From Mesorhizobium sp. AR10 (GTDB lineage: Bacteria; Pseudomonadota; Alphaproteobacteria; Rhizobiales; Rhizobiaceae), in contig NZ_CP080524.1 of assembly GCF_024746795.1 (NCBI RefSeq), forward strand, positions 2,892,001 through 2,956,000: a stretch of 64,000 bases of DNA, given 5' to 3'. Below, piece by piece: positions 1-64,000 of the stretch. The notes beneath the pieces are model-generated. The model did no database searches, had not been told where the DNA came from, and saw only the letters and a program-made list of their open reading frames with translations. The position numbers and the translations under genes were made by a program. Positions within the stretch are counted from its first letter, which is position 1. Each line of letters begins with the position of its first letter.

Positions 1-924
1 TCCTAATCGTGGATGATCTCATGAAGGCGGCCGACGCTCATTCGCCGGTCGAACGGCAACGAGCTAAGGATTTCTACGATCAGAGTCTCTCGACCAGGCT
101 CAACGACAAATCGAGCGGCAGGATCATTGCCATTCAGCAGCGGCTCCATGAAGACGATATCGCAGCGCATTTGATTGAGAAGGGAACATTTGCCCATCTT
201 GATCTTTGCCATTGCGGAGAGTGATGAGGAGATCGCAACCGCCGACGATCGCGCCTTCTTTCGGGCTCGTGGCGAAGCTTTGTTTCCTCAGAGGGAACCG
301 CTCGAAACGCTTACCGCCATGCGCCGAGAAATGGGTGAGGCTGCATTCTCGGCGCAATATCAACAAAACCCGGTAGCACCAGGCGGCAACCGCATCCGAT
401 GGGAGCATTGGAACAGCTATGACGAGCCGCTCGACATTGAGGACTACCAGTTCCGCGTCCAAAGCTGGGACACCGGCATGTCAGCCGAGCCGACAAGTGA
501 CTATTCCGCCTGCACCACATGGGGTTATCGTGACGGCAAATGGTGGCTGCTAGACGTTTACCGGTCGCGCTTGGACTTCGGAGGGTTACAAAAACAGGTT
601 CTTTCGATGATGCGGCGCTTTCGCGCCGATAAAATCATCATTGAAAGTGCTGCAACGGGCAAACCCTTGATCCGCGAACTCATCCGGGAACGGCGCCTCA
701 TTCAAAAGGTATTTCCATACTTCCCCCGTTTTGACAAAGAAGTGCGGCTCAACTCTCAGATAGCCAAGCTTGAAACGGGAAATTTCTTGCTTCCGAACGA
801 AGCCCCTTGGCTCGGGGATTTCCGCAAAGAGTGCTTAGCCTTCCCGAACGGCAAGAACGACGACATGGTGGATAGCCTTCTCAATTTCTGGACTGGCTCG
901 GGCAGCGAAGTGGGTTGGGCATAA
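1..924 (+). pseudogene. Phage terminase large subunit, 5'-truncated by the window and frameshifted
   Basis: Terminase large subunits package phage DNA using an ATPase and a nuclease domain. The frame open from base 3 reads LIVDDLMKAADAH, which resembles the Walker B region, and continues to RLHEDDIAAHLIEKGTFAHLDL before stopping at about 224. The next frame, from about 205 to 924, carries the rest of the protein (SIAESDEEIA-like join, then FSAQYQQNP, SWDTG, an IIIESAATGKPL segment and a final NGKNDDMVDSLL motif), which is the RNase-H-like nuclease half. The two halves join naturally if one base is added or lost at about 205-215, so this is probably a frameshifted remnant, or a sequencing error. 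No other phage structural genes follow, so it is likely a prophage relic. The family call is firm; the pseudogene call is inferred from the frame break. Confidence 0.8.
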
Positions 925-1234
925 TCAAAGACGTCTATTATAGGGCTCGCCGACCTAAATGATGTCCGATCTGTCGAGCCGTTGCCGCTGGGACATCATC
1001 GGGCGATCCTGTAAAGGATAGGCAACGCTACGGGTCACTTAGTATCCGATAGACCTGCATCTTAGTATCCGATAGAGCTGCATCAGGGAGAACCCTCAAC
1101 CCGCGCCGCAAAGTCGGAACTGTTGGAGGTAAGCCTCGAACTTAGACACAGCTTACGTTCATCTGGGTTCAACAGGATGAGATCGCCGCGTCGTTTCGAA
1201 GAAGTTCGATAGCGCCGGCAGATGCGAGAATCGA
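925..1234. other. Intergenic stretch with no gene seen
   Basis: This gap lies between the terminase remnant and the DUF4268 gene. No coding signal was recognised. Its only structure is a 23-bp tandem repeat, listed separately. Confidence 0.6.
1038..1083. repeat. 23-bp direct tandem repeat, two copies
   Basis: Two adjacent 23-bp units starting CTTAGTATCCGATAGA differ at a single base (ACCTGCAT against AGCTGCAT). The function is unknown. It may be an element end or a replication-slippage product. Confidence 0.75.
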
Positions 1235-2368
1235 ATGCCAATCTATAGTTTTGGAGAGAGCGACCTGACGGAGTTGACGCGAACGACCTTTGCGGAGCAA
1301 GGCATTGGCGAACGTAAGAACTTGCAAGCCCTCATTCGTGATCATGTAAGCGTCATATCACCCGACACGCTTGTGATCGCGGAAGAATTCTCAGAGTGGT
1401 CGGGCAGTGGCCGACGTATAGATTTGCTGGGGGTCTCAAAGGACGCAAGCTTAGTCGTTGTTGAGCTGAAACGCACAGAGACTGGCGAGCATATGGAGCT
1501 CCAAGCGCTGCGCTACGCAGCGATGGTTTCCACCCTTACCTACAAGCGAGCTATCCAGGTCTATGCCGACTACATCCGCAAACGAGGCCTTGAGAGGGAC
1601 GCCGAACGTGACCTGCTCGACTTCCTTGGCTGGGGTGAGCCGCGAGAGAGCGAGTTTGCTCAGGATGTTCGGATCGTCCTAGCCTCCGCCGACTTCTCGC
1701 AGGAACTGACTACGACCGTCATGTGGCTCATCGAGAGAGAGATCGAGATTCGTTGTGTCAGGCTGATACCATATAGTTTCCAAGGGAAACTCCTGCTCGA
1801 TGTTCAACAGGTAATCCCACTCCCGGAGGCCGAGGCGTATCAGGTGAAAATCCGCGAGCAATCGGAGGAGCGTCGGGAGGCAAAACGTGGCGAAGAGCGT
1901 TACCGCCTTCGGGAGGAATTCTGGAGAGAGCTTCTGGAACGCGCCAAGGCGCAAACACCGCTGCACGCGAACCTTTCACCAACCTCAGATACTTGGGTCC
2001 AAACAGGGGCAGGAGTGTCTGGACTAGCGTATGCTTATCGCATTCGGCAGCACGACTGCGAAGTTGGACTGGCTATTGAGCGGAGGAACGCGGGGGAAAA
2101 CAAGAAAATATTCGATCAGTTACTTGAAGCCAAAGACCAGATTGAAGCCTCGTTCGGCGACAGCCTCGATTGGGATTGGGACGAGGCTCGCGGTAGCTGC
2201 CATCTTCGAAGGATTTCAAACGTTGGTGGATACCGCGACGCAGAACAGCGCCTCGAAGTTCAAGCGTGGATGATCGACCACATGATGCGCTTGGAAAAGG
2301 CAGTTGCACCCCACATCCGCGCTGCGCCAGGTAAGGTGGGCCGCCGTGGTGGAGCGCCGGAGGTATAA
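1235..2368 (+). CDS. NucS-like nuclease-fold protein with C-terminal DUF4268-like domain
   Basis: A 377-residue protein. The N-terminal half has the pattern of PD-(D/E)XK nucleases: GRRIDLLGV (Asp63) followed by LVVVELKR (Glu77, Lys79) and then a QALRYAAMV helix, as in NucS/DUF91-type proteins. A charged, probably helical linker (about 203-235) leads to a C-terminal region (about 240-360) with the WDWDEARG and AEQRLEVQAWM features of DUF4268. Proteins of this build are widespread, often on mobile islands, and are generally presumed to act on DNA; the substrate is unknown. It stands alone between phage-derived and decayed genes, so a role in defence or island maintenance is possible but is only inference. 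It has no signal peptide or membrane segment, so it should be cytoplasmic. Confidence 0.75.
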   Translation: MPIYSFGESDLTELTRTTFAEQGIGERKNLQALIRDHVSVISPDTLVIAEEFSEWSGSGRRIDLLGVSKDASLVVVELKRTETGEHMELQALRYAAMVSTLTYKRAIQVYADYIRKRGLERDAERDLLDFLGWGEPRESEFAQDVRIVLASADFSQELTTTVMWLIEREIEIRCVRLIPYSFQGKLLLDVQQVIPLPEAEAYQVKIREQSEERREAKRGEERYRLREEFWRELLERAKAQTPLHANLSPTSDTWVQTGAGVSGLAYAYRIRQHDCEVGLAIERRNAGENKKIFDQLLEAKDQIEASFGDSLDWDWDEARGSCHLRRISNVGGYRDAEQRLEVQAWMIDHMMRLEKAVAPHIRAAPGKVGRRGGAPEV

Positions 2369-3329
2369 CAAGGTCGCTGCTAGCTCACATATCACTGCGA
2401 TGAGTTGGTTGCGCTAGCCCGCGCGGAGGCTGTGGGTGTTCTCTCTGCAGAAACTGCATCTCTTCGCCGTGGGAGCGGCGGGCCAAACCGCGATGGCGTT
2501 CATCTTAGGTAGGTCCTCTGCTGCGTCACGTTCCCTTGGAATTCTCCGAGCTCCGGAGCCCAAGGTCGCATAATATGCAGTCAGGAACTGCAGCTCTCTG
2601 ACAGAGCGTGAGGAGTTGCTCAATGGGTCCATGGTAATTTTAGCTGCCGGAAGGTGCAGGATCCTGGGTTCAACTTTTGTTTCCCGAAGCTCGCTTCTGC
2701 CCCCCAGATCTTTCTCAGATGATTGATCGCTGCCAGTTACCTATGAGATTGGCATTCCGCCTGCTGTCGACCGCCTGCATAAAGATTGCTGGGCCCACTC
2801 AGACAGCGCGATTCATTGCATTTGCCACAATGGCCGCCAGACGGCATTTTTACGGATTGCAGGCAAGGTGTCGCCCAGGTGACGCTCCGTTTTCCGTAAC
2901 ACCTTCCGAGTCCTCTACCTATCGCGGAGAGCGCTTCGGCAACCGGAAATTTGCTGGTGGAGCGCCGCACCAGGACACTCGCAATGATGACAGCAGAATT
3001 TACACTAGACCTGCAAAATGCACGAAGAGCAATATGCTCACCCGGAGCCTACAACATTGACGCACCGAGCGGCGTAAACGGAAGAAGCAGATCCCAACAG
3101 CCGGCCTATCGATAAAAATCCGAGGTCCAAAAGGTCCAGACACCCAAAACCAGCACGGGCGGGGACCAGCACGCAGCCAGTGCAGCCGGCGTCGCGATAG
3201 GCGTCGCGGCCGACGCTGGCTTGCCCGAGTGACTTTATCCCAGGTTATGAAGGGACGAAATCGCCTGACCACAAGCGCACCTCTTCAGTTTATTATTAGT
3301 GCGGGCTTAATTGCCCCCGCTCTGGCGAT
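2369..3329. other. About 960 bp without a recognisable gene
   Basis: All six frames give only short, low-complexity or unrecognised reading frames here. The region lies between the DUF4268 gene and the DNA-ligase remnant and is probably decayed accessory DNA. Confidence 0.5.
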
Positions 3330-3930
3330 CTAACCGATCTGCTCGAATGTGCATTGGCGAGGTTTCTTGTCGGGCCGCCAGCGCAACAACTTGGTGCCAT
3401 GCCGGAAACGGTCGCCGTCACGTGATCGAGACGAACTTCCACGACCAACTCAGGTTTCAAAGGCTCCCAATGGCCGCTGCGTTCCGTGCTCCAGCGGCTC
3501 GGTCCGCCCGGCGCCTTGCCCGTGAAACCCGGTTTGGCACGAAGGCTTTCCAACCGTCTTGTAAGGGCCGGCCTTGCCTAGTTGTCGATGGTCGACGTGA
3601 AGCCGACATCGTCGAGCTTGCCCTCCTCGTCGTAAAGCCCAAGCAAGAGAAAGCCGACTTCACGACGCTCGGCCAAGTAGCAAAATCCGCCGACGACGCA
3701 ATCGGCCGTACGCATTCTTTCCACCTTGATCATCGCGTGCTCCCCAGGCCGGTAGGCATCGCCAAGCAGCCTGGCGACGACGCCGTCGGTCGAACCATCG
3801 CCGGCGTCCTTCAGCCATCGTGCGGCGGTCGCCGCATTGCGGGTAAATTTCGAAAGATGAAGCTCAGGGCGCCGCGATGAGGCAAAGAAGGCTCCCTGCG
3901 CATTTTCCTGGGACAGACTTCGGAGAAAGT
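3330..3930 (-). pseudogene. 3' remnant of an ATP-dependent DNA ligase (LigC/LigD type)
   Basis: Read on the minus strand, this stretch gives ELHLSKFTRNAATAARWLKD, DGVVARLLGDAYRPGEHAMIKV and MRTADCVVGGF, then LLLGLYDEEGKLDDVGFTS. These are characteristic of the adenylation/OB-fold part of ATP-dependent DNA ligases used with bacterial Ku in end joining. The frame is broken by a TAG at 3578-3580 (after ..TSTIDN) and resumes with ARPALTRRLESL and KPELVVEVRLDHVT. A one-base loss at about 3413 then shifts the frame before the C-terminus GDRFRHGTKLLRWRPDK..CTFEQIG, which ends in TAG at 3330-3332. The N-terminal half, including the nucleotidyl-lysine, is absent. It cannot make an active ligase. Confidence 0.8.
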
Positions 3931-3962
3931 CCTGATTGCACTGCGCGGAAATGTAGGCCTCA

Positions 3963-4841
3963 ATGGGCCGTCAAGTAAGCAGGGACGCCATCATAGTGTC
4001 GGTTCGGACAGACCCGCAACCTGCAACTGTTGAGACGGTGATCGATCCGTGCCGCAAGCGGCGGCTGATCGACCTTTCCGAGCTTTGGCGATATCGGGAA
4101 GTTGTGTTCTTCCTGGCCTGGCGCGATTTCAAGGTCAAATACCGCCAGACTTATCTGGGTGTGCTTTGGGCAATGCTGCAGCCCCTCGTTGCCATGTCGG
4201 TCTTTAGCGTCTTCTTTGGCCGACTCGTTGGCATCTCATCAAACGGCGCGCCATACCCGCTGTTTGTCCTTTGTGGGCTCGTGCCATGGAATTTTTTTTC
4301 GCGAGCGGTTGGCAGCATGACGGGAAGTCTTGTCGGCAACCAGGAACTGGTGAAGCGCGTCTATTTTCCGCGTCTGATCATTCCCATGTCTGCTATGGCC
4401 ACGTGCCTGACCGATATGATCGTCGGCTTCGCTCTTTTGTTCGCTGCGCTGTTGGCATTCGGAAGCTGGCCGGCACCGCAGGTTCTCTTCCTGCCACTGT
4501 TCGTGCTCGTCATGGCAGCGTCGGCGACGGGGCTGGGAGTGGCACTATCTGCGATCAACGTCCGCTTTCGCGATGTGGGGTATCTCGTGCCGTTCAGCCT
4601 CCAGATCGTTCTGTTCATGACCCCGGTTGTCTATCCGGGCAATCTCGTGCCCCCCTTCTGGCGGCCACTCTACAGCCTGAACCCTATGGTCGGGATAGTC
4701 GAAGCCGTGCGCTGGAGTGTACTGGGCACGCCCGCCGATTGGGTCATGATCTCGATATCGACCCTCTCCTCACTGGCCCTTCTCGTTGCCGGACTGGCTA
4801 TTTTCTCAAAGTCCGAACGCGCGTTTCCGGATCTGATCTGA
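3963..4841 (+). CDS. wzm: ABC-2 polysaccharide export permease (Wzm/KpsM type)
   Basis: An inner-membrane permease of 292 residues, the usual size for Wzm/KpsM/TagG proteins, which export finished polysaccharide or O-antigen chains across the inner membrane. After a cytoplasmic N-terminus comes the family signature ELWRYREVVFFLAWRDFKVKYRQT..LGVLWAMLQPL, then about six hydrophobic segments, including an LVPWNFFSRAV loop and the NPMVGIVEAVRWSVLG region near the C-terminus. The ATPase gene follows 3 bp after the stop, so the two are surely co-transcribed and form one transporter. The third gene of this short operon is a pyruvyl-transferase-like gene. The start ATG is not preceded by a strong ribosome-binding site. 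Confidence 0.93.
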   Translation: MGRQVSRDAIIVSVRTDPQPATVETVIDPCRKRRLIDLSELWRYREVVFFLAWRDFKVKYRQTYLGVLWAMLQPLVAMSVFSVFFGRLVGISSNGAPYPLFVLCGLVPWNFFSRAVGSMTGSLVGNQELVKRVYFPRLIIPMSAMATCLTDMIVGFALLFAALLAFGSWPAPQVLFLPLFVLVMAASATGLGVALSAINVRFRDVGYLVPFSLQIVLFMTPVVYPGNLVPPFWRPLYSLNPMVGIVEAVRWSVLGTPADWVMISISTLSSLALLVAGLAIFSKSERAFPDLI

Positions 4842-4844
4842 GCA

Positions 4845-6077
4845 ATGACCGACACAGTGATTCAAGCCACCAATCTCTCCAAGGCTTACAGACTGGGGGT
4901 GGCGAACAACAGCTTCCCTACCTTGCGGGACGCGCTGGCCAGCGGCGCAAGGCGAATCCATCACAGGAAGCCAGATTTGGGCCGGCGCAACAGTGGAGAC
5001 GATCAATTCTGGGCCCTGAAGGACGTCTCCTTCGAGGTGCGCGCAGGCGAAGTCCTCGCCGTGATCGGACCCAACGGCGCGGGAAAAAGCACAATTCTCA
5101 AGATACTGGCGCAGATTGTGGAGCCGACTTCCGGTCGCGCGACGATACGCGGACGGCTGGGAGCTTTGCTGGAGGTCGGCACGGGGTTCCATGCGGAGCT
5201 CACCGGTCGCGAGAACATCTATCTCAACGGAGCGATACTCGGCATGCGGCGCGCCGAGATCAGATCCAGACTCGATGAAATCGTCGATTTCTCCGGCGTC
5301 GAGCCGTTTCTCGACACGCCCGTCAAGCGTTACTCAAGCGGTATGTACTTGCGGCTCGCCTTTGCCGTGGCGGCGCATGTCGAGCCCGACATCCTTGTCG
5401 TAGACGAGGTGTTGGCGGTCGGTGATGCGGCATTCCAGAACAAGTGCATCGGCAAGGTGGGGCAGATCGCGCAGACTGGCCGCACGGTCATCTTCGTCAG
5501 CCACCAGTTGTCCGTGGTCCAGAAACTATGCAACCGGGCGATCCTTATCGGCGACGGCATGATCAAGGCAGACGGCCCCACTGCAAAAGTGATCGAAACT
5601 TACCTTCGGACCATCACGGACCAGGCCGCGGAGGATCTCGCCACTCGCGCCGTCCGCTCCGGTCGCGGGCGGGTTCGCTTGACGGCGATCGAGATCGAAG
5701 GCGATGCGAGCGTCCCGACCTCCGGCCAGCGCACTCGTTTTCGTTTCCGTGCCGCTGGCGACCGGTCGCTGGTCGATTGTTCTTTCACAATCTACGACGA
5801 GTTCGGTGATGCCGTGACCTCATTCGACTCTGCCGAGCATTCTGACGGCGAGCTCGTCGGTGACAGTTTTGTTTGCGAGTTCCAGCCCTTCCTGCTGCGT
5901 CCCGGCCGCTATCGCATCAATGCCGCGCTGACATCGCGGGATGGTGAGCTCGAGGATCGCGTCGAGGGTGCGGCGACCTTCGATGTGCAGCCGGGCGTCC
6001 TCGGCGGACGGCTGGTCAATGCAGAGCCAGGGTACGGCAGCATGACGATGCCTCACCGCTGGACCAGGGGAACGTAG
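4845..6077 (+). CDS. wzt: Polysaccharide ABC exporter ATPase with C-terminal carbohydrate-binding-like domain (Wzt)
   Basis: A 410-residue ATP-binding subunit that powers the permease encoded just upstream. Walker A is GPNGAGKS (about residues 75-82), the ABC signature is YSSGM (about 163-167), Walker B is ILVVDEVL (about 183-190), and the switch histidine lies in FVSHQ. Residues beyond about 265 form an extra beta-rich domain (RVRLTAIEIEG..FRFRAAGD..LRPGRYRINAAL) of the Wzt C-terminal type. In E. coli O9a that domain recognises the chain's terminal modification. A long form like this suggests that the exported glycan carries a specific non-reducing-end cap, and the pyruvyl-transferase-like gene 12 bp downstream could supply it (inference). 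Confidence 0.94.
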   Translation: MTDTVIQATNLSKAYRLGVANNSFPTLRDALASGARRIHHRKPDLGRRNSGDDQFWALKDVSFEVRAGEVLAVIGPNGAGKSTILKILAQIVEPTSGRATIRGRLGALLEVGTGFHAELTGRENIYLNGAILGMRRAEIRSRLDEIVDFSGVEPFLDTPVKRYSSGMYLRLAFAVAAHVEPDILVVDEVLAVGDAAFQNKCIGKVGQIAQTGRTVIFVSHQLSVVQKLCNRAILIGDGMIKADGPTAKVIETYLRTITDQAAEDLATRAVRSGRGRVRLTAIEIEGDASVPTSGQRTRFRFRAAGDRSLVDCSFTIYDEFGDAVTSFDSAEHSDGELVGDSFVCEFQPFLLRPGRYRINAALTSRDGELEDRVEGAATFDVQPGVLGGRLVNAEPGYGSMTMPHRWTRGT

Positions 6078-6089
6078 GCTAGGATATCG

Positions 6090-7133
6090 ATGAAGATACT
6101 GGTGGCCGGCTGGTTCAGTTTCGCACGCGGGCACGCCACGGCCGGCGACCTGTTGTCACGCGACGTTCTTTGCCGATGGCTCGACGAAAGATCCATTGCC
6201 TACGATCTGGCGACCGATCCGCCCTTTGCCGGCGGCTTAAACTGGCGACTGCTCGATCCTGGCGACTATTCCCACGTGATCTTCGTTTGCGGTCCGTTTG
6301 GCCGCGGCGAATTTGAAGCGGAATTCCTCGGGCATTTCGCGCGATGCCGGCTCATCGGGCTGAACTTGTCGATGGACCTCCCGTTGGACGAATGGAACCC
6401 GTTCGATCTGCTGATCGAGCGTGACAGTTCAGCCGTAACCAATCCGGATATGGTCTTCACGGCGCGGCAGGATCTTCCTCCGGTCGTCGGCGTCTGCCTC
6501 GTCGAGGAGCATCCGGGAGCGGAAGTCGCGCGCACCAACGCGGCGATCGCGAAACTGATCGAAGCCCGCGAGCTCGCCGTCGTTGGCATCGACACCCGGC
6601 TCGACGTCAATGAGGGGGGTCTGCGCACCCCCGGAGAAGTCGAAGCGCTGATCGCGCGAGTCGACGTTCTCATTACGACGCGCCTGCACGGCCTCATTCT
6701 TGCCCTGAAGAATGGCGTGCCGGCGCTTGCAATCGATACGGTGCCGGGCAGCGGCAAGATCGCCAAGCAATGCACCCGGGTTGGCTGGCCGAACGTGCTC
6801 ACGCTGGACCAGATCGACGAGCGGCAACTAGCTCAGGCGCTGGATTTCGCCTTGAGTCCCGAGGCAAAGCGGTTGGCAGGAGAGTGCGCGTCGGGCGCCG
6901 AGAAACTCCTGCTTCAAACCCGCGAGCGGCTGTTGGACAGCCTGACCGGTGACGAGGTCGAGGCCTCGTTCCGCGCCCGTCAATTGCCCGAGCGAATGGA
7001 AGCGTTCAGGGCCGGCCTTCAGCCCGTCCGCGATTTGACAGCCGAACGGAACGATGTGGAGACGCCGCCTACGGCCAAGTCGTGGAGACGCAGGGTTGTC
7101 CGGGGAGCTTTCACCATGCTTCGTCGAGGATGA
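6090..7133 (+). CDS. Polysaccharide pyruvyl transferase family protein
   Basis: A 347-residue protein resembling the polysaccharide pyruvyl transferase family (WcaK/CsaB superfamily), which adds pyruvate ketals from phosphoenolpyruvate to sugar residues. Typical features are the N-terminal MKILVAGWFSF segment, a central ELAVVGIDTRL strand, and the C-terminal VDVLITTRLHGLILALKNGVP motif with its conserved R-L-H-G, followed by VPALAIDTVPGSGK. A TAGGA ribosome-binding site lies 5 bp before the ATG. It closes the wzm-wzt operon, so it probably modifies or caps the polymer exported by that ABC system. Some family members act on other substrates, so the exact reaction is not certain. Confidence 0.82.
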   Translation: MKILVAGWFSFARGHATAGDLLSRDVLCRWLDERSIAYDLATDPPFAGGLNWRLLDPGDYSHVIFVCGPFGRGEFEAEFLGHFARCRLIGLNLSMDLPLDEWNPFDLLIERDSSAVTNPDMVFTARQDLPPVVGVCLVEEHPGAEVARTNAAIAKLIEARELAVVGIDTRLDVNEGGLRTPGEVEALIARVDVLITTRLHGLILALKNGVPALAIDTVPGSGKIAKQCTRVGWPNVLTLDQIDERQLAQALDFALSPEAKRLAGECASGAEKLLLQTRERLLDSLTGDEVEASFRARQLPERMEAFRAGLQPVRDLTAERNDVETPPTAKSWRRRVVRGAFTMLRRG

Positions 7134-7175
7134 ACGAGCCTGGGGCGTATCGCTGACGCACTCACCAATTGGTGG

Positions 7176-8141
7176 TCACGATCTGTTGACGCTCCCGGTC
7201 ATCAACCTGTAAAGGCGAGCAAGTTTTCGCGCAAAGCGATGACGAAGCCGCGCGAGCTGCATTGCGGCTTTCAATGAAAGCCGATCGGCCTTGTTTCGAA
7301 CGGTTGGCTCGCTGGTGTAAGGCGATCGCGCGAGGCGAATTGCGCGATCGAGCTTCGGATCCTTTATCCCGCTTTTGACAACGTATTCGGTGAGCCAGTC
7401 GAGAAAGGGTGCGCGGGCCGCATGCGAGGCCATGCGATCATAAAGGCCACGCTTGGCCGCATCGGCCGACACCGAGCCGGAGTGCTGCCGATAACGCGAA
7501 AGACAGATTGGTGTGACATAGGCCGGGTAGCGCAAAAACAGCTTAACCCACAGCGCCTGGTCCTCGTAGAGCCGGAAGCGTTCCTCGAAGCCGACGACAA
7601 GTTCGATGGCACTCCGGCGAACCAATACGGAACAGGTGCACGGAACGTGACCATCCTGCATCAGCAGAAGCCGACTTAGAAGCCGCGGAGGTTGATGCAA
7701 ACGGCCGGCAAGCCCGTCCGTCGGCTCGATCCAGTCGGGGCTCTCACCGTCTGGATACCACCATCTCGTCGGCCCGAAGATCATTGCGGCTTCCGGGTTG
7801 GCATCGGCTGCCGCCAGAACCGTCTCGAGCATATGCGGTTCGTACAGATCGTCTGCATCCAGGAAGGCAAGCAAATCGCCGCTGCTGGCCTCTATTCCGG
7901 CGTTTCTCGCTGCCGCGGCGCCACGCTTGGATCCGGGAGGCCTGCGCAGCACCTTAATTCGGGGATCGGTTGCCGCAACATCATTGGCGATCTTGACACT
8001 GTCATCCGTCGAGCCATCGTCGACTAGCAAGAGCTCCCAATCCGTAACCGTCTGGTCCCAGACGCTGGCGATCGCTTCGCCCAGAGTTGCCTCCGCATTG
8101 AGGAAGGGGGTTATGATCGTCACCCGCCGCAGGGAAGTCAT
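7176..8141 (-). CDS. Family 2 glycosyltransferase
   Basis: A GT-A fold transferase of 321 residues that should add one sugar from a nucleotide donor to the growing lipid-linked repeat unit at the cytoplasmic face of the membrane. Visible motifs are VTIITPFLNAE at the N-terminus, LLVDDGSTDDS, the donor/metal-binding FLDADDLY and an acceptor-side YEDQALW. The start was placed at the ATG at 8141, which overlaps the previous stop by four bases (ATGA). The longer frame, to 8264, lies wholly inside the upstream gene. It is the last gene of the ten-gene minus-strand operon. Basic residues at the C-terminus (RLRHRFARKLARLYRL) could hold the protein at the membrane. Confidence 0.92.
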   Translation of the reverse strand: MTSLRRVTIITPFLNAEATLGEAIASVWDQTVTDWELLLVDDGSTDDSVKIANDVAATDPRIKVLRRPPGSKRGAAAARNAGIEASSGDLLAFLDADDLYEPHMLETVLAAADANPEAAMIFGPTRWWYPDGESPDWIEPTDGLAGRLHQPPRLLSRLLLMQDGHVPCTCSVLVRRSAIELVVGFEERFRLYEDQALWVKLFLRYPAYVTPICLSRYRQHSGSVSADAAKRGLYDRMASHAARAPFLDWLTEYVVKSGIKDPKLDRAIRLARSPYTSEPTVRNKADRLSLKAAMQLARLRHRFARKLARLYRLMTGSVNRS

Positions 8142-9016
8142 CGTTGAAGCCGTCTCTTGATACTTCGCTTGTTCGCTTTCCAGGTTTCGCGCGCGCGCAC
8201 TTTCCAGATAGCGGAACGAATGCGCAAAGAGGCGCCCTGATCCGCCATCACGCCATTCAGCCACTTGAGAAACGCGATACGCGCGGCCTCGTCAGCGCCT
8301 GCCCTGGCGGAGGCAACCGAGCAGCTGTCAGCGTGCTGGCGGTATTTTGCCCAAATGCGGCCGGATACGTAGACGGGTGCGAATGCGAGCGCCTTGGCAA
8401 AGAATGTTTGATCTTCGAACATCAGGCGAAAGCTGTTCTCGAATCCCCCAAGCGTTGCGAACAAGCTTGAACGCATCAGGGCATTACAAGTTGTCGGCGT
8501 CTGGACCTCATTCTGCAGCAGGAGCTCCAGCAGCATCGGTGGCTCATAACGGGCGTCTGGTTCGACGCCGAGCGGGTAGTGGAAGTCAGCACGATCAGCA
8601 GCCTCATCCCAGCTATACCAGATCAGAGTCCGGCCATAGATCATGCCTAGCGCCGGATCGCTTTCCATGATGGAGACCTGTTCGGAAAGCTTTTCGGGTA
8701 GCCATGTATCGTCTGCGTCGAGAAACGCGACGTAGGCGCCGCGCGCCTCCGCCAGCCCAAGGTTGCGCGAGGCACTGATACCATGATTGCGGTTGTCGTG
8801 ATGAGACAATAGCCGAACCTTGCCCGGCAGGCGCTGCTCATAGCCGCGTATGATGGTGGACGACTGGTCAGTCGAGCCATCGTCGACAACGAGGAGTTCC
8901 CAGTCGACGAAGCTTTGACCTACAATGCTATCGACAGCTTCCCGGAGATACCTCTCACCGTTGAACACGACTATAATTGCCGTGACACGCGGCTGTGCGC
9001 CTGAGTTGTCAGCCAT
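8138..9016 (-). CDS. Family 2 glycosyltransferase
   Basis: A 292-residue GT-A transferase. Motifs in order are VTAIIVVFNGERYL, LLVVDDGSTDQS, VAFLDADDTWLPEK and MFEDQTFFAK. It shares its layout with the next gene in the operon, as expected for enzymes adding successive sugars. The ATG at 9016 (MADNSGAQPRV) overlaps the upstream deacetylase stop by eight bases; a longer frame reaching 9109 would run deep into that gene and is unlikely. The donor and linkage cannot be read from sequence. Confidence 0.92.
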   Translation of the reverse strand: MADNSGAQPRVTAIIVVFNGERYLREAVDSIVGQSFVDWELLVVDDGSTDQSSTIIRGYEQRLPGKVRLLSHHDNRNHGISASRNLGLAEARGAYVAFLDADDTWLPEKLSEQVSIMESDPALGMIYGRTLIWYSWDEAADRADFHYPLGVEPDARYEPPMLLELLLQNEVQTPTTCNALMRSSLFATLGGFENSFRLMFEDQTFFAKALAFAPVYVSGRIWAKYRQHADSCSVASARAGADEAARIAFLKWLNGVMADQGASLRIRSAIWKVRARETWKANKRSIKRRLQR

Positions 9017-10010
9017 GGCATAGCACCATGCGCCGAAAGTCAGCCTCATCCCAATCGGCGACCGTGACGCGCGGCAGTCGGAAAGGGTCGACGCGAGGCT
9101 CGGCTTCACGCGGCAGGGCGGTTACTGCGTAGTCCATGCCGGCAGACCTTACGGCGTTGGCGGTGCTGCCATTGAAATCTCCAAACGGATATGCGAATCC
9201 CACCACCCGACGTCCGGTAATCTCCTCGCATTCTTGGCGGCTGCCCGAAATCTCGCGTTTTAGATCGTCCCGTTTCAGCAGCGGCAAGGATGGGTGCGTG
9301 CGGGTGTGGGCGCCGATCGAAATGCCATCGATATCGGCGAGCTGCCGCAGCTCCGAATGCGTCATGGCGCGATCGCTCCCTCGGGGACTGGCGTCGGTTC
9401 CTGCCCATCTTGCAAGCCGCTCCAGCGCCTTCTCGCGTTCGTGTGCTCTCAACGGCTTCAGCAGTGCGTGCAAGTCGAAATGGAGCTTCGTGCGGTTGAT
9501 CGCGTTATTGGAGTCCGCCTGCATTGCGTCCTTCCCCACGCGCCAGTCATAGTTTCGGCCAGCGATCTCGATCTCCAGAGCATTCGGGAGAGCTGGCGTT
9601 TCCAAAATGATGCGGGATAGAATATCCCACCAGAACACTGACGGATCGGTGATCGCATGGGTGGTGACGAAGACAGTCGCAGGACAGTTCATACGCCGCA
9701 GGATCGGCACGCCGTTTTGGAGGACATCCGCGTAGCCGTCGTCAAAGGTGATTGCCACCGCATTTCTCGGTGGCCGTCCCTCGCGAAGCCGTTGCGCCAA
9801 CCATTGCATGGGAACAATGTCACGCGCTTTCGTCAAGACTTCGATCTGGCGTGCGAAATTTTGCGGCGAAACCGCGAGTTCCCAGGGATCGACGGGCGGT
9901 GCTCCGACGCGGTGATACATCAGCACCATAGGTCGATTGAAACCGGCAAGCAGGCGCGCCCCTTGCAGGAGTTTGCTGACAGTTTGACGCGCAGTCACGG
10001 CGCCGCTCAT
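9009..10010 (-). CDS. Polysaccharide deacetylase (carbohydrate esterase family 4)
   Basis: A 333-residue NodB-homology protein. It has MVLMYHRVG near the N-terminus, the catalytic and metal-binding TFDDGY motif at about residues 88-93, the zinc-site HTRTHPSL motif, and FAYPFGDFN further on. Such enzymes remove N- or O-acetyl groups from sugar polymers or their precursors. No signal peptide is evident, so it may act on cytoplasmic lipid-linked intermediates. It overlaps both neighbours by a few bases inside the glycosyltransferase operon, which ties it to repeat-unit assembly. It is not the nodulation gene nodB: it is longer, and no other nod genes are present. Confidence 0.9.
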   Translation of the reverse strand: MSGAVTARQTVSKLLQGARLLAGFNRPMVLMYHRVGAPPVDPWELAVSPQNFARQIEVLTKARDIVPMQWLAQRLREGRPPRNAVAITFDDGYADVLQNGVPILRRMNCPATVFVTTHAITDPSVFWWDILSRIILETPALPNALEIEIAGRNYDWRVGKDAMQADSNNAINRTKLHFDLHALLKPLRAHEREKALERLARWAGTDASPRGSDRAMTHSELRQLADIDGISIGAHTRTHPSLPLLKRDDLKREISGSRQECEEITGRRVVGFAYPFGDFNGSTANAVRSAGMDYAVTALPREAEPRVDPFRLPRVTVADWDEADFRRMVLCHG

Positions 10011-11566
10011 CGCCTGAAAGCCCGCGCCGCGACTATTACCGGACAGTAGGGGTCGTTCACATCAAGTAATGCCGAATTCAGCTCATGTTCTGCCAGGCCG
10101 TAGAGGAAGCCCGTAGCAGAATATGCATTTCCATAGTGACTGACTTCGACGTTCTTCGCCCCGAACCTGTCCGACAGAACTCGCCTTAGGGCAGCCGGAG
10201 TAATCGACCAGTACCAGCTCTCGCCCCATTCTCCCCTGTCAATCGGGCTGACCCAAGGGACTGTAATCAGGAGTACGCCTCCCGGCTTCAGGATCCGCCA
10301 CAGGGTTGCGACCGCAGCGGGTAGATCGAAAACAAGGTGCAGGGTCTGGGTGAGCACGATACAATCGAAGGTCTCGGACGGCAGATCCTCGCCGTTCGCC
10401 AGATCACCCACGAAGCTTGTCAACGGGTGGCCGTCATAACGGTTCAGAACATCGCTTGTGGTAACCCGACTGCCTCCGAAACGCATCGTATAGGCGTTGT
10501 CGCCAATCTCCAGGACCCTTCCGGATATGTTCAACGAACAGGACGCGAGGAAAGTCTCGACATAGCGGCGGTCCACTGGCTTGCCGCGATCAAACCCGAA
10601 CTCCGTGCTGAAGGGTACGGTACGCTCGAGGTCACCGAACCGGGCGCTCGAGCGGTGCCGACTTGAACGGCGCCTGATGCGATGCCGGAGCATCACGGCG
10701 GTCTGCAACGGCGCTGCAAGCGCAACGGCGATCATGCTGCTGAATTGACCGGCGACTGAAGAACGGGATCGAAGCGCTGTACCAAGCTGTGCCAGTTGCA
10801 GGTCCGTATAATGGCACTTCCATTTTTCGACACCCTGACGGTAGGCGGCCGCCCAATCAGGATTGGTCTGCGCGACGTTCCGCTGCCGGCGAAGGACCTT
10901 CAGCGCCGCGCGCAACATCATGGGATTGCTCTTCGACATATTCCTTGCGTGCCGACGGTAATCTGCGAGGTATTCCGCAGTGCAGGCAATCTTGTTCGCC
11001 CGTGATAGGCGAAGGTAGACGTCGTAATCCTCGCAAGCCCGCAGTGACCGGTCAAATCCGCCGGCGGCTTCCAATGTCCGACGGCGATAGAGCACCGTCG
11101 CATGCATTCCAATCAGGTTGCCGGTCAGGAACCCTGGATACGGGTCCGCGCCGGCCCACCTCAGTGGCACAGTATTCCTGACTGCACCGGCCTCGTCGAT
11201 GTCGCGGTAGGCACCGTAGACCAACGCGCAATCGGGATTGTCGTAAAACAAGGCAAGATTGGTGGCGAGCGCCACCGGGCGCAGCCTGTCGTCGGCATCC
11301 AGGAAGGCAATGAATTCGCCGCGCGCTGCCGTCATCCCTGTGTTACGGGCAGCGGCCAAACCCTGGTTTTTTTGGCGGATGTAGTGGACGTCGTCATATC
11401 GACGAACAACACTTTCGGGATTGTCCGACGACCCATCGTCCACAATGATGATCTCATCCGGCTTTACGGTCTGGTTGCGGACGCTGTCGATCGCTTCGGC
11501 AAGGAACCGCGCATGATTGTAGGTCGTGATGACAACTGAAACGCTGGATGCAGCGGGGCGGGTCAT
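10007..11566 (-). CDS. Glycosyltransferase family 2 fused to a class I methyltransferase
   Basis: A 519-residue two-domain enzyme. Residues about 5-300 are a GT-A family 2 transferase with VSVVITTYNHARFL, IIVDDGSSDNP, FIAFLDADDRL and CEDYDVYLRL. After a basic linker, residues about 320-519 form a SAM-dependent methyltransferase with motif I VLEIGDNAYTMRFGG, an acidic post-I TSDVLNRY, and LPSETFDCIVLTQTLH followed by LKPGGVLLITVP. The natural reading is addition of a sugar followed by methylation of it, which is often a chain-terminating or capping step in polysaccharides. It overlaps both neighbours by four bases. Motif I is slightly unusual (GDNAYT instead of GxGxG), but family members of this type occur. 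Confidence 0.9.
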   Translation of the reverse strand: MTRPAASSVSVVITTYNHARFLAEAIDSVRNQTVKPDEIIIVDDGSSDNPESVVRRYDDVHYIRQKNQGLAAARNTGMTAARGEFIAFLDADDRLRPVALATNLALFYDNPDCALVYGAYRDIDEAGAVRNTVPLRWAGADPYPGFLTGNLIGMHATVLYRRRTLEAAGGFDRSLRACEDYDVYLRLSRANKIACTAEYLADYRRHARNMSKSNPMMLRAALKVLRRQRNVAQTNPDWAAAYRQGVEKWKCHYTDLQLAQLGTALRSRSSVAGQFSSMIAVALAAPLQTAVMLRHRIRRRSSRHRSSARFGDLERTVPFSTEFGFDRGKPVDRRYVETFLASCSLNISGRVLEIGDNAYTMRFGGSRVTTSDVLNRYDGHPLTSFVGDLANGEDLPSETFDCIVLTQTLHLVFDLPAAVATLWRILKPGGVLLITVPWVSPIDRGEWGESWYWSITPAALRRVLSDRFGAKNVEVSHYGNAYSATGFLYGLAEHELNSALLDVNDPYCPVIVAARAFRR

Positions 11567-12660
11567 CTCTCACCCACTCCGTTTCGGCAGGTCGGGTAGC
11601 CGGCAAAGGTCAACCAGCCGACCGATCGCCGACATGCTTCCTCGAAGCTGACAGCCGGCTGGTATCCGAGTTCATGCTCGGCCTTGCGCCATGGAAGTTT
11701 CGTCTGGCACTGGTGCAACAGTGCACGCTCCTCCGATACCATGACCGTTGGGGCCGTAGTCGCAGCGGTCACTTTGCGTCCTGCCTTGCGCCACTCGCCG
11801 TAGCCTGCCTTCACTCCGCTGCGAACAGGCCCTGGCAGGCTTCCGACAAGCCGCCGATATCCTCCGCTTTCCTTCAGTCTTTGTTTCCAACTCGGAGCAA
11901 ACGACAATGGCGCTGAAGTCGAAATCGCGGCCAGGTCGAACCCCAGGGCCTCAGCGATCGGTCGGCAAAGATCTGCCCAACTGATCTCTTCCCGGTCTCC
12001 GATCAGATAGGTTCGCCCAGACGCCTCGGGCACTTGGATGGCAAGCTTGATCGCGTGAATGACATTGTCGACATAGGCGCTGTTGCAGATACCACGGCCG
12101 CCATCCACCAAGTAGGCGGACCCATCAATGAGCTCGTCGGCAAAACCCCCGGTCCAACGGGAGCGTGGGCCAAAGACAATTCCAGGGCGCAGCACCACTA
12201 CCTGCACCGCGCCATCGCGTGACAGTTGCCCGAGTCGACGTTCGGCATGAACCTTCGCATTGTTGTACTCGATCGTCTGATCGTCATGCAGCGCGCTCGT
12301 TTCGTCCGTCCCGAGCGGCGGCGACTGGCCATGAACGGAAGCGCTGCTGAGATAGATCAGACGAAGCACGCCGGCAGCGGCGGCTGCACGATAGACGGGC
12401 TCGATAGCATCGACGATCATGCGGGCATCACCGGCAACTGCATGTACGACGTACTGACAGCCTGCAAAGGCCGCGGTAAGAGCCTGAAGATCACGCGCAT
12501 CCGCCACCATTGCGTCAATCGCAAAGCGAGACAGACTGGCCAAAGCATCCGGCCTGCGAACGATCGGCCTCACATTCGCCCAGCCGGAAAGTTGCAGTAA
12601 CTCCACTGTACGGCAACCTATGAAGCCGTTGGCGCCAAGCACTGCAACAGTGCCAGTCAT
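11563..12660 (-). CDS. NAD-dependent epimerase/dehydratase (extended SDR)
   Basis: A 365-residue sugar-nucleotide-type short-chain dehydrogenase. It has the N-terminal dinucleotide motif GANGFIG, a YLSSASVHGQS serine region, the catalytic YxxxK as YNNAKVHAE, VVLRPGIVFGPRSRW and AYVDNVIHAI. It probably interconverts a nucleotide-activated sugar used by the neighbouring transferases; the substrate cannot be assigned. The start was set at the ATG at 12660, which overlaps the upstream stop by four bases; the longer frame to 12846 runs through that gene. The C-terminus (about 300-365) carries an EHELGYQPAVSFEEACRRSV segment typical of the family. Confidence 0.9.
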   Translation of the reverse strand: MTGTVAVLGANGFIGCRTVELLQLSGWANVRPIVRRPDALASLSRFAIDAMVADARDLQALTAAFAGCQYVVHAVAGDARMIVDAIEPVYRAAAAAGVLRLIYLSSASVHGQSPPLGTDETSALHDDQTIEYNNAKVHAERRLGQLSRDGAVQVVVLRPGIVFGPRSRWTGGFADELIDGSAYLVDGGRGICNSAYVDNVIHAIKLAIQVPEASGRTYLIGDREEISWADLCRPIAEALGFDLAAISTSAPLSFAPSWKQRLKESGGYRRLVGSLPGPVRSGVKAGYGEWRKAGRKVTAATTAPTVMVSEERALLHQCQTKLPWRKAEHELGYQPAVSFEEACRRSVGWLTFAGYPTCRNGVGER

Positions 12661-13757
12661 TGTCTGGTCCCAGCGCAAGCAGCGACATGGAGCAATTCTT
12701 CCGGACCGAGCCAGGGCATGTCCATCAGTTTCCGTCTGGCATAGCATCCCTCGACCAGATCGAGCACCTTGCGCCCAGCACTGGCCGGCACGGAAAGGGG
12801 GACCCCATTTCGGACCGCATCCACCAAGCCCGAAATCTGATCGCAAAATGCATCGACAAAATCGCGCGACCGGCCGTCGGCATTGGTGAAGGAGGCGAAA
12901 CCTGTCGTGCGACTTCCATTCAAGGCGACCTCCACAGTCTCGGTCTCATTGACTGTCCAGGAAATCGAGCCACGTTCGCCCTCAAGGCGGTACAGATTCG
13001 GGCGAGCCCAATCCCGGCTCAACCTGACTGTCGCGTCGAAGTCGCCAAAACGCAGCCGGACAAGGCAGTTCGCCTCGACGCCGCCCATTGCGTCATCGGC
13101 GTAGTGGATTTCATCGGGTTCTCCAAACCACCAGGTCAGGAGGTCAAGGCAATGCGTGCCGATATCCTGAAGCACGCCACCACCGGATTCCGCGAAACTG
13201 AAATAGCTCATCGAAGCAACCGGCCACTGGAAGGAGCCGCCCTCAAAACAACTGACGCTTCGTAACCGTCCGATCATTCCGGCCTCCAGCATGGCCTTTA
13301 TCGACCGCGTCGCTGGGAACTGCCTTCTGACGAGCCCTGTTGCCACATGAAGATTGTTGGCTGCCGCTGCCGCCAGGGTACGATCCGCTTCGGAGCTGCT
13401 CGTGGCCATCGGCTTTTCGCACAGAACATGCATCCCGGCTTCCAACGCCTGTATCGACTGATCAGCATGATATCCAGGTGGCGAAGCAATGATCGCGATA
13501 TCGGCGTCCATCGCCAAAAGGCCGTCGAAACTGGCCGCAACCTTGGCTGAGGGCAGTCGTGCCTGAACGAGTGCGGCCTGCTTCGCATCTGGATCGAATA
13601 TCCCTGCGACTGCAACTTGGCCTCTGCTTTGCAGGCGTGAAAGCGCTTCCGCATAGTACAGCTTTGTGACGGCGCCACATCCGGCCAAAACGAGCCGGAC
13701 CGGTTCATCTTCCCGATGACCTGCAGGCCGCTGCTCGGTTTCAGCCAGGATGGACAA
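12657..13757 (-). CDS. Gfo/Idh/MocA family oxidoreductase
   Basis: A 366-residue NAD(P)-dependent oxidoreductase. It has the Rossmann motif VLAGCGAVTKLYY, DIAIIASPPGYHAD, the family's conserved E-K-P in LCEKPMATS, and the DIGTHCLDLLTWW segment with the catalytic histidine. In polysaccharide clusters this family makes 3-keto or otherwise modified nucleotide sugars. There is no suitable ATG without long overlap. A TTG at 13757 is preceded by GGGAGG with six bases between, a strong ribosome-binding site, and overlaps the upstream gene by only 17 bp, so it was chosen over the ATG at 13799. Confidence 0.88.
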   Translation of the reverse strand: MSILAETEQRPAGHREDEPVRLVLAGCGAVTKLYYAEALSRLQSRGQVAVAGIFDPDAKQAALVQARLPSAKVAASFDGLLAMDADIAIIASPPGYHADQSIQALEAGMHVLCEKPMATSSSEADRTLAAAAANNLHVATGLVRRQFPATRSIKAMLEAGMIGRLRSVSCFEGGSFQWPVASMSYFSFAESGGGVLQDIGTHCLDLLTWWFGEPDEIHYADDAMGGVEANCLVRLRFGDFDATVRLSRDWARPNLYRLEGERGSISWTVNETETVEVALNGSRTTGFASFTNADGRSRDFVDAFCDQISGLVDAVRNGVPLSVPASAGRKVLDLVEGCYARRKLMDMPWLGPEELLHVAACAGTRQ

Positions 13758-14733
13758 TCCTGCCTCCCTGTCTTGCAACGAGCCGCAGCATTCGCCCAAT
13801 TGTCTTGAGTGAGGGATCGAAGCGGAACGCTTCGCTCATCTGCGCCAGGCAGCCAGCCCAATCACCGGCGCCGAGCAGTCGCCGCGCAGTATCGAGAGCG
13901 CTTAGCGCATAGGTCCGTCGGGCCGACGCAGCGACATCGTCCGCAAGCTCGGTTGGAAGATAGCTCTTGAAAATATCGATCGCCATTCGCGTGTAGGCCA
14001 TGTCCTCGGCACTTCGGATATGGCGCCCTGTGTTCGACTGGGGGTGCATCCGATAAAGTGCAAGGGCCTGCGGTTCGTACCAGACAGGAAACTGAGAAGC
14101 GATACGGACCCACATCTCCCAGTCTTCACTGCATTTCAGCCGCCGGTCGAATGCACCGAGTTCTTCATAGACCGCGCGCCGCACCACGATTGATGGCGTC
14201 ATGATATGCTGTTCCAGCGCCAGTCGAACCGCCGCATTCTCGAGCCGTCCGGGGCTTGACTGCATTGCAGGCGGGATCGACAGCTCCTGTCCGTGGGCAT
14301 CCATGAAGATCGCCCGACAGAATGCCGCGCCCGTACTCGGGTCCGCATCGAAGCCTCGTCCGAGCAATTCGTAGAAGCCGGGGCGGACAGCGTCGTCGCC
14401 GTGCAGGAGATGTACGAGTTCGCCCTGGGCACGTTCCAGGCAGGTATGGAAGTTGCCGATATGCCCTAGATTCTGCGGCTGGTGGAAAAAGCCAACGCGG
14501 TTCCTACCGATTTCATTCAAGACTCTTTGCGGATCATCGGACGAACAGTCGTCAACCACCTCGATTTGCATCTGAGCCGGGCCGGGGTCCTGCGCCAGCA
14601 CGCTTTCCAGCGTTGCGGCAAGAAAGCGGGCGCAGTTATAGGCGGGGATCATTACCGACCATTTCGGGCGAGCAGCCTCGCGTGGCAACGGCGAGATCGG
14701 ATCGCGATACTCGAAGTCGTGGACCGCAGTCAT
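13741..14733 (-). CDS. Family 2 glycosyltransferase
   Basis: A 330-residue GT-A transferase: WSVMIPAYNCARFL, QIEVVDDCSSDD, then LVHLLHGDDAV, where the usual DxD is replaced by GDD, and CSEDWEMWVRIA. The C-terminal third has an ALSALDTARRLLGAGDWAGCL helical stretch like that of other exopolysaccharide transferases. It overlaps the preceding gene by four bases and the following one by about 17. It is predicted to be cytoplasmic or peripheral to the membrane, and to add one residue of the repeat unit. Confidence 0.91.
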   Translation of the reverse strand: MTAVHDFEYRDPISPLPREAARPKWSVMIPAYNCARFLAATLESVLAQDPGPAQMQIEVVDDCSSDDPQRVLNEIGRNRVGFFHQPQNLGHIGNFHTCLERAQGELVHLLHGDDAVRPGFYELLGRGFDADPSTGAAFCRAIFMDAHGQELSIPPAMQSSPGRLENAAVRLALEQHIMTPSIVVRRAVYEELGAFDRRLKCSEDWEMWVRIASQFPVWYEPQALALYRMHPQSNTGRHIRSAEDMAYTRMAIDIFKSYLPTELADDVAASARRTYALSALDTARRLLGAGDWAGCLAQMSEAFRFDPSLKTIGRMLRLVARQGGRIVHPG

Positions 14734-15662
14734 CTCTGGAGCACCGAGGACTTCAAAAGGTGCAGCCCCAACCTGGCAATGTCGCGTTTGGGCACCTCAC
14801 GTGCGACACCACCGCCGCGAAGGCTCCGCAGGAAGCACGATCTGGCCGATGGCAAATCGCCTTCTACCAGATACCGCATTGACCATTCATAGAAGTAGCG
14901 GGAGCAGCCGCCACGCGCAGAATTTGCCCCTTGAGTGTCCATGACCTGCGCCATGCGCCGGTAAAATCCCTCGATCGCATCCAGCTTGGGTCGAGTTGGC
15001 AGTGCCGATACGAGTCCGCCCGGATGCAGACGGTAGACACCTGCTACCTCGTCGACGAAAGCGAGATCTGCTGTCTTTGCGCAAAGCACATACAGCGGCC
15101 AGTCAGTAATCGGAAAGAAATCAGCATACCACGACGGCACGTTTCGAACGCACGCGGTTCGCATCATGCCGGCGCAAGTTGCGAAAGGATTGCCTTCCCA
15201 GATATCCCTTTGTGTCACGATGGGTTTCTGGTCCGCCCGCGTCCATCGCGTCGATGTGACCTCATCGCCATCTGCCACGACTGCATTATAGAATATTGCG
15301 GAGAGTTCCGGGTGCGCGTCGAGATGGGCCGCCTGATCTTTCAGCTTGGTTCTGGATGTCCACAGGTCGTCGCCATCGAGGATCGAGACGTAGCGCCCAC
15401 GCGCCACCCGGAGTCCCCTCGCGACGACTTCGTTCGATCTCACATTGCTGCCGGAATAGATCGCCGACAGCTTTTCAGGATGGTTGGAAACATATCGCTC
15501 GACAATCTCGCGGGTACCGTCGGTCGAAAAGTCTTCACTGATCAATATCTCGACATCGAAATCGGCCTCTTGCATGAGAGCGCTGTCGATTGCGGCCGCC
15601 ACGTAGCGTGCGTGATTGTAAGTGACAATAAGGACGGTCACGCGAACCGTTGATTCATTCAC
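14730..15662 (-). CDS. Family 2 glycosyltransferase
   Basis: A 310-residue GT-A transferase with VTVLIVTYNHARYV, the ILISEDFSTDGTR variant of the first acidic motif, VSILDGDDLWTS, and a DWPLYVLCA acceptor region. A 58-bp gap separates it from the epimerase gene upstream, with no terminator visible, so it is likely still in the same operon. The TFPITDWPLY-like region and the length resemble transferases found in mixed sulfated or O-antigen clusters. The sugar is not predictable. Confidence 0.91.
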   Translation of the reverse strand: MNESTVRVTVLIVTYNHARYVAAAIDSALMQEADFDVEILISEDFSTDGTREIVERYVSNHPEKLSAIYSGSNVRSNEVVARGLRVARGRYVSILDGDDLWTSRTKLKDQAAHLDAHPELSAIFYNAVVADGDEVTSTRWTRADQKPIVTQRDIWEGNPFATCAGMMRTACVRNVPSWYADFFPITDWPLYVLCAKTADLAFVDEVAGVYRLHPGGLVSALPTRPKLDAIEGFYRRMAQVMDTQGANSARGGCSRYFYEWSMRYLVEGDLPSARSCFLRSLRGGGVAREVPKRDIARLGLHLLKSSVLQR

Positions 15663-15720
15663 CTTCCGCTCCGCAGTACATGCCGCCGCCTAACTCAAAT
15701 CATGCCGATCATTGCCGGCT

Positions 15721-16692
15721 CTAGATCGCATGGGTTGCCCTCATTTGCGTAATTCCACCGTTGGCCTCAAACCAGCGCAAGGTGCGCACGAGACCCTCTT
15801 CATAGGGCACTTTGCACGACCACCCAGGCAGGATTCTTCGGCACAGTGTCAGGTCAGGACGCCGGTTGGTCGGATCCTGTGGCGCCGGCTCATCATGAAC
15901 AATTGTCGTTCCGGGAATGAGGCCAGCAACATACTGCGCGATCTCAAGCACCGAAATTTCGCGGTCGTTTCCTACGTTGACTGCTCCTACATGATTGAAG
16001 TTCTCCAGCCAGAACAGCCGTTCGAGCCCATCGACAATATCGTCGACATAACCCCAGCTGCGGGTTTGGAGACCATCACCATGAACGACGATCGGCTTGC
16101 CGGACAACGCATTAGCGATAAAGTTGGAAACAGCACGCCCATCATCGGCTCGAGTGCGCGGACCGTAGACGTTAAAGATCCTGGCAACCCGCACATCGAC
16201 GCCACGGACACGGTTACTCTCGAAGAGGAGCGCCTCGGTGCAGCGCTTGCCTTCGTCGTAGGAAGAGCGCGGGCCGGTACAGTCCACTGAGCCCCGATAC
16301 GTCTCGGGCAGCGGGTTGACCAACGGATTTCCATAAACCTCGGAGGACGACGCAAAGCAGATTCGCCCACCCTTTTTGAGCAGCTTCAAAAGCCGCACAG
16401 CGCCAATCAGATTTGCTGAGATGGTCCGCTCGGGCTCCCGCATATAGACTGGCGGCGACGCGGGCGACGCAAGATGGAAAATCTCGTCGAATTGGAAATC
16501 GGATGTGAAATGCTCCACCTCGCAGCGGACCATCACTAGGCGATGATCTTGGGTATGATCGACGTTTTCTGCCCTGCCGGTCCATAGGCTGTCGACCACA
16601 ACCAGCATGGCCAAATCGTTTCTTTTGAGCAGGCGGTCGACCAGGTGCGACCCGATGAATCCTGCTCCTCCAGCCAACAACAGCTTCTTCAT
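15721..16692 (-). CDS. NAD-dependent epimerase/dehydratase, UDP-glucuronate-decarboxylase-like
   Basis: A 323-residue extended SDR. It starts MKKLLLAGGAGFIGSHL, has FASSSEVYGNP, the catalytic SSYDEGKRCTE (YxxxK), ARIFNVYGPRTR, and HGDGLQTRSWGYVDDIVDGL. The combination SYDEGKR..NVYGPR..DG.QTRS..YVDD is characteristic of the UDP-xylose synthase/UDP-glucuronate decarboxylase branch, so the product may be UDP-xylose or a related 4-keto sugar. The start at 16692 lies one base after the upstream gene's stop; the longer frame would overlap that gene by 60 bp. Confidence 0.9.
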   Translation of the reverse strand: MKKLLLAGGAGFIGSHLVDRLLKRNDLAMLVVVDSLWTGRAENVDHTQDHRLVMVRCEVEHFTSDFQFDEIFHLASPASPPVYMREPERTISANLIGAVRLLKLLKKGGRICFASSSEVYGNPLVNPLPETYRGSVDCTGPRSSYDEGKRCTEALLFESNRVRGVDVRVARIFNVYGPRTRADDGRAVSNFIANALSGKPIVVHGDGLQTRSWGYVDDIVDGLERLFWLENFNHVGAVNVGNDREISVLEIAQYVAGLIPGTTIVHDEPAPQDPTNRRPDLTLCRRILPGWSCKVPYEEGLVRTLRWFEANGGITQMRATHAI

Positions 16693-16693
16693 C

Positions 16694-17884
16694 TCATGTC
16701 TCGAGGGGACGTAGTAGGCTGCCGGAATTAGTGTCCTCGTTGGGCATTGCAAGCGTCCCTTGTTCAGGAGGCCACGTCAAATAGGCTCCGCGTGGTCCAA
16801 GTTTCTCGTCCATTACAGCAAGATTGCTGAGCCCCACGCGGCGGTTGGCATGCTCGGCCGAATCCGCAAACTCATGAATAGAGTAGTTCCAAAAATTTCG
16901 TCCGATCTCCGAGCTGCGGTCCTGGGTTTCCGGCTGCGGAAGCACTCGCTTCACCTCGCGCAAGAAAATCTCTGCGATTGCTGCAACCAGTTTCGCGAAC
17001 TGCACAGGTGACCGGAAGAGCATTTTGGTGCAGTGCCTGGCGACCGCCGCAAATCGGCGCGTCATTAGCCCAAGCTTGGCAATCTCGACATCGGTACGGA
17101 ACATCGCATCCAGCAAGTCCGGCTTCACCGCCTCTGTGCAGCGGGCAAGTACGCTTTCGAGCACCAACCGACGCGAGATGAGCATTCGCACGAAATCTGC
17201 CGACATATTCCCTGGGGTTCGGCGATATCCGACAAGATGCTCCTCAACGGCGCCGAAGCGGTATTTCGAGGCAATGCTTTGTTGGATGAAGAAGTCCTCG
17301 CAACCCTCTGCACCGCTCTCGCGCAATCGCGAGGAGTAGCCACCCATTTCGAAGAGAACATCGCGCCGAAACATCGCCGAACTGCCGTTGCCGATGAAAT
17401 TCTGTCCGAGATGCTGCATGAACACCCATCCATTCGGGTGCCTCCGCTTCGGCGTCATGATCACCATATCATCGGCATCAATCGTCCGGTAAAGTGTATA
17501 GACAAGCCCTAAATCATTGCCAGCCGCAGCGAAAACACGCAGTTGCTTTTCGAGCTTGGTCGGGTGCCAGAGGTCATCGGCGTCTACGGGCGCTATAAAG
17601 GTGCCTTTGCTTGCCCGCAACCCCGCATTCCGCGCCGACGCGACGCCACCATTCTTCTGTTGGAGCAACTTGATGCGCCCGTCGCCATCAGCCAGTCGTC
17701 GAACGATCGATGCTGTTCCGTCGGTCGAACCATCGTCAACGACTATCATTTCGATATTCCTATGCGTTTGGGCGAGCACGGACGCCAAGGTACGCTCGAT
17801 GAATGGTTCCGCGTTGTAGGCAGGGATGATAACCGCCACGAGCGCGTGGGCAGAGTGTTGTGAATTGCCTGGCAGCTCCGCCAT
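16694..17884 (-). CDS. Family 2 glycosyltransferase, first gene of the ten-gene operon
   Basis: A 396-residue protein from the chosen ATG at 17884. It has LVAVIIPAYNAEPF, MIVVDDGSTDGT, FIAPVDADDLWHP and GCEDFFIQQSIA. After the GT domain it continues for about 100 residues with helices such as FRSPVQFAKLVAAIAEIFLREV. An upstream ATG at 17992 in the same frame would add 36 unconserved residues; neither start has a clear ribosome-binding site, so the N-terminus is uncertain. Nine further genes follow with overlaps or short gaps, so its promoter, in the 17.9-18.3 kb gap, probably drives the whole set. Confidence 0.88.
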   Translation of the reverse strand: MAELPGNSQHSAHALVAVIIPAYNAEPFIERTLASVLAQTHRNIEMIVVDDGSTDGTASIVRRLADGDGRIKLLQQKNGGVASARNAGLRASKGTFIAPVDADDLWHPTKLEKQLRVFAAAGNDLGLVYTLYRTIDADDMVIMTPKRRHPNGWVFMQHLGQNFIGNGSSAMFRRDVLFEMGGYSSRLRESGAEGCEDFFIQQSIASKYRFGAVEEHLVGYRRTPGNMSADFVRMLISRRLVLESVLARCTEAVKPDLLDAMFRTDVEIAKLGLMTRRFAAVARHCTKMLFRSPVQFAKLVAAIAEIFLREVKRVLPQPETQDRSSEIGRNFWNYSIHEFADSAEHANRRVGLSNLAVMDEKLGPRGAYLTWPPEQGTLAMPNEDTNSGSLLRPLET

Positions 17885-18295
17885 CCCCCTATTCACGCCC
17901 GAACGAAGAGCACTGGGATCGCCCCCAGAACGGCTGGAAATGATCTTGGGACAATTCATCAATAAGACAATCAAGCAGCCTAAAGTTCGCAAAGACCTGA
18001 TGAGAGATTGACGGACAGAGTGCCATCTGAACCCTTCTCCGCTGGTGTGCAGGCGTCCGCAAAAACCACTGAATGTCTTTGTGTTTCAGCGTTCTTCGTT
18101 TGCTGCTATCCGCCGCAACGCTCGGCACAGAGTTGCTGGGATGGGTCGTTCACCGCACATATTAGCTGAAACTACTATTCATGCCAAGAAGCTGAAACCG
18201 GGCGATATAGCGACGGCGGCGGGCTCTATCTCCGCGTAAGAAAAGGCGAAACCAAGTCCCGGGCCGTCGCCCGCCTATAATACATATTTAGCTAG
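17885..18295. other. Intergenic region upstream of the glycosyltransferase operon
   Basis: This gap should hold the operon promoter. No CRP-like palindrome of the kind found elsewhere in the locus was seen. An integrase scrap occupies part of it and is listed separately. Confidence 0.5.
18165..18280 (+). pseudogene. N-terminal scrap of a phage/island-type tyrosine integrase
   Basis: One frame gives AKKLKPGDI, and the next gives YSDGGGLYLRVRKGETKSRA then VARL and a stop. Joined, these match the conserved start of P4-type integrases (KALKPGD..Y.DGGGLYLRV..G.KSW). A shift at about 18204-18208 separates the halves, and the rest of the gene is missing. It is a remnant of an island integrase inside the polysaccharide locus. 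Confidence 0.6.
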
Positions 18296-19594
18296 CTAGT
18301 TCGCGACCGCCGCTCCTGGCGGGGCCTGCAGCGTAATTGTGATGGTGTCACCCGGAGCGAGCAAGGTATCTTCAGTCGCCCCGGTCGTCTCTGCCTGTCC
18401 TTCATTGGAACGGGTTACACCTATCGTAACCCGCCGGCTCCCTTCGGCCACAAGGTCGCTGCGCAGCTGCCTCACATAGGCGATTTGTTTGGCCAACGAA
18501 TCCATCTCAGCGCGCATTTGCGTCATCGCCGCGCTTTCGGCCTGCAAGTTAGCCAGCAGGTCAATTTGACTTTGGTCGGCAAGCTTCTCAAGGCTTCGCT
18601 GCAAATCGCCTTGGTCGCGTTCAAGTCGAGAGATCTCAGCGTTGGTTTGCAAAGCGCGGGTCGCTGACAAGAGCACCGCGCGTTGAGCATCGTTGACCCT
18701 GGTGATTTGGATCAGACCTTTTTCGAAGAGCTTCTTGAGGCGAAGAAGTTCCACCGCATCCGCTGCCGCGCCCGCTTGATCCGCCTTCTGCTGCTCCTTC
18801 AGGTAGCCCATCCGTTCCGCCGCTTTGGTCGTGGCCAACTTGATTGAAGCGCGCTCCTTCTCCTGATCCGCATAGAGAGCTTCAAGATGCTTCTGCTCCT
18901 GCTGCAAAGCTTCGTTGCGACGAGGTTCGAGGCTCGGGTCACGTTCGGTCTCCGCAACCTCAATCGCCATGGCCCCGCTCAGCTGCGTCTCTATCCGAGC
19001 AGCTTTGATTTCGCTTTCCTGATACTTGATGCGCAGAACGTCAAGGCGACCGCCAAGCTCCGCCACTGTCAGTTCAGGGTTTTCAAGCTCACCACGACCG
19101 AGCTTATAGCCGCCGCCAGCCGCCACAGCTTGTCGGACAGTCATTCCTGGTCTGAAGGCCTGAGTCCCCGGAGAAGCAATGTCCCCGTCAATATAGACGG
19201 GTCGGTATTCCTCAATATCAATTATGATTTGATCTGGGTAGAAATTAGTCCAACTCTCAGTGCCGTCGGCGGATCGTTGCGGAAGGGACTTCGGTTTTAG
19301 AACCTCGATTACCTCCTTGCGAACATCCTCTATTGTCTTCTGGAGAACGTCTAGCGGGCCTAAGACCGGCAACACAATTATACCGCTCTGATCGATAACA
19401 GCTCGCTTTTGCATCTCGGGATAGCCTATCACAGCGAAGCCGATCACGTCGCCAGTCTGCAGACGGTACTTGTCGACATGGTGCTGCTCAGCTAGGGCAG
19501 GGCCGTTCGACAGATTCGCGCAAGCGAACCACACAAACATGCACGCGGGCGCGGCGCAGCTGCCTGCCCGCCACCGCGCCGATCTATTCGACAT
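18296..19594 (-). CDS. exoF: Polysaccharide export protein, ExoF/Wza-like with coiled coil
   Basis: A 432-residue exported protein. A signal-like stretch (CMFVWFACANLSNGPALA) precedes the polysaccharide export domain (YRLQTGDVIGFAVIGYPEM..DQSGIIVLPVLGPL), then an SLBB-like part (YRPVYIDGDIASPGTQAFRPG). Residues about 175-385 are long heptad-rich helices (RIKYQESEIKAARIETQL..MRAEMDSLAKQIAYVRQ). This is the layout of rhizobial ExoF, which works with ExoP/ExoQ in polymer export, rather than of E. coli Wza, which lacks the long coiled coil. It is transcribed alone. A variant CRP-like palindrome lies at 19704-19721, about 110 bp upstream. Confidence 0.85.
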   Translation of the reverse strand: MSNRSARWRAGSCAAPACMFVWFACANLSNGPALAEQHHVDKYRLQTGDVIGFAVIGYPEMQKRAVIDQSGIIVLPVLGPLDVLQKTIEDVRKEVIEVLKPKSLPQRSADGTESWTNFYPDQIIIDIEEYRPVYIDGDIASPGTQAFRPGMTVRQAVAAGGGYKLGRGELENPELTVAELGGRLDVLRIKYQESEIKAARIETQLSGAMAIEVAETERDPSLEPRRNEALQQEQKHLEALYADQEKERASIKLATTKAAERMGYLKEQQKADQAGAAADAVELLRLKKLFEKGLIQITRVNDAQRAVLLSATRALQTNAEISRLERDQGDLQRSLEKLADQSQIDLLANLQAESAAMTQMRAEMDSLAKQIAYVRQLRSDLVAEGSRRVTIGVTRSNEGQAETTGATEDTLLAPGDTITITLQAPPGAAVAN

Positions 19595-20120
19595 TTGCGC
19601 TCACCCAATTCAGCCCCTTGTCGCAAACCATTCAATGGATTGAGCAGTTACGGATCGAGCAGGATATCAGCCGCTCCAACCTGTCATGAAAATATCGAGT
19701 TCACTGTGCCCTCGGTCACAGCGTGTCTGACCGATATACCTCACTTATCCCAGGTAAAGCTCGGTACATAAGTCGTCCAGGCGGAAGAGTCGGACGGGAT
19801 CGGCGTGGCGGACCGAATAGCTAGCGTCGTTCCCGCAGGCCTATCGTTGAAGTTCTGGCGTGTCGCGGCAGGTGAGAGGGACACCTATCCCCGGTCGGGC
19901 AGAACCATGGTGCTGGACAGCGGCTGGCAACGCAGCCCTTCGGGTTGATTGTTTTCGGCCTGCGTCGCGCAGGCAGTGGAGATAAACAAAGCCATAGGGT
20001 CGCGCCAAGCCGCACCACCGGCCCTCTCACCGCAAGCGGCGGAGAAGTCCGCACAAGATCGGGCAGCTATTTGCGATAGTAGATATGAGGTGCAATATAA
20101 TTGGAGCGCTTCACTATCAC
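19595..20120. other. Divergent intergenic region between exoF-like and GT4 genes
   Basis: About 525 bp with no convincing coding frame. It should hold divergent promoters for the export-protein gene on the minus strand and the family-4 transferase on the plus strand. The one clear signal is the palindrome at 19704-19721. Confidence 0.5.
19704..19721. promoter_or_regulatory. Variant CRP/FNR-type palindrome upstream of the exoF-like gene
   Basis: The sequence CTGTGCCCTCGGTCACAG has TGTGC-N6-TCACA symmetry and matches the inverted form of the motif at 34265, 38270 and 41495 in all but a few central positions. It lies about 110 bp before the exoF-like start. Confidence 0.5.
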
Positions 20121-21233
20121 ATGCGAATTCTTTACTTCATCTACGGATTCGATCCCGGTGGCGCCGAGCACGGGTTGCTCACCTTGTTGCGAGCAGGATT
20201 TTTCAACGGCCACCAGCTGAAGATTCTCGCCTGTTGCCGTGGTCGCGGGGGGGCTCTTGCCGATGAAATTGCCGCACAGATCGGAGAGCACAATTTTATC
20301 CTGACTTCGCAGAGTGAAGAGACTTCCTTGCGCAATTTCGTAGGCTCGTTCTTTGTAGTATTACGCCTCATCTGGGAGTGGCGGCCGGATATGGTTGCGT
20401 TGTCACTCAAACAGGCCAATCTCCTGGGACGGCTTGCTGCGATGTTTGCTCCTCGGCTGCACTGCGTTTCATTTGAACACACCGCCCGCTACCGCTACCG
20501 CTCCCGACGCGCCGCAGGCGTTTATGGCCCTGTGCTCAAAGCGCTGTCCTGGCGCGTCGACGAAATCTGGGCTGATTGCGAAAGTACGCTGCAAGAGACG
20601 CAAGCATACTTCCTGCCGCGCAGGCGCCGGTCGCATATCGTGCCTCTGTTTTGCTCCGATGAGGCTTCCAGCCACAAGCGCGACTACGCGCTTCACACAC
20701 CCTTGCGCCTTGCTGCTGCCGGACGGCTTATCCCGCTGAAGAACTTCGACCGCCTGATCGAAGTCATCCGAATGCTGCAAGACCGCAGCGTTTCTGCAAG
20801 CCTCGATCTTTACGGCGACGGGCCGGAACGGCAGGCGCTTACGCGCAAGGCGGATGAGCTCGGCGTTGGAGATCGTGTGCATTTCCATGGCTATGTCGCG
20901 AGCTGGTTCGAGCTGGCCTGTGAACATGACGTGTTCATCAACCTGTCCGATACGGAAGGGTTCTGCATCGTCGTCGCCGAGGCGATGCTTGCCGGCCTTC
21001 CGGTGATCGCGACCGACGTCGGCGGTGTCCGCGATTACGGCAAGGATGGAGAGAATATGCTGAAGCTTACTGTTCCCTCAGCAGAGATGGCGGTGACGCA
21101 AGCACTGATGTTCGTGGGCGATGAAACGCTCCGCAAGAAGATTGGAATGCAGGCACGACAGGATATGCTGCAAGCCTATTCGCAGCGGGCTTTGCGTGTC
21201 CGCGCTATGGCGGTGTTGGGCGACGGAATGTAA
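20121..21233 (+). CDS. Family 4 glycosyltransferase
   Basis: A GT-B fold retaining transferase, 370 residues from the ATG at 20121 (MRILYFIYGFDPGGAE, with the usual glycine-rich N-terminal loop). The acceptor domain has SFEHTARYRYRSRR. The donor domain has LAAAGRLIPLKNFDRLIE, LYGDGPERQAL and the E-x7-E motif in DTEGFCIVVAEAMLAGLPVIATDVGG. It is divergent from the exoF-like gene and convergent with the exoP-like gene. An in-frame ATG at 20085 would add 12 residues; there is no clear ribosome-binding site for either. Confidence 0.9.
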   Translation: MRILYFIYGFDPGGAEHGLLTLLRAGFFNGHQLKILACCRGRGGALADEIAAQIGEHNFILTSQSEETSLRNFVGSFFVVLRLIWEWRPDMVALSLKQANLLGRLAAMFAPRLHCVSFEHTARYRYRSRRAAGVYGPVLKALSWRVDEIWADCESTLQETQAYFLPRRRRSHIVPLFCSDEASSHKRDYALHTPLRLAAAGRLIPLKNFDRLIEVIRMLQDRSVSASLDLYGDGPERQALTRKADELGVGDRVHFHGYVASWFELACEHDVFINLSDTEGFCIVVAEAMLAGLPVIATDVGGVRDYGKDGENMLKLTVPSAEMAVTQALMFVGDETLRKKIGMQARQDMLQAYSQRALRVRAMAVLGDGM

Positions 21234-21386
21234 AGACCGGCAAGGGACGGGCCGAGCATTCCGATCCTTGAACACCGTCTCCACCGACGTCTTCGTGTTG
21301 TCGTAAAATGATGCGCGCATACTCCGCCCAAGAAGGCGAACGCCCAGTCTTGTGCGTAATCTGTTTAAGACAAAACAATGCTTGCT

Positions 21387-23270
21387 CTATAATTGCGTCT
21401 TGTAATATCCACCATAACGTTCACTGTAAAATTCGGCACTGCCGAATTTTTGATACAGTTTGATTTTTTTGATATCGACCTTGTTAAGTAGAACGCCGAT
21501 ACATTTCTCCGCAAGGATCGGATTGTTGTTGAGGCTTTCACGCACGAAGGTACGAGCGGTCACGCCCCATTCAACAACCAGAACAAGGCCGTCGAGGTGC
21601 TGGACTAGGGACCTCGCGTCCGCGACTGGAGCCAACGGGGGCAAATCAACGACGACGTAATTGAACGCAGAGCCCGCCTTGAGCAGAAAGTCGCCCATTT
21701 TCTCGATAGGCTGCACGGTCTTTGCGAGCTTTTGTTGGCTCTGGTTCACGCCGGGCAGGAACCTCAATGGCAATGATTGATGGGCCAGCAAATCTCTCGC
21801 ATTGAAGTCTCCAGCCAACAGGTTGGCCAGGCCCCGTTCCCAGCCGTTGGCTAACATAGGGGACAAGCCCGGATTGTGGATGTCGGCATCGATCAACAGC
21901 GTCCTGCAACGCTGCATAGCAAGAACCATCGCGAAATTGGCCGCAACCAGCGACTTCCCTTCTCCCGGCAGGCAGGAAACGATTCCGATCGCCTTGGTGC
22001 TCTTCCCTGGTAACTCGACATCAAAAGCGACTTTCACCGTTCGCATCGCTTCAGCGAATTCCGAGCGCGGATGTTGCTCTACCCAGTTGAAAGCGCTGTG
22101 CCCCACCTCAATGAATGACGGCTCTCCGGCCGCACAATCACGCTTGTTCCGACGAATTGGCTTTCCGTCCAGCAACGGGATCATTCCGAGCGTGTCGAGT
22201 CCGAGCTCATCGCGCACTTGACCCCTCGTGCGGAAAAAGCGCTCCCGGTACTCCCGAATTGCGCCCACACCGGCGCCAATCATGCCGCCGAGCACGGCGC
22301 AGATCGCCAACGTAACAATGCTGTTGGGAGAACTCGGTCTGCCGGGGTATGATGCTCCCGAGATAATCCGCGCCTCAGTCAACGCCACCGAAAGGTTCTG
22401 CAGGCTCGCTTGGTGCTGCTGCAGGACCTGTTCATATTGTGACTTGAGGGAAGCCGCTTCAAGTTCGAGCTGGCGCAAGGTAACCAGCGTTTCCTTGGTC
22501 AGCGTAGTGTCGGTTCGGAACCTGTGGACTGCGAGCTCGGCGTCGACCGATCGCTTGCGCACCGTCTCGACTTCTTCCGCCAAGGCAGTGCGAGCCCGGA
22601 TGATCGACTCATCTTTGGCTCCAACCTGGTCAGAGATATAGATTGCAGCATACCTATTGGCTATTTTTTGCGCCATTTCAGCGCTAGGCGACTGAAATTG
22701 GATTTGCAGAATGTAAGAATCGCCTACGCGAGCTACCGTTAAATTTTCAGCCAGAATGCCTAATGCTTGCCATTGAGGATCTCGCCCTGGCGCCGCACTC
22801 GGTTTCACCGGCGCTCCTCTATCGTCGGAACTGGCAATGGATGACCGCACCACCGAAGCGACCGATCCTCTGAGATTGTTGAGCAACGAATACGGAGCTG
22901 ACAAAAAAGAGCGATCGGTAGCAAGACCGAGGCTATCAACGACCTTTAGCCCGATCCGGTCGGAACGCAACAATTCGACCTGACTCAGCATCATCGGGTC
23001 AAGCTGTGTGGAGCTTCCGCTCTCTGTTAACTTCGTCACGACGGATGGCTGGTTCTTGTCGATCAGGATTCTAGCCGTCGACTCGTATAAGGGCACCTCG
23101 GCCGCAAGGTACGCCAGCCCCAGCACAAGGCCTGCTAGCGCGCATGTAAGGACGAACCTCAACTGCCGTCGCGCTGCCGCCAGGAGCGTTTCGACATCAA
23201 TCGTTCCCGACAGAGGATCGCCGAATATGAAGGCAGCATCCGGGTGCCGATTTTCAACTTCGCGGAGCAT
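21387..23270 (-). CDS. exoP: Polysaccharide co-polymerase with tyrosine-kinase domain (ExoP/Wzc-like)
   Basis: A 627-residue inner-membrane protein that controls chain length and export. Layout: short cytoplasmic start, TM1 at about 38-58, a periplasmic Wzz-type domain (STARILIDKNQPS; helices about 220-300), TM2 at about 319-337, and a cytoplasmic BY-kinase domain with Walker A GEGKS (436-440), Walker A' LLIDAD (about 458-463) and VVVDLPPLAPVADA as Walker B. The C-terminus ends in a tyrosine cluster (FYSERYGGYYKTQL), the site of autophosphorylation in this family. It lacks the extended proline-rich PxxP region of some Wzz proteins. With the exoF-like, polymerase and flippase genes it makes a complete Wzx/Wzy-type export route. 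Confidence 0.92.
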   Translation of the reverse strand: MLREVENRHPDAAFIFGDPLSGTIDVETLLAAARRQLRFVLTCALAGLVLGLAYLAAEVPLYESTARILIDKNQPSVVTKLTESGSSTQLDPMMLSQVELLRSDRIGLKVVDSLGLATDRSFLSAPYSLLNNLRGSVASVVRSSIASSDDRGAPVKPSAAPGRDPQWQALGILAENLTVARVGDSYILQIQFQSPSAEMAQKIANRYAAIYISDQVGAKDESIIRARTALAEEVETVRKRSVDAELAVHRFRTDTTLTKETLVTLRQLELEAASLKSQYEQVLQQHQASLQNLSVALTEARIISGASYPGRPSSPNSIVTLAICAVLGGMIGAGVGAIREYRERFFRTRGQVRDELGLDTLGMIPLLDGKPIRRNKRDCAAGEPSFIEVGHSAFNWVEQHPRSEFAEAMRTVKVAFDVELPGKSTKAIGIVSCLPGEGKSLVAANFAMVLAMQRCRTLLIDADIHNPGLSPMLANGWERGLANLLAGDFNARDLLAHQSLPLRFLPGVNQSQQKLAKTVQPIEKMGDFLLKAGSAFNYVVVDLPPLAPVADARSLVQHLDGLVLVVEWGVTARTFVRESLNNNPILAEKCIGVLLNKVDIKKIKLYQKFGSAEFYSERYGGYYKTQL

Positions 23271-23738
23271 ACGCCTTCAAACCCGTGGGATGAGACTGGC
23301 AGCGCATTAATGAGAAACACCCTACCATACTATCTGACCAAATGTCCGCAAATTCAGTATCGACGCCGGCGGGGCACAGGGGCATACCGCTCGGGGCGGG
23401 CGTCAGCCCGCTCCTCGGCAAAGGCGCGAATTCCTAACCTCTGATTGCAATAAAACAAAACTCACGCGGCCTGCCCATGCTCGGCTGCACGTCCGTGCGA
23501 TCCAAGGAACAAATTGAGCCGTATTGCCAAATCGCAAAACATCTGAGCAAGAGATTCCGCGCCTAGGTTGAGCCTATCTTGCGGGCAACAGGGATGTCGA
23601 TTGGAATGCCTCGTAGATCACAGGCGCCCGATAACGATCACCGTAAGAGGTGTGCACACATTTGGCGCCTCGCGGAACGCCTCTCCAGTGCCCGAATAAG
23701 ACAGGCTGCAGTGACATTTTGTATCGTGGTGTGGGGTG
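23271..23738. other. Intergenic region upstream of exoP-like gene
   Basis: No strong gene. It contains the start of the exoP-like transcript and most of a possible small membrane-protein frame (23579-23764, +), listed separately. A GGGGCACAGG string near 23377 resembles half of the local CRP-like motif, but the other half is missing. Confidence 0.45.
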
Positions 23739-23764
23739 TCATCCTGCTGATCGTCCTCCTCTAG
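23579..23764 (+). CDS. Possible 61-residue single-span membrane protein
   Basis: The frame ends in a clear hydrophobic segment (AAVTFCIVVWGVILLIVLL) after a basic, hydrophilic N-terminal part, as in small tail-anchored proteins. It overlaps the 3' end of the convergent exoX-like gene by 26 bp. I recognise no family. It could be a real small protein of the exopolysaccharide locus or a chance frame; an internal ATG at about 23594 is also possible as start. Confidence 0.3.
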   Translation: MRATGMSIGMPRRSQAPDNDHRKRCAHIWRLAERLSSARIRQAAVTFCIVVWGVILLIVLL

Positions 23765-24038
23765 GTGGAAAGTGGTCCGCCTTATTCACCAAGTGGCTCG
23801 GCCGTTGCTCCCTTTCGGACTCATCGCGCGCGATGTGTGACTTCGGAATCTCGGATTCTTTGGAGACGGAGCGCCATACAAGCAGCATGACAGCAACAAA
23901 ATACCCTATCTGTATCAAGATCCCACAAATCACCGTTTGGACAAACGTGCTCCAGAGCGAACCGGTAAGCAAATATGCACTGATGGCGAATGCCAACAGG
24001 ACTATGATAAGGCCGCGCAAAAATAGCAAAAAGGACAT
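23739..24038 (-). CDS. exoX: Exopolysaccharide production repressor, ExoX/SyrA-type
   Basis: A 99-residue small inner-membrane protein. The N-terminal MSFLLFLRGLIIVLLAFAIS then TYLL-like segment (AYLLTGSLWSTFVQTVICGILIQIGYFVAVMLLVWR) has two transmembrane helices and closely follows the ExoX/PsiA/SyrA family. In Sinorhizobium and Rhizobium these proteins lower exopolysaccharide output after transcription, apparently through the balance with the ExoY initiating transferase. The C-terminal 40 residues are hydrophilic and cytoplasmic. A monocistronic unit beside exoP-like and within reach of the WbaP/ExoY-type gene at 39.9-41.4 kb fits that role. Confidence 0.85.
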   Translation of the reverse strand: MSFLLFLRGLIIVLLAFAISAYLLTGSLWSTFVQTVICGILIQIGYFVAVMLLVWRSVSKESEIPKSHIARDESEREQRPSHLVNKADHFPPRGGRSAG

Positions 24039-24436
24039 CGCCGTCCCACTCGCAGGGGCTCGCGTGACGCGCTCCTTGGCTCAGCGCGTTAACCATCATA
24101 ACATATCGGAACGGGTCAGAGCGGTAAAATATTAGGCAATGCTAATAAACGCGCCCTGCCGTTTTGCCAGGACACTTTCGGCGGATTTGGCGGTGATGCC
24201 TGGGGCGACCAATGCCGCTAAGCCTTCCTTCTTGTGCTCGCGCAGATGGCCAGCGTTTCGACCAAATGGTCGAAACTCTTGCCCGATGCTTGGTCGACCA
24301 TCCGCGGGAGCGATCATCATGACACGCTTTGCCTATGGAGTCGGCGTACGGATCTGGTCGAAGATGCCTTGCTCACCGAAGTGGTAGTACAGGACGTGCG
24401 GCACTTGGATGAAAAGCCCGGTTCGTCGTCCCGATA
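24039..24436. other. About 400 bp with no recognisable gene
   Basis: Short frames are open on both strands, for instance a plus-strand one ending VVVQDVRHLDEKPGSSSRY, and one apparent frame change at about 24315. None matches a family I know. It may be the remains of a gene. Confidence 0.4.
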
Positions 24437-25396
24437 CTAGCGTTGAGCGCCCCGATATTCATCGACAATGCTGCTTAGTGAGATGCTGGTTTCGGTTAGT
24501 TTTCCCAGGAAATAGGCCCCATTGCTGCCGTCGATCTTGTGATCCTCTCCGATCATGCCATCCATGAGCGGGGCCAGCGCAAAGGGCAGACTCAAGACGT
24601 CACCAAGCCGCCGGCTTCGGGTAAAGCCACGTAGGAAGTATTTCGCCGCCCAGTAGAGTGACAAGCCGGGTCCACCGAGCGCTCCGCGACTGATCGTTTC
24701 GAAATTCCGGAACAGCCAGCGATGTCCGACCTCCGTGAAGCGCGTTAAATCATAAGCGCCCTCATGTACTTGCTGCATGAACGGTGTCTCGGCGTAGACG
24801 AGACCGCCGGGCCGGAGCACACGGGATATCTCTGAAACGACTTGTTGCGGGTTGATCACATGCTCGAGGACCGCTTGAATGCAGACGCCGTCCACCGAGC
24901 CGCTGGCAAGCGGAATTTGATGGGCGTCCGCGATGAAATGCGTGTGCACGGACGGGTAGATGTCGAATGCAATCTGTCGAAAGGCCTCGGTTTCATAAAG
25001 GCCCTCGGTCCCCGCGCCCTTGGTTGCGGCGCCGATCATCAGCACGAGGGGACGCTCGATGCCGTGCGAGAGAATGTGATCGCGAAAGCTGACAATGTTT
25101 CGCGCACTGAGATTCGCCGTTCCGAACAGCCATCCCTTGGTGATCCTGAGCCAGTTCGGCCGCCTCCTTATGAGTGAGCTGCCGCTTGCCGTCAGGACAT
25201 CGGCACGCACGAGACTGCAAGAGAAGTCGATCAGCGCGGGCTGACCACGCACAATCGGATAGTCGGCCGTTCGCATGTCAGGGGACTCGGATTTCGCCCG
25301 CGTTATGGTTCTGCCATCGTGGTACAGAATAATCGGCACGGAAGGATCCCCAGGCTCCCGCATGAGATGTTCGAACTCTCGCCAATCCGCAAGCAT
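24437..25396 (-). CDS. SAM-dependent methyltransferase (class I)
   Basis: A 319-residue protein from the ATG at 25396, which follows the upstream stop by eight bases. The core has VLMIGAATKGAGTEGLY in the position of motif I, an acidic FDIYPSVHTHFIADAH, then IPLASGSVDGVCIQAVLEHV and ISRVLRPGGLVYAETPF, as in Methyltransf_11 enzymes. The N-terminal 130 residues resemble the Trm112-like or acceptor region seen in O-antigen methyltransferases. It is likely to methylate a sugar or glycan precursor. It is third in the operon after the polymerase and a family-2 transferase. Confidence 0.85.
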   Translation of the reverse strand: MLADWREFEHLMREPGDPSVPIILYHDGRTITRAKSESPDMRTADYPIVRGQPALIDFSCSLVRADVLTASGSSLIRRRPNWLRITKGWLFGTANLSARNIVSFRDHILSHGIERPLVLMIGAATKGAGTEGLYETEAFRQIAFDIYPSVHTHFIADAHQIPLASGSVDGVCIQAVLEHVINPQQVVSEISRVLRPGGLVYAETPFMQQVHEGAYDLTRFTEVGHRWLFRNFETISRGALGGPGLSLYWAAKYFLRGFTRSRRLGDVLSLPFALAPLMDGMIGEDHKIDGSNGAYFLGKLTETSISLSSIVDEYRGAQR

Positions 25397-25404
25397 CTTT
25401 AAGG

Positions 25405-26361
25405 TCAGCAAATTTTTTTGCGCATGGCGCGGTAGAACAATAGCTTGGTTGCGCGGCGCACCCGTGGCTCGATGCCCGTTGGTAGGGCGCAGAGAAAAAT
25501 GTAAACGTATACCCGCCAGGATAATGGATCGCGCAGTATCGCGCGAATGAGTAAGCGCGCTCCGCGTTTCTTTTCGCCTTGAGCCACGCAATCATTGCCG
25601 GCTTTTGCGTATAGGCGCGCGTTGCGCCGCCGCGCGAGATGCGCAAGCTCCGGCCGTCGGATAACCCATTGTCGCGTGAGGAGTTCTGCTACCGGCAGAA
25701 GCGAATCGAGTCTGCGGGTTGTGTTTGAGCCATGGCGCCGCTTATAGACGAGTGCTCCGGCCACATGTTGAAATGTCCAACGCTCGGCTACGCGCATGCA
25801 AAACTCTGTATCCTCTGCAACCCTGAATGTCTCGTTGAACAACCCGATATCTTCAACAATCTCCCGCCGCATAACGATACTGGAAGGAACAATCGGCCCA
25901 TCACGCAGAAAATATGTCGGCAGCGTATCGCATTGATCCGCGCGATAGCGGCCAACGGCCACGGGTACGGCATCGGAAAGATCTGGAGCGGAAAAGTCGA
26001 CTAAATCACCATAGACGAGAGCTGCCTTGCAGCCATTGTCGAAGGCGATCAATTGACGCTCAAGCTTGTCCTCAGCCCAGAAATCATCGCCGTCGAGAAA
26101 TGCAATAAAATCACCGGTAGCATGTCTGATGGCAAGGTTCCTCGCCGATGAAGGCCCGATACCCGCCGTTGTCAGGACATGGATGCGGGGCTCCCGATCG
26201 ACCAAGGACGCAATCACTTCGGTCGAGCCATCTGTCGAGCCATCATTGACAATGATGATCTCTCTGATGCCGCCCGAAGCGGTCTGATTGATCACGCTTT
26301 CCACTGCCTGCACAATGAAGCGTTCTTCATTGTGGCATGTCAAGATGACCGAAACACTCAT
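25405..26361 (-). CDS. Family 2 glycosyltransferase
   Basis: A 318-residue GT-A transferase: VSVILTCHNEERFI, EIIIVNDGSTDGS, the donor-binding FIAFLDGDDFW, then AEDTEFCMRVAER and a basic C-terminal tail with a hydrophobic patch (VYVYIFLCALPTG). Its ATG overlaps the polymerase stop by four bases. A further sugar-adding step of the repeat unit is the simplest role. Confidence 0.92.
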   Translation of the reverse strand: MSVSVILTCHNEERFIVQAVESVINQTASGGIREIIIVNDGSTDGSTEVIASLVDREPRIHVLTTAGIGPSSARNLAIRHATGDFIAFLDGDDFWAEDKLERQLIAFDNGCKAALVYGDLVDFSAPDLSDAVPVAVGRYRADQCDTLPTYFLRDGPIVPSSIVMRREIVEDIGLFNETFRVAEDTEFCMRVAERWTFQHVAGALVYKRRHGSNTTRRLDSLLPVAELLTRQWVIRRPELAHLARRRNARLYAKAGNDCVAQGEKKRGARLLIRAILRDPLSWRVYVYIFLCALPTGIEPRVRRATKLLFYRAMRKKIC

Positions 26362-27641
26362 CTGGTGGTTCCTGGCAAGGCGCGGCCAAGAAACCGAGAA
26401 TGACTAGTGCTCGTCGGGTGGCTCCTCCGCGCCCGGTGCAATACTAGGCAAAGCCCGTGCCGCGTCAATTCCGGCAGGAGCGAGACAAGGATCAGCGTGA
26501 CGAAAGCGCGTGTGCCGGAGGCTTCTGTTCCAACATAGAAAGCGCAGGGAACAAGGACCACGAGGGGCAGAAGCCGTGCCTGGGCTGCTCCGATCAATTC
26601 GTGAAAAAGTGCCCAGCTTACGACTCGGCTTAACCGAAACCATGCGGCGACCCATATCAGAATATAGAGGCTGAGCCCAATGATGCCGTTCTCAGTGAGT
26701 ATGCGTTGAAACTCGCCATGGATTCCCAGCCGCAACTCGTCAGGAAGATGGCGGAACTCAGTATCGATTATATTTTTGAATTGGTTCGTGCCCACGCCCA
26801 TTAGTGGATGTTCGGAGATGAGCTGTCTGGACAGAGTGAAGGCAAACGAGCGCTGGACGTTGCTCGGCGTATCTCCAGGGGCATATTTCCCCTTTGCGGC
26901 CAGGTATTCGTACTGCCCCATGCTCAGCGGATCGAGCATGGTCTGCAATTGCTTCTGGATATAGGCGTTGTCCATCGTGGTCGATAGCACAAAAAGACCC
27001 ACGAAGCCGGCGGCGATCGCCGGAACTATCGCAGCGAGCTTTCCCCGTGTCAGAAGCGCAGCGGTCAGAAAGAGATAGATCAAAAAAGCCTTGCGCTCCC
27101 CAGATAGCACGAGCAGAGGGAGTAGCCCTGCCCACGCAAACCAAAGGGTGCGCCGCTTGGCCCGGCTGGCGAAGAGCAGCAGCCCCGCGAGCGCAGTTGG
27201 AAGGAAGGTGAACACGAGCCTTGGATCGAACAGATGTTTCCAACCGACCGAGTAGCCATGAGCCACATGCCAAGCGATCGTATAGGCGAGGATCAGCACC
27301 ATGCCGAAAAGCAAGATGTTCACTGCCTGGTGCGTATCGAGCCCTCTGGCCTCCTGTGCGAGGACGAACGCAAAGGCGCCCACGGCGGACAGCTGCAACA
27401 GCTCGCGCAAGCCGTTCTCTATGTCCACGCTTAAGGCCGAGACCATGTGCCAGCAGAAGAAGGGCAGGAGGAGTAGAAAACCGGCTGGAAAAGCCAAACC
27501 TCGCCAACGCCCGGTCATCAGGCCAACCATGAGCGCCAGCAATGTGATCAGCTCGAACGGACGCAGCAATACAAGACCCGTCTCGAGCCTGATTGGTAGG
27601 AAGAGGCTTAGTATCGCGAATGTGAGGAGATAACGCATCAC
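26358..27641 (-). CDS. O-antigen ligase/polymerase family membrane protein (Wzy/ExoQ type)
   Basis: A 427-residue polytopic protein with about ten to twelve hydrophobic segments and a large periplasmic loop (about 225-300) holding FTLSRQLISEHPLMGVGTNQFKNI, the Wzy_C signature. A conserved LTENGIIGLSLYILIW segment follows. Such proteins join lipid-linked repeat units in the periplasm (Wzy, ExoQ) or ligate chains to lipid A (WaaL). The neighbouring flippase, ExoP-like and ExoF-like genes favour polymerase. It is the first gene of a three-gene operon. Confidence 0.88.
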   Translation of the reverse strand: MMRYLLTFAILSLFLPIRLETGLVLLRPFELITLLALMVGLMTGRWRGLAFPAGFLLLLPFFCWHMVSALSVDIENGLRELLQLSAVGAFAFVLAQEARGLDTHQAVNILLFGMVLILAYTIAWHVAHGYSVGWKHLFDPRLVFTFLPTALAGLLLFASRAKRRTLWFAWAGLLPLLVLSGERKAFLIYLFLTAALLTRGKLAAIVPAIAAGFVGLFVLSTTMDNAYIQKQLQTMLDPLSMGQYEYLAAKGKYAPGDTPSNVQRSFAFTLSRQLISEHPLMGVGTNQFKNIIDTEFRHLPDELRLGIHGEFQRILTENGIIGLSLYILIWVAAWFRLSRVVSWALFHELIGAAQARLLPLVVLVPCAFYVGTEASGTRAFVTLILVSLLPELTRHGLCLVLHRARRSHPTSTSHSRFLGRALPGTTR

Positions 27642-28013
27642 AGCCCCACGCGGCGCGATATCCTTTTACCATGTTCTCTTTCCCGGAAACAGAATCTTGT
27701 GGGGTGTATCTATGCCCGCGAATTGGAGGGGAAGCCTGGCATCATGTTTCCTACCGAACAGGGAAACCTCACCCTATTCGCTTGGTCCATACCCAGCGGC
27801 TGTGAAGTAGTTTCTGCACTCTGTTGGTCGGCAGATGCGCCGGTTCATCGGTGTGTCGACGACGAAAGGGGCGATGGGCCCATGACGGCGCAGCCCGGCG
27901 ATGAAGGTCTGCGTCTTCCAATGTCCAAACGGTGCCTTCTAGCATAGGGTAGAGCTCATCAGGCAGTCGACGGAGAGTGATGGCCCACCGTTACGGTGCG
28001 CAGTCGATGCGGC
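27642..28013. other. Intergenic region upstream of the polymerase operon
   Basis: About 370 bp with no coding signal. It should contain the promoter of the polymerase operon and the end of the GH16 transcript. No clear operator or terminator was found. Confidence 0.5.
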
Positions 28014-30143
28014 CTAGCCGACGGTCTCGCTTTCCGGGGTCCAGGCTTCTGGCTGGTCGAGCACAGAGACTGCGCGAACATGGCAGCGAATTTTATGCCC
28101 GATATCCTGCGAGCCGAGCTCATAGCCTGTGCCGGTTTCGCCCACGATCGGAACGCCGTCACGATACCAGAGACACTCTATTTGCGACGCAATCACGTTC
28201 GGCACGACGGTCAGCGCTTGGCTTGGTGAAGCCCGGCCCGACAAGGTCGGCAATGCGCTGAAACCCGGCGGGACCCTAGCCAGATCCGTTTCCGTCTGCC
28301 GGACCCTTATATAGTCAATGACCATGTCATACGTCTGCGACGGGTCCGGTTGAGCACGCCCCTTGTTTTGATCGTAAGCGAAATCCACCATGATGTATTT
28401 TTTCGCCGCGAGTTCCGGGCTCGTCGGAACGCGCGCCACTTCATAGCCGTCGATCACGAAATAACTATAATCATCCTCGATCTGTGCGTACCACGTATGA
28501 AATTCGCCATCGTATATGTCGATTGTCGCTGGAAAGCCATTTGATGGATCGACTTGATAGCCGGCGATTTTCCGGTGCATGCCACGTGGCGCGATATATG
28601 GATCTGCATAACCGAGTGTGGGTTTGTGCACGTGCTGGCTTATGTTGATGTAGGCCCCATTGAGACCATCATATTCCCAAAAGTCAGTCTCAAGACGATT
28701 GCGCGTCCGCCAGAACAGATGCTCTCTGCCATACGCCCAAAAGGCAGGAAAAAATCCGGGGCGGGGTGCTGCGATCTTTGGAAGTCTGGCGCGGATCTCA
28801 AAGATCCCCTTTCCCCAACACCGCCCTTGGCCATTGTTGTTCACTGAAGAGAACGCACCTGTTCTCCAGCGGCCCTTATGTAGAAGCCGGAGCGCTAGCG
28901 TGTGGCTGGCGGCGTCGTGCACATATGAGGAGGGCGACGCTGAGATCCGCTGGGCATTGGCGTCGACGCCGACGTTCGCCAGAGAGGTCGGCGCATACCA
29001 GATATTGGCTTGGGCGCCTTTGGAATCATCGACAACGGTGTTGGAATCGAAATCATCAAAAAAAACCGTTGTGTAACCGCGGATCGGTGGCGCCGCCTCA
29101 CCACGATGAGCATATCGCTCATTGCCGATGGATGCCCAGGACTCCCACGAGGCTAAGTCGAATGCGTAACGTGTCGGTTTGTTGTTAGCATCCGCAGATG
29201 AAGGAGGGCGCTGGCGACAGGGATGATCGCTGGGCAGGTCGGATTGCCGGCCGACGCGCCACATGCCCCATCCCATCAGCATGTCGATCTGCGAGTCATC
29301 GAGCTCGCTTTGCCCGATGATGACGCAGTCGATCGCCACATCGGCCCTCATCGGATTGTTCACATCGCCCATGAAGCTCTGCGATTTCATCCGGTTGGGA
29401 GCCAATGCATAAATCGTCTGGCCGGCTGTCTTGACCCCATTCACCACGGCCTGCATCACGAATCCGCGGCGGTACCCGACCATGACATTCCAGTTGCCAA
29501 AATCTGTCGAGCATTGTCCTTCCTCGCTCTTGATCTTGCCGTCATCCAGCTGGGAAACGAACGTGCCTGCCGAGGGCTTGAAGCAGGCCCGCGGCTGGCG
29601 ATGCACCGGGCCACCCTCCGCTCCATTGACACAAAGAACAGACACGTTAGTCGCATCGGCGTTGACCGAGGAGTTGCACCGGGCGATTACCAACCACCAG
29701 CGGTGAAGGTACGGGGCGTCGCTACTGGCGGACCAAGTCAGCGCTTGTTTCGTATTTTTCTTGAAGAGCACCCCGCCGTTATTCGGAAGCTTTGTCGGAC
29801 GCAGGAAGGCCTCGGCCTGCACCGCAGCCACAGGCCGCACGCCGCCGGATTGCCACGAGGAGACCTCGCCTTCGGCCAGATCCTCCTGATACCAGGATTT
29901 CACGATCATCTCCGGGAACAGATCTGGATGCCACAGTTGTACCCTCTGCGAGCCCTGGTCCGAACCGGCCGCGAGAGCATCCAGTCCTGGGCGACCGGAA
30001 GCCGTCAGCAGAAGGGCGGCGCATGCGCCGCGCGCCAGATCCCTGCGGGAGATGCGGTTGGTCATTGTAGTGGTATCGGTATGAGATTCCGCCGTGGACA
30101 CCGGTTGCCAACCATTGCGCTTCTTCAAACTCCGTATCTTCAT
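28014..30143 (-). CDS. Tat-exported glycoside hydrolase family 16 glycanase
   Basis: A 709-residue secreted enzyme. A twin-arginine signal, SRRDLARGACAALLLTASG, starts at about residue 32. The first ATG at 30143 has a GAGG ribosome-binding site seven bases upstream, so it is preferred to the ATG at 30065. Residues about 65-300 form an extra beta-rich, lectin/laminin-G-like domain. The GH16 domain (about 358-640) has the catalytic ETDFWE (E485, D487, E490). A C-terminal Ig-like module (about 645-709) contains QIECLWYRDGVPIVG. ExsH and ExoK of Sinorhizobium are GH16 enzymes that trim succinoglycan, so cleavage of the locus's own polymer is likely. The RTX repeats of ExsH are absent; the Tat route replaces type I secretion. 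Confidence 0.9.
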   Translation of the reverse strand: MKIRSLKKRNGWQPVSTAESHTDTTTMTNRISRRDLARGACAALLLTASGRPGLDALAAGSDQGSQRVQLWHPDLFPEMIVKSWYQEDLAEGEVSSWQSGGVRPVAAVQAEAFLRPTKLPNNGGVLFKKNTKQALTWSASSDAPYLHRWWLVIARCNSSVNADATNVSVLCVNGAEGGPVHRQPRACFKPSAGTFVSQLDDGKIKSEEGQCSTDFGNWNVMVGYRRGFVMQAVVNGVKTAGQTIYALAPNRMKSQSFMGDVNNPMRADVAIDCVIIGQSELDDSQIDMLMGWGMWRVGRQSDLPSDHPCRQRPPSSADANNKPTRYAFDLASWESWASIGNERYAHRGEAAPPIRGYTTVFFDDFDSNTVVDDSKGAQANIWYAPTSLANVGVDANAQRISASPSSYVHDAASHTLALRLLHKGRWRTGAFSSVNNNGQGRCWGKGIFEIRARLPKIAAPRPGFFPAFWAYGREHLFWRTRNRLETDFWEYDGLNGAYINISQHVHKPTLGYADPYIAPRGMHRKIAGYQVDPSNGFPATIDIYDGEFHTWYAQIEDDYSYFVIDGYEVARVPTSPELAAKKYIMVDFAYDQNKGRAQPDPSQTYDMVIDYIRVRQTETDLARVPPGFSALPTLSGRASPSQALTVVPNVIASQIECLWYRDGVPIVGETGTGYELGSQDIGHKIRCHVRAVSVLDQPEAWTPESETVG

Positions 30144-30197
30144 GATTCATCCTCGGATGGGCGGTCGGAAATCCGGCGAGAATGCACGTGCCGTGGA

Positions 30198-31685
30198 CTA
30201 TGCAAACCTAATCCATTTCGTTTTCTTGGGTGTCAGGGATTGCAGAACCTCCGCACCATATTTCCCGAAGAGGAGCGACGCTCTCAGATAGAGAGTGGCA
30301 ACGGACAATGTACCTGTGACGAGAAGCCCGGTCGCGAGCACAAGATAATCGGGCGATCCGGCGAGTAGCATTTTGACCGAAGAGCCCATAGCGAACACGG
30401 CAGCGGCGAACGCGACAGCCGGCACATGGACGAGCGCGAAATCCAGAGCTGACAATCCCGTCATCCGACAAGTGATTGCCGCATATAGGAAGAAACTAAT
30501 CGCAATGGCACCGGACACTGCAAAGGCCACTACATTAACGCCATAGGGCGCCGAGAAGGATGCGAATGAAGCGACTAGGGCCATGTAGGTGAAGGCCATG
30601 AAGGCCGTTCGATAACTTTGGCCAGTCGCAAGCGTCACGGCTCCGCACACTCTGTAACCCAAGCGGAAATAAATTACCGCGGAGAATATCATTACAGGAA
30701 CGACGGCATCCATCCATTTCTGGCCGAGGACTGTCAGAACAAGCTCTTTTGCAAAACAGCACAGAAAAGCGCTGGTCGGTATAGAGAGCGCAGCAGTCAA
30801 AGCATACCCCTTGAGTTGAGCGCTGCGCAGCCGTGCCTTATCATGCTGGACCTTCGAGAGGATTGGGAAAACTACGCTCTTGTTCAGATCGCCGAACAGA
30901 TTTGCCGGCATCGCGATCAGATAATACGATCGCGAGTAAATGCCCAGCTCTGCGGTGCCGATCAACCGAGCGACAATTATATTGTCGATATATTTGGCGG
31001 TGAAGGTCGATATGCCAGTCAGCGAAAAGCCCAGGCTCTGGCTGCGGATATCGCGATAGGACTGCAAGTCGAAGCTTGGCCTGACGAGGTATTGTCGAGC
31101 CGCAAACATATAAATCCCTGCAAGGATGAATGTTTGGGCAATGCAGGCGATCACCAACGCCCAATAGCTCAGTCCAAGATAGGCGAGCGGAATAGCCAAG
31201 CCCACATTGGCGAGGATCCAAGCCGCCAGATTCGCCGTCGAAGACAATTTGAACTTCAAGTTCCGAGAGAGAGCCGCCTCGGCCACGAGATTGAAGGCGC
31301 TTGCGAACATGCTGAAGGCCAGCACCCGACTGACAATATCGAGCTCCGGCACACGAAAGAAATCGGCGATCGCGCCTGCGAACACCCATTGAAGCACAGC
31401 CAGGCCTGCGGCTATGTGCAGGGAGAGGAATGCCACGGTTCCCATATGGCGCTTTTCGAGGTCGCTCCGCTGGACCACGACTTGTGACATGCCAAGATTG
31501 GCAATGTTATTGGCGATGGCTACGACGATCAGCGCAGCGCCGACAACGCCGTATTCTCGCGGGGAGAGCAGGCGCGCGAGAACGGCAATGACCACGACAT
31601 TCAACAAGGTTCGGGTCAGCAGCGCGGTGCCCGACCAGGAAAGTCCGCGGGCAGCCTTGCGTGTCAAATTCCGGTGTTCGTTCAC
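30198..31685 (-). CDS. Lipid-linked repeat-unit flippase, PST family (Wzx/ExoT type)
   Basis: A 495-residue polytopic protein. It opens with RKAARGLSWSGTALLTRTLLNVVVIAVLARLLSP, typical of the WzxC/ExoT branch, and has about twelve to fourteen hydrophobic helices with short loops. The mid-protein GLSFSLTGI-like stretch (SLGFSLTGISTFTAKYIDNIIV) is a further family mark. It should move undecaprenyl-linked oligosaccharide to the periplasmic face for the polymerase. The GH16 gene follows 54 bp downstream and is probably co-transcribed. Confidence 0.9.
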   Translation of the reverse strand: MNEHRNLTRKAARGLSWSGTALLTRTLLNVVVIAVLARLLSPREYGVVGAALIVVAIANNIANLGMSQVVVQRSDLEKRHMGTVAFLSLHIAAGLAVLQWVFAGAIADFFRVPELDIVSRVLAFSMFASAFNLVAEAALSRNLKFKLSSTANLAAWILANVGLAIPLAYLGLSYWALVIACIAQTFILAGIYMFAARQYLVRPSFDLQSYRDIRSQSLGFSLTGISTFTAKYIDNIIVARLIGTAELGIYSRSYYLIAMPANLFGDLNKSVVFPILSKVQHDKARLRSAQLKGYALTAALSIPTSAFLCCFAKELVLTVLGQKWMDAVVPVMIFSAVIYFRLGYRVCGAVTLATGQSYRTAFMAFTYMALVASFASFSAPYGVNVVAFAVSGAIAISFFLYAAITCRMTGLSALDFALVHVPAVAFAAAVFAMGSSVKMLLAGSPDYLVLATGLLVTGTLSVATLYLRASLLFGKYGAEVLQSLTPKKTKWIRFA

Positions 31686-31823
31686 GGGCTTCGACTCTTG
31701 ACTGAGAACAGTGCGCCCGGGCTCAGTGCAACGAGAAACATCCTGCGCGTCCTTGGCACGGAAGGGGGCCAGTATGCAGTACTCATTCCTAGCTTCCGAT
31801 CAAATCATTGAGGCAGCAGCCGT

Positions 31824-32963
31824 TCACCGAAATGGGTTTGCTGCCTCCAGCAGCAATCTGCGCACTCTGCTCGCGCGCGCAAAATCGAGAAACCATGAGA
31901 GAAATGGCAGCCGTCTGCGCGTCAGCGCCGCCGCCCGTATGACAAGGCGTTCCAGACGGAAGCCGATCTGGCGTTGAACGGCGTTGTAGTGGAATTCGAT
32001 CTCTCGCCCCTTTTCGAGCGAAAGTCCCGGATATGACCGCCAGGACGCCCTGGCCGCGTCGAGGTTGAAACGCGGAAAGGGCGGCAGGGCGAATTCTGTC
32101 CTTAGCCGGTCCATCGAGGGTTCCAGGCTCGAAAGAAGAGCGGCCCTTTCATCGGGTGAGAGATATTCGTGATTGTTGCTGGGGTTTATTATTCTTTTGT
32201 CCACCAACGCAAGGATCCTGCTCTCCAATCTGCGCTCGTAATCAGGAATATTCTTGTTTCTAAGACGCTTGTATTCCAGCACATCTCGGCTTAGGCGCTC
32301 ATTTGCACGAAGATGTGACCGCGTGAAAGACGAAATATCCACGCTCTGAAGGACATGTTCCACGAAATCGCCGATCAGATTCGGCAGGGCGGACTCATAC
32401 ACCCGTACCGAGCAGGCGCTGCTCCCAAAAACCTCGCGCCAAATGGATAGGCAGCGATGATAATCAAGCATATCCTCGGTCATGCCCAGGAAATCGATGA
32501 CGTCCCCGGTGAACAGAATGCCGCTCTTGACGTTCTGATTATACACTGACTCCAGCCAATGATCGGGCCTCCTCACATAACACAGCACATGACATTCCAT
32601 CTCCTCCGGAATGGAAGCACGCAAACGTCCGACTAGATTGTGCTCTTCGAATAGGGCATCGGCGCTGGATTTCTTGCCCACGCAACGCGCCCGCCACCTG
32701 ATCGAATAGAGAATTTCGGAACTTGCGATGATCGTGTGCGCTCCGGCTCGCTCGGCCTCCGCCAGATGATGCAGGAAGAAAGTCCGAAATTTGTCCAGTC
32801 CGGTTAATAACTGCGCATTGGTAATACTGTTGAAATTGAACTCGTCCGGAGGCGCAGCGTAGTGAATGCCGTGCTCGCGGAGCTTCCTTGCATTCGCGCA
32901 CAGGAATTGCTGCAGCGCTGTCGTACCTGTCTTGCCAGTGCCGATATGAAGGATGAGCTTCAT
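31824..32963 (-). CDS. Sulfotransferase family protein
   Basis: A 379-residue cytoplasmic protein starting MKLILHIGTGKTGTTALQQF, the 5'-phosphosulfate-binding loop of PAPS-dependent sulfotransferases. A CYVRRPDHWLESVYNQ region follows at about 130-145 and contains the R-x(6-7)-S pattern of the 3'-phosphate site. Bacterial members sulfate polysaccharides, glycolipids or Nod factors; here a sugar of the polymer or a lipid-linked intermediate is the likely acceptor. It overlaps the upstream family-4 transferase by four bases, so sugar addition and sulfation may be paired. No cysDN/nodPQ genes for PAPS supply are in the window. Confidence 0.82.
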   Translation of the reverse strand: MKLILHIGTGKTGTTALQQFLCANARKLREHGIHYAAPPDEFNFNSITNAQLLTGLDKFRTFFLHHLAEAERAGAHTIIASSEILYSIRWRARCVGKKSSADALFEEHNLVGRLRASIPEEMECHVLCYVRRPDHWLESVYNQNVKSGILFTGDVIDFLGMTEDMLDYHRCLSIWREVFGSSACSVRVYESALPNLIGDFVEHVLQSVDISSFTRSHLRANERLSRDVLEYKRLRNKNIPDYERRLESRILALVDKRIINPSNNHEYLSPDERAALLSSLEPSMDRLRTEFALPPFPRFNLDAARASWRSYPGLSLEKGREIEFHYNAVQRQIGFRLERLVIRAAALTRRRLPFLSWFLDFARASRVRRLLLEAANPFR

Positions 32964-34207
32964 GTGAGCTTCACTCTCCGGACGCGGAGCGAAGAGGTCC
33001 CTTCCTTGAGAAGAGCTGCGAAGAGCTTCATGTGCTCTTGGGCAACCGTCTTCGTGCTGAATCGTGCAGCGATGGTTTGGACGGCCCGCTGCGCCATCTC
33101 ATTGCGCTCGGCTCCCGGCAGGCAAAGCGCGTGAAGAAGGAGCCCGCAATACTCCGCATGCGAGCGAGCCAAAAAGCCGCTGCGCTCATGCTCCACAATG
33201 TCGGAGGCACCGCTGACATCGGTGATGATCGGGACCACGCCGCAGCTCATCGCCTCCAGCAGGGCGTTTGACATGCCTTCCGACACCGAGGTGGAAAGAT
33301 AGAAATCAGCTTCCCGCAGGAATGGAAAGACATCTTCGACCGCGCCGACGAACTTGACCCTGCCGGAAAGGCCCAACTGCGCCGCCTGTTCCTCGAGAGC
33401 GGCGCGACACTGGCCATCGCCCAGGATGGTGAGTCGCGCCTTCGCCTCGGCGGGAAGTGCCGCGAACGCATCTATCATATGCTCGAGACATTTTTCCGGC
33501 TCGAGGCGGCCAAGGCAGATAAAGCGTCGGCTGCCATCTGCGCTCGGCTCGCGGTGCAGCTTGCGGGGCAGATCGATCCCGTTCGGAATCATGTGAATGC
33601 GATCCACCTCGATGCCATGTCTCTTCAGATCACTTACGATTTGGCGGCTATTGGCGATGAAGGCCGTGACGTGCCGTTTGATCACGGCCGATGCCCAGCG
33701 ACCTATGATTTTCTTTTCGCGCACCACGTCGAGATCGAAACACTGTCCCCCCCGGCCCAATTTTGCGAGAACCGGTTTGCGCAGCAGGGTTCCTGCCAAC
33801 GCCGCCGGGACGGCGTGAAGTCGAGCATGGATGATGTATACCGCATCGAATTCGTCGCGACGGCGCAGCATCCAGATCACAAGCTGGACACACCACGACA
33901 GGAACGGCAGCATATGCCGCCCCCCTAAATTCGGCGCCGCGCGCAATCGAAGGCGCTGGATGGGCACCTCGTCGATCGTCGATCGTTTCGGAGTCGAGCG
34001 CGACAATCTGGGTGCCAAAATGGTTGCGGAGACGCCCCCTTCAGCCAGCACCCGGACAAATCGCCGCGTCTGCTGTTCGGCGCCGCCATATGACTCGGGG
34101 AAATAGGTTGGGAGCACGAGGAGAAGGCGTAGACCTTCAGATCGCGTTGTCTTGCGCGAAATCGGCAAAGCATGCACCGCTAACCAATCCGACAACTGCC
34201 CGACCAC
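32960..34207 (-). CDS. Family 4 glycosyltransferase
   Basis: A 415-residue GT-B transferase. The N-terminal domain has LLLVLPTYFPESYGGAEQQTRRF, the linker FICLGRLEPEKCLEHMIDAF, and the donor domain ILGDGQCRAAL and VSEGMSNALLEAMSCGVVPIITDVSG (E-x7-E). The first 20 residues are unconserved, so a later start is possible. It forms an operon with the sulfotransferase gene. A CRP-like palindrome lies 58-75 bp before the annotated ATG. A fragment of a paralogue is found at 36.6 kb. Confidence 0.92.
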   Translation of the reverse strand: MVGQLSDWLAVHALPISRKTTRSEGLRLLLVLPTYFPESYGGAEQQTRRFVRVLAEGGVSATILAPRLSRSTPKRSTIDEVPIQRLRLRAAPNLGGRHMLPFLSWCVQLVIWMLRRRDEFDAVYIIHARLHAVPAALAGTLLRKPVLAKLGRGGQCFDLDVVREKKIIGRWASAVIKRHVTAFIANSRQIVSDLKRHGIEVDRIHMIPNGIDLPRKLHREPSADGSRRFICLGRLEPEKCLEHMIDAFAALPAEAKARLTILGDGQCRAALEEQAAQLGLSGRVKFVGAVEDVFPFLREADFYLSTSVSEGMSNALLEAMSCGVVPIITDVSGASDIVEHERSGFLARSHAEYCGLLLHALCLPGAERNEMAQRAVQTIAARFSTKTVAQEHMKLFAALLKEGTSSLRVRRVKLT

Positions 34208-34264
34208 GGTCTAACGCGTGGGTCATTTAGCTTGTTGGATTTAAGGGGTCTTAGAGACAAGTCG

Positions 34265-34282
34265 CTGTTACCTAGGGCACAG
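34265..34282. promoter_or_regulatory. CRP/FNR-type palindrome, site A
   Basis: CTGTTACCTAGGGCACAG preceded by GTCG: TGTTA-N6-GCACA symmetry, the 16-bp spacing of CRP-family sites. It lies upstream of the family-4 transferase/sulfotransferase operon. A GGATTTAA string about 30 bp away recurs near the other copies. Confidence 0.6.
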
Positions 34283-34425
34283 CGGAGCGATTATCGTCAC
34301 TGTGCGCGTCAAGTTCAGCAACATGACTTGGAATTGTCGTGGGAGCGTCCATCGCACAGCCCGTGTATGGCAGAGCGGAAGCCTTATGTTACACGGCCGA
34401 TGGCTTTGCAGGCGGCAGCGGAGAC

Positions 34426-35409
34426 CTACTCCTCAGCTATAAACGAAACCACCTCATCAATAGGCCTGCGCGGCGACTTGGCAAAGCTGATGGCAGCACC
34501 TGCCATAGGGCCAAGGGCCACGCATGCGATCAGTCTCTCGCCTGGCCGAATTCGACCCACGCTACGAATTTGCCGCTCAACCCGGCTGTCGACCGCAAGA
34601 TTGAGTGGGCAGGCCACGAGCCGAAGCGCCTCTGCGGCCAATAGGAAATGCATCAGGAACAGCGCTCCGTCGACATAAATCTGGTTTCGTTGATTGCTTC
34701 CTCGCCAGGCCCTTGTGTCTGATGTGACGATCACCAGGTTTGATATGGACTGTGAAAAGCCTCGCGCACCGCCCTGCAGGGCGAGTATCCGATCGATCTG
34801 GTGACGCCCCTGATAGACGTATACCCTTGTCGCCTGCCTGTTGCATTGGGATGGTGCGCCCTGCGCCAAGCGCACCAACTCCAGCAACGTGGTGCGATCT
34901 ATCAATTGTTGATCAAAGTGTCTGACCGAGTGACGAGACTGTAGTCCTTCCAGGAGTGTGAGGGCTGGCCCCTCAACCCGCGGAACGGCGCTTTGAACCC
35001 CGCCGGTCAAGGCAACTCCATCAAGCTTGGTGAAACGTTCGACGAACTGACGGACCTCCTCAACAAAGTGCAGCTCAGGGCCCTGTGGATGAAAGTCAAC
35101 GTAGGCTCTAAGTGCGCCGACAGCCATCTCAAGCGGAAACGCCCCGAAGGAGGTGTCGTAGGAGGACACCTCCTTCATAAGGCGTTTGATTTTTTGCTGG
35201 CCAAACCCGGGTCTCCGGTCCTTGAGAGAAAGGCCCTTCTCGACCGAATGAGCGTCAACGATTATTCGATAATATAGTCGCTCTTTCTTGGGAACCAGCA
35301 ACGAATCCCCATTGTAACGCAGGTAATTTGAAACATCATATACGTAAGAGATGACTACCTTCGCTTGAGTGGATAAAAAACTTCGTAGCTTTCTAGCGTT
35401 TTCTAACAT
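34426..35409 (-). CDS. Nitroreductase-family protein of polysaccharide loci
   Basis: A 327-residue protein. Residues about 1-155 include VDAHSVEKGLSLKDRRPGFG, a mark of a nitroreductase subgroup I associate with surface-polysaccharide clusters. The nitroreductase fold follows from LLEGLQSRHSVRHFDQQ, with LVRLAQGAPSQCNRQ and a VRLVACPLN-like dimer segment (EALRLVACPLNLA), consistent with FMN binding. It begins 17 bp after the pyruvyl-transferase-like gene, so both are surely one transcript. What a flavin oxidoreductase does here is unknown; it might oxidise or reduce a sugar or lipid precursor. It has no signal peptide. Confidence 0.8.
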   Translation of the reverse strand: MLENARKLRSFLSTQAKVVISYVYDVSNYLRYNGDSLLVPKKERLYYRIIVDAHSVEKGLSLKDRRPGFGQQKIKRLMKEVSSYDTSFGAFPLEMAVGALRAYVDFHPQGPELHFVEEVRQFVERFTKLDGVALTGGVQSAVPRVEGPALTLLEGLQSRHSVRHFDQQLIDRTTLLELVRLAQGAPSQCNRQATRVYVYQGRHQIDRILALQGGARGFSQSISNLVIVTSDTRAWRGSNQRNQIYVDGALFLMHFLLAAEALRLVACPLNLAVDSRVERQIRSVGRIRPGERLIACVALGPMAGAAISFAKSPRRPIDEVVSFIAEE

Positions 35410-35426
35410 CGGCTTGATTTGTTGGT

Positions 35427-36593
35427 TTATCCAGCAGCAGGTAGAGCCTTGTCCAGAAATGCATGACCAATCTCAGCCAGCTCCCGAAACCGGTTATTTA
35501 TCCCCGTGTAGTCGTGAGCAAGCTTGCCGAAGTTTTCGCACATGTCCAGCAATTCGTCCCTCGCATTTTTGCGGTGAATCGAAACGTACTGAGAGGGAAT
35601 GCCCATCAGCTTCATCAGAGCTTCATTCTTGGTGGGGAAGCCGGTAGCCGGTCGTCGGCTGTCCAGGCAAATTAACGGGCACCGGTTCCGCAGAGCAAAT
35701 ATTGCCCCATGCATGCGCTCCGACAAGCAGTAGGAGAATTGCGATGCCAGATTTGCCCACTCGAGGGGATCAATCGGCTTTTCGGTGAGATCAATGTCCG
35801 CGAAGTGATTGCGATCCGACACCGACACGATCTGAACGCCGCGCGCCTGCAGGGAGGTCATGGCCTCTGCGTAGAGCTCATGCTGGCCGGCTATCACCAG
35901 CGCCCGGGGCCGATCGAAGTCCACGCCCCAGGAAGCCAGCTTTGAGCGGAGGCTTTCATGAGTTGTATTCGACGTCAGATCGTGAGTGATCGTCGGGTCT
36001 GGAGTTGACGTCACACGATCCGCGAGGCTTGGATCCGCCCAGAGGACCAACTCGCGTGTCCGCTCGTCCCGCACGCCGATCGCGACGAATTCATTCAGGC
36101 ATTTGGCCATCAAATATCGATTGCGGCGCGGCATTTCAGTCCATTTGGTTGTGCTGCCGGTGCTCGCCGCATACGCTATCTTCGAGCACGTCACTTCCGG
36201 CCAGTAGACATTCGGGAATGGGGGACACAGTGGGTTGGTCTGAAGTTTGATCAGCCCACCAAGACGGGAGACGTAGTCGATCTTCCAAACCTCATCACTG
36301 CCCACCACAACTGCATCATAGCGGCCGCTTGCGTAGCGAAACGTTGGTGACCTATCCTCCGAGCAGAACCTCTTGGGACTGAGGAGCAGCCCATCGGCGA
36401 AGGCTGCAAGCGTTCGCTGGCGCGCATTTTTCGCTGGCCCATAGCCAGCCTCCAGTCGTCTTGGATAGCGGTGGTCCACGATCTCCGCCCGCGACCCCGG
36501 ACGCAGGTTCGAAATACAGCGTTGGAGGGCGAGGCTCTGAAGCTGTGCCCCCTCGTTGTACCCGGTGTGCAAAGTTAGTGTGCCAATCAACAT
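35427..36593 (-). CDS. Polysaccharide pyruvyl transferase family protein
   Basis: A 388-residue member of the pyruvyl-transferase superfamily. It starts MLIGTLTLHTGYNEGAQLQSLAL, has RYDAVVVGSDEVWKIDY, an internal IGVRDERTRELV, and ends with the hallmark YCLSERMHGAIFALRNRCPLICLD. It is more distant from the member at 6090-7133 than a duplicate would be. It is co-transcribed with the nitroreductase-like gene. Addition of a pyruvate ketal to a sugar is likely but not proven, since this superfamily also holds enzymes with other activities. Confidence 0.82.
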   Translation of the reverse strand: MLIGTLTLHTGYNEGAQLQSLALQRCISNLRPGSRAEIVDHRYPRRLEAGYGPAKNARQRTLAAFADGLLLSPKRFCSEDRSPTFRYASGRYDAVVVGSDEVWKIDYVSRLGGLIKLQTNPLCPPFPNVYWPEVTCSKIAYAASTGSTTKWTEMPRRNRYLMAKCLNEFVAIGVRDERTRELVLWADPSLADRVTSTPDPTITHDLTSNTTHESLRSKLASWGVDFDRPRALVIAGQHELYAEAMTSLQARGVQIVSVSDRNHFADIDLTEKPIDPLEWANLASQFSYCLSERMHGAIFALRNRCPLICLDSRRPATGFPTKNEALMKLMGIPSQYVSIHRKNARDELLDMCENFGKLAHDYTGINNRFRELAEIGHAFLDKALPAAG

Positions 36594-36599
36594 TTAGCG

Positions 36600-36790
36600 G
36601 ATCCGTGCCACCCGGCTAAATTCGGCGCTTCGCGCAAATGAAGGCGCTGGAAGGGCACTTCGTCGATGGCGGACCGTTTTGGCGGCGAGCGCGACACTAT
36701 AGCATTGCTGGAGCCAATGGCGGCCATCAAGATTACAGTCCCGTCTCCAAGGAACTCATCGCGGAAGCGCCAGATTTCGAACAGGAGGCC
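36600..36790 (-). pseudogene. Fragment of a family 4 glycosyltransferase gene
   Basis: One frame reads SRSPPKRSAIDEVPFQRL then HLREAPNLAG, matching SRSTPKRSTIDEVPIQRL and RLRAAPNLGG in the intact transferase at 32960-34207 at about 22 of 28 positions. The DNA is similar too. No glycosyltransferase core follows. It is wedged between the pyruvyl-transferase-like gene and the next GT4 gene, and is best explained as the remnant of a duplicated gene. Confidence 0.65.
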
Positions 36791-38108
36791 TAGCCGACGC
36801 TCCCTTGCTCGCCAGATGCTGGTTGAGAGCCTGGCGGTAAATGGCATCGATCCGCTTGCCCATCCGCTTGGCGTCCCAGTTAGAAAGGTCCGTCGCTGCG
36901 GCACCTCGGACGAGGCAAGCCAGTTTTTCGCGATCCTCCACGAGGGCGGCAGTGGCGTCGGCCATGGCGCCCAAGTCGTCCGGGGGTGTGATCACGCCAT
37001 TGGTGCCTGGACGGAGCACTTCGCGAAGACCCGGCAGATCGCAAGCGACGCAAGGCTTGCCGCCGGCGAGATATTGCATGAGCACGCGGGGCAATCCCTC
37101 CCGTGTGGAACAGAGCAGGCAGAGATCCGCGAGTGCGATCAGCCGCTCGGGGTCGTTGCGATAACCGGCAAAGACCACTCGGCGTTGGAGCCCCAGCCGG
37201 TTGACTTGCGATTCGGCGATCGAGCGAAGCGGCCCGTCGCCTGCGAGCACGAGTACCGTGTCGGGTAAGCGGGCGGCGATTCTCTTGAAAACCTCTAGTA
37301 ATTCCGTGTGTCGCTTGCGTGGCTCGAATGCCGCAATCATCAAAAGGACAGGCGGGCGCGGCGCGTCCGGTGTCAAGCGCAACAACTCACGCCAATCGGC
37401 AGGCGGACTGGCGTTGCGAAAGCGTTCGAGATCGAATCCGGAATAGACGACATGATGTTTGTCAGCATGTCCCACTCCCGCGCTCATGCATAAGTCACGG
37501 ATGCCCTCGCTCACACTGATGAATGCACTGGTGACTGGCGCTGCCAATTTTTCCAAGGCGAGATAGGTGAGCCGCTCGGCGACGCCGACATTGACAAAAG
37601 GCACGATATGGACGCCATGAATGATCACTGGAACTCCCGCCGCCCATGCCGCGAAACGGCCGAGAATGCCTGCCTTGCTTGTGTGCGTATGCACGATGTC
37701 GGCATTCAAGGCGCGGAACCTCCGGGTAAGCGCCAACAATGCCCTCACGTCGGAGGCAGGCGAAATGGACCGGGTCAAGTCGGGGACGCCAATGAGTTCC
37801 ACCCGCGGGTCCACTTTAGCCATGATTTCCGGTTGGACCGCCTCGCCATGCAGCAGGAAAACATCATGTCCTCGTTGCGCGGCCCAATTGCAGGAATAGA
37901 CGGTATTCTCATCAGCACCGCCATTGATGAGACGAGTAATGACATGAGCGATACGCAGTCGATACGCCGCTTCAATTTTGCCTTCCGCATCCCGTGATTT
38001 CAAATCGCCGCTACCGGGCTCAATCCACTCGGTGGCGGCGCTGCCCCCCCGGCTGCGCTTGTGGTCTTCTGACCTCCCGACAACGGTGCTACTGCGTTGG
38101 AGTGACAT
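36756..38108 (-). CDS. Family 4 glycosyltransferase
   Basis: A 450-residue GT-B transferase from the ATG at 38108, which has GAGG seven bases upstream; the open frame to 38213 lacks support. Motifs: RIAHVITRLINGGADENT, DIVHTHTSKAGILGRFAAW, VIIHGVHIVPF, FISVSEGIRDL, LLMIAAFEPRKRHTELL, LAGDGPLRSIAE and STREGLPRVLMQYLAGGKPCVACDLPG. The HTHTSKAG and YSGFDLERF elements place it in the large WcaA/EpsD-like group of exopolysaccharide transferases. Its leader carries CRP-like site B. Confidence 0.92.
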   Translation of the reverse strand: MSLQRSSTVVGRSEDHKRSRGGSAATEWIEPGSGDLKSRDAEGKIEAAYRLRIAHVITRLINGGADENTVYSCNWAAQRGHDVFLLHGEAVQPEIMAKVDPRVELIGVPDLTRSISPASDVRALLALTRRFRALNADIVHTHTSKAGILGRFAAWAAGVPVIIHGVHIVPFVNVGVAERLTYLALEKLAAPVTSAFISVSEGIRDLCMSAGVGHADKHHVVYSGFDLERFRNASPPADWRELLRLTPDAPRPPVLLMIAAFEPRKRHTELLEVFKRIAARLPDTVLVLAGDGPLRSIAESQVNRLGLQRRVVFAGYRNDPERLIALADLCLLCSTREGLPRVLMQYLAGGKPCVACDLPGLREVLRPGTNGVITPPDDLGAMADATAALVEDREKLACLVRGAAATDLSNWDAKRMGKRIDAIYRQALNQHLASKGASARPPVRNLALPR

Positions 38109-38548
38109 GTCACGTCCTCGGTGAGGGCATGCCGTATGGGGACAAACCCTGACTCCTGGCGCACCCCGTCTCTCTTGGGTCGCACCTCTCCTATCCATAG
38201 GGACAGGTTCCAAACGGCTTTCAGTTGGTCAGATTTGATTTATGTTTTAGACGTCCCAGAGACGTGTCGCTGTTACCCCGGGCACAGCCGAGTGCCTATT
38301 CGTCGTATAGTTATGCGCGAATACTTTTTCTCCTTGCCGGGCTTGTGTGAAGTCGGACCGGAATCGTTCGAAGAGGCAGTCAAGGCGACGGAATGTGCCT
38401 CCTATATGAATTCTCTTCTGGATGTGACAACAACCGAGTTGGCTGTTCGTGATGTCCCGAACGCCCGCTCGCGATGTCCCCAGAGACCGACCCGATAAGC
38501 ATGCTGGCTTGGTTCGCCATAGCCGAAGCATGAAAGATAGGCCTGTGG
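38109..38548. other. Divergent intergenic region with duplicated leader, copy B
   Basis: About 440 bp separate two divergent family-4 transferases. The stretch 38120-38290 is clearly related to 41370-41515 in front of the WbaP-type gene: CATGCCGxAT, a GACAAxCCC string, CAACGGCTTxCAGTxGGTCA, TTTGATTTA and the palindrome all recur in order. No gene was found. Confidence 0.6.
38270..38287. promoter_or_regulatory. CRP/FNR-type palindrome, site B
   Basis: CTGTTACCCCGGGCACAG preceded by GTCG. It lies about 160 bp before the minus-strand transferase and 260 bp before the plus-strand one, in a leader duplicated at 41.4 kb. Confidence 0.65.
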
Positions 38549-39700
38549 ATGCGGCTTCTCTATATACATTCTGCACACGTCCCGGCGCTGGCCGCCAATG
38601 CGGTACAAGTCGCAAAGATGTGTCATGCATTTCGGGTTGCTGGTGCGGAGGTCCTAATAGCGCTTCCGCGCGCCTCCATGAATAGACAAGACCATTATGG
38701 AAAGATCGCGCGCGAATATGGATTGGACACCGAATTCCCATTCCGCGTTCTCCCCATACCCTTTTGGCCTGTGCCCGGCAGGGAGCTTTTTTTTGCGATG
38801 TTGGCGCTTTTTGCTGCCGTCTGGCTGCGGCCGCATGTCATTTTTACACGCTCGGCTACTGTAGCGCTTGTTTCTGCCGGACTTTTCGGGTTCACGACCG
38901 TTTTTGAGCTTCACGATCCGATTGGCAGTTTGAGCAGCCGTCAGCGTCAGCGACTTGCCAAACTGATAGGCCTAGAGGCATTCCTAATGCTGGTCGTGAC
39001 GACGCAACGTCTCCGCGACAACAGCATCTGCCTCTTTCCTCAACATGCGGGAAAATTCTTCATCGCGCCCAATGGCGCGGATCCGGTTCCGCCGAATGTG
39101 GAGAAATGCAGCCTCACCGGCACGTTCAAGGTTGGTTATGTCGGACATCTGTATAGAGGAAAGGGCATGGAGATAATAAGCGCTATTGCGTCTCGATGTG
39201 GCTGGGCGACATTTCATATCGTCGGAGGTACACCCGGTGATATAGGGTATTGGACATCGAAGCTGGCCCAATGCCCGAACATAGTGTTTCATGGCTACGT
39301 TCCTCACGCCGCGACATCTGCCTACTTGGCTGAAATGGACGTTGTACTCGCGCCCTATCTCAGAAATGTACAGGGCCAGGGCGGCGGTCGAAATATCGCT
39401 GAGGGAATGTCGCCGCTCAAGCTCTTCGAATATATGGCGCACGGAAAACCCATAGTAACCTCCGACCTGCCAGCTATCCGTGAAGTCTTGAGGGATAGCG
39501 TCAACAGCGTTCTGGTGTCGCCAGACAACCCGTCTGACTGGGTCAAGGCGCTTCAGCGCCTGCGCGAAAACGAGGTATTTCGGGATCAGATTGGTCTACG
39601 GGCGAAGGCGGACTTTCTGGCCAAGTATAGCCGCTTAGCACGCGCAACCAACATCCTAAAGGAAATCGAGAACCGAATGCCGTCGAGCGGAATTTTATAG
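38549..39700 (+). CDS. Family 4 glycosyltransferase
   Basis: A 383-residue GT-B transferase: MRLLYIHSAHVPALAANAVQ and VAKMCHAF at the start, a hydrophobic ELFFAMLALFAAVWLRPHVIF, FELHDPIGSL, VGYVGHLYRGKGMEII as the donor-domain opening, and PLKLFEYMAHGKPIVTSDLPAIREVL as the E-x7-E region. Base composition is a little lower in GC than in its neighbours. It is monocistronic, divergent from the transferase at 36756-38108 and convergent with the WbaP-type gene. Confidence 0.9.
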   Translation: MRLLYIHSAHVPALAANAVQVAKMCHAFRVAGAEVLIALPRASMNRQDHYGKIAREYGLDTEFPFRVLPIPFWPVPGRELFFAMLALFAAVWLRPHVIFTRSATVALVSAGLFGFTTVFELHDPIGSLSSRQRQRLAKLIGLEAFLMLVVTTQRLRDNSICLFPQHAGKFFIAPNGADPVPPNVEKCSLTGTFKVGYVGHLYRGKGMEIISAIASRCGWATFHIVGGTPGDIGYWTSKLAQCPNIVFHGYVPHAATSAYLAEMDVVLAPYLRNVQGQGGGRNIAEGMSPLKLFEYMAHGKPIVTSDLPAIREVLRDSVNSVLVSPDNPSDWVKALQRLRENEVFRDQIGLRAKADFLAKYSRLARATNILKEIENRMPSSGIL

Positions 39701-39917
39701 AGCAGCACAGTCCGTTAGCAGGCCCTTCCTAATCTTCCCACTCGGCGGCAAGAAGCTCACAAAGATCCAGCGACTGAACCGGTGCGACCAACTTTGAGGC
39801 TCGATGTACTCACTCGTGGGCGGGATCGCGCGCGCAACGCATCAAAATAAAAACTATCCGTTCAATCGGCCGGACGATTGGATTACAAACATTCCGCTTC
39901 TGAGAAGATGCTATACA

Positions 39918-41369
39918 TCAATAGACATCGCGATCCGAAAGCACCAGCAAAGCGGTTGTCCAGACTATTTTAAGATCGAGCCGCACGCTCCAGGACTTTA
40001 TGTACCAGAGATCATGCTCAACGCGTTTTTCCATCCTCCACAGCTCCTTCGTCTCCCCTCGGAAGCCGTTGATCTGAGCCCATCCTGTCAAACCGGGTTT
40101 TACACGATGGCGATAAGCATAGCTCTCAATAATCTTGCTGTAGGTATCGTCATGAGCGACGGCGTGGGGTCGCGGCCCTACCAGGGACATTTCTCCCCGA
40201 AGCACATTGAATAACTGTGGCAACTCATCGATGTTCGACCGGCGCAATATGCGGCCAAGTCGGGTAACTCGCCCGTCGTTGCGCTGAGCTTGGCGAATTT
40301 CCGTACCGTTCTCCTGCACGGTCATCGATCGGAACTTGTAAATATTGAATGGGTTGCCACAAAAACCCCGCCGCGCCTGCTGGAACAGCACTGGGCGACC
40401 GTTCTCGAGCGCTATGGCACATGCGACTACGGCCATCAACGGAAACAGGAACAGCAGTAGCAGTGATGCAAGAACAATGTCGAACAACCGCTTCAGCAAG
40501 CGTTCGGCAGGTCTCAAAGGCGCGCGCTGGACTTCGAAGGCTCGCTGCCAGCCGGTGTGCAGTGGAGATCCGGCCAGAATCTTATCTGTGTAGGCATCAG
40601 CGAACAGATAGATCGGCAGCGGGAGGCGGGACATTTCCTCCAGGATGCGTTCGATCAACTTCCGCTGGTCCCACGAGCAAAACAGATAAACTGCCCCATA
40701 TGGATCAAAGCGGAAAGCAGCCTGTGCAGCTGCGACGCTGGCAAGCACCGATTGTGCTGCGATCGTGCCATCGCGGTTCTCGATGTTCGAAACACCGCAA
40801 ACCGCGATGCCCTGTTGTCCGAGCTTGCTGATAATCCCCTGTTCCATTCCAGGAACGCCAGCGTAAAACAGATAGGCTGTGCGCAAGACGAGCTTCTCAG
40901 CGGCCAGAAGCCGTTTCAGCACACGCGCTAGAACCAGGTGGCCAGGCAGCAAGATTGGGAATCCGACTGCAAACGCCAGAGTCAAAGAGCCGCGCGAGAA
41001 CGTCGACGTGGTCTTCGTGAGAAAGGCGAGCCAGAGAATTGCACAGAAAACGAACAACCACCCGGTGAAGAGTGTTTTGATCACACGGCGATCATCCAGG
41101 ACGCCACTAACCTTGTAGGCGCCTCTGGCAGCCATGAATGCGACAAGCAATAGGCCGGCGGTGACGCTTAGATAAATCGTCTCCCAAATATCTGACGGGC
41201 TCACACCGAGGTGCCTATGATAGACCTCGTTTGACGCAAGGAGTATCGTCTGTGCAAGGAGGAAATCCGCAGTTGCAAGAAACACGCAAACTGCTCCCAC
41301 AGGAAGCCGTAACGGTTCGATGCTCCGCCTTAAGAACGCACTCGACGCCTGGGTTGGTGCATGCCGCAT
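39918..41369 (-). CDS. Polyprenyl-phosphate sugar-1-phosphate transferase (WbaP/ExoY family)
   Basis: A 483-residue enzyme that starts repeat-unit synthesis by moving a sugar-1-phosphate (often glucose or galactose) onto undecaprenyl phosphate. Four N-terminal membrane helices (about 20-160) and a soluble middle precede a reentrant helix (LLKRLFDIVLASLLLLFLFP) and the catalytic domain: VLFQQARRGFCGNPFNIYKFRSM, LRRSNIDELPQLFNVLRGEMSLVGPRPH and HRVKPGLTGWAQINGFRG. This is the long WbaP/WcaJ architecture; ExoY itself lacks the N-terminal helices. It is the only initiating transferase seen, so the whole Wzx/Wzy route should depend on it. Its leader holds CRP-like site C, shared with the divergent regulator gene. 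Confidence 0.93.
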   Translation of the reverse strand: MRHAPTQASSAFLRRSIEPLRLPVGAVCVFLATADFLLAQTILLASNEVYHRHLGVSPSDIWETIYLSVTAGLLLVAFMAARGAYKVSGVLDDRRVIKTLFTGWLFVFCAILWLAFLTKTTSTFSRGSLTLAFAVGFPILLPGHLVLARVLKRLLAAEKLVLRTAYLFYAGVPGMEQGIISKLGQQGIAVCGVSNIENRDGTIAAQSVLASVAAAQAAFRFDPYGAVYLFCSWDQRKLIERILEEMSRLPLPIYLFADAYTDKILAGSPLHTGWQRAFEVQRAPLRPAERLLKRLFDIVLASLLLLFLFPLMAVVACAIALENGRPVLFQQARRGFCGNPFNIYKFRSMTVQENGTEIRQAQRNDGRVTRLGRILRRSNIDELPQLFNVLRGEMSLVGPRPHAVAHDDTYSKIIESYAYRHRVKPGLTGWAQINGFRGETKELWRMEKRVEHDLWYIKSWSVRLDLKIVWTTALLVLSDRDVY

Positions 41370-41672
41370 AGAGACAAGCCCCCGAATCCTGTTGCGTCCC
41401 TTCTTGGGTTATGGCAGCACACGCCGTCCCATAAAAAGGGGGTTATCTCAACGGCTTCCAGTCGGTCAAATTTGATTTAAACTCTCTCATGTCGCTGTTA
41501 CCCTGGGCACAGAGGGGTCACTATTTTGGTGGTATCCTAATATGATAATGTGCTAATATTTCTGGCTTAGCGCGTTTGCGCGAGAACGGCCCGGAGTCGG
41601 GCTCGTTCTGGGTAGTCAAAGGCAATGCTTTAGGGACCGGGGCGCTTTACCCTTATCAAGGGGGCGGGAGCC
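41370..41672. other. Divergent promoter region, leader copy C
   Basis: It separates the initiating transferase (minus) from the Crp-family regulator (plus). It repeats the leader seen at 38.1-38.3 kb and contains palindrome C; a pair of CTAATAT strings lies nearer the regulator. No gene was seen. Confidence 0.6.
41495..41512. promoter_or_regulatory. CRP/FNR-type palindrome, site C
   Basis: CTGTTACCCTGGGCACAG preceded by GTCG, about 126 bp before the WbaP-type start and 160 bp before the Crp-family regulator start. On the minus strand, TTTGACC followed after 17 bases by ATAACC could be the -35/-10 pair, putting the site upstream of -35 as for an activator (inference). Confidence 0.65.
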
Positions 41673-42449
41673 ATGGCATTGAGTAGCGTTGAGGTTCGGG
41701 TCAAACAGCTCGATAAAATGCGCTTATTTCGGCTATTTGGGCAAGATATTCTTAATGAACTGGCGAAGGTGGCCATCCTACGAAGGATCCCTAAGAATAA
41801 AGTTCTTACTCACCTTGGTGACGTATCAAGTTATATTTACTACATAATTCAAGGAAAAATTCGGCTTAGTGCTCCACTTTCGGACGGTCGAGAATTCATC
41901 TTTTCCGATCTCGGTCCGGGTGACACTTTCGACCTGACTAGATTGTTCGTCACGCGACGCAGCAACGTGAACGCTGCTTCAGTTGTGGACAGCGACTTGG
42001 TGCAAATCGAAGTAGCTTTCATGACTAGGGTCTTCGACAAACACCCCGATCTCGCACTAAAGGTGATCCCGTATTTGTGCGAAGCAACGCATGACGCGCA
42101 AGAGCGAGTGATCCACAGTGCGGCCAGTGCCCTATCCACTCGATTGGCGAGCACGGTCTTGCGATTGACAGAGAGGCCGCACAGCATGGCTACCGTGGAT
42201 AGAGCTCGGAGCATCCACATTTCGCAGACCGACCTCGCGGCAATGGTCCCGGCTTCTCGAGCGAAGGTGAATCGGTGCCTGAGAGAATGGGAACGGCGGC
42301 ATCTGACCCAATACGACCACGGCTCGCTGACGATCCTCAATCGCGCCGCGTTAGAGTCTGTTGCTCTTGGCGAGATCGCCTTTGATCGTTCGATGGTGCA
42401 TATCCCACGTGCTCAGGCATCTCCATGGCATGCTCCGGGGAGACAATAA
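41673..42449 (+). CDS. Crp/Fnr-family transcriptional regulator
   Basis: A 258-residue two-domain regulator. The N-terminal effector domain (about 20-140) has IPKNKVLTHLGDVSSYIYYIIQGKIRL and DLGPGDTFDL, a cyclic-nucleotide-binding-type jelly roll. The C-terminal winged helix has STRLASTVLRLTER and ISQTDLAAMVPASRAKVNRCLREWERR as recognition region. No N-terminal cysteine cluster is present, so it is not an oxygen-sensing Fnr. A GGGAG ribosome-binding site precedes the ATG. It lies next to site C and is the obvious candidate to bind the four palindromes of the polysaccharide locus. The effector is unknown. Confidence 0.9.
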   Translation: MALSSVEVRVKQLDKMRLFRLFGQDILNELAKVAILRRIPKNKVLTHLGDVSSYIYYIIQGKIRLSAPLSDGREFIFSDLGPGDTFDLTRLFVTRRSNVNAASVVDSDLVQIEVAFMTRVFDKHPDLALKVIPYLCEATHDAQERVIHSAASALSTRLASTVLRLTERPHSMATVDRARSIHISQTDLAAMVPASRAKVNRCLREWERRHLTQYDHGSLTILNRAALESVALGEIAFDRSMVHIPRAQASPWHAPGRQ

Positions 42450-42703
42450 ACCGAAGTGGTGCCGGACGTTCTCGCGTCCCTCGGTAGAGCCCTTTTCGTC
42501 GGCGTCGTAAGTCGCCGCACCGGACAAATGCGCCTTCTCACTGTATCGCTTCGGCGTGCGGCTCCTCGTCGACGCCGAGGAGATCTGGCCGGGGTTCCGG
42601 CCGATCCTGGCGCGTCGGGCTAATCGCCGGTGAATTCATCCGCAACGCCGCGCGCCATGGGCCGGCCGCCATCTGGGTTTCGATCGCGAAGGCCTTGGCT
42701 GAG

Positions 42704-43366
42704 TCAGTTGCGAGGTGGTCGAGAACTAAAGGAGGGCGTTGTGATCTCCGAAGAAGCAGAGGGGCCTTCGCCGAAGCAGTCTCCGGGCGGAAGACGCTCC
42801 AGTTCCGTCTCGCGGGCGCCCTCGCGCCGCTTTACCGCCACGACTCCGCTGCGCACAATCATGAGTGACTTCAGCACTTCCCCCTGCTCAGCGAGGGTCT
42901 CGCCTTTTCGGAAGGTCCGGCGCGTCATCGTCGAAGCGAGCGCTTCCTTCTCGTCCTCGGTCAGCGAGGCAAACAGCGGAATCGCGTCCAGAAGCCGCCG
43001 GGGCGTAGTGTGAAAGCCGAACGGCACCTCGACCGCGTTCGGTTCCGGGGATGCTGGGCCAGCAGTTCCCAAAGGTGCGGCAAGAGCGAGTCCGGCCGCC
43101 TTGGCATGACGAAAGATCAGGTCGAAGAGCTCGCTCTTCGCTTTGGCGGCGAGGGCTCTGTCCGCGACACTGAAAGCAAGCTCAAGTTCCACGGCGCCTC
43201 CCTCCAACGATACGGTTTGTACGCTCGGCTCCGGATGCGCCAGGATCGAATTGCTGCTGAGCAGCACCGAGCGCATGACATCAGCCATCGTGGATGGCGC
43301 GGTGTTTGGCCGGAAACGCACCTTGACCGTCAGCCGTGGCTCCGCTCGGGACTGCTGAGATTGGTC
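42704..43366 (-). pseudogene. C-terminal part of a mechanosensitive channel with cyclic-nucleotide-binding domain
   Basis: This frame (LTVKVRFRPNTAPSTMADVM onward) continues the MscS-type channel of the next entry after a one-base loss: GGCCTGACG has become GGCTGACG at about 43333. It holds the end of the MscS domain and a cyclic-nucleotide-binding-like domain (AIPLFASLTEDEKEALASTM..FRKGETLAEQGEVLKSLMIVRSGVV..LPPGDCFGEG). It ends early at a PSFSSRPPRN tail, so the binding domain also appears cut off. Whole channels of this build gate on membrane tension and may respond to nucleotides; this one is probably inactive. Confidence 0.72.
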
Positions 43367-44466
43367 AGCCTTGCTTTCGCAAGGTCGCTGTTGGGGACAA
43401 TCACCAGGTCGTTGGTCTCTGTCACAAGACGGGTGGATCGCCAATTCGTGTCGACGACCTTGCCTTCGATGCCGTTGCTCAGCACCAGCCAGTCGCCGAT
43501 CCCGTACGGCTTGGCAAGATTGAGTGCTATGCCCGAAAAAACGTCGCCCAGCGTGCTCTGCAAGGCCAGGCCAAGGACAATGGCGACCGCGCCGGATGTG
43601 GCGATCAGCGTCCCGACGGGAGCGTCGAAGACGTAGGCGATGATCGAGAGGCCCGCCGCGACATAGATGATGCCCACAACAAGGTCTTGCAGGAGGCGTC
43701 CCTCGCGGGGCTTTTGTTCAAGGACGAGGAAGACGCGGACCACGCCAATCAGCGACCATGCGGCATTGATACACCAGATCACCTTGATGATGTCGAGGAA
43801 TACGCGCTCCACCTCGGAGATGTCGGCCGAGCCGACCGCATACGGGATGATCCCGTGATAGAGCAGCAGCGCCGTAAGCGCCAAAAAGAATGCCAGCTGA
43901 CCGACAAGGCGCAGCGTCGGCCGACCGCGAAGCAGGATGCGCGTAACCAGTGCGCCGATCGCCGCGAGCACGCCGGTCTGGACGGTGGGATCCGCGATGA
44001 CGTCGGCTAGGTTGGCGTAGGTAACCATGGGATTGGGAGCCACATATTGTTCAACGACAAGGGGACCAGGTGTGAAGGCCCAGCTGTGCCGGCCTGCCTT
44101 GAGGTCGGCGACGGCGGCTGAGACTGCCGCCCGAAGGGGATTGGACGTCATGGTGCGGGCGGCGAAGACCTGCTTGTTGAAGAAGACGGTCACATGCGGC
44201 AGCCGCCCGCGCGCGAGGTCCCGCTCAAGATGTTCAGGAATGTATACGGAGGCGACAGCCTTGCCTGAACGCACCACGGCCTCGGCCTCGCAAAGTTTGC
44301 GGCAGCGCATCGTTACCCTGATCCCGGGCGCCGAACAGATTGCATCGACGAAGCCGCCGGACTCTGCCGATCTGTCTTGATCCACCACCTCGACGGGAAG
44401 GTCGCGCACGATTGCCCTACTGAGCATGGCGCGCACGGCCCCCGGTTCAGCCATCAGGGTTTGCAA
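43330..44466 (-). CDS. Chimeric frame: ABC-2 permease N-terminus joined to MscS channel core
   Basis: A 378-residue frame. Residues about 15-150 (VRDLPVEVVDQDRS, AVASVYIPEHLERDLARG, VTVFFNKQ, GPLVVEQYVAPNP) match the periplasmic part of ABC-2 exporters of the YhhJ type, but the preceding transmembrane helix and everything after are missing. From about residue 148 (MVTYANLADVI) it becomes an MscS channel: membrane helices, then VGTLIATSGAVAIVLGLALQ, TLGDVFSGIAL and IGDWLVLSNGIEGKVVDTNWR. The true channel start may be the ATG at 44028. The frame stops (SPERSHG) at the frameshift described in the previous entry. It looks like a deletion joint plus a frameshift, so function is doubtful. Confidence 0.7.
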   Translation of the reverse strand: MQTLMAEPGAVRAMLSRAIVRDLPVEVVDQDRSAESGGFVDAICSAPGIRVTMRCRKLCEAEAVVRSGKAVASVYIPEHLERDLARGRLPHVTVFFNKQVFAARTMTSNPLRAAVSAAVADLKAGRHSWAFTPGPLVVEQYVAPNPMVTYANLADVIADPTVQTGVLAAIGALVTRILLRGRPTLRLVGQLAFFLALTALLLYHGIIPYAVGSADISEVERVFLDIIKVIWCINAAWSLIGVVRVFLVLEQKPREGRLLQDLVVGIIYVAAGLSIIAYVFDAPVGTLIATSGAVAIVLGLALQSTLGDVFSGIALNLAKPYGIGDWLVLSNGIEGKVVDTNWRSTRLVTETNDLVIVPNSDLAKARLTNLSSPERSHG

Positions 44467-44707
44467 TGCTGCCGCTGTGTTCGATCACAGCCACGATCCG
44501 GCAATCATCCTCGGCAAGGAATTTGGCGGCATGGCAGCTGACGCTAACGTCGTTGTCATTGGCAAGAGCACGCTACTCTCCGGGAACAGGAGTCGCGGCC
44601 GCGGCTGGGAAGGAAACGAACTCCTCCAATTGCTTGTCAAACGCTTAGCAGCGGTCCGCGGCAACCTATAGTCCTTGAACGCCGGGCCGAATTCGGGCCC
44701 AGTGAGA

Positions 44708-46255
44708 TCACTCCATGACAGCGTTGTGATCCACTTCGGCAGGATGCGACGGCTTGCGCAGGAACAGGATCAGGGGGATGGCGGCAAGCGACAGGATCAT
44801 CATCAGCTTGAAGTCGTCCATGTAACTGATGACCGTCGCCTGCAACGTGACCATGCCGTCGAGCGCAGCACGTCCTGCGGCGCTATAAGGGTTCATCGCC
44901 TGGAGGATCGCCGGGTCGCTGAACGCCTGGTTGTAGGGCGTCACATAGGTGGCAATGTTTGCATGATTGATCTGCACGTTTTGCGTCAGAAGGGCGGTGA
45001 CGACCGAGATGCCAACGCTGGAGCCAATATTTCGCGACAGGTTGTACAATCCGGTTCCTTCCGCGCGACGCTCCGGCGCCAGAGTGGCGAAGGTGATGGT
45101 GGTCAGTGGAACGAACAGGAAGCCGAGCCCCGCACCCTGGATGAAGCCGGTGCTGATGATCGTCCATTGCGAGATATCGGGAGTCCAGCCGGTCATGTCG
45201 TACATCGCCCAGGCCGTGATCAGCAGGCCGGTCAGCAGCAGCCAGCGCGTGTCCACCTTGCCGACCAGCCTGCCGACCAGAAACATGCAAGCCATGGTGC
45301 CAAGTCCACGCGGTCCCATGACGATGCCGGCTGTCACCACCGGATATCCCATCAGCGTCTGCAGGTAGGGCGTCATCAAGGCCAGTGAGGCGAGATAGGT
45401 TATGCCGACGATGAAAATGAAGACCATGCCGACGGCAAAATTCCGGTCGAGGAAGAGTCTTGGATTCACGAACGAGTTGCGGGCGGTGAAGGTGTGAACG
45501 AGGAAGATGTAGAAGGCTGATGCACAGATCAGCGCCTCGACGATGATCTCGGATGACGAGAACCAGTTGAGCTGCTCGCCGCGGTCAAGAAACATCTGCA
45601 GCGAAGCGATGGTGACGCTGAGCATGCCAAATCCCAGCCAGTCCAGCCTTGCCTTGAGGTTCGTCTTCGTCTCCAGGACGAACATCGATACGCCAGCGAA
45701 AGCCAGCGCGCCGATCGGGACGTTGATGTAGAAGACCCAGCGCCAGCTGACATTCTCGGTCAGCCAGCCGCCGATGACTGGGCCGAGCACCGGTCCGACC
45801 ATGATGGAAACGCCGAACAAGGCCATGGCCGAGCCGCGCTCTTCCACGCTGTAGATGTCGAGCAGGATGCTCTGCGACAGCGGGACGAGGGCGGCACCGA
45901 ACAGGCCCTGCAGCAGGCGGAAGCCGACGATCTGCGGCAGCGACTGTGCGAAGCCGCATAGTACCGAAGCGACCACGAAACCGGTGATGGCCGTCAGCAG
46001 TACGCGCTTGCGGCCAAAACGATTGGCAAGGTAGCCCGAGGGCGGGGTCATGACGGCCGCCGCGACGATGTAGGACGTCAGCACCCAGTTGATCTGGTCG
46101 GCGCTCGCCGAAACGCTGCCCTGGATATAGGGCAGCGCCACGTTGGCGATGGTCGTATCCAGCGCCTGCATGATGGTGGCGAGGATCACGCAAGCGGTGA
46201 TGGCGCCGCGATTGGCGACCACAGATGCGCCCCCTGTCGCAGATAAGCTGGTCAT
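44708..46255 (-). CDS. emrB: DHA2-family multidrug efflux MFS transporter (EmrB type)
   Basis: A 515-residue inner-membrane proton antiporter with about fourteen helices. The first helix holds LATIMQALDTTIANVALPYIQG (the DHA2 motif LDxTIVNVALP), then INWVLTSYIVAAAVMTPPSGYLANRFGRKR as motif A, and LGPVIGGWLTENVSWRWVFYINVPIG as motif C. It takes up substrates and passes them to the membrane-fusion protein encoded four bases upstream (overlapping ATGA). An outer-membrane channel is not in the window. Confidence 0.94.
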   Translation of the reverse strand: MTSLSATGGASVVANRGAITACVILATIMQALDTTIANVALPYIQGSVSASADQINWVLTSYIVAAAVMTPPSGYLANRFGRKRVLLTAITGFVVASVLCGFAQSLPQIVGFRLLQGLFGAALVPLSQSILLDIYSVEERGSAMALFGVSIMVGPVLGPVIGGWLTENVSWRWVFYINVPIGALAFAGVSMFVLETKTNLKARLDWLGFGMLSVTIASLQMFLDRGEQLNWFSSSEIIVEALICASAFYIFLVHTFTARNSFVNPRLFLDRNFAVGMVFIFIVGITYLASLALMTPYLQTLMGYPVVTAGIVMGPRGLGTMACMFLVGRLVGKVDTRWLLLTGLLITAWAMYDMTGWTPDISQWTIISTGFIQGAGLGFLFVPLTTITFATLAPERRAEGTGLYNLSRNIGSSVGISVVTALLTQNVQINHANIATYVTPYNQAFSDPAILQAMNPYSAAGRAALDGMVTLQATVISYMDDFKLMMILSLAAIPLILFLRKPSHPAEVDHNAVME

Positions 46256-47538
46256 GACTTCTGCTCGAACCTGTCGATGAGATCCGTCGCGAAGTCCGGC
46301 AAGCCGCGCGCATGGCCGGTGTCGATGCCAACCACGACGCTCATCCCGCCGCGCAGCGGCGGCTTGCCCTGGGCATCATCGACCGTCACGCGCATCGGGA
46401 TGCGTTGCACGACCTTGACCCAGTTGCCGGTGGTGTTCTGCGCCGGAAGCAGTGAGAAGCTCGATGACGAGGCCGGGCTGATACTGGCCACCGTGCCATG
46501 CCAAACGGCACCCGGATAGCTATCGACGCTGATCGTCGCCGTTTGCCCTGGCCGCACATAGGTCAGTTCGGTTTCCTTCGGCTCAGCCGCGATCCACAAA
46601 TCGGTTGCCGAAACCAGACTGAATGCCGGCTGCGAAGCCGGCAGGTACTTGCCGACCTGAAGCATATCCACATTGGTGACGATGCCGTCGAAAGGCGCCT
46701 CGACGACGGAATCGCCGAGGTTCCGCTGGGCGTCGTCCACGGCCGACTGCGCTTGCAGGTAGAACGGGTTCCTCTCGACCGGCTGGTTGGCGTCGCCGCC
46801 AAGCTGGGCGAGCGTCGCCTGCGCCTGCGCCCTAGCGACGGACACTTTCTGGCGGGCGGCGTCGAGGTCGTGTTGGGCGCTGTCGAAGGTCGCCTTGGAG
46901 GCGGTAGAGGTCTTGAGAAGATCCTGCTGACGCTTGAAAGCGGCTTCAAAATAAGGAATGTCGGCCTCAGCCTGGTCGATCTGTGCCAGCGACTGCTGGT
47001 AGCTCGCCTGCAAGGTCAGCACCTGGTTGCGCACCGTGCCGAGCTGGGCCTGGGCCGCGGCGAGCGCGGTTTCGAAGGAGGCTGGCCTCAAGCGGAAAAG
47101 CACGTCGCCCTTCTTCACCGCTTCGTTGTCATGCACGTCAATCTCCTGCACCGTGCCGGAGACGTCGGTGGAAACGCCGAGCGACTGGGCCTGGATGTAG
47201 GCATTGTCGGTTGTCATGATTTGGCCGCCGACGACGTAGTAATAGCCGCCGACGATCAGCGCGACGGGGAGCAAGGTAAAAAGGATCGGCCGTGTCAGGC
47301 TGCGCCTGGGCTTGGCCGGCGCCGGAAGCGCGACGCCAACCGAGGCTTGCTGCGGCTGCGTGGACGGAGCCTCCAGTGCCGCCGGCTCCAAGGCAACCGG
47401 CGATTCCAGCTCGTCGTCATCGATGACGGTGTAGGCTCGCCTCTGCTCGCGTTCGCTGTCCAGTCGGATGATCTGGTCATTCGTCCGATTCGTGGAAGGT
47501 TCATTTCCGGCCGGCTTCTTTGAGGTTGGTTCAGTCAT
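46252..47538 (-). CDS. emrA: HlyD/EmrA-family membrane fusion protein
   Basis: A 428-residue periplasmic adaptor. A cytoplasmic N-terminal extension of about 80 residues leads to one transmembrane helix (PILFTLLPVALIVGGYYYVVGG). Then come the barrel-sandwich half TDNAYIQAQSLGVSTDVSGTV, a long coiled coil (about 155-250, with LGTVRNQVLTLQASYQQSLAQ), and the second half EAPFDGIVTNVDMLQVGKYL, ending in a beta-barrel domain. TDNAY..Q and DGxV patterns are typical of EmrA. The start overlaps the marR stop by eight bases. It should link EmrB to an outer-membrane channel. Confidence 0.94.
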   Translation of the reverse strand: MTEPTSKKPAGNEPSTNRTNDQIIRLDSEREQRRAYTVIDDDELESPVALEPAALEAPSTQPQQASVGVALPAPAKPRRSLTRPILFTLLPVALIVGGYYYVVGGQIMTTDNAYIQAQSLGVSTDVSGTVQEIDVHDNEAVKKGDVLFRLRPASFETALAAAQAQLGTVRNQVLTLQASYQQSLAQIDQAEADIPYFEAAFKRQQDLLKTSTASKATFDSAQHDLDAARQKVSVARAQAQATLAQLGGDANQPVERNPFYLQAQSAVDDAQRNLGDSVVEAPFDGIVTNVDMLQVGKYLPASQPAFSLVSATDLWIAAEPKETELTYVRPGQTATISVDSYPGAVWHGTVASISPASSSSFSLLPAQNTTGNWVKVVQRIPMRVTVDDAQGKPPLRGGMSVVVGIDTGHARGLPDFATDLIDRFEQKS

Positions 47539-47995
47539 GTACTTTCTCCCGGTCGACGGCTGGTTTGGCGCAAGCCTCGAGCAGATTGGATTTGATCAAG
47601 CAAAGGGTTTGCAGCAGACGCTGCTGTGCATCCGCCGAAAGGCCGGCGAAGGCCTCGTCGCGCGTTTTCTGGCCGTTGCTGCGCATGATTTCGAGCAGCG
47701 GACGAGCCTCAGGTGTGAGGTAGAGCAGCCAAGCCCGGCGATCGGCAGGATCGGGCCGGCGCTCGACGAAGCCGCGGGCTTCTATCTTGTCGAGCAGCCG
47801 GGCGAGTGTAATCGGCATGATCTCCATCAGATCGGCCAGCTTGTTCTGATGGATGCCTTCTCGCAGGGAAAGGTAGGCCAGCACCTGCCATTGGGCGCGG
47901 GTCAGCCCCGACGTCCGCGAACGCTGCTCAAACCGCTTTCGAAGCAGACGCGCGGTATCGTGCAGCACGAAGCTGATGTTGGGTGTGTGTGTCAT
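47531..47995 (-). CDS. MarR-family regulator of the efflux operon
   Basis: A 154-residue winged-helix regulator from the ATG at 47995; the frame reaching 48151 includes unconserved sequence. The helix-turn-helix has LTRAQWQVLAYLSLREGIHQNKLADLMEIMPITLARLLDKIEARG, followed by the wing FVERRPDPADRRAWLLYLT. As in emrRAB systems it probably represses its own operon until a phenolic or lipophilic ligand binds. A perfect palindrome at 48070-48089, 75 bp upstream, is a candidate operator, although it may instead belong to a vanished LysR partner. Confidence 0.92.
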   Translation of the reverse strand: MTHTPNISFVLHDTARLLRKRFEQRSRTSGLTRAQWQVLAYLSLREGIHQNKLADLMEIMPITLARLLDKIEARGFVERRPDPADRRAWLLYLTPEARPLLEIMRSNGQKTRDEAFAGLSADAQQRLLQTLCLIKSNLLEACAKPAVDREKVHD

Positions 47996-48059
47996 GGGAA
48001 CGAGTGTGGCTTCAGGCAGGTGTTTTCTAAGCGTGCTTATTATTGTCGTGCAGACAGGT

Positions 48060-48175
48060 GGGCATCGGCCTGCAATTTGATAATTGCAGATACTCGGAAG
48101 AAGGTGTTTGGATTTTGCGAAGATTGTCCCGCGTCCCGCTGACCGAACCAATCCCTGGTCGAACCTGGACTGCGG
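48060..48175 (+). repeat. Decayed copy (a) of a lysR promoter and 5' end
   Basis: It shares with the copies at 49.55 and 50.46 kb the order TTGATAATTG, CTCGGAAGAAGGT, TTTGGATTTTGCGAAGATTG, CTGACCGAACC and CTGGTCGAACCTGGACTGCGG. It resembles the start of the intact lysR at 50918. It lies upstream of the marR-emrAB operon. Confidence 0.65.
48070..48089. promoter_or_regulatory. Perfect 8-4-8 palindrome upstream of marR-emrAB
   Basis: CTGCAATTTGATAATTGCAG: arms CTGCAATT and AATTGCAG with TGAT between. It is a candidate operator for the MarR protein or for a LysR-type regulator, 75 bp before the marR start. Confidence 0.55.
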
Positions 48176-48322
48176 CTAACTTGCCGTCCCAGCAACGCTG
48201 GCGCCGCCCTCGCGAAACCAGAGTCGCGCCAACGCTGCTGGACTTGCTGTCGACACGTCCCGCCCGACTTTCGCCGGCCGACGTCGGGAAGTGGCTCTGT
48301 GCAGCGTCAACAGCGCAGGCTC

Positions 48323-48643
48323 TCATTTGGTGTCTTTGCCGCGGCAGATCACGATCGGATTGGAAAGCGCGCTGTCAAAGCCGCTTGCCTGGTAGACCGT
48401 GATGTTCGAGTTGCCCGGTGCAATGAGGAACGAGCCTTCAGCGATCCTCTGATCTCCGTTGGGCGTGTGGAGCGACCAGCTGAATGTGCAAAGTTGAGCC
48501 GACGCCTTTGGCTCGACATGGCTGCAACTCAACTGCGCTGCCCCCAGCATGGCAACGCCACCGCAACTGACCGCTTGTTCGGCGGAGGCGATGCCCGGAT
48601 ACCCTGCCAGAGCGACAATGCACACCATCTTGATCCGATTCAT
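48323..48643 (-). CDS. Small secreted protein, unknown family
   Basis: A 106-residue protein from the ATG at 48643. It has a signal peptide (RIKMVCIVALAGYPGIASA, with cleavage likely after ASA), and the mature part has four cysteines (VSCGG, LSCSHVE, LCTFSW, VICRGKD) that could form two disulfides. No domain was recognised. It probably resides in the periplasm. It stands alone between efflux genes and BA14K-like genes. The longer frame to 48760 lacks a signal at its start and was not chosen. Confidence 0.6.
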   Translation of the reverse strand: MNRIKMVCIVALAGYPGIASAEQAVSCGGVAMLGAAQLSCSHVEPKASAQLCTFSWSLHTPNGDQRIAEGSFLIAPGNSNITVYQASGFDSALSNPIVICRGKDTK

Positions 48644-48851
48644 CTGCCTAGCTCTTTGCTGCCATGCTGGTGCGCTCTTCCAAAAATCCGGTTCGAATGT
48701 AAGGAGAGGCTCACGAGCGGATTCGAAAAATAGAGTGGCGTTTGCGACGGGACAGCGCACAGTTTTCCCGGGTACTTCCAGAGGCGCACATCGGCGGCAT
48801 CCAGCACGATCCCGGCGTAGTCTCGTCAGGTCACTGATCTCGTCGCCATTC

Positions 48852-48888
48852 CAATCCGGTCCCCCGCGCGCTGCGGAGACCGGGTTTG
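48852..48888 (-). terminator. Hairpin downstream of the BA14K-like gene
   Basis: CAATCCGGTCCCCCGC and its partner GCGGAGACCGGGTTTG can pair over a short loop. The gene at 48904 ends just before it. A related, stronger hairpin follows the paralogue at 54045. There is no long T-run. Confidence 0.45.
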
Positions 48889-48903
48889 AAGAGGATCAGT
48901 GGA

Positions 48904-49398
48904 TCACGGGCAGTAGTAGCGATGCCCGCTCCGGCCGAGATAGGTACCGCTGGCAGGATCGTACGAGCGGTAGTTCTCGCAGTAGCCGGCCGCATTGTCG
49001 TAGCCGTATGTGCCAAGTCCCAAGAATGGGGCAAACCCAAAAAAGCCGTCGAAGTCGTCGGCGTGGTCCCGGTCACGGAAACGACCAAAGTGGCGCCTGC
49101 CGTGGTATCGATGATTGCCGTTGAACCCTTGACGCATATCGAAGCCGCGACCGCCGCGATGGCTCATGACGAATGGATGGCTACCGAAGCTGCGACCGCC
49201 ACCGAAGCCACCATGGCTCATGGCGAACGGATGGCCGCCGAAGCTGCGACCGCCACCGAAGCCGCCATGGCTCCTGATGAGCATGGCGCCGCTATCGCCA
49301 CCACCGCCACGAACCATCGACGCCATAGCTGTCGCCGGGCTGATTGCCAGCACGGCGCCTAACGCGACCGTCGCCAGGTTTGTCATTGAATTTCTCAT
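48904..49398 (-). CDS. BA14K-like secreted glycine/histidine-rich protein
   Basis: A 164-residue protein. A signal peptide (MTNLATVALGAVLAISPATAMA) is followed by a repetitive Gly/His/Phe-rich part in which an 18-residue unit (SHGGFGGGRSFGGHPFAM) occurs twice and partly a third time. The C-terminus, CENYRSYDPASGTYLGRSGH then RYYCP, is the BA14K family mark, known from Brucella and rhizobia as a small immunoreactive/lectin-like envelope protein. It is a paralogue of the gene at 54045-54416, with related leader and terminator sequence. It is expected at the cell surface or in the periplasm. Confidence 0.8.
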   Translation of the reverse strand: MRNSMTNLATVALGAVLAISPATAMASMVRGGGGDSGAMLIRSHGGFGGGRSFGGHPFAMSHGGFGGGRSFGSHPFVMSHRGGRGFDMRQGFNGNHRYHGRRHFGRFRDRDHADDFDGFFGFAPFLGLGTYGYDNAAGYCENYRSYDPASGTYLGRSGHRYYCP

Positions 49399-49552
49399 AG
49401 CACGCTCCTTCGAAGTTGAGGCTTCCGGCTGGTCGCCGTTGGCGAATTGATCGCCTGGCGATGAAGGGTGCGGTCGACGTTGGAAAACACGACCCTGCAA
49501 CGCTTGGCTGGCGTTCGGATCCTGGCGTCACGGGCCGCGATAGGGAGGCCAC

Positions 49553-49770
49553 GCTGGCGGTTCTCGATCCGCATGGACTCGAGATGGGCATTGGCCGGCA
49601 AATTGATAATTGGAGATCTTCGGAAGAAGGTATTTGGATCTTACGAAGATTGGCCCGTCACCCACTCACGAACTGACCGCTGGTCAAACCTGGACTGCGG
49701 TCGTGGCAGTCGCGGAACATCGCAGCTTCACGACAGCGACCGCGGAGGTCGGGACGCCCTCCGCCTTGAA
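49553..49770 (+). pseudogene. Decayed copy (b) of a lysR promoter and N-terminal coding region
   Basis: After the shared leader (TTGATAATTGGAG, TTCGGAAGAAGGTATTTGGA) the plus strand reads ELTAGQTWTAVVAVAEHRSF then TTATAEVGTPSALN. This corresponds to ELTAFVAVAEHLSFTKAAAE of the intact LysR at 50918. The helix-turn-helix is cut off. It is the longest of three decayed copies, and lies upstream of the BA14K-like gene. Confidence 0.65.
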
Positions 49771-49868
49771 CGCAGCTTTGGGTTTCAGTTTCGTGATGGT
49801 ACCAGTGAAAAAGGGACGCCCACGGCCAAAAGTCCGGGGCGTCAAGCAGTTCCGTCGGCCGGATGATT

Positions 49869-50351
49869 TCAGCCGTTTGGACCGTAGCCGTTCGGATAAT
49901 ATCCGCCGTCGCCGCCGTTGCCCATCAAGAACGCGCTGCCGGTGTCAACCCGGAGCGTCTGACTCAGATCATCGAGCTGGTGCAGCAACTGCTGATATTG
50001 CCCGGCCGGTATCGTGCCATGCCCCACGGCAGCCGTCCTTTCGGCGACCCGGCTGATGTGAGCGGCCCGCATATGCAGTCTCTGCGCCTCGGCCGGCTCG
50101 ATCTTGTTCACCTGCCTCGCGTCCGTGATGCCTTGGTCCACGCCCTGTATTTGATCGACCAAGGCTGTCACGCGGGGGCCAGTGATGCCTTCATTCACGC
50201 TCAGTCCTTGATCGATCGAGCCTGTCACGCGCGGATCAGAGTGGAACGCCTGTTCGTTGATGCTGTCGACGGCATCGAGCGCGCCAGCAAAGGCAAGGCT
50301 GCCTGTGGAAAGTGCAAGCGCTACACCCACAAAGATAGCTTTGAAGTACAT
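49869..50351 (-). CDS. Secreted protein of unknown function
   Basis: A 160-residue protein from the ATG at 50351 (MYFKAIFVGVALALSTGSLAFAG, a clear signal peptide). The mature part has repeating short segments, including DPRVTGSIDQGLSVNEGITG, GPRVTALVDQIQGVDQGITD and a helix-rich RQVNKIEPAEAQRLHMRAAHI. It ends in a Gly/Tyr/Asn-rich tail (GNGGDGGYYPNGYGPNG). The repeated VxxxxDQGxxxxxGIT pattern suggests internal duplication. I recognise the type as a Mesorhizobium-style hypothetical envelope protein but know no function. Confidence 0.65.
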   Translation of the reverse strand: MYFKAIFVGVALALSTGSLAFAGALDAVDSINEQAFHSDPRVTGSIDQGLSVNEGITGPRVTALVDQIQGVDQGITDARQVNKIEPAEAQRLHMRAAHISRVAERTAAVGHGTIPAGQYQQLLHQLDDLSQTLRVDTGSAFLMGNGGDGGYYPNGYGPNG

Positions 50352-50462
50352 GATATGGTCTCCTTCCTCTTGGTTGAGCGACCGTCCCATCGACGACCGC
50401 ACTAGTGGCGGAGGTTGGCCAGACCGACGTTGGCACTAAGGCGTGCGCGATGGGGCCAGCGC

Positions 50463-50610
50463 CGGCGGTTCTCGATCCGCATTGATTCGAGATGGGAATT
50501 GGCCGGAAAATGATAATTGGAGGTCTTCGGAAGAAGGTATTTGGATTTTACGAAGACTGTCCGTCGGCCGCTCACCGAACTGACCACTGGTCAATCCTGA
50601 CTGTGGTCAA
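50463..50610 (+). repeat. Decayed copy (c) of a lysR promoter and 5' end
   Basis: It repeats copy b: GCGGTTCTCGATCCGCAT, GAGATGGGxATTGGCCGG, TGATAATTGGAGGTCTTCGG, TTTGGATTTTACGAAGACTG, then CTCACCGAACTGACCACTGG and decay. It lies 112 bp upstream of the secreted-protein gene at 49869-50351. Confidence 0.65.
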
Positions 50611-50917
50611 TATGCCGCTTCTGAATGCCGGCGCGCCGCAACCCGCCAAGGCCGCGGCCGAGGATGGAGAGGTAGCTTGTGTTCCCAACAACACGTGGAG
50701 GAGAACATGCTCTGGCCAACAAGGATGCGCTGACACTCGATGCCGAACCTGTGAACCTTCAGGCCTTGTCGCCGCGCGCGCGGTTATTGATTACTCAGCT
50801 TTTGGTACATATTTCAGGGGGCGCCTGCCGCATCGGGGCGATCTGGCCCTAGGCTTGGAGATTTGCGGGCATTTTGACAATCGCAAATCGGAAGAAGTTA
50901 ATCGGCTTCGACGACAA
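50611..50917. other. Intergenic lead-in to the intact lysR gene
   Basis: No gene recognised. The frame open from 50492 through this stretch is not conserved. The stretch ends with the LysR-type inverted repeat listed next. Confidence 0.5.
50860..50889. promoter_or_regulatory. Inverted repeat in front of lysR
   Basis: GATTTGCG and CGCAAATC arms flank 14 bases containing ATTTTGACAAT. Position and form suit an autoregulatory LysR-type site 30-60 bp before the start codon. Confidence 0.55.
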
Positions 50918-51853
50918 ATGGCTCCTGTCCAGCTCACCGAACTGACCGCCTTCGTGGCAGTCGCCGAGCATCTCAGCTTCACCAAAGCGGCGGCGGAGGT
51001 CGGTATAGCTCTGCCCACCATGAGCCAGACCATCCGGTCCCTCGAGGAGCGACTCGGCGTTCGGCTGTTCAATCGCACCACGCGTAGCGTCGCCATGACG
51101 GAGGCCGGGCTTCGCCTTCTGGCGGAAGTACAGCCGGTTCTCCAAGGCATCGATCACGCACTTGAGAGTGTCAATTCGTTCCGCGACAAACCGATCGGGA
51201 CATTGCGCCTGGCAGTCGCGCGGCCGGCCGCCGCAATACTGGCCCCTATGGTGCTCGCGCCGCTAATCCAGCCGTTTCTTGCGGAATACCCGGCCATTCG
51301 CCTGGAAATCGCTGTCGATGATACGCACAGTGACATTGTCAGCGGCAGGTTCGATGCCGGAATTCGTGTAGGGCACAGAATCGAGCGCGACATGACGGTC
51401 TTGCGCATTGCAGACCAGTTCAGGATGCTTGCGGTCGCCGCTCCGACTTATTTGGCGCGCCATTCGAGACCGTCGCTTCCTAAAGATCTGCAAGCCCACG
51501 ACTGCATCCAATTCCGTTCGCCTTTTGATGGCTCCATACAGCCCTGGGTCTTCACCCAGGGCGACCAGCATACCGAGATCGCCGTCCAAGGCTCGCTCAT
51601 CGTCAATGATCTTGATGTGCTACTAAGCGCCACCCTCCAAGGAGTCGGCATCGGCTACCTGCCGGAGCCGATTGTTGCGAGGTACCTTGCGCGAGGCCGG
51701 CTGGTGACCCTGCTGGAAGGTTGGAATCGCATACTGCCTGGTGTTTTCCTTTATCATCCCAGCCGTCGTCAAACGCCCATGCCGCTTCGGGTGTTTCTCA
51801 GCTTCATCGAGAAATGGCGCAGGGGCGCCTTGGCGGCCCATCGCGTCTCGTGA
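50918..51853 (+). CDS. LysR-family transcriptional regulator
   Basis: A 311-residue regulator. The helix-turn-helix (about 5-62) reads LTELTAFVAVAEHLSFTKAA, AEVGIALPTMSQTIRSLEERLGVRLFNRTTRSVAMTEAG in outline, followed by the substrate-binding domain with GTLRLAVARPAAA, DDTHSDIVSGRFDAGIRVG and LSATLQGVGIGYLPEPIV. It resembles the large CrgA/PecT-type group. The ATG at 50918 (MAPVQLTELTA) matches normal family starts; the frame open from 50492 is just lead-in. It has no divergent partner gene here, but decayed copies of its 5' end precede three other transcription units. Confidence 0.93.
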   Translation: MAPVQLTELTAFVAVAEHLSFTKAAAEVGIALPTMSQTIRSLEERLGVRLFNRTTRSVAMTEAGLRLLAEVQPVLQGIDHALESVNSFRDKPIGTLRLAVARPAAAILAPMVLAPLIQPFLAEYPAIRLEIAVDDTHSDIVSGRFDAGIRVGHRIERDMTVLRIADQFRMLAVAAPTYLARHSRPSLPKDLQAHDCIQFRSPFDGSIQPWVFTQGDQHTEIAVQGSLIVNDLDVLLSATLQGVGIGYLPEPIVARYLARGRLVTLLEGWNRILPGVFLYHPSRRQTPMPLRVFLSFIEKWRRGALAAHRVS

Positions 51854-51916
51854 GGCTGGCGGCGAAGGCGGTCAAGCGGTAGAATACCTCACTCTCGGCC
51901 TGCAAGAACGGTTCGA

Positions 51917-52120
51917 TCAGATGGAGTAGGTTCGCGCGCAGGCTGCCAGTACATCTTCGGCCGCCAGTAGGTCATGCGTCGCCTTCAGCAGGCCGCTTGC
52001 CTTGGTGCAGCGAAAGCGCTCGGCCAGCATGTGGACGAGGGCCGCGTCGATGTTGTCAATCGAGACGCGATAGTCGGCCAGAATGCTAGTCACGTTGGCT
52101 ATGACTTTTTCCTCGTTCAT
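51917..52120 (-). CDS. Short chorismate-mutase-like protein (AroQ class), truncated
   Basis: A 67-residue frame: ADYRVSIDNIDAALVHMLAE and RFRCTKASGLLKATHDLLAAE match the first long helix of AroQ-type chorismate mutases (SIDNIDAALIxLLAERFRxT..G.LKA). The family is normally about 90-100 residues; here helices 2 and 3 (with the second half of the active site) are replaced by DVLAACARTYSI and a stop. It may be broken by a small deletion. Its ATG overlaps the stop of the reductase gene upstream by four bases. Confidence 0.7.
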   Translation of the reverse strand: MNEEKVIANVTSILADYRVSIDNIDAALVHMLAERFRCTKASGLLKATHDLLAAEDVLAACARTYSI

Positions 52121-53217
52121 CGCGCCGTCACTTCTTCTTGCCGAGGCCGGGCACCCCGCGCCTCAGTGCGGCTTTGGGTCGGATGCTGCTGCACCAGGGA
52201 GAATTGATCAGCGCCTCTGACGGAACTGTCGTCGACCAACCCAAGACTGTTTGCCCGCAAGCGGGCCAGGCCTAGCACACCGTCGATGAATGGCGTCGGC
52301 ACGCCGACAAGCAGTCCGATGTCATGGAGAACTGTCAGCAATGCATCGATCTCGACAGGCTTGCCGTGTTCGAGGTCCTGCAGCATCGACATCTTGAACG
52401 CGCCGAGCCCCCGGATATTTCCAACTATCTTCTCGATGGGAGGGCTGTCCGACACGCCGATCGCAGCGCCGATCCGTCCTGCCTCTTCCATCATCGAGAC
52501 ACAAAGCCGGCGAAGCAGTGGATCGTCGATGATGCGATCGGAAGTCGCCGTGGTCAGCAGACTGATAGGGTTCATGCAAAGATTCGCCCAAAGCTTGAGC
52601 CAGACTTCGTGGCGGATTTCCGGGCTTTCCCGGCAATCGAAACCCGCTCGACGAAGCCAGTCGGCAAGATCTGCCAACCGAGGCGTCAGCCGGTTGTCGG
52701 GCTCGCCAACAACAAGCCGGTGACCGCTTTGGTGGCGAATGACACCGGGCTCGTCGGCAGAGGCAGCGATGTAAACGACGCAGCCGATCACGCCGCTGGT
52801 CGGTATGGCCCGAGCTATTGTGCCGTCCGGATCGACGGCCGTGAGTTGTCGTCCTGCGAAACTGCCCTTGGCATTGAGGAAGAACCACCAGGGCACACCG
52901 TTCATTGCGGTGACGACAGCCGTTTTGGGGCCAAGCAATGGCCCAACACGCCGCGCAATGTCCGGCATTGAAGGCGCCTTCGCCGCGATAATCACATAGT
53001 CTTGCACTCCAAGCTCTGACGGATCTTCGCTGACCTGGATGGGCGTCTGCAACATTTCGCCATCGATTATGAGCCGTAGCCCGTCACGCTTCAGAGCCGC
53101 GAGAGTGCGACCTCGCGCAACCATGCTCACCGTCGCGCCGCATCGCGTGAGAAGAGCAGCGATCGTACCGCCGATGGCACCAGCGCCGAAGATGCAGAAT
53201 TTGGGTGAAGCAGACAT
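52117..53217 (-). CDS. Ketopantoate reductase family (PanE/ApbA-like) oxidoreductase
   Basis: A 366-residue NADPH-dependent reductase. It has the N-terminal GAGAIGG motif (about 11-17), DYVIIAAKAPSMPDIA, VTAMNGVPWWFFL, then EVWLKLWANLCMNPIS and DLEHGKPVEIDALLTVLHDIG from the C-terminal all-helical domain. In this fold EVW(K)K supplies the catalytic lysine. The tail of about 35 residues is longer than in canonical PanE. Coupling to a chorismate-mutase-like gene rather than panB/C suggests a paralogue with another 2-keto-acid substrate. Confidence 0.88.
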   Translation of the reverse strand: MSASPKFCIFGAGAIGGTIAALLTRCGATVSMVARGRTLAALKRDGLRLIIDGEMLQTPIQVSEDPSELGVQDYVIIAAKAPSMPDIARRVGPLLGPKTAVVTAMNGVPWWFFLNAKGSFAGRQLTAVDPDGTIARAIPTSGVIGCVVYIAASADEPGVIRHQSGHRLVVGEPDNRLTPRLADLADWLRRAGFDCRESPEIRHEVWLKLWANLCMNPISLLTTATSDRIIDDPLLRRLCVSMMEEAGRIGAAIGVSDSPPIEKIVGNIRGLGAFKMSMLQDLEHGKPVEIDALLTVLHDIGLLVGVPTPFIDGVLGLARLRANSLGLVDDSSVRGADQFSLVQQHPTQSRTEARGARPRQEEVTAR

Positions 53218-53342
53218 GAATGGCTCTCTTCTGCTGTGGGCTGTTCAGGCGTCAGGGGTGGGCTATCCGGACCGAATTGCGGAAAGCGGATGGTGTCACG
53301 TCAATGACGCGATCAAATGAGACTAGATCGCCAGTGAAAAGG

Positions 53343-53387
53343 CGTCGTGAGCCCACCGCGCACTCTCACTCGTACGAGCGCGCACTG
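53343..53387. repeat. 45-bp intergenic repeat, copy R1
   Basis: CGTCGTGAGCC, then GCGCACT, TCAC, GTAC and GCGCGCACTG in order. It is related to 54546-54590 and 56540-56584. Confidence 0.55.
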
Positions 53388-53457
53388 CGCGACGCTGGCA
53401 CGCTTGTCTGCCGGAGTTCGAAACGGCGTCGAGCCAGCCCAAAGCCGGCGAAACTGA

Positions 53458-53952
53458 TCATTTGTAAAAGACGTAGTCTGCAGTGTAGTCGACGCGCTGT
53501 TCTTGTCCGACCATCGGACATGCACCGGTCGGCCCGACTCCGCCGGAGGTGTTGACCCGTTGGACAAAACGCACGCCGGCAAGTACCCCCGACACCGTGG
53601 ATTCCGTCGACAAAAGCAGCCAGGGAATTGCGTCCGCCTTCGGAGCGGGCTCGTCTGCTAAAACCTTGCCGACGATCTTCGAGCCATCGGGCGCTTCCCA
53701 GGTTGGTCCGGCATAGTGTTTGGCGAACGGCACGCCCTGTGCGTCGAGAAGCTCGGCTTCGGGCGCCTTGAAGTCCCATTCGTTTGCGTCCTCTTTGACG
53801 CGGCAGACGTAGATCTGAACGCCCTTGGCCGGGTACTTGCCTAGCAGCGTGCCCCCTTGCGGAAGTGCAAGCTTGGCAGGGATCTCTTGAGCGGCCGCTG
53901 AAGCCGCAAAAAGCACAAGAGCAGCGAAAGCGAATGGCAAGCGGGTGAGCAT
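53458..53952 (-). CDS. Secreted DUF3455-domain protein
   Basis: A 164-residue protein from the ATG at 53952. A signal peptide (LTRLPFAFAALVLFAASAAA, AQ at the cleavage point) is followed by the DUF3455 pattern: IPAKLALPQGGTLLGKYPAKGVQIYVCRV in outline, WDFKAPEAELLDAQGVPFAKHYAGPTWEAPDGSKIVG, WLLLSTESTVSGVLAGVRFVQRVNTSGG and a C-terminal YTADYVFYK. The function of the family is unknown; it is periplasmic or secreted. Confidence 0.9.
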   Translation of the reverse strand: MLTRLPFAFAALVLFAASAAAQEIPAKLALPQGGTLLGKYPAKGVQIYVCRVKEDANEWDFKAPEAELLDAQGVPFAKHYAGPTWEAPDGSKIVGKVLADEPAPKADAIPWLLLSTESTVSGVLAGVRFVQRVNTSGGVGPTGACPMVGQEQRVDYTADYVFYK

Positions 53953-53990
53953 GGAGTTTTCAATCCGGTGAGCGACAATGTGGCCTCTTT

Positions 53991-54024
53991 CAATCCGGTC
54001 CCTGCACCGTGCGGGGCCGGATTG
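53991..54024 (-). terminator. Strong hairpin after the glycine-rich protein gene
   Basis: CAATCCGGTCCCTGCA and TGCGGGGCCGGATTG pair almost fully around a CCG loop, 20 bp beyond the stop of the gene at 54045-54416. It is related to the hairpin at 48852. Confidence 0.65.
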
Positions 54025-54044
54025 AATGAGGTTAGCCAAGTGGA

Positions 54045-54416
54045 TCACGAGCAGTTGTGGTGAACCCCATACCACCCGCCATATGCACCACTGGCAGGAC
54101 CGTAGGAACAGAACGGGCCGAACCCAAAAAAGGCGTTTGCGTTGTCATGCCTGCGGAAACCACCGGAGCGGCGCCCATGATCGAAGCCATGATTGCCGCT
54201 TACGCTGCGGCCGCCGTCGGAGCCGTTTCCACGGTTCATGATGGACGGGGTACCGCCGCCACCATGACCGCCACTGAAGGCGCTGGCGCCATGGCTGGTC
54301 ATGCCACCGCCGCCATGACCGCCCATGCCGCCGCGAGCCATCGACGCCGTCGCAGAGCCAACCGCCAAGGCAGCGCCCAATACGATCGTCGCAAGGATTG
54401 CCGTTGAGTTTTTCAT
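54045..54416 (-). CDS. Small secreted glycine-rich protein, paralogue of the BA14K-like gene
   Basis: A 123-residue protein. The signal peptide (ILATIVLGAALAVGSATASMA) resembles that of the protein at 48904-49398, and the Gly/His/Ser-rich body (GGMGGHGGGGMTSHGAS) and ending FFGFGPFCSYGPASGAYGGW then YGVHHNCS look like a shortened form of its C-terminus (FFGFAPFLGLG..YDPASGTYLG..YYCP). The leader and 3' hairpin are similar as well. It is an envelope protein of unknown role, and has partly lost the BA14K mark. Confidence 0.75.
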   Translation of the reverse strand: MKNSTAILATIVLGAALAVGSATASMARGGMGGHGGGGMTSHGASAFSGGHGGGGTPSIMNRGNGSDGGRSVSGNHGFDHGRRSGGFRRHDNANAFFGFGPFCSYGPASGAYGGWYGVHHNCS

Positions 54417-54545
54417 AATACACTCCTTCTAGGTTAAGGCATCCGGCCGGTCTCCCGGCCACGGGCGCGGCTCTTTGGACGGATAGTGCTGTCCTCGTCG
54501 CGCTGGATCAGATGCTGGGAAGAAGTTAGATCGGTGGAGGTTCGA

Positions 54546-54590
54546 CGTCGTGAGCCGGCGGCGCACTATCACCGGTCCCAACGCGTACTT
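54546..54590. repeat. 45-bp intergenic repeat, copy R2
   Basis: CGTCGTGAGCCGGCGGCGCACTATCACCGGT.. related to R1 and R3; here about 130 bp upstream of the glycine-rich protein gene. Confidence 0.55.
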
Positions 54591-54606
54591 GGCTCTGGCG
54601 TCAGCG

Positions 54607-54860
54607 CTACGAACCGGCGCTGATCATGCTGGCGGCCTGTTCTGCGATAACCAGGGTCGGCGCCAGCGTATGGCCGGTCGTGATATTCGGCATCACCGAA
54701 TTGTCGGCCACCCTCGGGTTCGAGATGCCATGCACCCGAACCATCGGGTCGACGACCGCATGCTTGCCAAGACCCATGCGCACGTTCCGACCGGGTGGTT
54801 GTAGCTATCCACGGCGCGCCTGATGAAACCCCGCAGTTCGTGCTCCTGGTCGGGTCATGG
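54607..54860 (-). pseudogene. C-terminal remnant of a GMC-family oxidoreductase
   Basis: The minus strand gives HELRGFIRRAVDSYNHPVGT, then, after a one-base loss at about 54770, AMGLGKHAVVDPMVRVHGIS, NPRVADNSVMPNITTGHTLA and PTLVIAEQAASMI before TAG. This is the conserved end of glucose-methanol-choline oxidoreductases, including the HPVGTCAMG active-site region. The FAD-binding N-terminal 400 or so residues are missing. It sits right behind the ICMT-like/PKS pair. Confidence 0.8.
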
Positions 54861-54873
54861 TGTTTCCTCCCGC

Positions 54874-55374
54874 TCAAGGAATGGCATTCAAGGTGGCGAG
54901 GGCCCTGTTCTCGGCCTTCAACCGAATGATCAGGACCATCGCGTTCAGGACGGAGAAGCCGACCGCATAGGCAGACAGGCCGAAGGCGAGCGGCAGCGCC
55001 GCGATCTCGACGACGACGATGGCGTAGTTCGGGTGGTGCAGATACCGGTAGGGGCCGGTAGTGACGAGCGGAGCGCCCGGCAGGACAATGATGCGCGTCG
55101 TCCAGCGCGTCTTCAGCGTCGCCAGCACCCACAACCGCGCGACCTGCGCCACGGCAAACACCGCGAACCAGAACGCCTCTATCGGCAGCGTCGGCGCAAG
55201 CACCCACAAGCCCATCAGCCACGTTGCGTGCAGCGCGACCAAGTAGATGTAGTGCTCCGGCGCAACCTCGTGCGCGCCGCGAGCCAGAAGCTGTGCCGTG
55301 TTACGCCGGGAATGGATGAGTTCGGCGAGACGCTGCAGCGTCACAAAGCCAAGGAGCGCGATGGAGGTCCACAT
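54874..55374 (-). CDS. Isoprenylcysteine carboxyl methyltransferase-like membrane protein
   Basis: A 166-residue polytopic protein: two N-terminal helices, RRNTAQLLARGAHEVAPEHY, further helices, and the family's SAM-binding end PLVTTGPYRYLHHPNYAIVVVEIAALPLAFG. Eukaryotic ICMT methylates prenylated proteins; bacterial forms next to type III PKS genes probably O-methylate the polyketide (alkylresorcinol/pyrone) in the membrane. The ATG shares a base with the PKS stop (TGATG), so translation is coupled. Confidence 0.88.
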   Translation of the reverse strand: MWTSIALLGFVTLQRLAELIHSRRNTAQLLARGAHEVAPEHYIYLVALHATWLMGLWVLAPTLPIEAFWFAVFAVAQVARLWVLATLKTRWTTRIIVLPGAPLVTTGPYRYLHHPNYAIVVVEIAALPLAFGLSAYAVGFSVLNAMVLIIRLKAENRALATLNAIP

Positions 55375-56444
55375 CAGGCCGCCCTTTTCAAGGTGACGCA
55401 GCTTGCCGAGAACCCCGGTCCCATGGCGATCATCGCCGATCGTTCCGGCAGACCGGCGCGAATGGCTCGGTCGAGTACGAAAAGCACGGTGGGCGAGGAC
55501 ATGTTGCCGTATTCGGCGAGAACCTGGCGTTCGTCGTTGAGCGTGCCTTGCCCGAGAGACAGTGCGCCTTCCAGCGCATCGAGCACCTTGGCGCCACCGG
55601 GATGGCAGATGAAGCGGTCGATGTCGGCCGCGCCCAGCCCGTTATGGGAGAGCATTTCGGCGATGACCGGTCCGATCCGTGAGCTGACAAAATGCGGCAA
55701 CGACTGCGCCAGTACGATGCCCAGTCCCGGGTCGTCGACCCTCCATCCCATGATGTCGAGCGTATCGGGGAAAAGATGCTCGCCTGTGAATTCCACGCTC
55801 GCCATGCCACCCCCGCCGGCAGTGAGGACGCAGGCGGCGGCGCCATCGCCGAACAAGGCCGACGCGACGACATTGACGTTGGTCGGCTCATCGAGCCGGA
55901 AGGCGAGCGAGCAGAGTTCGATCGCCACCAGGAGAACCCTCGCGCCGGGCCGGCCCGCGGCAAGGCGCGACGCGATGGAGAAGCCGGAAACACCGCCGGC
56001 GCAGCCGAGACCGAAGACGGGAACGCGCTCTATGTCCGGACGAAAACCCATTTCACTGGCGACGCGGGCTTCGATGCTGGGGACGGAGAATCCGGTCGAC
56101 GACACCGTAACGACGCTGTCGATGTCCTCGGCCTCGAGCCCCGCCTGCCGGATCGCCCGCGTCGCCGCATCCACGAAGAGCCGGCTTGCGCCCTCGACAT
56201 AGGCCTGCATGCGCTCTGCCCAGCCATGCGGCTCCACGAACCATGACAGTGGCTGCGTCATATGCCGCTCGCGTATTCCGGAATTGCTGAAGATGGGGGC
56301 GAGATGCCGAAATCCCTTTATCCTGTCTGAGAAGAGGGTCTCGGCCAGGGCGGCGGCATCCGCTTGCCGGATGACGTTGTCCGGCACCGCCAGGCCAAGG
56401 CCTGAAAGATAGACTATCGTGTTCAAGGCCGTGCTCCCGGTCAT
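55374..56444 (-). CDS. Type III polyketide synthase (chalcone/stilbene synthase family)
   Basis: A 356-residue homodimeric condensing enzyme from the ATG at 56444. The catalytic triad is visible: Cys148 in FGLGCAGG, His281 in FICHPGGAK and Asn314 in EYGNMSSPTV. Further family features are STGFSVPSIEARV and LFGDGAAACVL. Bacterial members extend fatty acyl starters with malonyl-CoA to alkylpyrones, alkylresorcinols or phloroglucinols. The coupled ICMT-like gene would then methylate the product. This pair is common in Rhizobiales; a third oxidoreductase step seems to have been lost, judging by the GMC remnant. The frame to 56510 includes an intergenic repeat and was not used. Confidence 0.93.
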   Translation of the reverse strand: MTGSTALNTIVYLSGLGLAVPDNVIRQADAAALAETLFSDRIKGFRHLAPIFSNSGIRERHMTQPLSWFVEPHGWAERMQAYVEGASRLFVDAATRAIRQAGLEAEDIDSVVTVSSTGFSVPSIEARVASEMGFRPDIERVPVFGLGCAGGVSGFSIASRLAAGRPGARVLLVAIELCSLAFRLDEPTNVNVVASALFGDGAAACVLTAGGGGMASVEFTGEHLFPDTLDIMGWRVDDPGLGIVLAQSLPHFVSSRIGPVIAEMLSHNGLGAADIDRFICHPGGAKVLDALEGALSLGQGTLNDERQVLAEYGNMSSPTVLFVLDRAIRAGLPERSAMIAMGPGFSASCVTLKRAA

Positions 56445-56492
56445 TGTGGACGACGGGAAGAACACGCCACGCCGATTGCGATGGCACCGCCG

Positions 56493-56510
56493 GCGGTTCT
56501 CGATCCGCAT
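56493..56510. repeat. 18-bp repeat GCGGTTCTCGATCCGCAT, third copy
   Basis: It is identical to 49557-49574 and 50465-50482. All three lie 50-160 bp upstream of minus-strand genes. Confidence 0.7.
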
Positions 56511-56539
56511 GCGAGGACGTTAAATCGCGCGAGGCTGGA

Positions 56540-56584
56540 CGTCGTGAGCCGATGGCGCACTTTCACCGGTACCGGCGCGCACTG
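56540..56584. repeat. 45-bp intergenic repeat, copy R3
   Basis: CGTCGTGAGCCGATGGCGCACTTTCACCGGT.. related to R1 and R2; it lies between the PKS gene and the AraC regulator gene. Confidence 0.55.
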
Positions 56585-56601
56585 CTCTATCGGCAGTGGG
56601 A

Positions 56602-57561
56602 TCAGGTTTCTTTCGAACGGGCGCCTGGGGCGTGGCCAAAGCGATGACGAAATTTTCGTGCGAAATGCGTGTAGTCACGAAAGCCGCAGGCGTAAGCGAT
56701 CTCGCTGAGAGGCTGGCTTGTTCGCAGCGACGCCCGGCGCTGCACAAGGCGCTCGGCGTGAGCCAGACGAAGCGCAAATATCAGTTCACTGCAGGTCGAG
56801 CCGCGCTCCGTGAAGAGCTTCTGAAGATAGCGTAGCGATATCCCCATTTCCGCCGCCACCTCGTTGGGTCCGAAATCCGGATCGGCAAAGCCGTCCCTGA
56901 TGATGCCCTGGATGCGCCTGAACAGCGTGTCCGAATGACGTGAGCCGAGCGACAGTTCGGACGGCGCGAACAGCGCGCCAACAAGATCATAGACTGCCAG
57001 CTGCATATAGGAATCGGCCGGTGACAAGGCTGACCCTTCGGTTTGATCGGCATCCCGAAGAAGGTTGAAGAGCAACCGTCCGGGAGACGTTCCGCCGCGC
57101 CGGTAGAGCCCGCCCTGCGGCTCGAATCCGAGATGGGACACGAGGGACTGGCGTGGCAGATCAAGAGTCACAGTGCTCCATGCTTCGCCCCCGCTGCTGG
57201 CGATGTATGTCGCTGGCCGAGCCGCATCGACGAATGCAACATCGCCCACGGCAAGTTGCACGGTTTGAGCGTTGTGGCTCACCACCGATCGGCCAGCGAC
57301 CTGAAAGAGTACGAAGTAATGGTCTGCGCTATCGAGGCGAGTATCCTGATAGGTCCGCTCGATCCGCTCAGCATTGCAACCAATATCCAGCGCCGCGAAT
57401 CCAGATACGCTCATGGGGCGCACCCAACCGGCAAAGGCGTCGGGTTCGGTACCTTCAGGGTTGTACCGCCCACACAGGGCGCGGAGAGTGTCTCTCCACG
57501 CCTCGAAATTCAATTGGGGCGATCCGATAAAATCGTCGCTCTGAAGCATCCTGGCGTCCAA
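56602..57561 (-). CDS. AraC-family transcriptional regulator
   Basis: A 319-residue regulator. The N-terminal ligand-sensing domain of the AraC_binding_2 type (about 20-190; DHYFVLFQVAGRSVVSHNAQ and VQLAVGDVAFVDAARPATY) precedes two helix-turn-helix motifs at the C-terminus: PNEVAAEMGISLRYLQKLFTERG and LSEIAYACGFRDYTHFARKFRHRFG. The build is that of FeaR-like activators of aromatic-amine or alkane pathways. It faces away from the hydrolase gene and may control that gene or the PKS pair. Confidence 0.92.
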   Translation of the reverse strand: MDARMLQSDDFIGSPQLNFEAWRDTLRALCGRYNPEGTEPDAFAGWVRPMSVSGFAALDIGCNAERIERTYQDTRLDSADHYFVLFQVAGRSVVSHNAQTVQLAVGDVAFVDAARPATYIASSGGEAWSTVTLDLPRQSLVSHLGFEPQGGLYRRGGTSPGRLLFNLLRDADQTEGSALSPADSYMQLAVYDLVGALFAPSELSLGSRHSDTLFRRIQGIIRDGFADPDFGPNEVAAEMGISLRYLQKLFTERGSTCSELIFALRLAHAERLVQRRASLRTSQPLSEIAYACGFRDYTHFARKFRHRFGHAPGARSKET

Positions 57562-57766
57562 TCTAAATGGCTTGTGGTCTCAAGAGACTTGGTTGAGGCC
57601 GCCCGGCGAACTATCTGGTGGCACCGGCGGAATCTTCCAGTCGTTCAATATGGCGGCGCGACCAGAGGCCGCAGTGCAGCCGGACAGTCGGCCTGAGGTC
57701 CAAGCATTCGGAACAAGCCGACCCTGGGGCGGCTGATTTCATGCCGCCCAGACCGAGCCAACCGCT

Positions 57767-58543
57767 CTAGCTCAGCTGCCCCGCGGCTTCAGAGATCAGC
57801 TGGGTGATCGCTTCGGGATGGGAGATCAGCGACAAATGGCTGGCCTTTACCTCGATGGTCTTTGCGTTCATGCGCTTTGCCATGAAGCGCTCGAGATCCG
57901 GATTGATCGTGCGATCCTCGCTCGAGACGGCATACCAGCTTGGCTTCGAGCGCCAGGCCGCTTGCGTTGTCTTTCCGGTGAAGAGCTTGTCCGAGATCGG
58001 CCCCTGGACGGCATAGAGGATGCGCGCCTTGTCGCGAGGAATGCCGCCGGCGAAATCCCGTAGGAAGGCCTCCTCGCTGAGCTTGCCATAGCCTTCGGAC
58101 CAGACAAGGCCGGAGGAGGCGGGTGGCGCTGCAAAAGTCTTGGCGAGCGCCGTGTAGTCTTCGCCTGCATCCGGAGCGCGCGCCGCGACATAGACGAGCG
58201 AGGAAACCTTTGGATCCATCCCTGCCTCGGTGACGATCATGCCGGCAAAGGAGTGCCCGACAAGGACCGTCGGTCCATCCTGGAGCGCGATTGCACGGCG
58301 CGTTGCCTCGATGCCTGCCTCCAGCGTGGTCAGCGGGTGTTGGACGACAGTGGCGTTGAAGCCGGCCTGATCCAGGTGGCCAACCACTTCCGACCAGCAC
58401 GAGCCATCCGCATAGGCGCCATGGACCAGCACGACATTGCGAACCTTGGGGCCTGTCTGCGCTCGCGTCTTGTGGGAGCCGGCCAGTATACTCGCAGCCG
58501 CCCCAGCGACGAGCGCGGTGGAGAAAGTACGCCTATTCATCAT
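57767..58543 (-). CDS. Exported alpha/beta hydrolase
   Basis: A 258-residue hydrolase from the ATG at 58543, with AAGGA about ten bases upstream. A twin-arginine-type leader (MNRRTFSTALVAGAAASILA) precedes the hydrolase core: RNVVLVHGAYADGSCW (oxyanion), the nucleophile elbow VLVGHSFAG (Ser98), and a C-terminal KASHLSLISHPEAI holding the catalytic histidine. It resembles the EstC/salicylate-esterase group of Rhizobiales. The substrate is unknown; it probably acts in the periplasm. The frame upstream to 58900 is not conserved. Confidence 0.88.
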   Translation of the reverse strand: MMNRRTFSTALVAGAAASILAGSHKTRAQTGPKVRNVVLVHGAYADGSCWSEVVGHLDQAGFNATVVQHPLTTLEAGIEATRRAIALQDGPTVLVGHSFAGMIVTEAGMDPKVSSLVYVAARAPDAGEDYTALAKTFAAPPASSGLVWSEGYGKLSEEAFLRDFAGGIPRDKARILYAVQGPISDKLFTGKTTQAAWRSKPSWYAVSSEDRTINPDLERFMAKRMNAKTIEVKASHLSLISHPEAITQLISEAAGQLS

Positions 58544-58912
58544 GATCGTTTGTTCCTTGGGAGGTTGGCAGATTCGCGCCGAAACTTCAGGCGAGAGGCG
58601 CCGCAAATGCTTCACACGGCGCTCACCTCCAGTCTTCGCAGTCCACCCAGCCTTCGTTACAGGCGTCACCGTTTCGTGATCGCGCGCCTCGGGCTCTCGC
58701 GGGGGGCACATGCTCGCAGGACTGACTGTGGGGTGGGAGCCACGGGGCGCGCGGAAGTTCGTCATTCGAGGCTGCTGCCAAAGGATTGACTGCCGAGGCA
58801 CGCCGACATTCGTCCAAGCGGTGCGTTCAATCGGCCCGATGGTGCGAACTGCTGGCATTGTGGCGCCGAACTCGGCCCAACCCGATCTGCCGCGCGGCAA
58901 GGGTGGTGCGCC
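58544..58912. other. Intergenic stretch before the hydrolase gene
   Basis: About 370 bp holding the hydrolase promoter and the end of the lysR transcript. No gene or clear palindrome was found. Confidence 0.5.
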
Positions 58913-59833
58913 TCAATGATGGAATGGAGGGGCTTCGTTGCTGGCAATCTCCTGGATGAAATCCAGAAGCGCTCGGACTTTCGCAGGTGGGAGGTGGCGC
59001 GAGGGATGATAGGCATAAAGTGGATAGAGTTCTTCCGACCATTCCGGCAGGATCTGAACAAGCTCGCCTCGCGACAGGATTGGCGCCAAGCCAATCGCGA
59101 GGCTTTGGAAAATGCCTTGACCGGCCAGACAAGCGGCCATTGCTACCGAAGGGTCATCCATTACCAGGCGATTGGAGACCTTGACTTGGTTGGCCTCTCC
59201 GCTGCGCCGGAACTCCCAGGGAAAGGGCAGGCCGGTCTGCGGATCTCGAAAGAGGAGCGCTTCGTGATGGACGAGGTCATGGGGTGATCGCGGCTCGCCG
59301 TGTTTTTCGAGATAGGCCGGAGCGGCGACCGTCAGAACACGGGTCTCCAGCAGCTTGCGCACGATCAGGGATGAGGGGTCGGGCGGGCCGAAGCGCACCG
59401 CCACGTCGACGCCGGCCATCATCTCCTCACGGTAGTTGCTGGTGGACAGATCGACCGAAAGCAATGGGTAGCGGACCAGAAACTCCTGAAGCTTCGATGC
59501 AAGCACCATACGTGCGAACCACGGGTCCACCGATACGCGCAGCCGGCCGCGCACAACCACCGCCGCGCCTGCAGCCTCGGCGGCAGCCTCATCCAGGCCA
59601 GCGAGAAGCGGCATCACCTGCGTGTGGAAGCGGCGTCCTTCCTCGGTGAGGCTCACTTCGCGCGGATTGCGGTCGAAAAGCCGCACGCCGACCCGCGCCT
59701 CCAGACGCGCGACGGCCCGGCTCACCCCCGACGGCGTCAGGCCGAGCATCTCGGCGGCGCGGGCAAAATTCCCGGCCTCCGTCACCGCTGCCATGACGCC
59801 GACTCCAGTCAGAAGCCGGGTGTCGAAAGCCAT
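58913..59833 (-). CDS. LysR-family regulator divergent from a serine hydrolase
   Basis: A 306-residue regulator from the ATG at 59833, which has GGGAG six bases upstream. The helix-turn-helix reads VMAAVTEAGNFARAAEMLGLTPSGVSRAVARLEARVGVRLFDRNPREV in outline; the effector domain has GRLRVSVDPWFARMV and GVDVAVRFGPPDPSSLI. It is a CrgA/DmlR-like member. It is divergently placed to the serine hydrolase and NmrA-like genes, with a perfect palindrome between them, so it very likely controls them and itself. Confidence 0.93.
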   Translation of the reverse strand: MAFDTRLLTGVGVMAAVTEAGNFARAAEMLGLTPSGVSRAVARLEARVGVRLFDRNPREVSLTEEGRRFHTQVMPLLAGLDEAAAEAAGAAVVVRGRLRVSVDPWFARMVLASKLQEFLVRYPLLSVDLSTSNYREEMMAGVDVAVRFGPPDPSSLIVRKLLETRVLTVAAPAYLEKHGEPRSPHDLVHHEALLFRDPQTGLPFPWEFRRSGEANQVKVSNRLVMDDPSVAMAACLAGQGIFQSLAIGLAPILSRGELVQILPEWSEELYPLYAYHPSRHLPPAKVRALLDFIQEIASNEAPPFHH

Positions 59834-59888
59834 TCGATCTCCCTTCGCTCCGCACTTCTCCACGGGCACCTCATTGGAGGTGAAGTGC

Positions 59889-59905
59889 AGTGATTTTGAA
59901 TCACT
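59889..59905. promoter_or_regulatory. Perfect 7-3-7 palindrome between lysR and hydrolase operon
   Basis: AGTGATTTTGAATCACT: arms AGTGATT and AATCACT. It lies 56 bp before the lysR start and 113 bp before the hydrolase start, and fits a T-N11-A LysR box. TTGACT follows at about 59912 as a possible -35. Confidence 0.7.
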
Positions 59906-60017
59906 ATAGCATTGACTTTAATGCGCGTGAATCACGACGTGGCACCGCTTACAACACCGACGTCAAGCGACACCGGAGACGAGTGGCCGGTTGCTTCGAT
60001 CGAGAAAGGAGTTAGCC

Positions 60018-61298
60018 ATGAACCACCTGACACGCAGAACCATGCTTCAGCGGGGGGGAATGCTGGGGGCCATTCTGGCTCTCGATGCGGTCAGCCCCGC
60101 CTTGGCCGGGACCATGCCAGTCGCCTCGTCAGAAACATTCAAGGCGATCGACGCCGCCTTGCACGCAGCAGTCTCAAAGAACGACCTGGCCGGTGTTATC
60201 GCCGTCGCGGCCACGCCGAAAGGCATGGTCTACGAGGGTGCCTTCGGCAAGGCGAACGTAGCAACAGGCGCACCGATGACGCTCGACACGGTGTTCTGGC
60301 TGCTGTCGATGACCAAGGCCTTCACGGCGACGGCTTGCATGCAGTTGGTCGAGCAGGGTCGCCTGCATCTGGACGACGACGCGGCGAAATACCTTCCTGA
60401 ACTGGCCTCTCCGCAGGTCCTCGACGGATTCGCCGAGGATGGAACACCGCGACTGCGGCCGGCCAAGCGCGCGATCAAGGTGCGCCATCTGCTGACGCAT
60501 ACCTCTGGTTACACCTACTCGATCTGGAGCGAGGCTCTGACCCGCTACGAGAAGGTGACGGGCATGCCCGACATCGCGACCTGCAGGAACGCCGCCTTCA
60601 CCGCGCCGCTCGAGTTCGAGCCTGGCGAGCGGTGGGAATACGGCATCAGCATGGACTGGGTAGGCAAGCTGGTGGAAGCGGTGTCGGACCAATCGCTCGA
60701 GATCTATTTCCGCGAAAACATCTTCGCGCCGCTCGGCATGGAGGATTCAGGCTTCCTGATCGGGACCGAGCAGAAGCGGCGCGTCGCGACCTTCCACAAC
60801 CGCCGCGCCGATGGCGGGCTGGAGCCGGCCCCCTTCGAGATGCCGCAGCGGCCGGAGTTCTTCATGGGCGGCGGCGGCGCTTTCTCGACGCCGCGGGACT
60901 ACATGGCCTTTCTGCAGGCGCTGCTGAACGGGGGCGTGTTGCATGGTGTCCGCATCCTGCGTCCAGAGACGGTCGCCATGATGATGCAGAACCAGATCGG
61001 CGAGCTGAACGTCCAGGAGATGCGCTCGGCGCAACCGTCCTATTCCCGCAGCTTCGACCAGTTCCCGGGACAACCGCATAAATGGGGCCTGTCCTTCGAC
61101 ATCAACATGCAGCCGGGGCCGAACGGACGCTCCGCCGGCAGCATCTCCTGGGCAGGTCTGCTCAACTGTTACTTCTGGCTCGACCCGGTGAAGCACGTCA
61201 CCGGCGCGCTCTTCACCCAGGTCTTGCCCTTCTACGACGAGCGGGTTGTCGCGCTCTACGGCGCGTTCGAGCGCGGCCTCTATGCCGGGCTCGCCTGA
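60018..61298 (+). CDS. Serine hydrolase, beta-lactamase class C/esterase family
   Basis: A 426-residue exported enzyme. The ATG at 60018 follows an AAGGAG ribosome-binding site (the in-frame ATG at 59991 does not) and opens a twin-arginine leader (LTRRTMLQRGGMLGAILALD). The catalytic SxxK is SMTK (Ser97, Lys100); the Y motif is EYGISMDWVGKL, and HTSGYTYSIW and GGGGAFSTPRDYMAFLQALLNGG are further family marks. The usual late KTG motif is not evident, as in EstB-type carboxylesterases, so esterase activity is more likely than beta-lactam cleavage. It forms an operon with the NmrA-like gene. Confidence 0.9.
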   Translation: MNHLTRRTMLQRGGMLGAILALDAVSPALAGTMPVASSETFKAIDAALHAAVSKNDLAGVIAVAATPKGMVYEGAFGKANVATGAPMTLDTVFWLLSMTKAFTATACMQLVEQGRLHLDDDAAKYLPELASPQVLDGFAEDGTPRLRPAKRAIKVRHLLTHTSGYTYSIWSEALTRYEKVTGMPDIATCRNAAFTAPLEFEPGERWEYGISMDWVGKLVEAVSDQSLEIYFRENIFAPLGMEDSGFLIGTEQKRRVATFHNRRADGGLEPAPFEMPQRPEFFMGGGGAFSTPRDYMAFLQALLNGGVLHGVRILRPETVAMMMQNQIGELNVQEMRSAQPSYSRSFDQFPGQPHKWGLSFDINMQPGPNGRSAGSISWAGLLNCYFWLDPVKHVTGALFTQVLPFYDERVVALYGAFERGLYAGLA

Positions 61299-61334
61299 GC
61301 CCACGCGATCGACATCAACATCAGGAGAACCATC

Positions 61335-62216
61335 ATGTACGCAATCACCGGAATCACGGGCAAGGTCGGCGGCGCGCTTGCGCGCAGCCTCCTCGCCGAA
61401 GGACTGCCCGTCCGCGCCGTTCTGCGCGACGAGGCCAAGGCAGCGGAGTTGAGAACCCGGGGCTGTGACGTCGCCCTGGCCGAGATGGACGATGCGGCAA
61501 GCCTAACTGCGGCCTTCCGGGGTGCCACGGGCGTCTTCATCCTGCCGCCCTCCGAGTTCGATCCGGAGCCCGGCTTTCCCGAGGCCAGGCGCGTCATCGC
61601 GGCCGTGGCTGCGGCTTTGACCGAGGCGCGTCCCGGCAAGGTGGTCTGCTTGTCGACCATCGGCGCGGATGCGCCGCACGAGAACTTGCTGACCCAGCGC
61701 ACGCTGATGGAACAGTCGCTGCAGGAGATTGGCCTTCCGGTCACCTTCCTGAGACCCGGCTGGTTTATGGAGAATGCGCTCTGGGACGTTCCCTCGGCGC
61801 GCGACGAAGGTGTGCTGCGCAGCTTCCTGCAGCCGGCACACAAGCCATTCGCGATGGTCGCGACGCAGGATGTCGGGCGCCAGGCAGCCACGCTTCTCCG
61901 GGAGGACTGGAGCGGAACGCGGGTGGTCGAGCTCGAGGGGCCTGTGCGCGTATCGCCGAACGATCTCGCCGGCGCCTTCGCCATGGTGCTGGAGCGCCCG
62001 GTCCGGGTCGAGACCGTGCCGCGCGAGAGCTGGGAGCAGATATTCCGCTCACAGGGAACGCGAAATCCGTTGCCTCGGATCCGGATGCTCGACGGCTTCA
62101 ACGAGGGCTGGATCGAGTTCAGCGATCATGACCGATCGGCAGTCAAAGGCACGACGACGCTCGCCAACGTCATCGCCGAACTCGTCGAGGCGAGCCGGGC
62201 CACGGTAGCCGCCTGA
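61335..62216 (+). CDS. NmrA/NAD(P)H-binding family protein
   Basis: A 293-residue atypical short-chain dehydrogenase. The N-terminus MYAITGITGKVGGALARSLL has the NmrA-type dinucleotide motif; then AVLRDEAKAAELRTRGCDV, GVFILPPSEFDPEPGF, and VVCLSTIGADAPHENLL with TFLRPGWFMENAL. The SDR tyrosine is not evident, as in quinone oxidoreductase-like and NmrA-like redox sensors, so it may sense or use NADPH. It lies 36 bp after the hydrolase gene, with an AGGAG ribosome-binding site. Confidence 0.9.
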   Translation: MYAITGITGKVGGALARSLLAEGLPVRAVLRDEAKAAELRTRGCDVALAEMDDAASLTAAFRGATGVFILPPSEFDPEPGFPEARRVIAAVAAALTEARPGKVVCLSTIGADAPHENLLTQRTLMEQSLQEIGLPVTFLRPGWFMENALWDVPSARDEGVLRSFLQPAHKPFAMVATQDVGRQAATLLREDWSGTRVVELEGPVRVSPNDLAGAFAMVLERPVRVETVPRESWEQIFRSQGTRNPLPRIRMLDGFNEGWIEFSDHDRSAVKGTTTLANVIAELVEASRATVAA

Positions 62217-63184
62217 CAATCACGACTTGCCCCCATACGAAACGGTGGTCGCCGAGCGGCGCGAGGACCAGCCGCGCTTCGGCGAAACCATAACGTTTGT
62301 TTCCTGCCCACTCGAGCCCGAATCTCGAAGCCGCGGGCAGCGCGTCCGCTGATCTTTGATCATGCGTGCAATTTGAGATTATTGCGGCGTTAAGGTATCG
62401 AGCTGGCCCAGCCAGCCTAGCCATCGGCGCAAATTAGGTCAGCTAGAATGGATTTTTCGCCCGGCGCCGAACGGCTCGGAACTGGCTTGCAGATAAACGC
62501 AGATGGTTCGAGCCTTTGTGTCGACCGTCATCACCGAACGAGATCGTGTGGCCGACGCAGTGCAGTAACTGACGCTTCGATGACGCGCTCTCCTGTTTGA
62601 TTTAATCCATTCAGCAACGCAGAACTAATTTCCCTGCTTGTCGGGGTAAATTCCCTGATCGCTTCGCAAGGGATATGATGTCTAATCCATTGAAATTGCC
62701 TTCCAATCTCCCTTCGAATCTGGGCAATTTCGCTGCTTTTCGCAAAGTTTCCCTGTTTTTTGCCGTTTATCAGGGAATTTGGTCGGAGACTGGTTCGCCA
62801 CGGACTGTGTCCACCACCATATTGATATATATCAAAGACTTACCAGAAAACATTCACAGGAAGGTTTATTTATATCGGCTAAGTCATGAGGTTCGAAAGA
62901 AAACATTTTGGCCTTGCGCTGCGACCCTCCTTCTCATCGAAGACACACGTCACACCTAATACAGAAATTCTGGCGTCGAAAGGCCACTCAGCGATCCGTG
63001 CGGTGATCGGCGGCAACGACGTGCGAATGGGATGGTTTCAGCGACTGATCGAGAATGCCGCGACGGCAAAATACCTGGCGCGATATGCAACTCCCTGTGT
63101 CGATCTGTCATTGCGGCCTGGATATTTTGTCTTCTGCAGCGGCAAGTCGCATATTATTCAGCGTGGAACCACCGGACCGATCGC
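62217..63184. other. About 970 bp with palindromic TTCCCTG/CAGGGAA repeats, no recognised gene
   Basis: Between 62630 and 62780 the strings TTTCCCTG, TTCCCTGA, AGGGA and CAGGGAATTT recur, and 62748-62780 can form a hairpin (TTTCCCTG, T-rich loop, CAGGGAATTT). Such repeats occur between rhizobial genes. The frames here, for instance 62675-62959 (+), translate the repeats and are not convincing proteins. Confidence 0.5.
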
Positions 63185-63835
63185 CTATCTGCTCGCCAGC
63201 GACGCCACAAGATCGCTGAAGCGTTCGCCCTGGATGCTGACGTGCTGGCGCAGGACAGTGCGCGCCCGCTCTGCGTCGCCGGCGAGGATTGCTTCCACGA
63301 TCGCACCATGCTCGGCGAACGAGGTGGCAACGCGGTTGCGCACGCGAAGCTGGAGACGCCTGTAGGGCTGCAGACGGCGATGCAGCGCGACGCACTGCTC
63401 AGCCAGGAACCCGCTGTGGCTGGCAGCATAGATAGCTTTGTGGAAGCGTTCGTTGTCGTAATAGTACAGGTCGCTGTCGCCGGCCGAGGACGAACGCTCG
63501 CAATCTGCGTGCGCTGCCAGGATGGCTGTGCGATCGGCATCGGTGAATCGTCGCGCGGCGAGCGAACCGGCCAAACCTTCAAGCTCCGCCATCACCTCGA
63601 ACATTTCGAAAATACGGTGTGGTCCCGGATCGATCACCACGGCACCCCGACGCGGGCGGATTTCCACCAGTCCGATTGCGTTTAATTGAATAAGCGCCTC
63701 GCGTACCGGTGTTCTCGACACACCGAAGCGCCTGGCCAATTGCACCTCGTCCAGGCGCGCGCCAGGCGCGAAGTCGTTCGAAATGATGCCGTTTTCGATT
63801 TCGTCACGTAGGCGTTGAACGACATTCTCCGACAT
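63185..63835 (-). CDS. GntR-family regulator, FadR subfamily with FCD domain
   Basis: A 216-residue regulator. The winged helix reads LRDEIENGIISNDFAPGARL, DEVQLARRFGVSRTPVREAL and IGLVEIRPRRGAVV. The all-helical FCD effector domain has FEVMAELEGLAGSLAARRFT, NERFHKAIYAASHSGFL and AEHGAIVEAILAGDAERA, with the histidines that bind a metal in this family. Such proteins repress sugar-acid, amino-acid or organic-acid catabolism genes. A palindrome 29 bp upstream is the likely operator and also serves a rightward promoter leading out of the window. Confidence 0.93.
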   Translation of the reverse strand: MSENVVQRLRDEIENGIISNDFAPGARLDEVQLARRFGVSRTPVREALIQLNAIGLVEIRPRRGAVVIDPGPHRIFEMFEVMAELEGLAGSLAARRFTDADRTAILAAHADCERSSSAGDSDLYYYDNERFHKAIYAASHSGFLAEQCVALHRRLQPYRRLQLRVRNRVATSFAEHGAIVEAILAGDAERARTVLRQHVSIQGERFSDLVASLASR

Positions 63836-63863
63836 CTATGGCTCCAAAAATACAATATGAGAA

Positions 63864-63879
63864 ATCTTGTATGCAAGAT
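63864..63879. promoter_or_regulatory. GntR/FadR-type operator
   Basis: ATCTTGTATGCAAGAT: six-base arms ATCTTG and CAAGAT, with the TTGTATGCAA core common for this family. TTGACA at 63882 starts a likely promoter on the plus strand. Confidence 0.65.
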
Positions 63880-64000
63880 AGTTGACATTGCGCACAAGAA
63901 AATTTAAGAACGATACCATAATAGGCAAGTCGCACACAATCGGCGGATGCAACCGAGCAGCAGCACGCGTCGAGAATGCGCAGGAATCTGCTTACGCCCA

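Follow-up and report, generated by a model that had tools for sequence, protein, structure and literature searches.

A Clr-type operator set and an adjacent CRP/FNR-family regulator gene in a polysaccharide locus of Mesorhizobium sp. AR10

Genes and operator sites of the locus

The window, the whole 64,000-nucleotide stretch of DNA analysed here, carries a polysaccharide locus with the following genes and strandless operator sites.

18296..19594, minus strand: export gene of Poly_export type, exoF-like, lying to the left of operator 19704; domain match
19704..19721, no strand: variant operator CTGTGCCCTCGGTCACAG, not part of the module, flanked by the export gene and a GT4 gene
20085..21233, plus strand: GT4 glycosyltransferase gene, its start 364 bases to the right of operator 19704; domain match
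30198..31685, minus strand: polysaccharide flippase gene (Polysacc_synt_3); domain match
31824..32963, minus strand: possible sulfotransferase gene; N-terminal motif
32960..34207, minus strand: GT4 glycosyltransferase gene, first gene left of operator 34265; domain match
34265..34282, no strand: operator CTGTTACCTAGGGCACAG, ahead of the leftward GT4 gene; on its right side no gene is recognised
36756..38213, minus strand: GT4 glycosyltransferase gene, left of operator 38270; domain match
38270..38287, no strand: operator CTGTTACCCCGGGCACAG, between two divergent GT4 genes
38549..39700, plus strand: GT4 glycosyltransferase gene, right of operator 38270; domain match
39918..41369, minus strand: initiating sugar-phosphate transferase gene, WcaJ/EPS_sugtrans type; Pfam and NCBIfam profiles
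41495..41512, no strand: operator CTGTTACCCTGGGCACAG, in the interval that separates the initiating-transferase gene from the regulator gene
41673..42449, plus strand: CRP/FNR-family regulator gene, with Clr-type DNA contacts and without Clr nucleotide contacts; domains and residue alignment

The initiating transferase, called WbaP-type in the initial annotation, is nearer to the WcaJ/EPS_sugtrans type by profile scores, as it passed TIGR03025 (385.6 bits, cut-off 295.55) and fell below the cut-offs of both TIGR03023 (397.7 bits, cut-off 410.75) and TIGR03022 WbaP (217.8 bits, cut-off 403). The gene at 31824 gave no match at 1e-3 in Pfam or NCBIfam, and may encode a sulfotransferase, as suggested by an N-terminal motif.

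All four site coordinates given in the initial annotation proved correct in the window scan, in which CTGTTACCYNGGGCACAG matched exactly at 34265, 38270 and 41495 and with 2-3 mismatches at 19704, yielding five rows at four places where shuffles expect 0.14. Upon searching the whole 6.88-Mb genome with CTGTKMCCNNGGKMACAG, and with the reversed pattern as a control, exact matches were obtained at four places, all of them inside the window, such that the exact-match sites are exclusive to the polysaccharide locus; the genome-wide scatter that had been named as grounds against a local regulon was not seen for the exact motif. In the same scan, zero further places appeared at one mismatch and 11 at two, and as the resulting total of 15 is lower than the 33 of the control, only the exact set is informative.

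The region at 38270 is 70% alike to that at 41495, site included, and the three similar window sites, with their drifted shared flanks, look like copies of one promoter module; site 19704 is surrounded by other sequence. Such related flanks may be taken to mean that the likeness of the sites stems from a duplicated promoter or a mobile repeat, and carries no regulatory meaning. However, this is very improbable, as the palindrome is conserved far more than its flanks (over 21 modules with flank identity below 80%, the palindrome scores 1.95 bits per specified column and the flanks 0.55), the exoF and Rhizobium-like sites have other flanks, and a genome search with the 303-base region returned only itself and the 38270 region. 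A dispersed repeat was ruled out, the two places both lying in the polysaccharide locus. The position upstream of polysaccharide genes may also suggest an element acting in RNA, as an attenuator or an antitermination leader like JUMPstart/ops, but the likelihood of this is minimal, given that a known RNA element was ruled out in 17000-43000 by the lack of any Rfam match at gathering score, that the CRP-type dyad sits in divergent promoters, and that the neighbouring regulator has Clr-type contacts.

The regulator and its known relatives

The product of gene 41673 belongs to the CRP/FNR superfamily, as cNMP_binding (PF00027, 48.9 bits) and HTH_Crp_2 (PF13545, 47.7 bits) were both matched above cut-off, the same domains as in E. 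coli CRP/CAP. It has two cysteines in all, none of them N-terminal, and the FNR iron-sulfur cysteine cluster is thus absent, which bears out the initial description of a Crp-family regulator without Fnr cysteines. A PDB sequence search with the protein gave as best match 7pza, which we take to be Clr, the residue numbering being in agreement. In Clr of Sinorhizobium meliloti, a member of CRP cluster G, the DNA contacts are Q184, S194, R195, K197 and N199 (PMC10127613), and all five of these base-contact residues are retained in 12/12 aligned regulator rows. In contrast, the Clr nucleotide contacts G85, E86, R95, S96, T140 and T141 are replaced by D, L, S, N, A and Q in the window regulator, and 0/6 are found in each of the eight Mesorhizobium regulator rows; Clr is a global cAMP/cGMP receptor, whereas the window regulator is the product of a local gene. 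Orthology to Clr is not supported for this protein by pairwise identity: it shares 27% identity with the Clr segment, which is matched better by another protein of its own genome. A close Clr orthologue elsewhere in the genome was likewise ruled out, the best match being 31% identical, with T-R-E-S-V-N where regulators of the window type have S-R-x-K-V-N. The Q-S-R-K-N set was present in 0/8 other intact CRP-type HTH proteins of the genome (14 of 28 matches examined). Judging from these residues, the regulator is probably a local, nucleotide-blind reader.

The Clr core site is GTNNCNNNNGNNAC, with 107 core-motif sites in ChIP regions (PMC10127613), and by inspection all four window sites fit this core. 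The sites are thus of Clr type rather than of an undescribed kind, and the suggestion that a site of this form is without a described regulator is not supported. Clr influences genes for succinoglycan and for other polysaccharides, though the effect may be indirect (PMC5498481). A further parallel, drawn by description, is Bcam1349 of Burkholderia cenocepacia, also a CRP/FNR-family protein linked to an exopolysaccharide cluster, the promoters of which it binds; however, its binding is enhanced by c-di-GMP (PMC3584217). E. coli CAP differs in that it keeps the cAMP pocket, and in its helix motif, RE(T/M)VGR as given in PMC10127613, compared with R(A/E)KVNR in window-type regulators. No regulator of such a kind was found by title or abstract in open-licence PMC papers. 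A residue-base rule, under which E at CAP position 181 would go with G at base 7 of the site, was discarded, since in L092 and L105 one half-site has T despite the E.

Distribution in the genus and promoter spacing

Among the 99 genomes of the genus sample, exact CTGTKMCCNNGGKMACAG occurs in ten, identical to the ten with the regulator, and in 0/89 without it; a motif missing from loci that keep the regulator, raised earlier as a possible objection, was not seen within the genus (10/10 regulator genomes have the motif). The regulator gene starts ~170-180 bases beyond the site, whose 16-base core is unchanged in 13/13 aligned upstream regions, with the full 18-mer operator present in 12/13. The co-occurrence of motif and regulator is partly linkage, as the transferase orthologue, at a threshold of at least 85%, is confined to the same ten genomes, and the polysaccharide locus is inherited as a block. 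As related bacteria keep the pairing of regulator and site, it looks like dedicated local control of coat synthesis. Of the dedicated switch for initiation, modification and export initially proposed, the exact CRP-type operator set stands, being confined to the polysaccharide locus and co-occurring with the regulator, but export as part of it is weakened, since a site no more than 260 bases upstream of exoF is found in 5/5 genomes of clade 1 and 0/5 of clade 2. In one genome (G001), a site lies on another contig, away from contig ends, before a GDSL-like gene, relatives of which have the site inside the locus in other genomes.

Another CRP-type protein could be the main reader, with the local gene merely one more target, as the Clr core matches all four window sites, and as the CRP-type protein G000:C2 (~4140039 in the same genome) keeps a GE...R pocket and has CTGTGACCTCCTTCACAG ~360 bases upstream. 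However, this is quite improbable, given the low identity and altered helix residues of the best Clr match in the genome and the absence of the exact motif from all 89 sampled genomes that lack the local regulator. The product of the local gene is the preferred reader. The -10-like hexamers near the window sites are as follows.

34239..34244, minus strand: -10-like TTAAAT towards the leftward GT4 gene, at +30 relative to the dyad centre
38244..38249, minus strand: -10-like TAAAAC towards the leftward GT4 gene, at +30 relative to the dyad centre
38306..38311, plus strand: -10-like TATAGT towards the rightward GT4 gene, at +28 relative to the dyad centre
41533..41538, plus strand: -10-like TATCCT towards the regulator gene, at +30 relative to the dyad centre

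Across modules, -10-like hexamers lie at +28 to +31 from the dyad centre on 56/58 gene-bearing sides against 5/12 others, with sides assigned by automatic gene calls (the right GT4 gene of G001 being a mechanical ORF); three left sides scored as gene-less have a GT4 gene further off, and reassigning them gives 58/61 against 3/9. Overall, 61/70 sides have a hexamer at this spacing, compared with at most 33/70 for all other 4-base intervals between +12 and +59; near the operator, where the region is AT-rich, the baseline of 7.7% taken further away underestimates what is to be expected. The left hexamer, TTAAAT, has no A at position 2, and when A2 and T6 are required over 35 sites, one left hexamer is found at +28 to +31 against 26 right ones. 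On the right side of operator 34265 the hexamer is absent, and on the window's transferase side the stretch from the operator to the conserved TTAAAT has become shorter by about five bases. A -10-like hexamer at +28 to +31 is missing from the exoF sites, and the Rhizobium-like loci have no clear peak. E. coli CRP shares with the window sites the TGT-N10-ACA spacing. In the class II geometry known for CRP the dimer is centred near -41.5 of the target promoter, and the hexamer spacing at the module sites would suit such activation in both directions. It is also conceivable, though unlikely, that the local protein is a repressor, the release of which opens the divergent promoters, as CRP-family proteins can act in this manner and the -10-like TATTTT that starts 19 bases from the centre of the window exoF site would place the dimer over the promoter. 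However, the module hexamers on gene-bearing sides are at a spacing that would suit class II activation, and TATCCT at +47 in 4/4 exoF sites provides an alternative -10.

We consider it likely that a local regulator with Clr-type DNA contacts and without the Clr nucleotide contacts activates the polysaccharide locus and itself via CTGTKMCCNNGGKMACAG. This model proposes that gene 41673 would encode a CRP-family protein that reads DNA through a Clr-type helix and whose sensor domain has lost the known cyclic-nucleotide contacts; a dimer of this protein may bind before its own gene, the initiating transferase and two further GT4 units and, in the window's clade, also before the exoF-like export gene. 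The module sites would most likely mediate class II activation of the promoters on both sides, that of the regulator included, such that polymer synthesis would follow the amount or state of the regulator alone. Binding, activation, autoregulation and independence from cAMP/cGMP are what we infer from sequence for this protein. Between the operator and the -10-like hexamer, the modules also have a weak second dyad, GTCTC-N-GAGAC, with a sum of pairs of 95 (500 shuffles: mean 80.9, maximum 89), a signal that can be explained by shared ancestry.

Site and transferase outside the genus

Outside the genus, a regulator homologue with a divergent Bac_transf-type sugar-transferase gene was found at 11 loci in ten genomes (the homologue survey scored at most seven candidates per genome, so that further homologues may be missed); ten of these regulators are 28-33% identical to that of the window and one is 78% identical. 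Between the two genes, CTGTKACCNNGGKMAYA, a pattern written after most of the loci it describes had been examined, is exact in 10/11 loci scored and has one mismatch in the other; one of the 11 (G351) was found through CTGTKACCNNGGKMAYA itself, the pattern having already been written from others. Near homologues without a transferase neighbour, exact CTGTKACCNNGGKMAYA was found in 0/13 scored. With CTGTNNCCNNGGNNACAG, these 13 (3.6-kb loci, G244 apart) gave 1, 3 and 8 at up to one, two and three mismatches, and nine transferase-linked loci of the same survey gave 4, 8 and 9. The Rhizobium-like sites L057-L060 end in AT where the Clr core has AC. The data support a related site being retained in other genera in the region that separates the regulator from the initiating transferase. 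However, one diverged homologue, that of G244 (54% identity), has no adjacent site. The sole place in G244 within one mismatch of CTGTKACCNNGGKMAYA precedes by 5 bases the mechanically called start of a Bac_transf gene ~20 kb from its regulator, and is suggestive only, as the control pattern has four places in that genome.

A broader and more tentative proposal, which we hold to be possible but rather doubtful, is that nucleotide-blind Clr relatives travel with initiating transferases across Rhizobium-like bacteria, where one dimer on a Clr-type site lying between the transferase and regulator genes might activate both, and a local self-activating loop might free initiation from global cAMP/cGMP control. 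A triad of transferase, operator and regulator that recurs across genera while its neighbours differ would mark the transcription units of one surface polymer, and would allow one to study how a CRP-type reader can retain its site once its ligand contacts are gone, with protein, site and target set small enough for direct testing.

Exact CTGTKACCNNGGKMAYA occurs in 28/394 family genomes, nine of which are the present genome and eight with the homologue beside a transferase gene. In the eight regulator genomes, the 17-base pattern at one mismatch is not commoner than its control (26 matches against 33). Of the other 19 genomes, 13 were examined, with one place each, and at 12/13 of these places no match to the polysaccharide or regulator reference genes (those of the window and three Rhizobium-like loci) was found among genes up to 2.6 kb away. 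The remaining place (L147, in G125) has an export-like gene ~1.5 kb and a transferase-like gene ~2.4 kb away.

Putative operator sites in the window and its genome

The three near-identical sites (34265, 38270 and 41495) and the variant (19704) were found where the initial annotation had placed them, among the following genes:

18296..19594, minus strand: exoF-like export gene, beside the 19704 variant
39918..41369, minus strand: initiating transferase, WcaJ/EPS_sugtrans type
41673..42449, plus strand: CRP/FNR-family regulator

A scan of the 6.88-Mb, two-contig genome returned CTGTKMCCNNGGKMACAG exactly at four places, all inside the window; one mismatch added no further place and two mismatches added 11. 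As a reversed control gave 33 places with two mismatches or fewer, the two-mismatch matches are background. At exact match, the putative operator set is shown to be exclusive to the polysaccharide locus. On the smaller contig (G000:C1), an identical stretch of 18 bases that departs from the motif at two positions recurs at 68308, 76974, 152807 and 167795 and looks like a repeat.

Drifted flanks are common to the sites at 34265, 38270 and 41495 and to related sites, which thus probably descend from a single promoter module; the 303-base intergenic region matches, in the genome, itself and the 38270 region only. Over 21 module copies with flank identity below 80%, average information content is 1.86 bits in the palindrome (1.95 when its two central columns are left out) and 0.55 in the flanks; no other 18-column block exceeds 0.98. 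The flanks of the 19704 site differ from those of the module. A site of this type lies at most 260 bases upstream of exoF in five of five genomes of the window's clade and in none of five of the other clade, and is also absent in genome G261. Many module copies have a second, shorter dyad, GTCTC-N-GAGAC, in the stretch that separates the operator from the -10-like hexamer, for example left of 34265 and 38270; it is mostly lost in the 41495 copy.

Co-occurrence of site, regulator and transferase

Where records carry a name, close relatives of the regulator come from Mesorhizobium. Among 99 genomes sampled from the genus, a regulator orthologue occurs in ten, and the exact motif in the identical ten (29 places in total); the reversed pattern matched one genome. 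The putative operator set is therefore shown to co-occur with the regulator. However, this co-occurrence is partly linkage, because the transferase orthologue at 85% identity or more is confined to the same ten genomes; at E 1e-100 or better the transferase was found in 12, the two others at 41%. Alignment of 13 upstream regions places the site about 170-180 bases ahead of the regulator start, with the 16-base core intact in all and the 18-mer in 12, two bases being missing at one edge in G098. The regulator's contig holds 26 of the 29 places. Two site-bearing contigs apart from it (G093:C202 and G079:C160) also hold an exoF orthologue and may belong to the same locus, split up in draft assemblies. 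On G001:C92 the site, at 218300 of 283220 and far from the contig ends, precedes a GDSL-like gene (Lipase_GDSL_2 match below its cut-off) whose relatives have the site within the locus in other genomes. In other genomes a GDSL-like gene (below the Pfam cut-off) paired with an AMP-binding gene also adjoins a site (L063:8213-12614, L080:9249-13722), in one case off the regulator's contig.

Outside the genus, four Rhizobium-like records (L057-L060) encode regulator homologues at 28-29% identity, with the helix SQ-x-x-LA-x-M-x-PASR-x-KVNRCLREWER common to all. In each, CTGTGACCNNGGTCATAG (ending in T in L057) precedes the regulator ORF by about 110 to 180 bases, and a Bac_transf transferase is the gene on the opposite side. 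When 394 family genomes were searched with a profile, 23 (own genome counted) had regulator homologues, with an adjacent divergent transferase gene at nine loci in eight of them. These nine with L059 and L060 make 11 loci in ten genomes (L057 and L058 correspond to L082 and L083); ten of their regulators are at 28-33% identity and one (G261) at 78%. CTGTKACCNNGGKMAYA is exact in ten of the 11, between regulator and transferase or, as in L060 and L087, at the 5' end that mechanical ORF calling gives the transferase, and is at one mismatch in L105; in G351 it is close to the transferase, yet some 1.1 kb from the regulator ORF. As judged by sequence match, the pairing of the predicted site with regulator and initiating-transferase genes is shown to recur in other genera. 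An exact CTGTKACCNNGGKMAYA close to the regulator is lacking at all 13 homologues without a transferase neighbour; in two of the genomes concerned it occurs on a different contig. Against the link between site and transferase, a looser motif (at most three mismatches) lies near eight of these 13, and of the exact matches in 19 other family genomes, 12 of 13 inspected had no recognisable polysaccharide gene nearby. Several of the exact matches in these other genomes read GGGAACA, which would be permitted by the consensus of Clr, the global cAMP/cGMP-receptor CRP-type protein of Sinorhizobium meliloti, as given in PMC5498481. Sites resembling TGTGA-N6-TCACA lie about 90 bases upstream of three CRP homologues with SRENVN helices and no transferase neighbour (L089, L094, L097).

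Promoter geometry

Geometry was assessed on both sides of 35 module sites (70 sides in all), counting any hexamer with four or more of six matches to TATAAT. On 61 of 70 sides such a hexamer begins 28-31 bases away from the dyad centre, other four-base windows from +12 to +59 reaching at most 33, and 7.7% of windows beyond +59 having a -10-like hexamer. Sides that face a recognised gene have the 28-31 hexamer in 56 of 58 cases and the remaining sides in five of 12 (Fisher p about 2e-5, the sequences being related and the gene calls automatic); the gene-less side of 34265 is without it. This spacing would suit a dimer near -41.5 in both directions; the regulator probably binds the operator set and activates both ways, its own gene included. 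However, a stricter hexamer (A2 and T6 required) gives 26 right versus one left in the 35 sites, the spacer on the transferase side of the window is shortened by about five bases, the exoF sites have no 28-31 hexamer and the Rhizobium-like loci no clear hexamer peak, all of which count against the two-way reading.

The regulator protein and Clr

The best PDB sequence match of the regulator is 7pza, presumably S. meliloti Clr, as residue numbers agree with the alignment here. According to PMC10127613, Clr base contacts include Q184, S194, R195, K197 and N199, with L152 contacting too, and the residues around the nucleotide are G85, E86, R95, S96, T140 and T141. The five recognition residues are present in all 12 aligned homologue rows, whereas the nucleotide contacts number none of six in all eight Mesorhizobium rows and two or three in the four Rhizobium-like rows; the regulator would act without cAMP or cGMP. 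The initial annotation knew of no described regulator with such a site in rhizobial exopolysaccharide loci, but all four window sites match the Clr core given in PMC10127613, and the motif is thus Clr-type. The system is filed as a local, ligand-altered relative of Clr. No such regulator was found in literature searches of open-licence PMC papers or in the excerpted text of reviews of rhizobial exopolysaccharide control (PMC8227245, PMC3233446).

In the own genome 28 places match HTH_Crp_2. Among the best 14 of 28, eight were judged to be other intact CRP-type proteins, none with the Q-S-R-K-N set, which recurs there solely in a broken second regulator copy. This copy (L183, about 8686-9325; G000:C2:4558688-4559318) consists of pieces 93-95% identical and not in one frame, and the exact operator is absent from the 16-kb stretch around it. 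Helices were extracted by script for four of the homologues that lack a transferase neighbour (L089, L091, L094, L097); in these N replaces K197, and the upstream palindrome of L089, L094 and L097 is without CC in its left half. A further site, CTGTGACCTCCTTCACAG (L186 at 671; G000:C2:4139569-4139586), lies about 360 bases upstream of another CRP-type protein with a GE...R pocket and a T-R-E-S-V-N helix, and is perhaps that protein's own operator.
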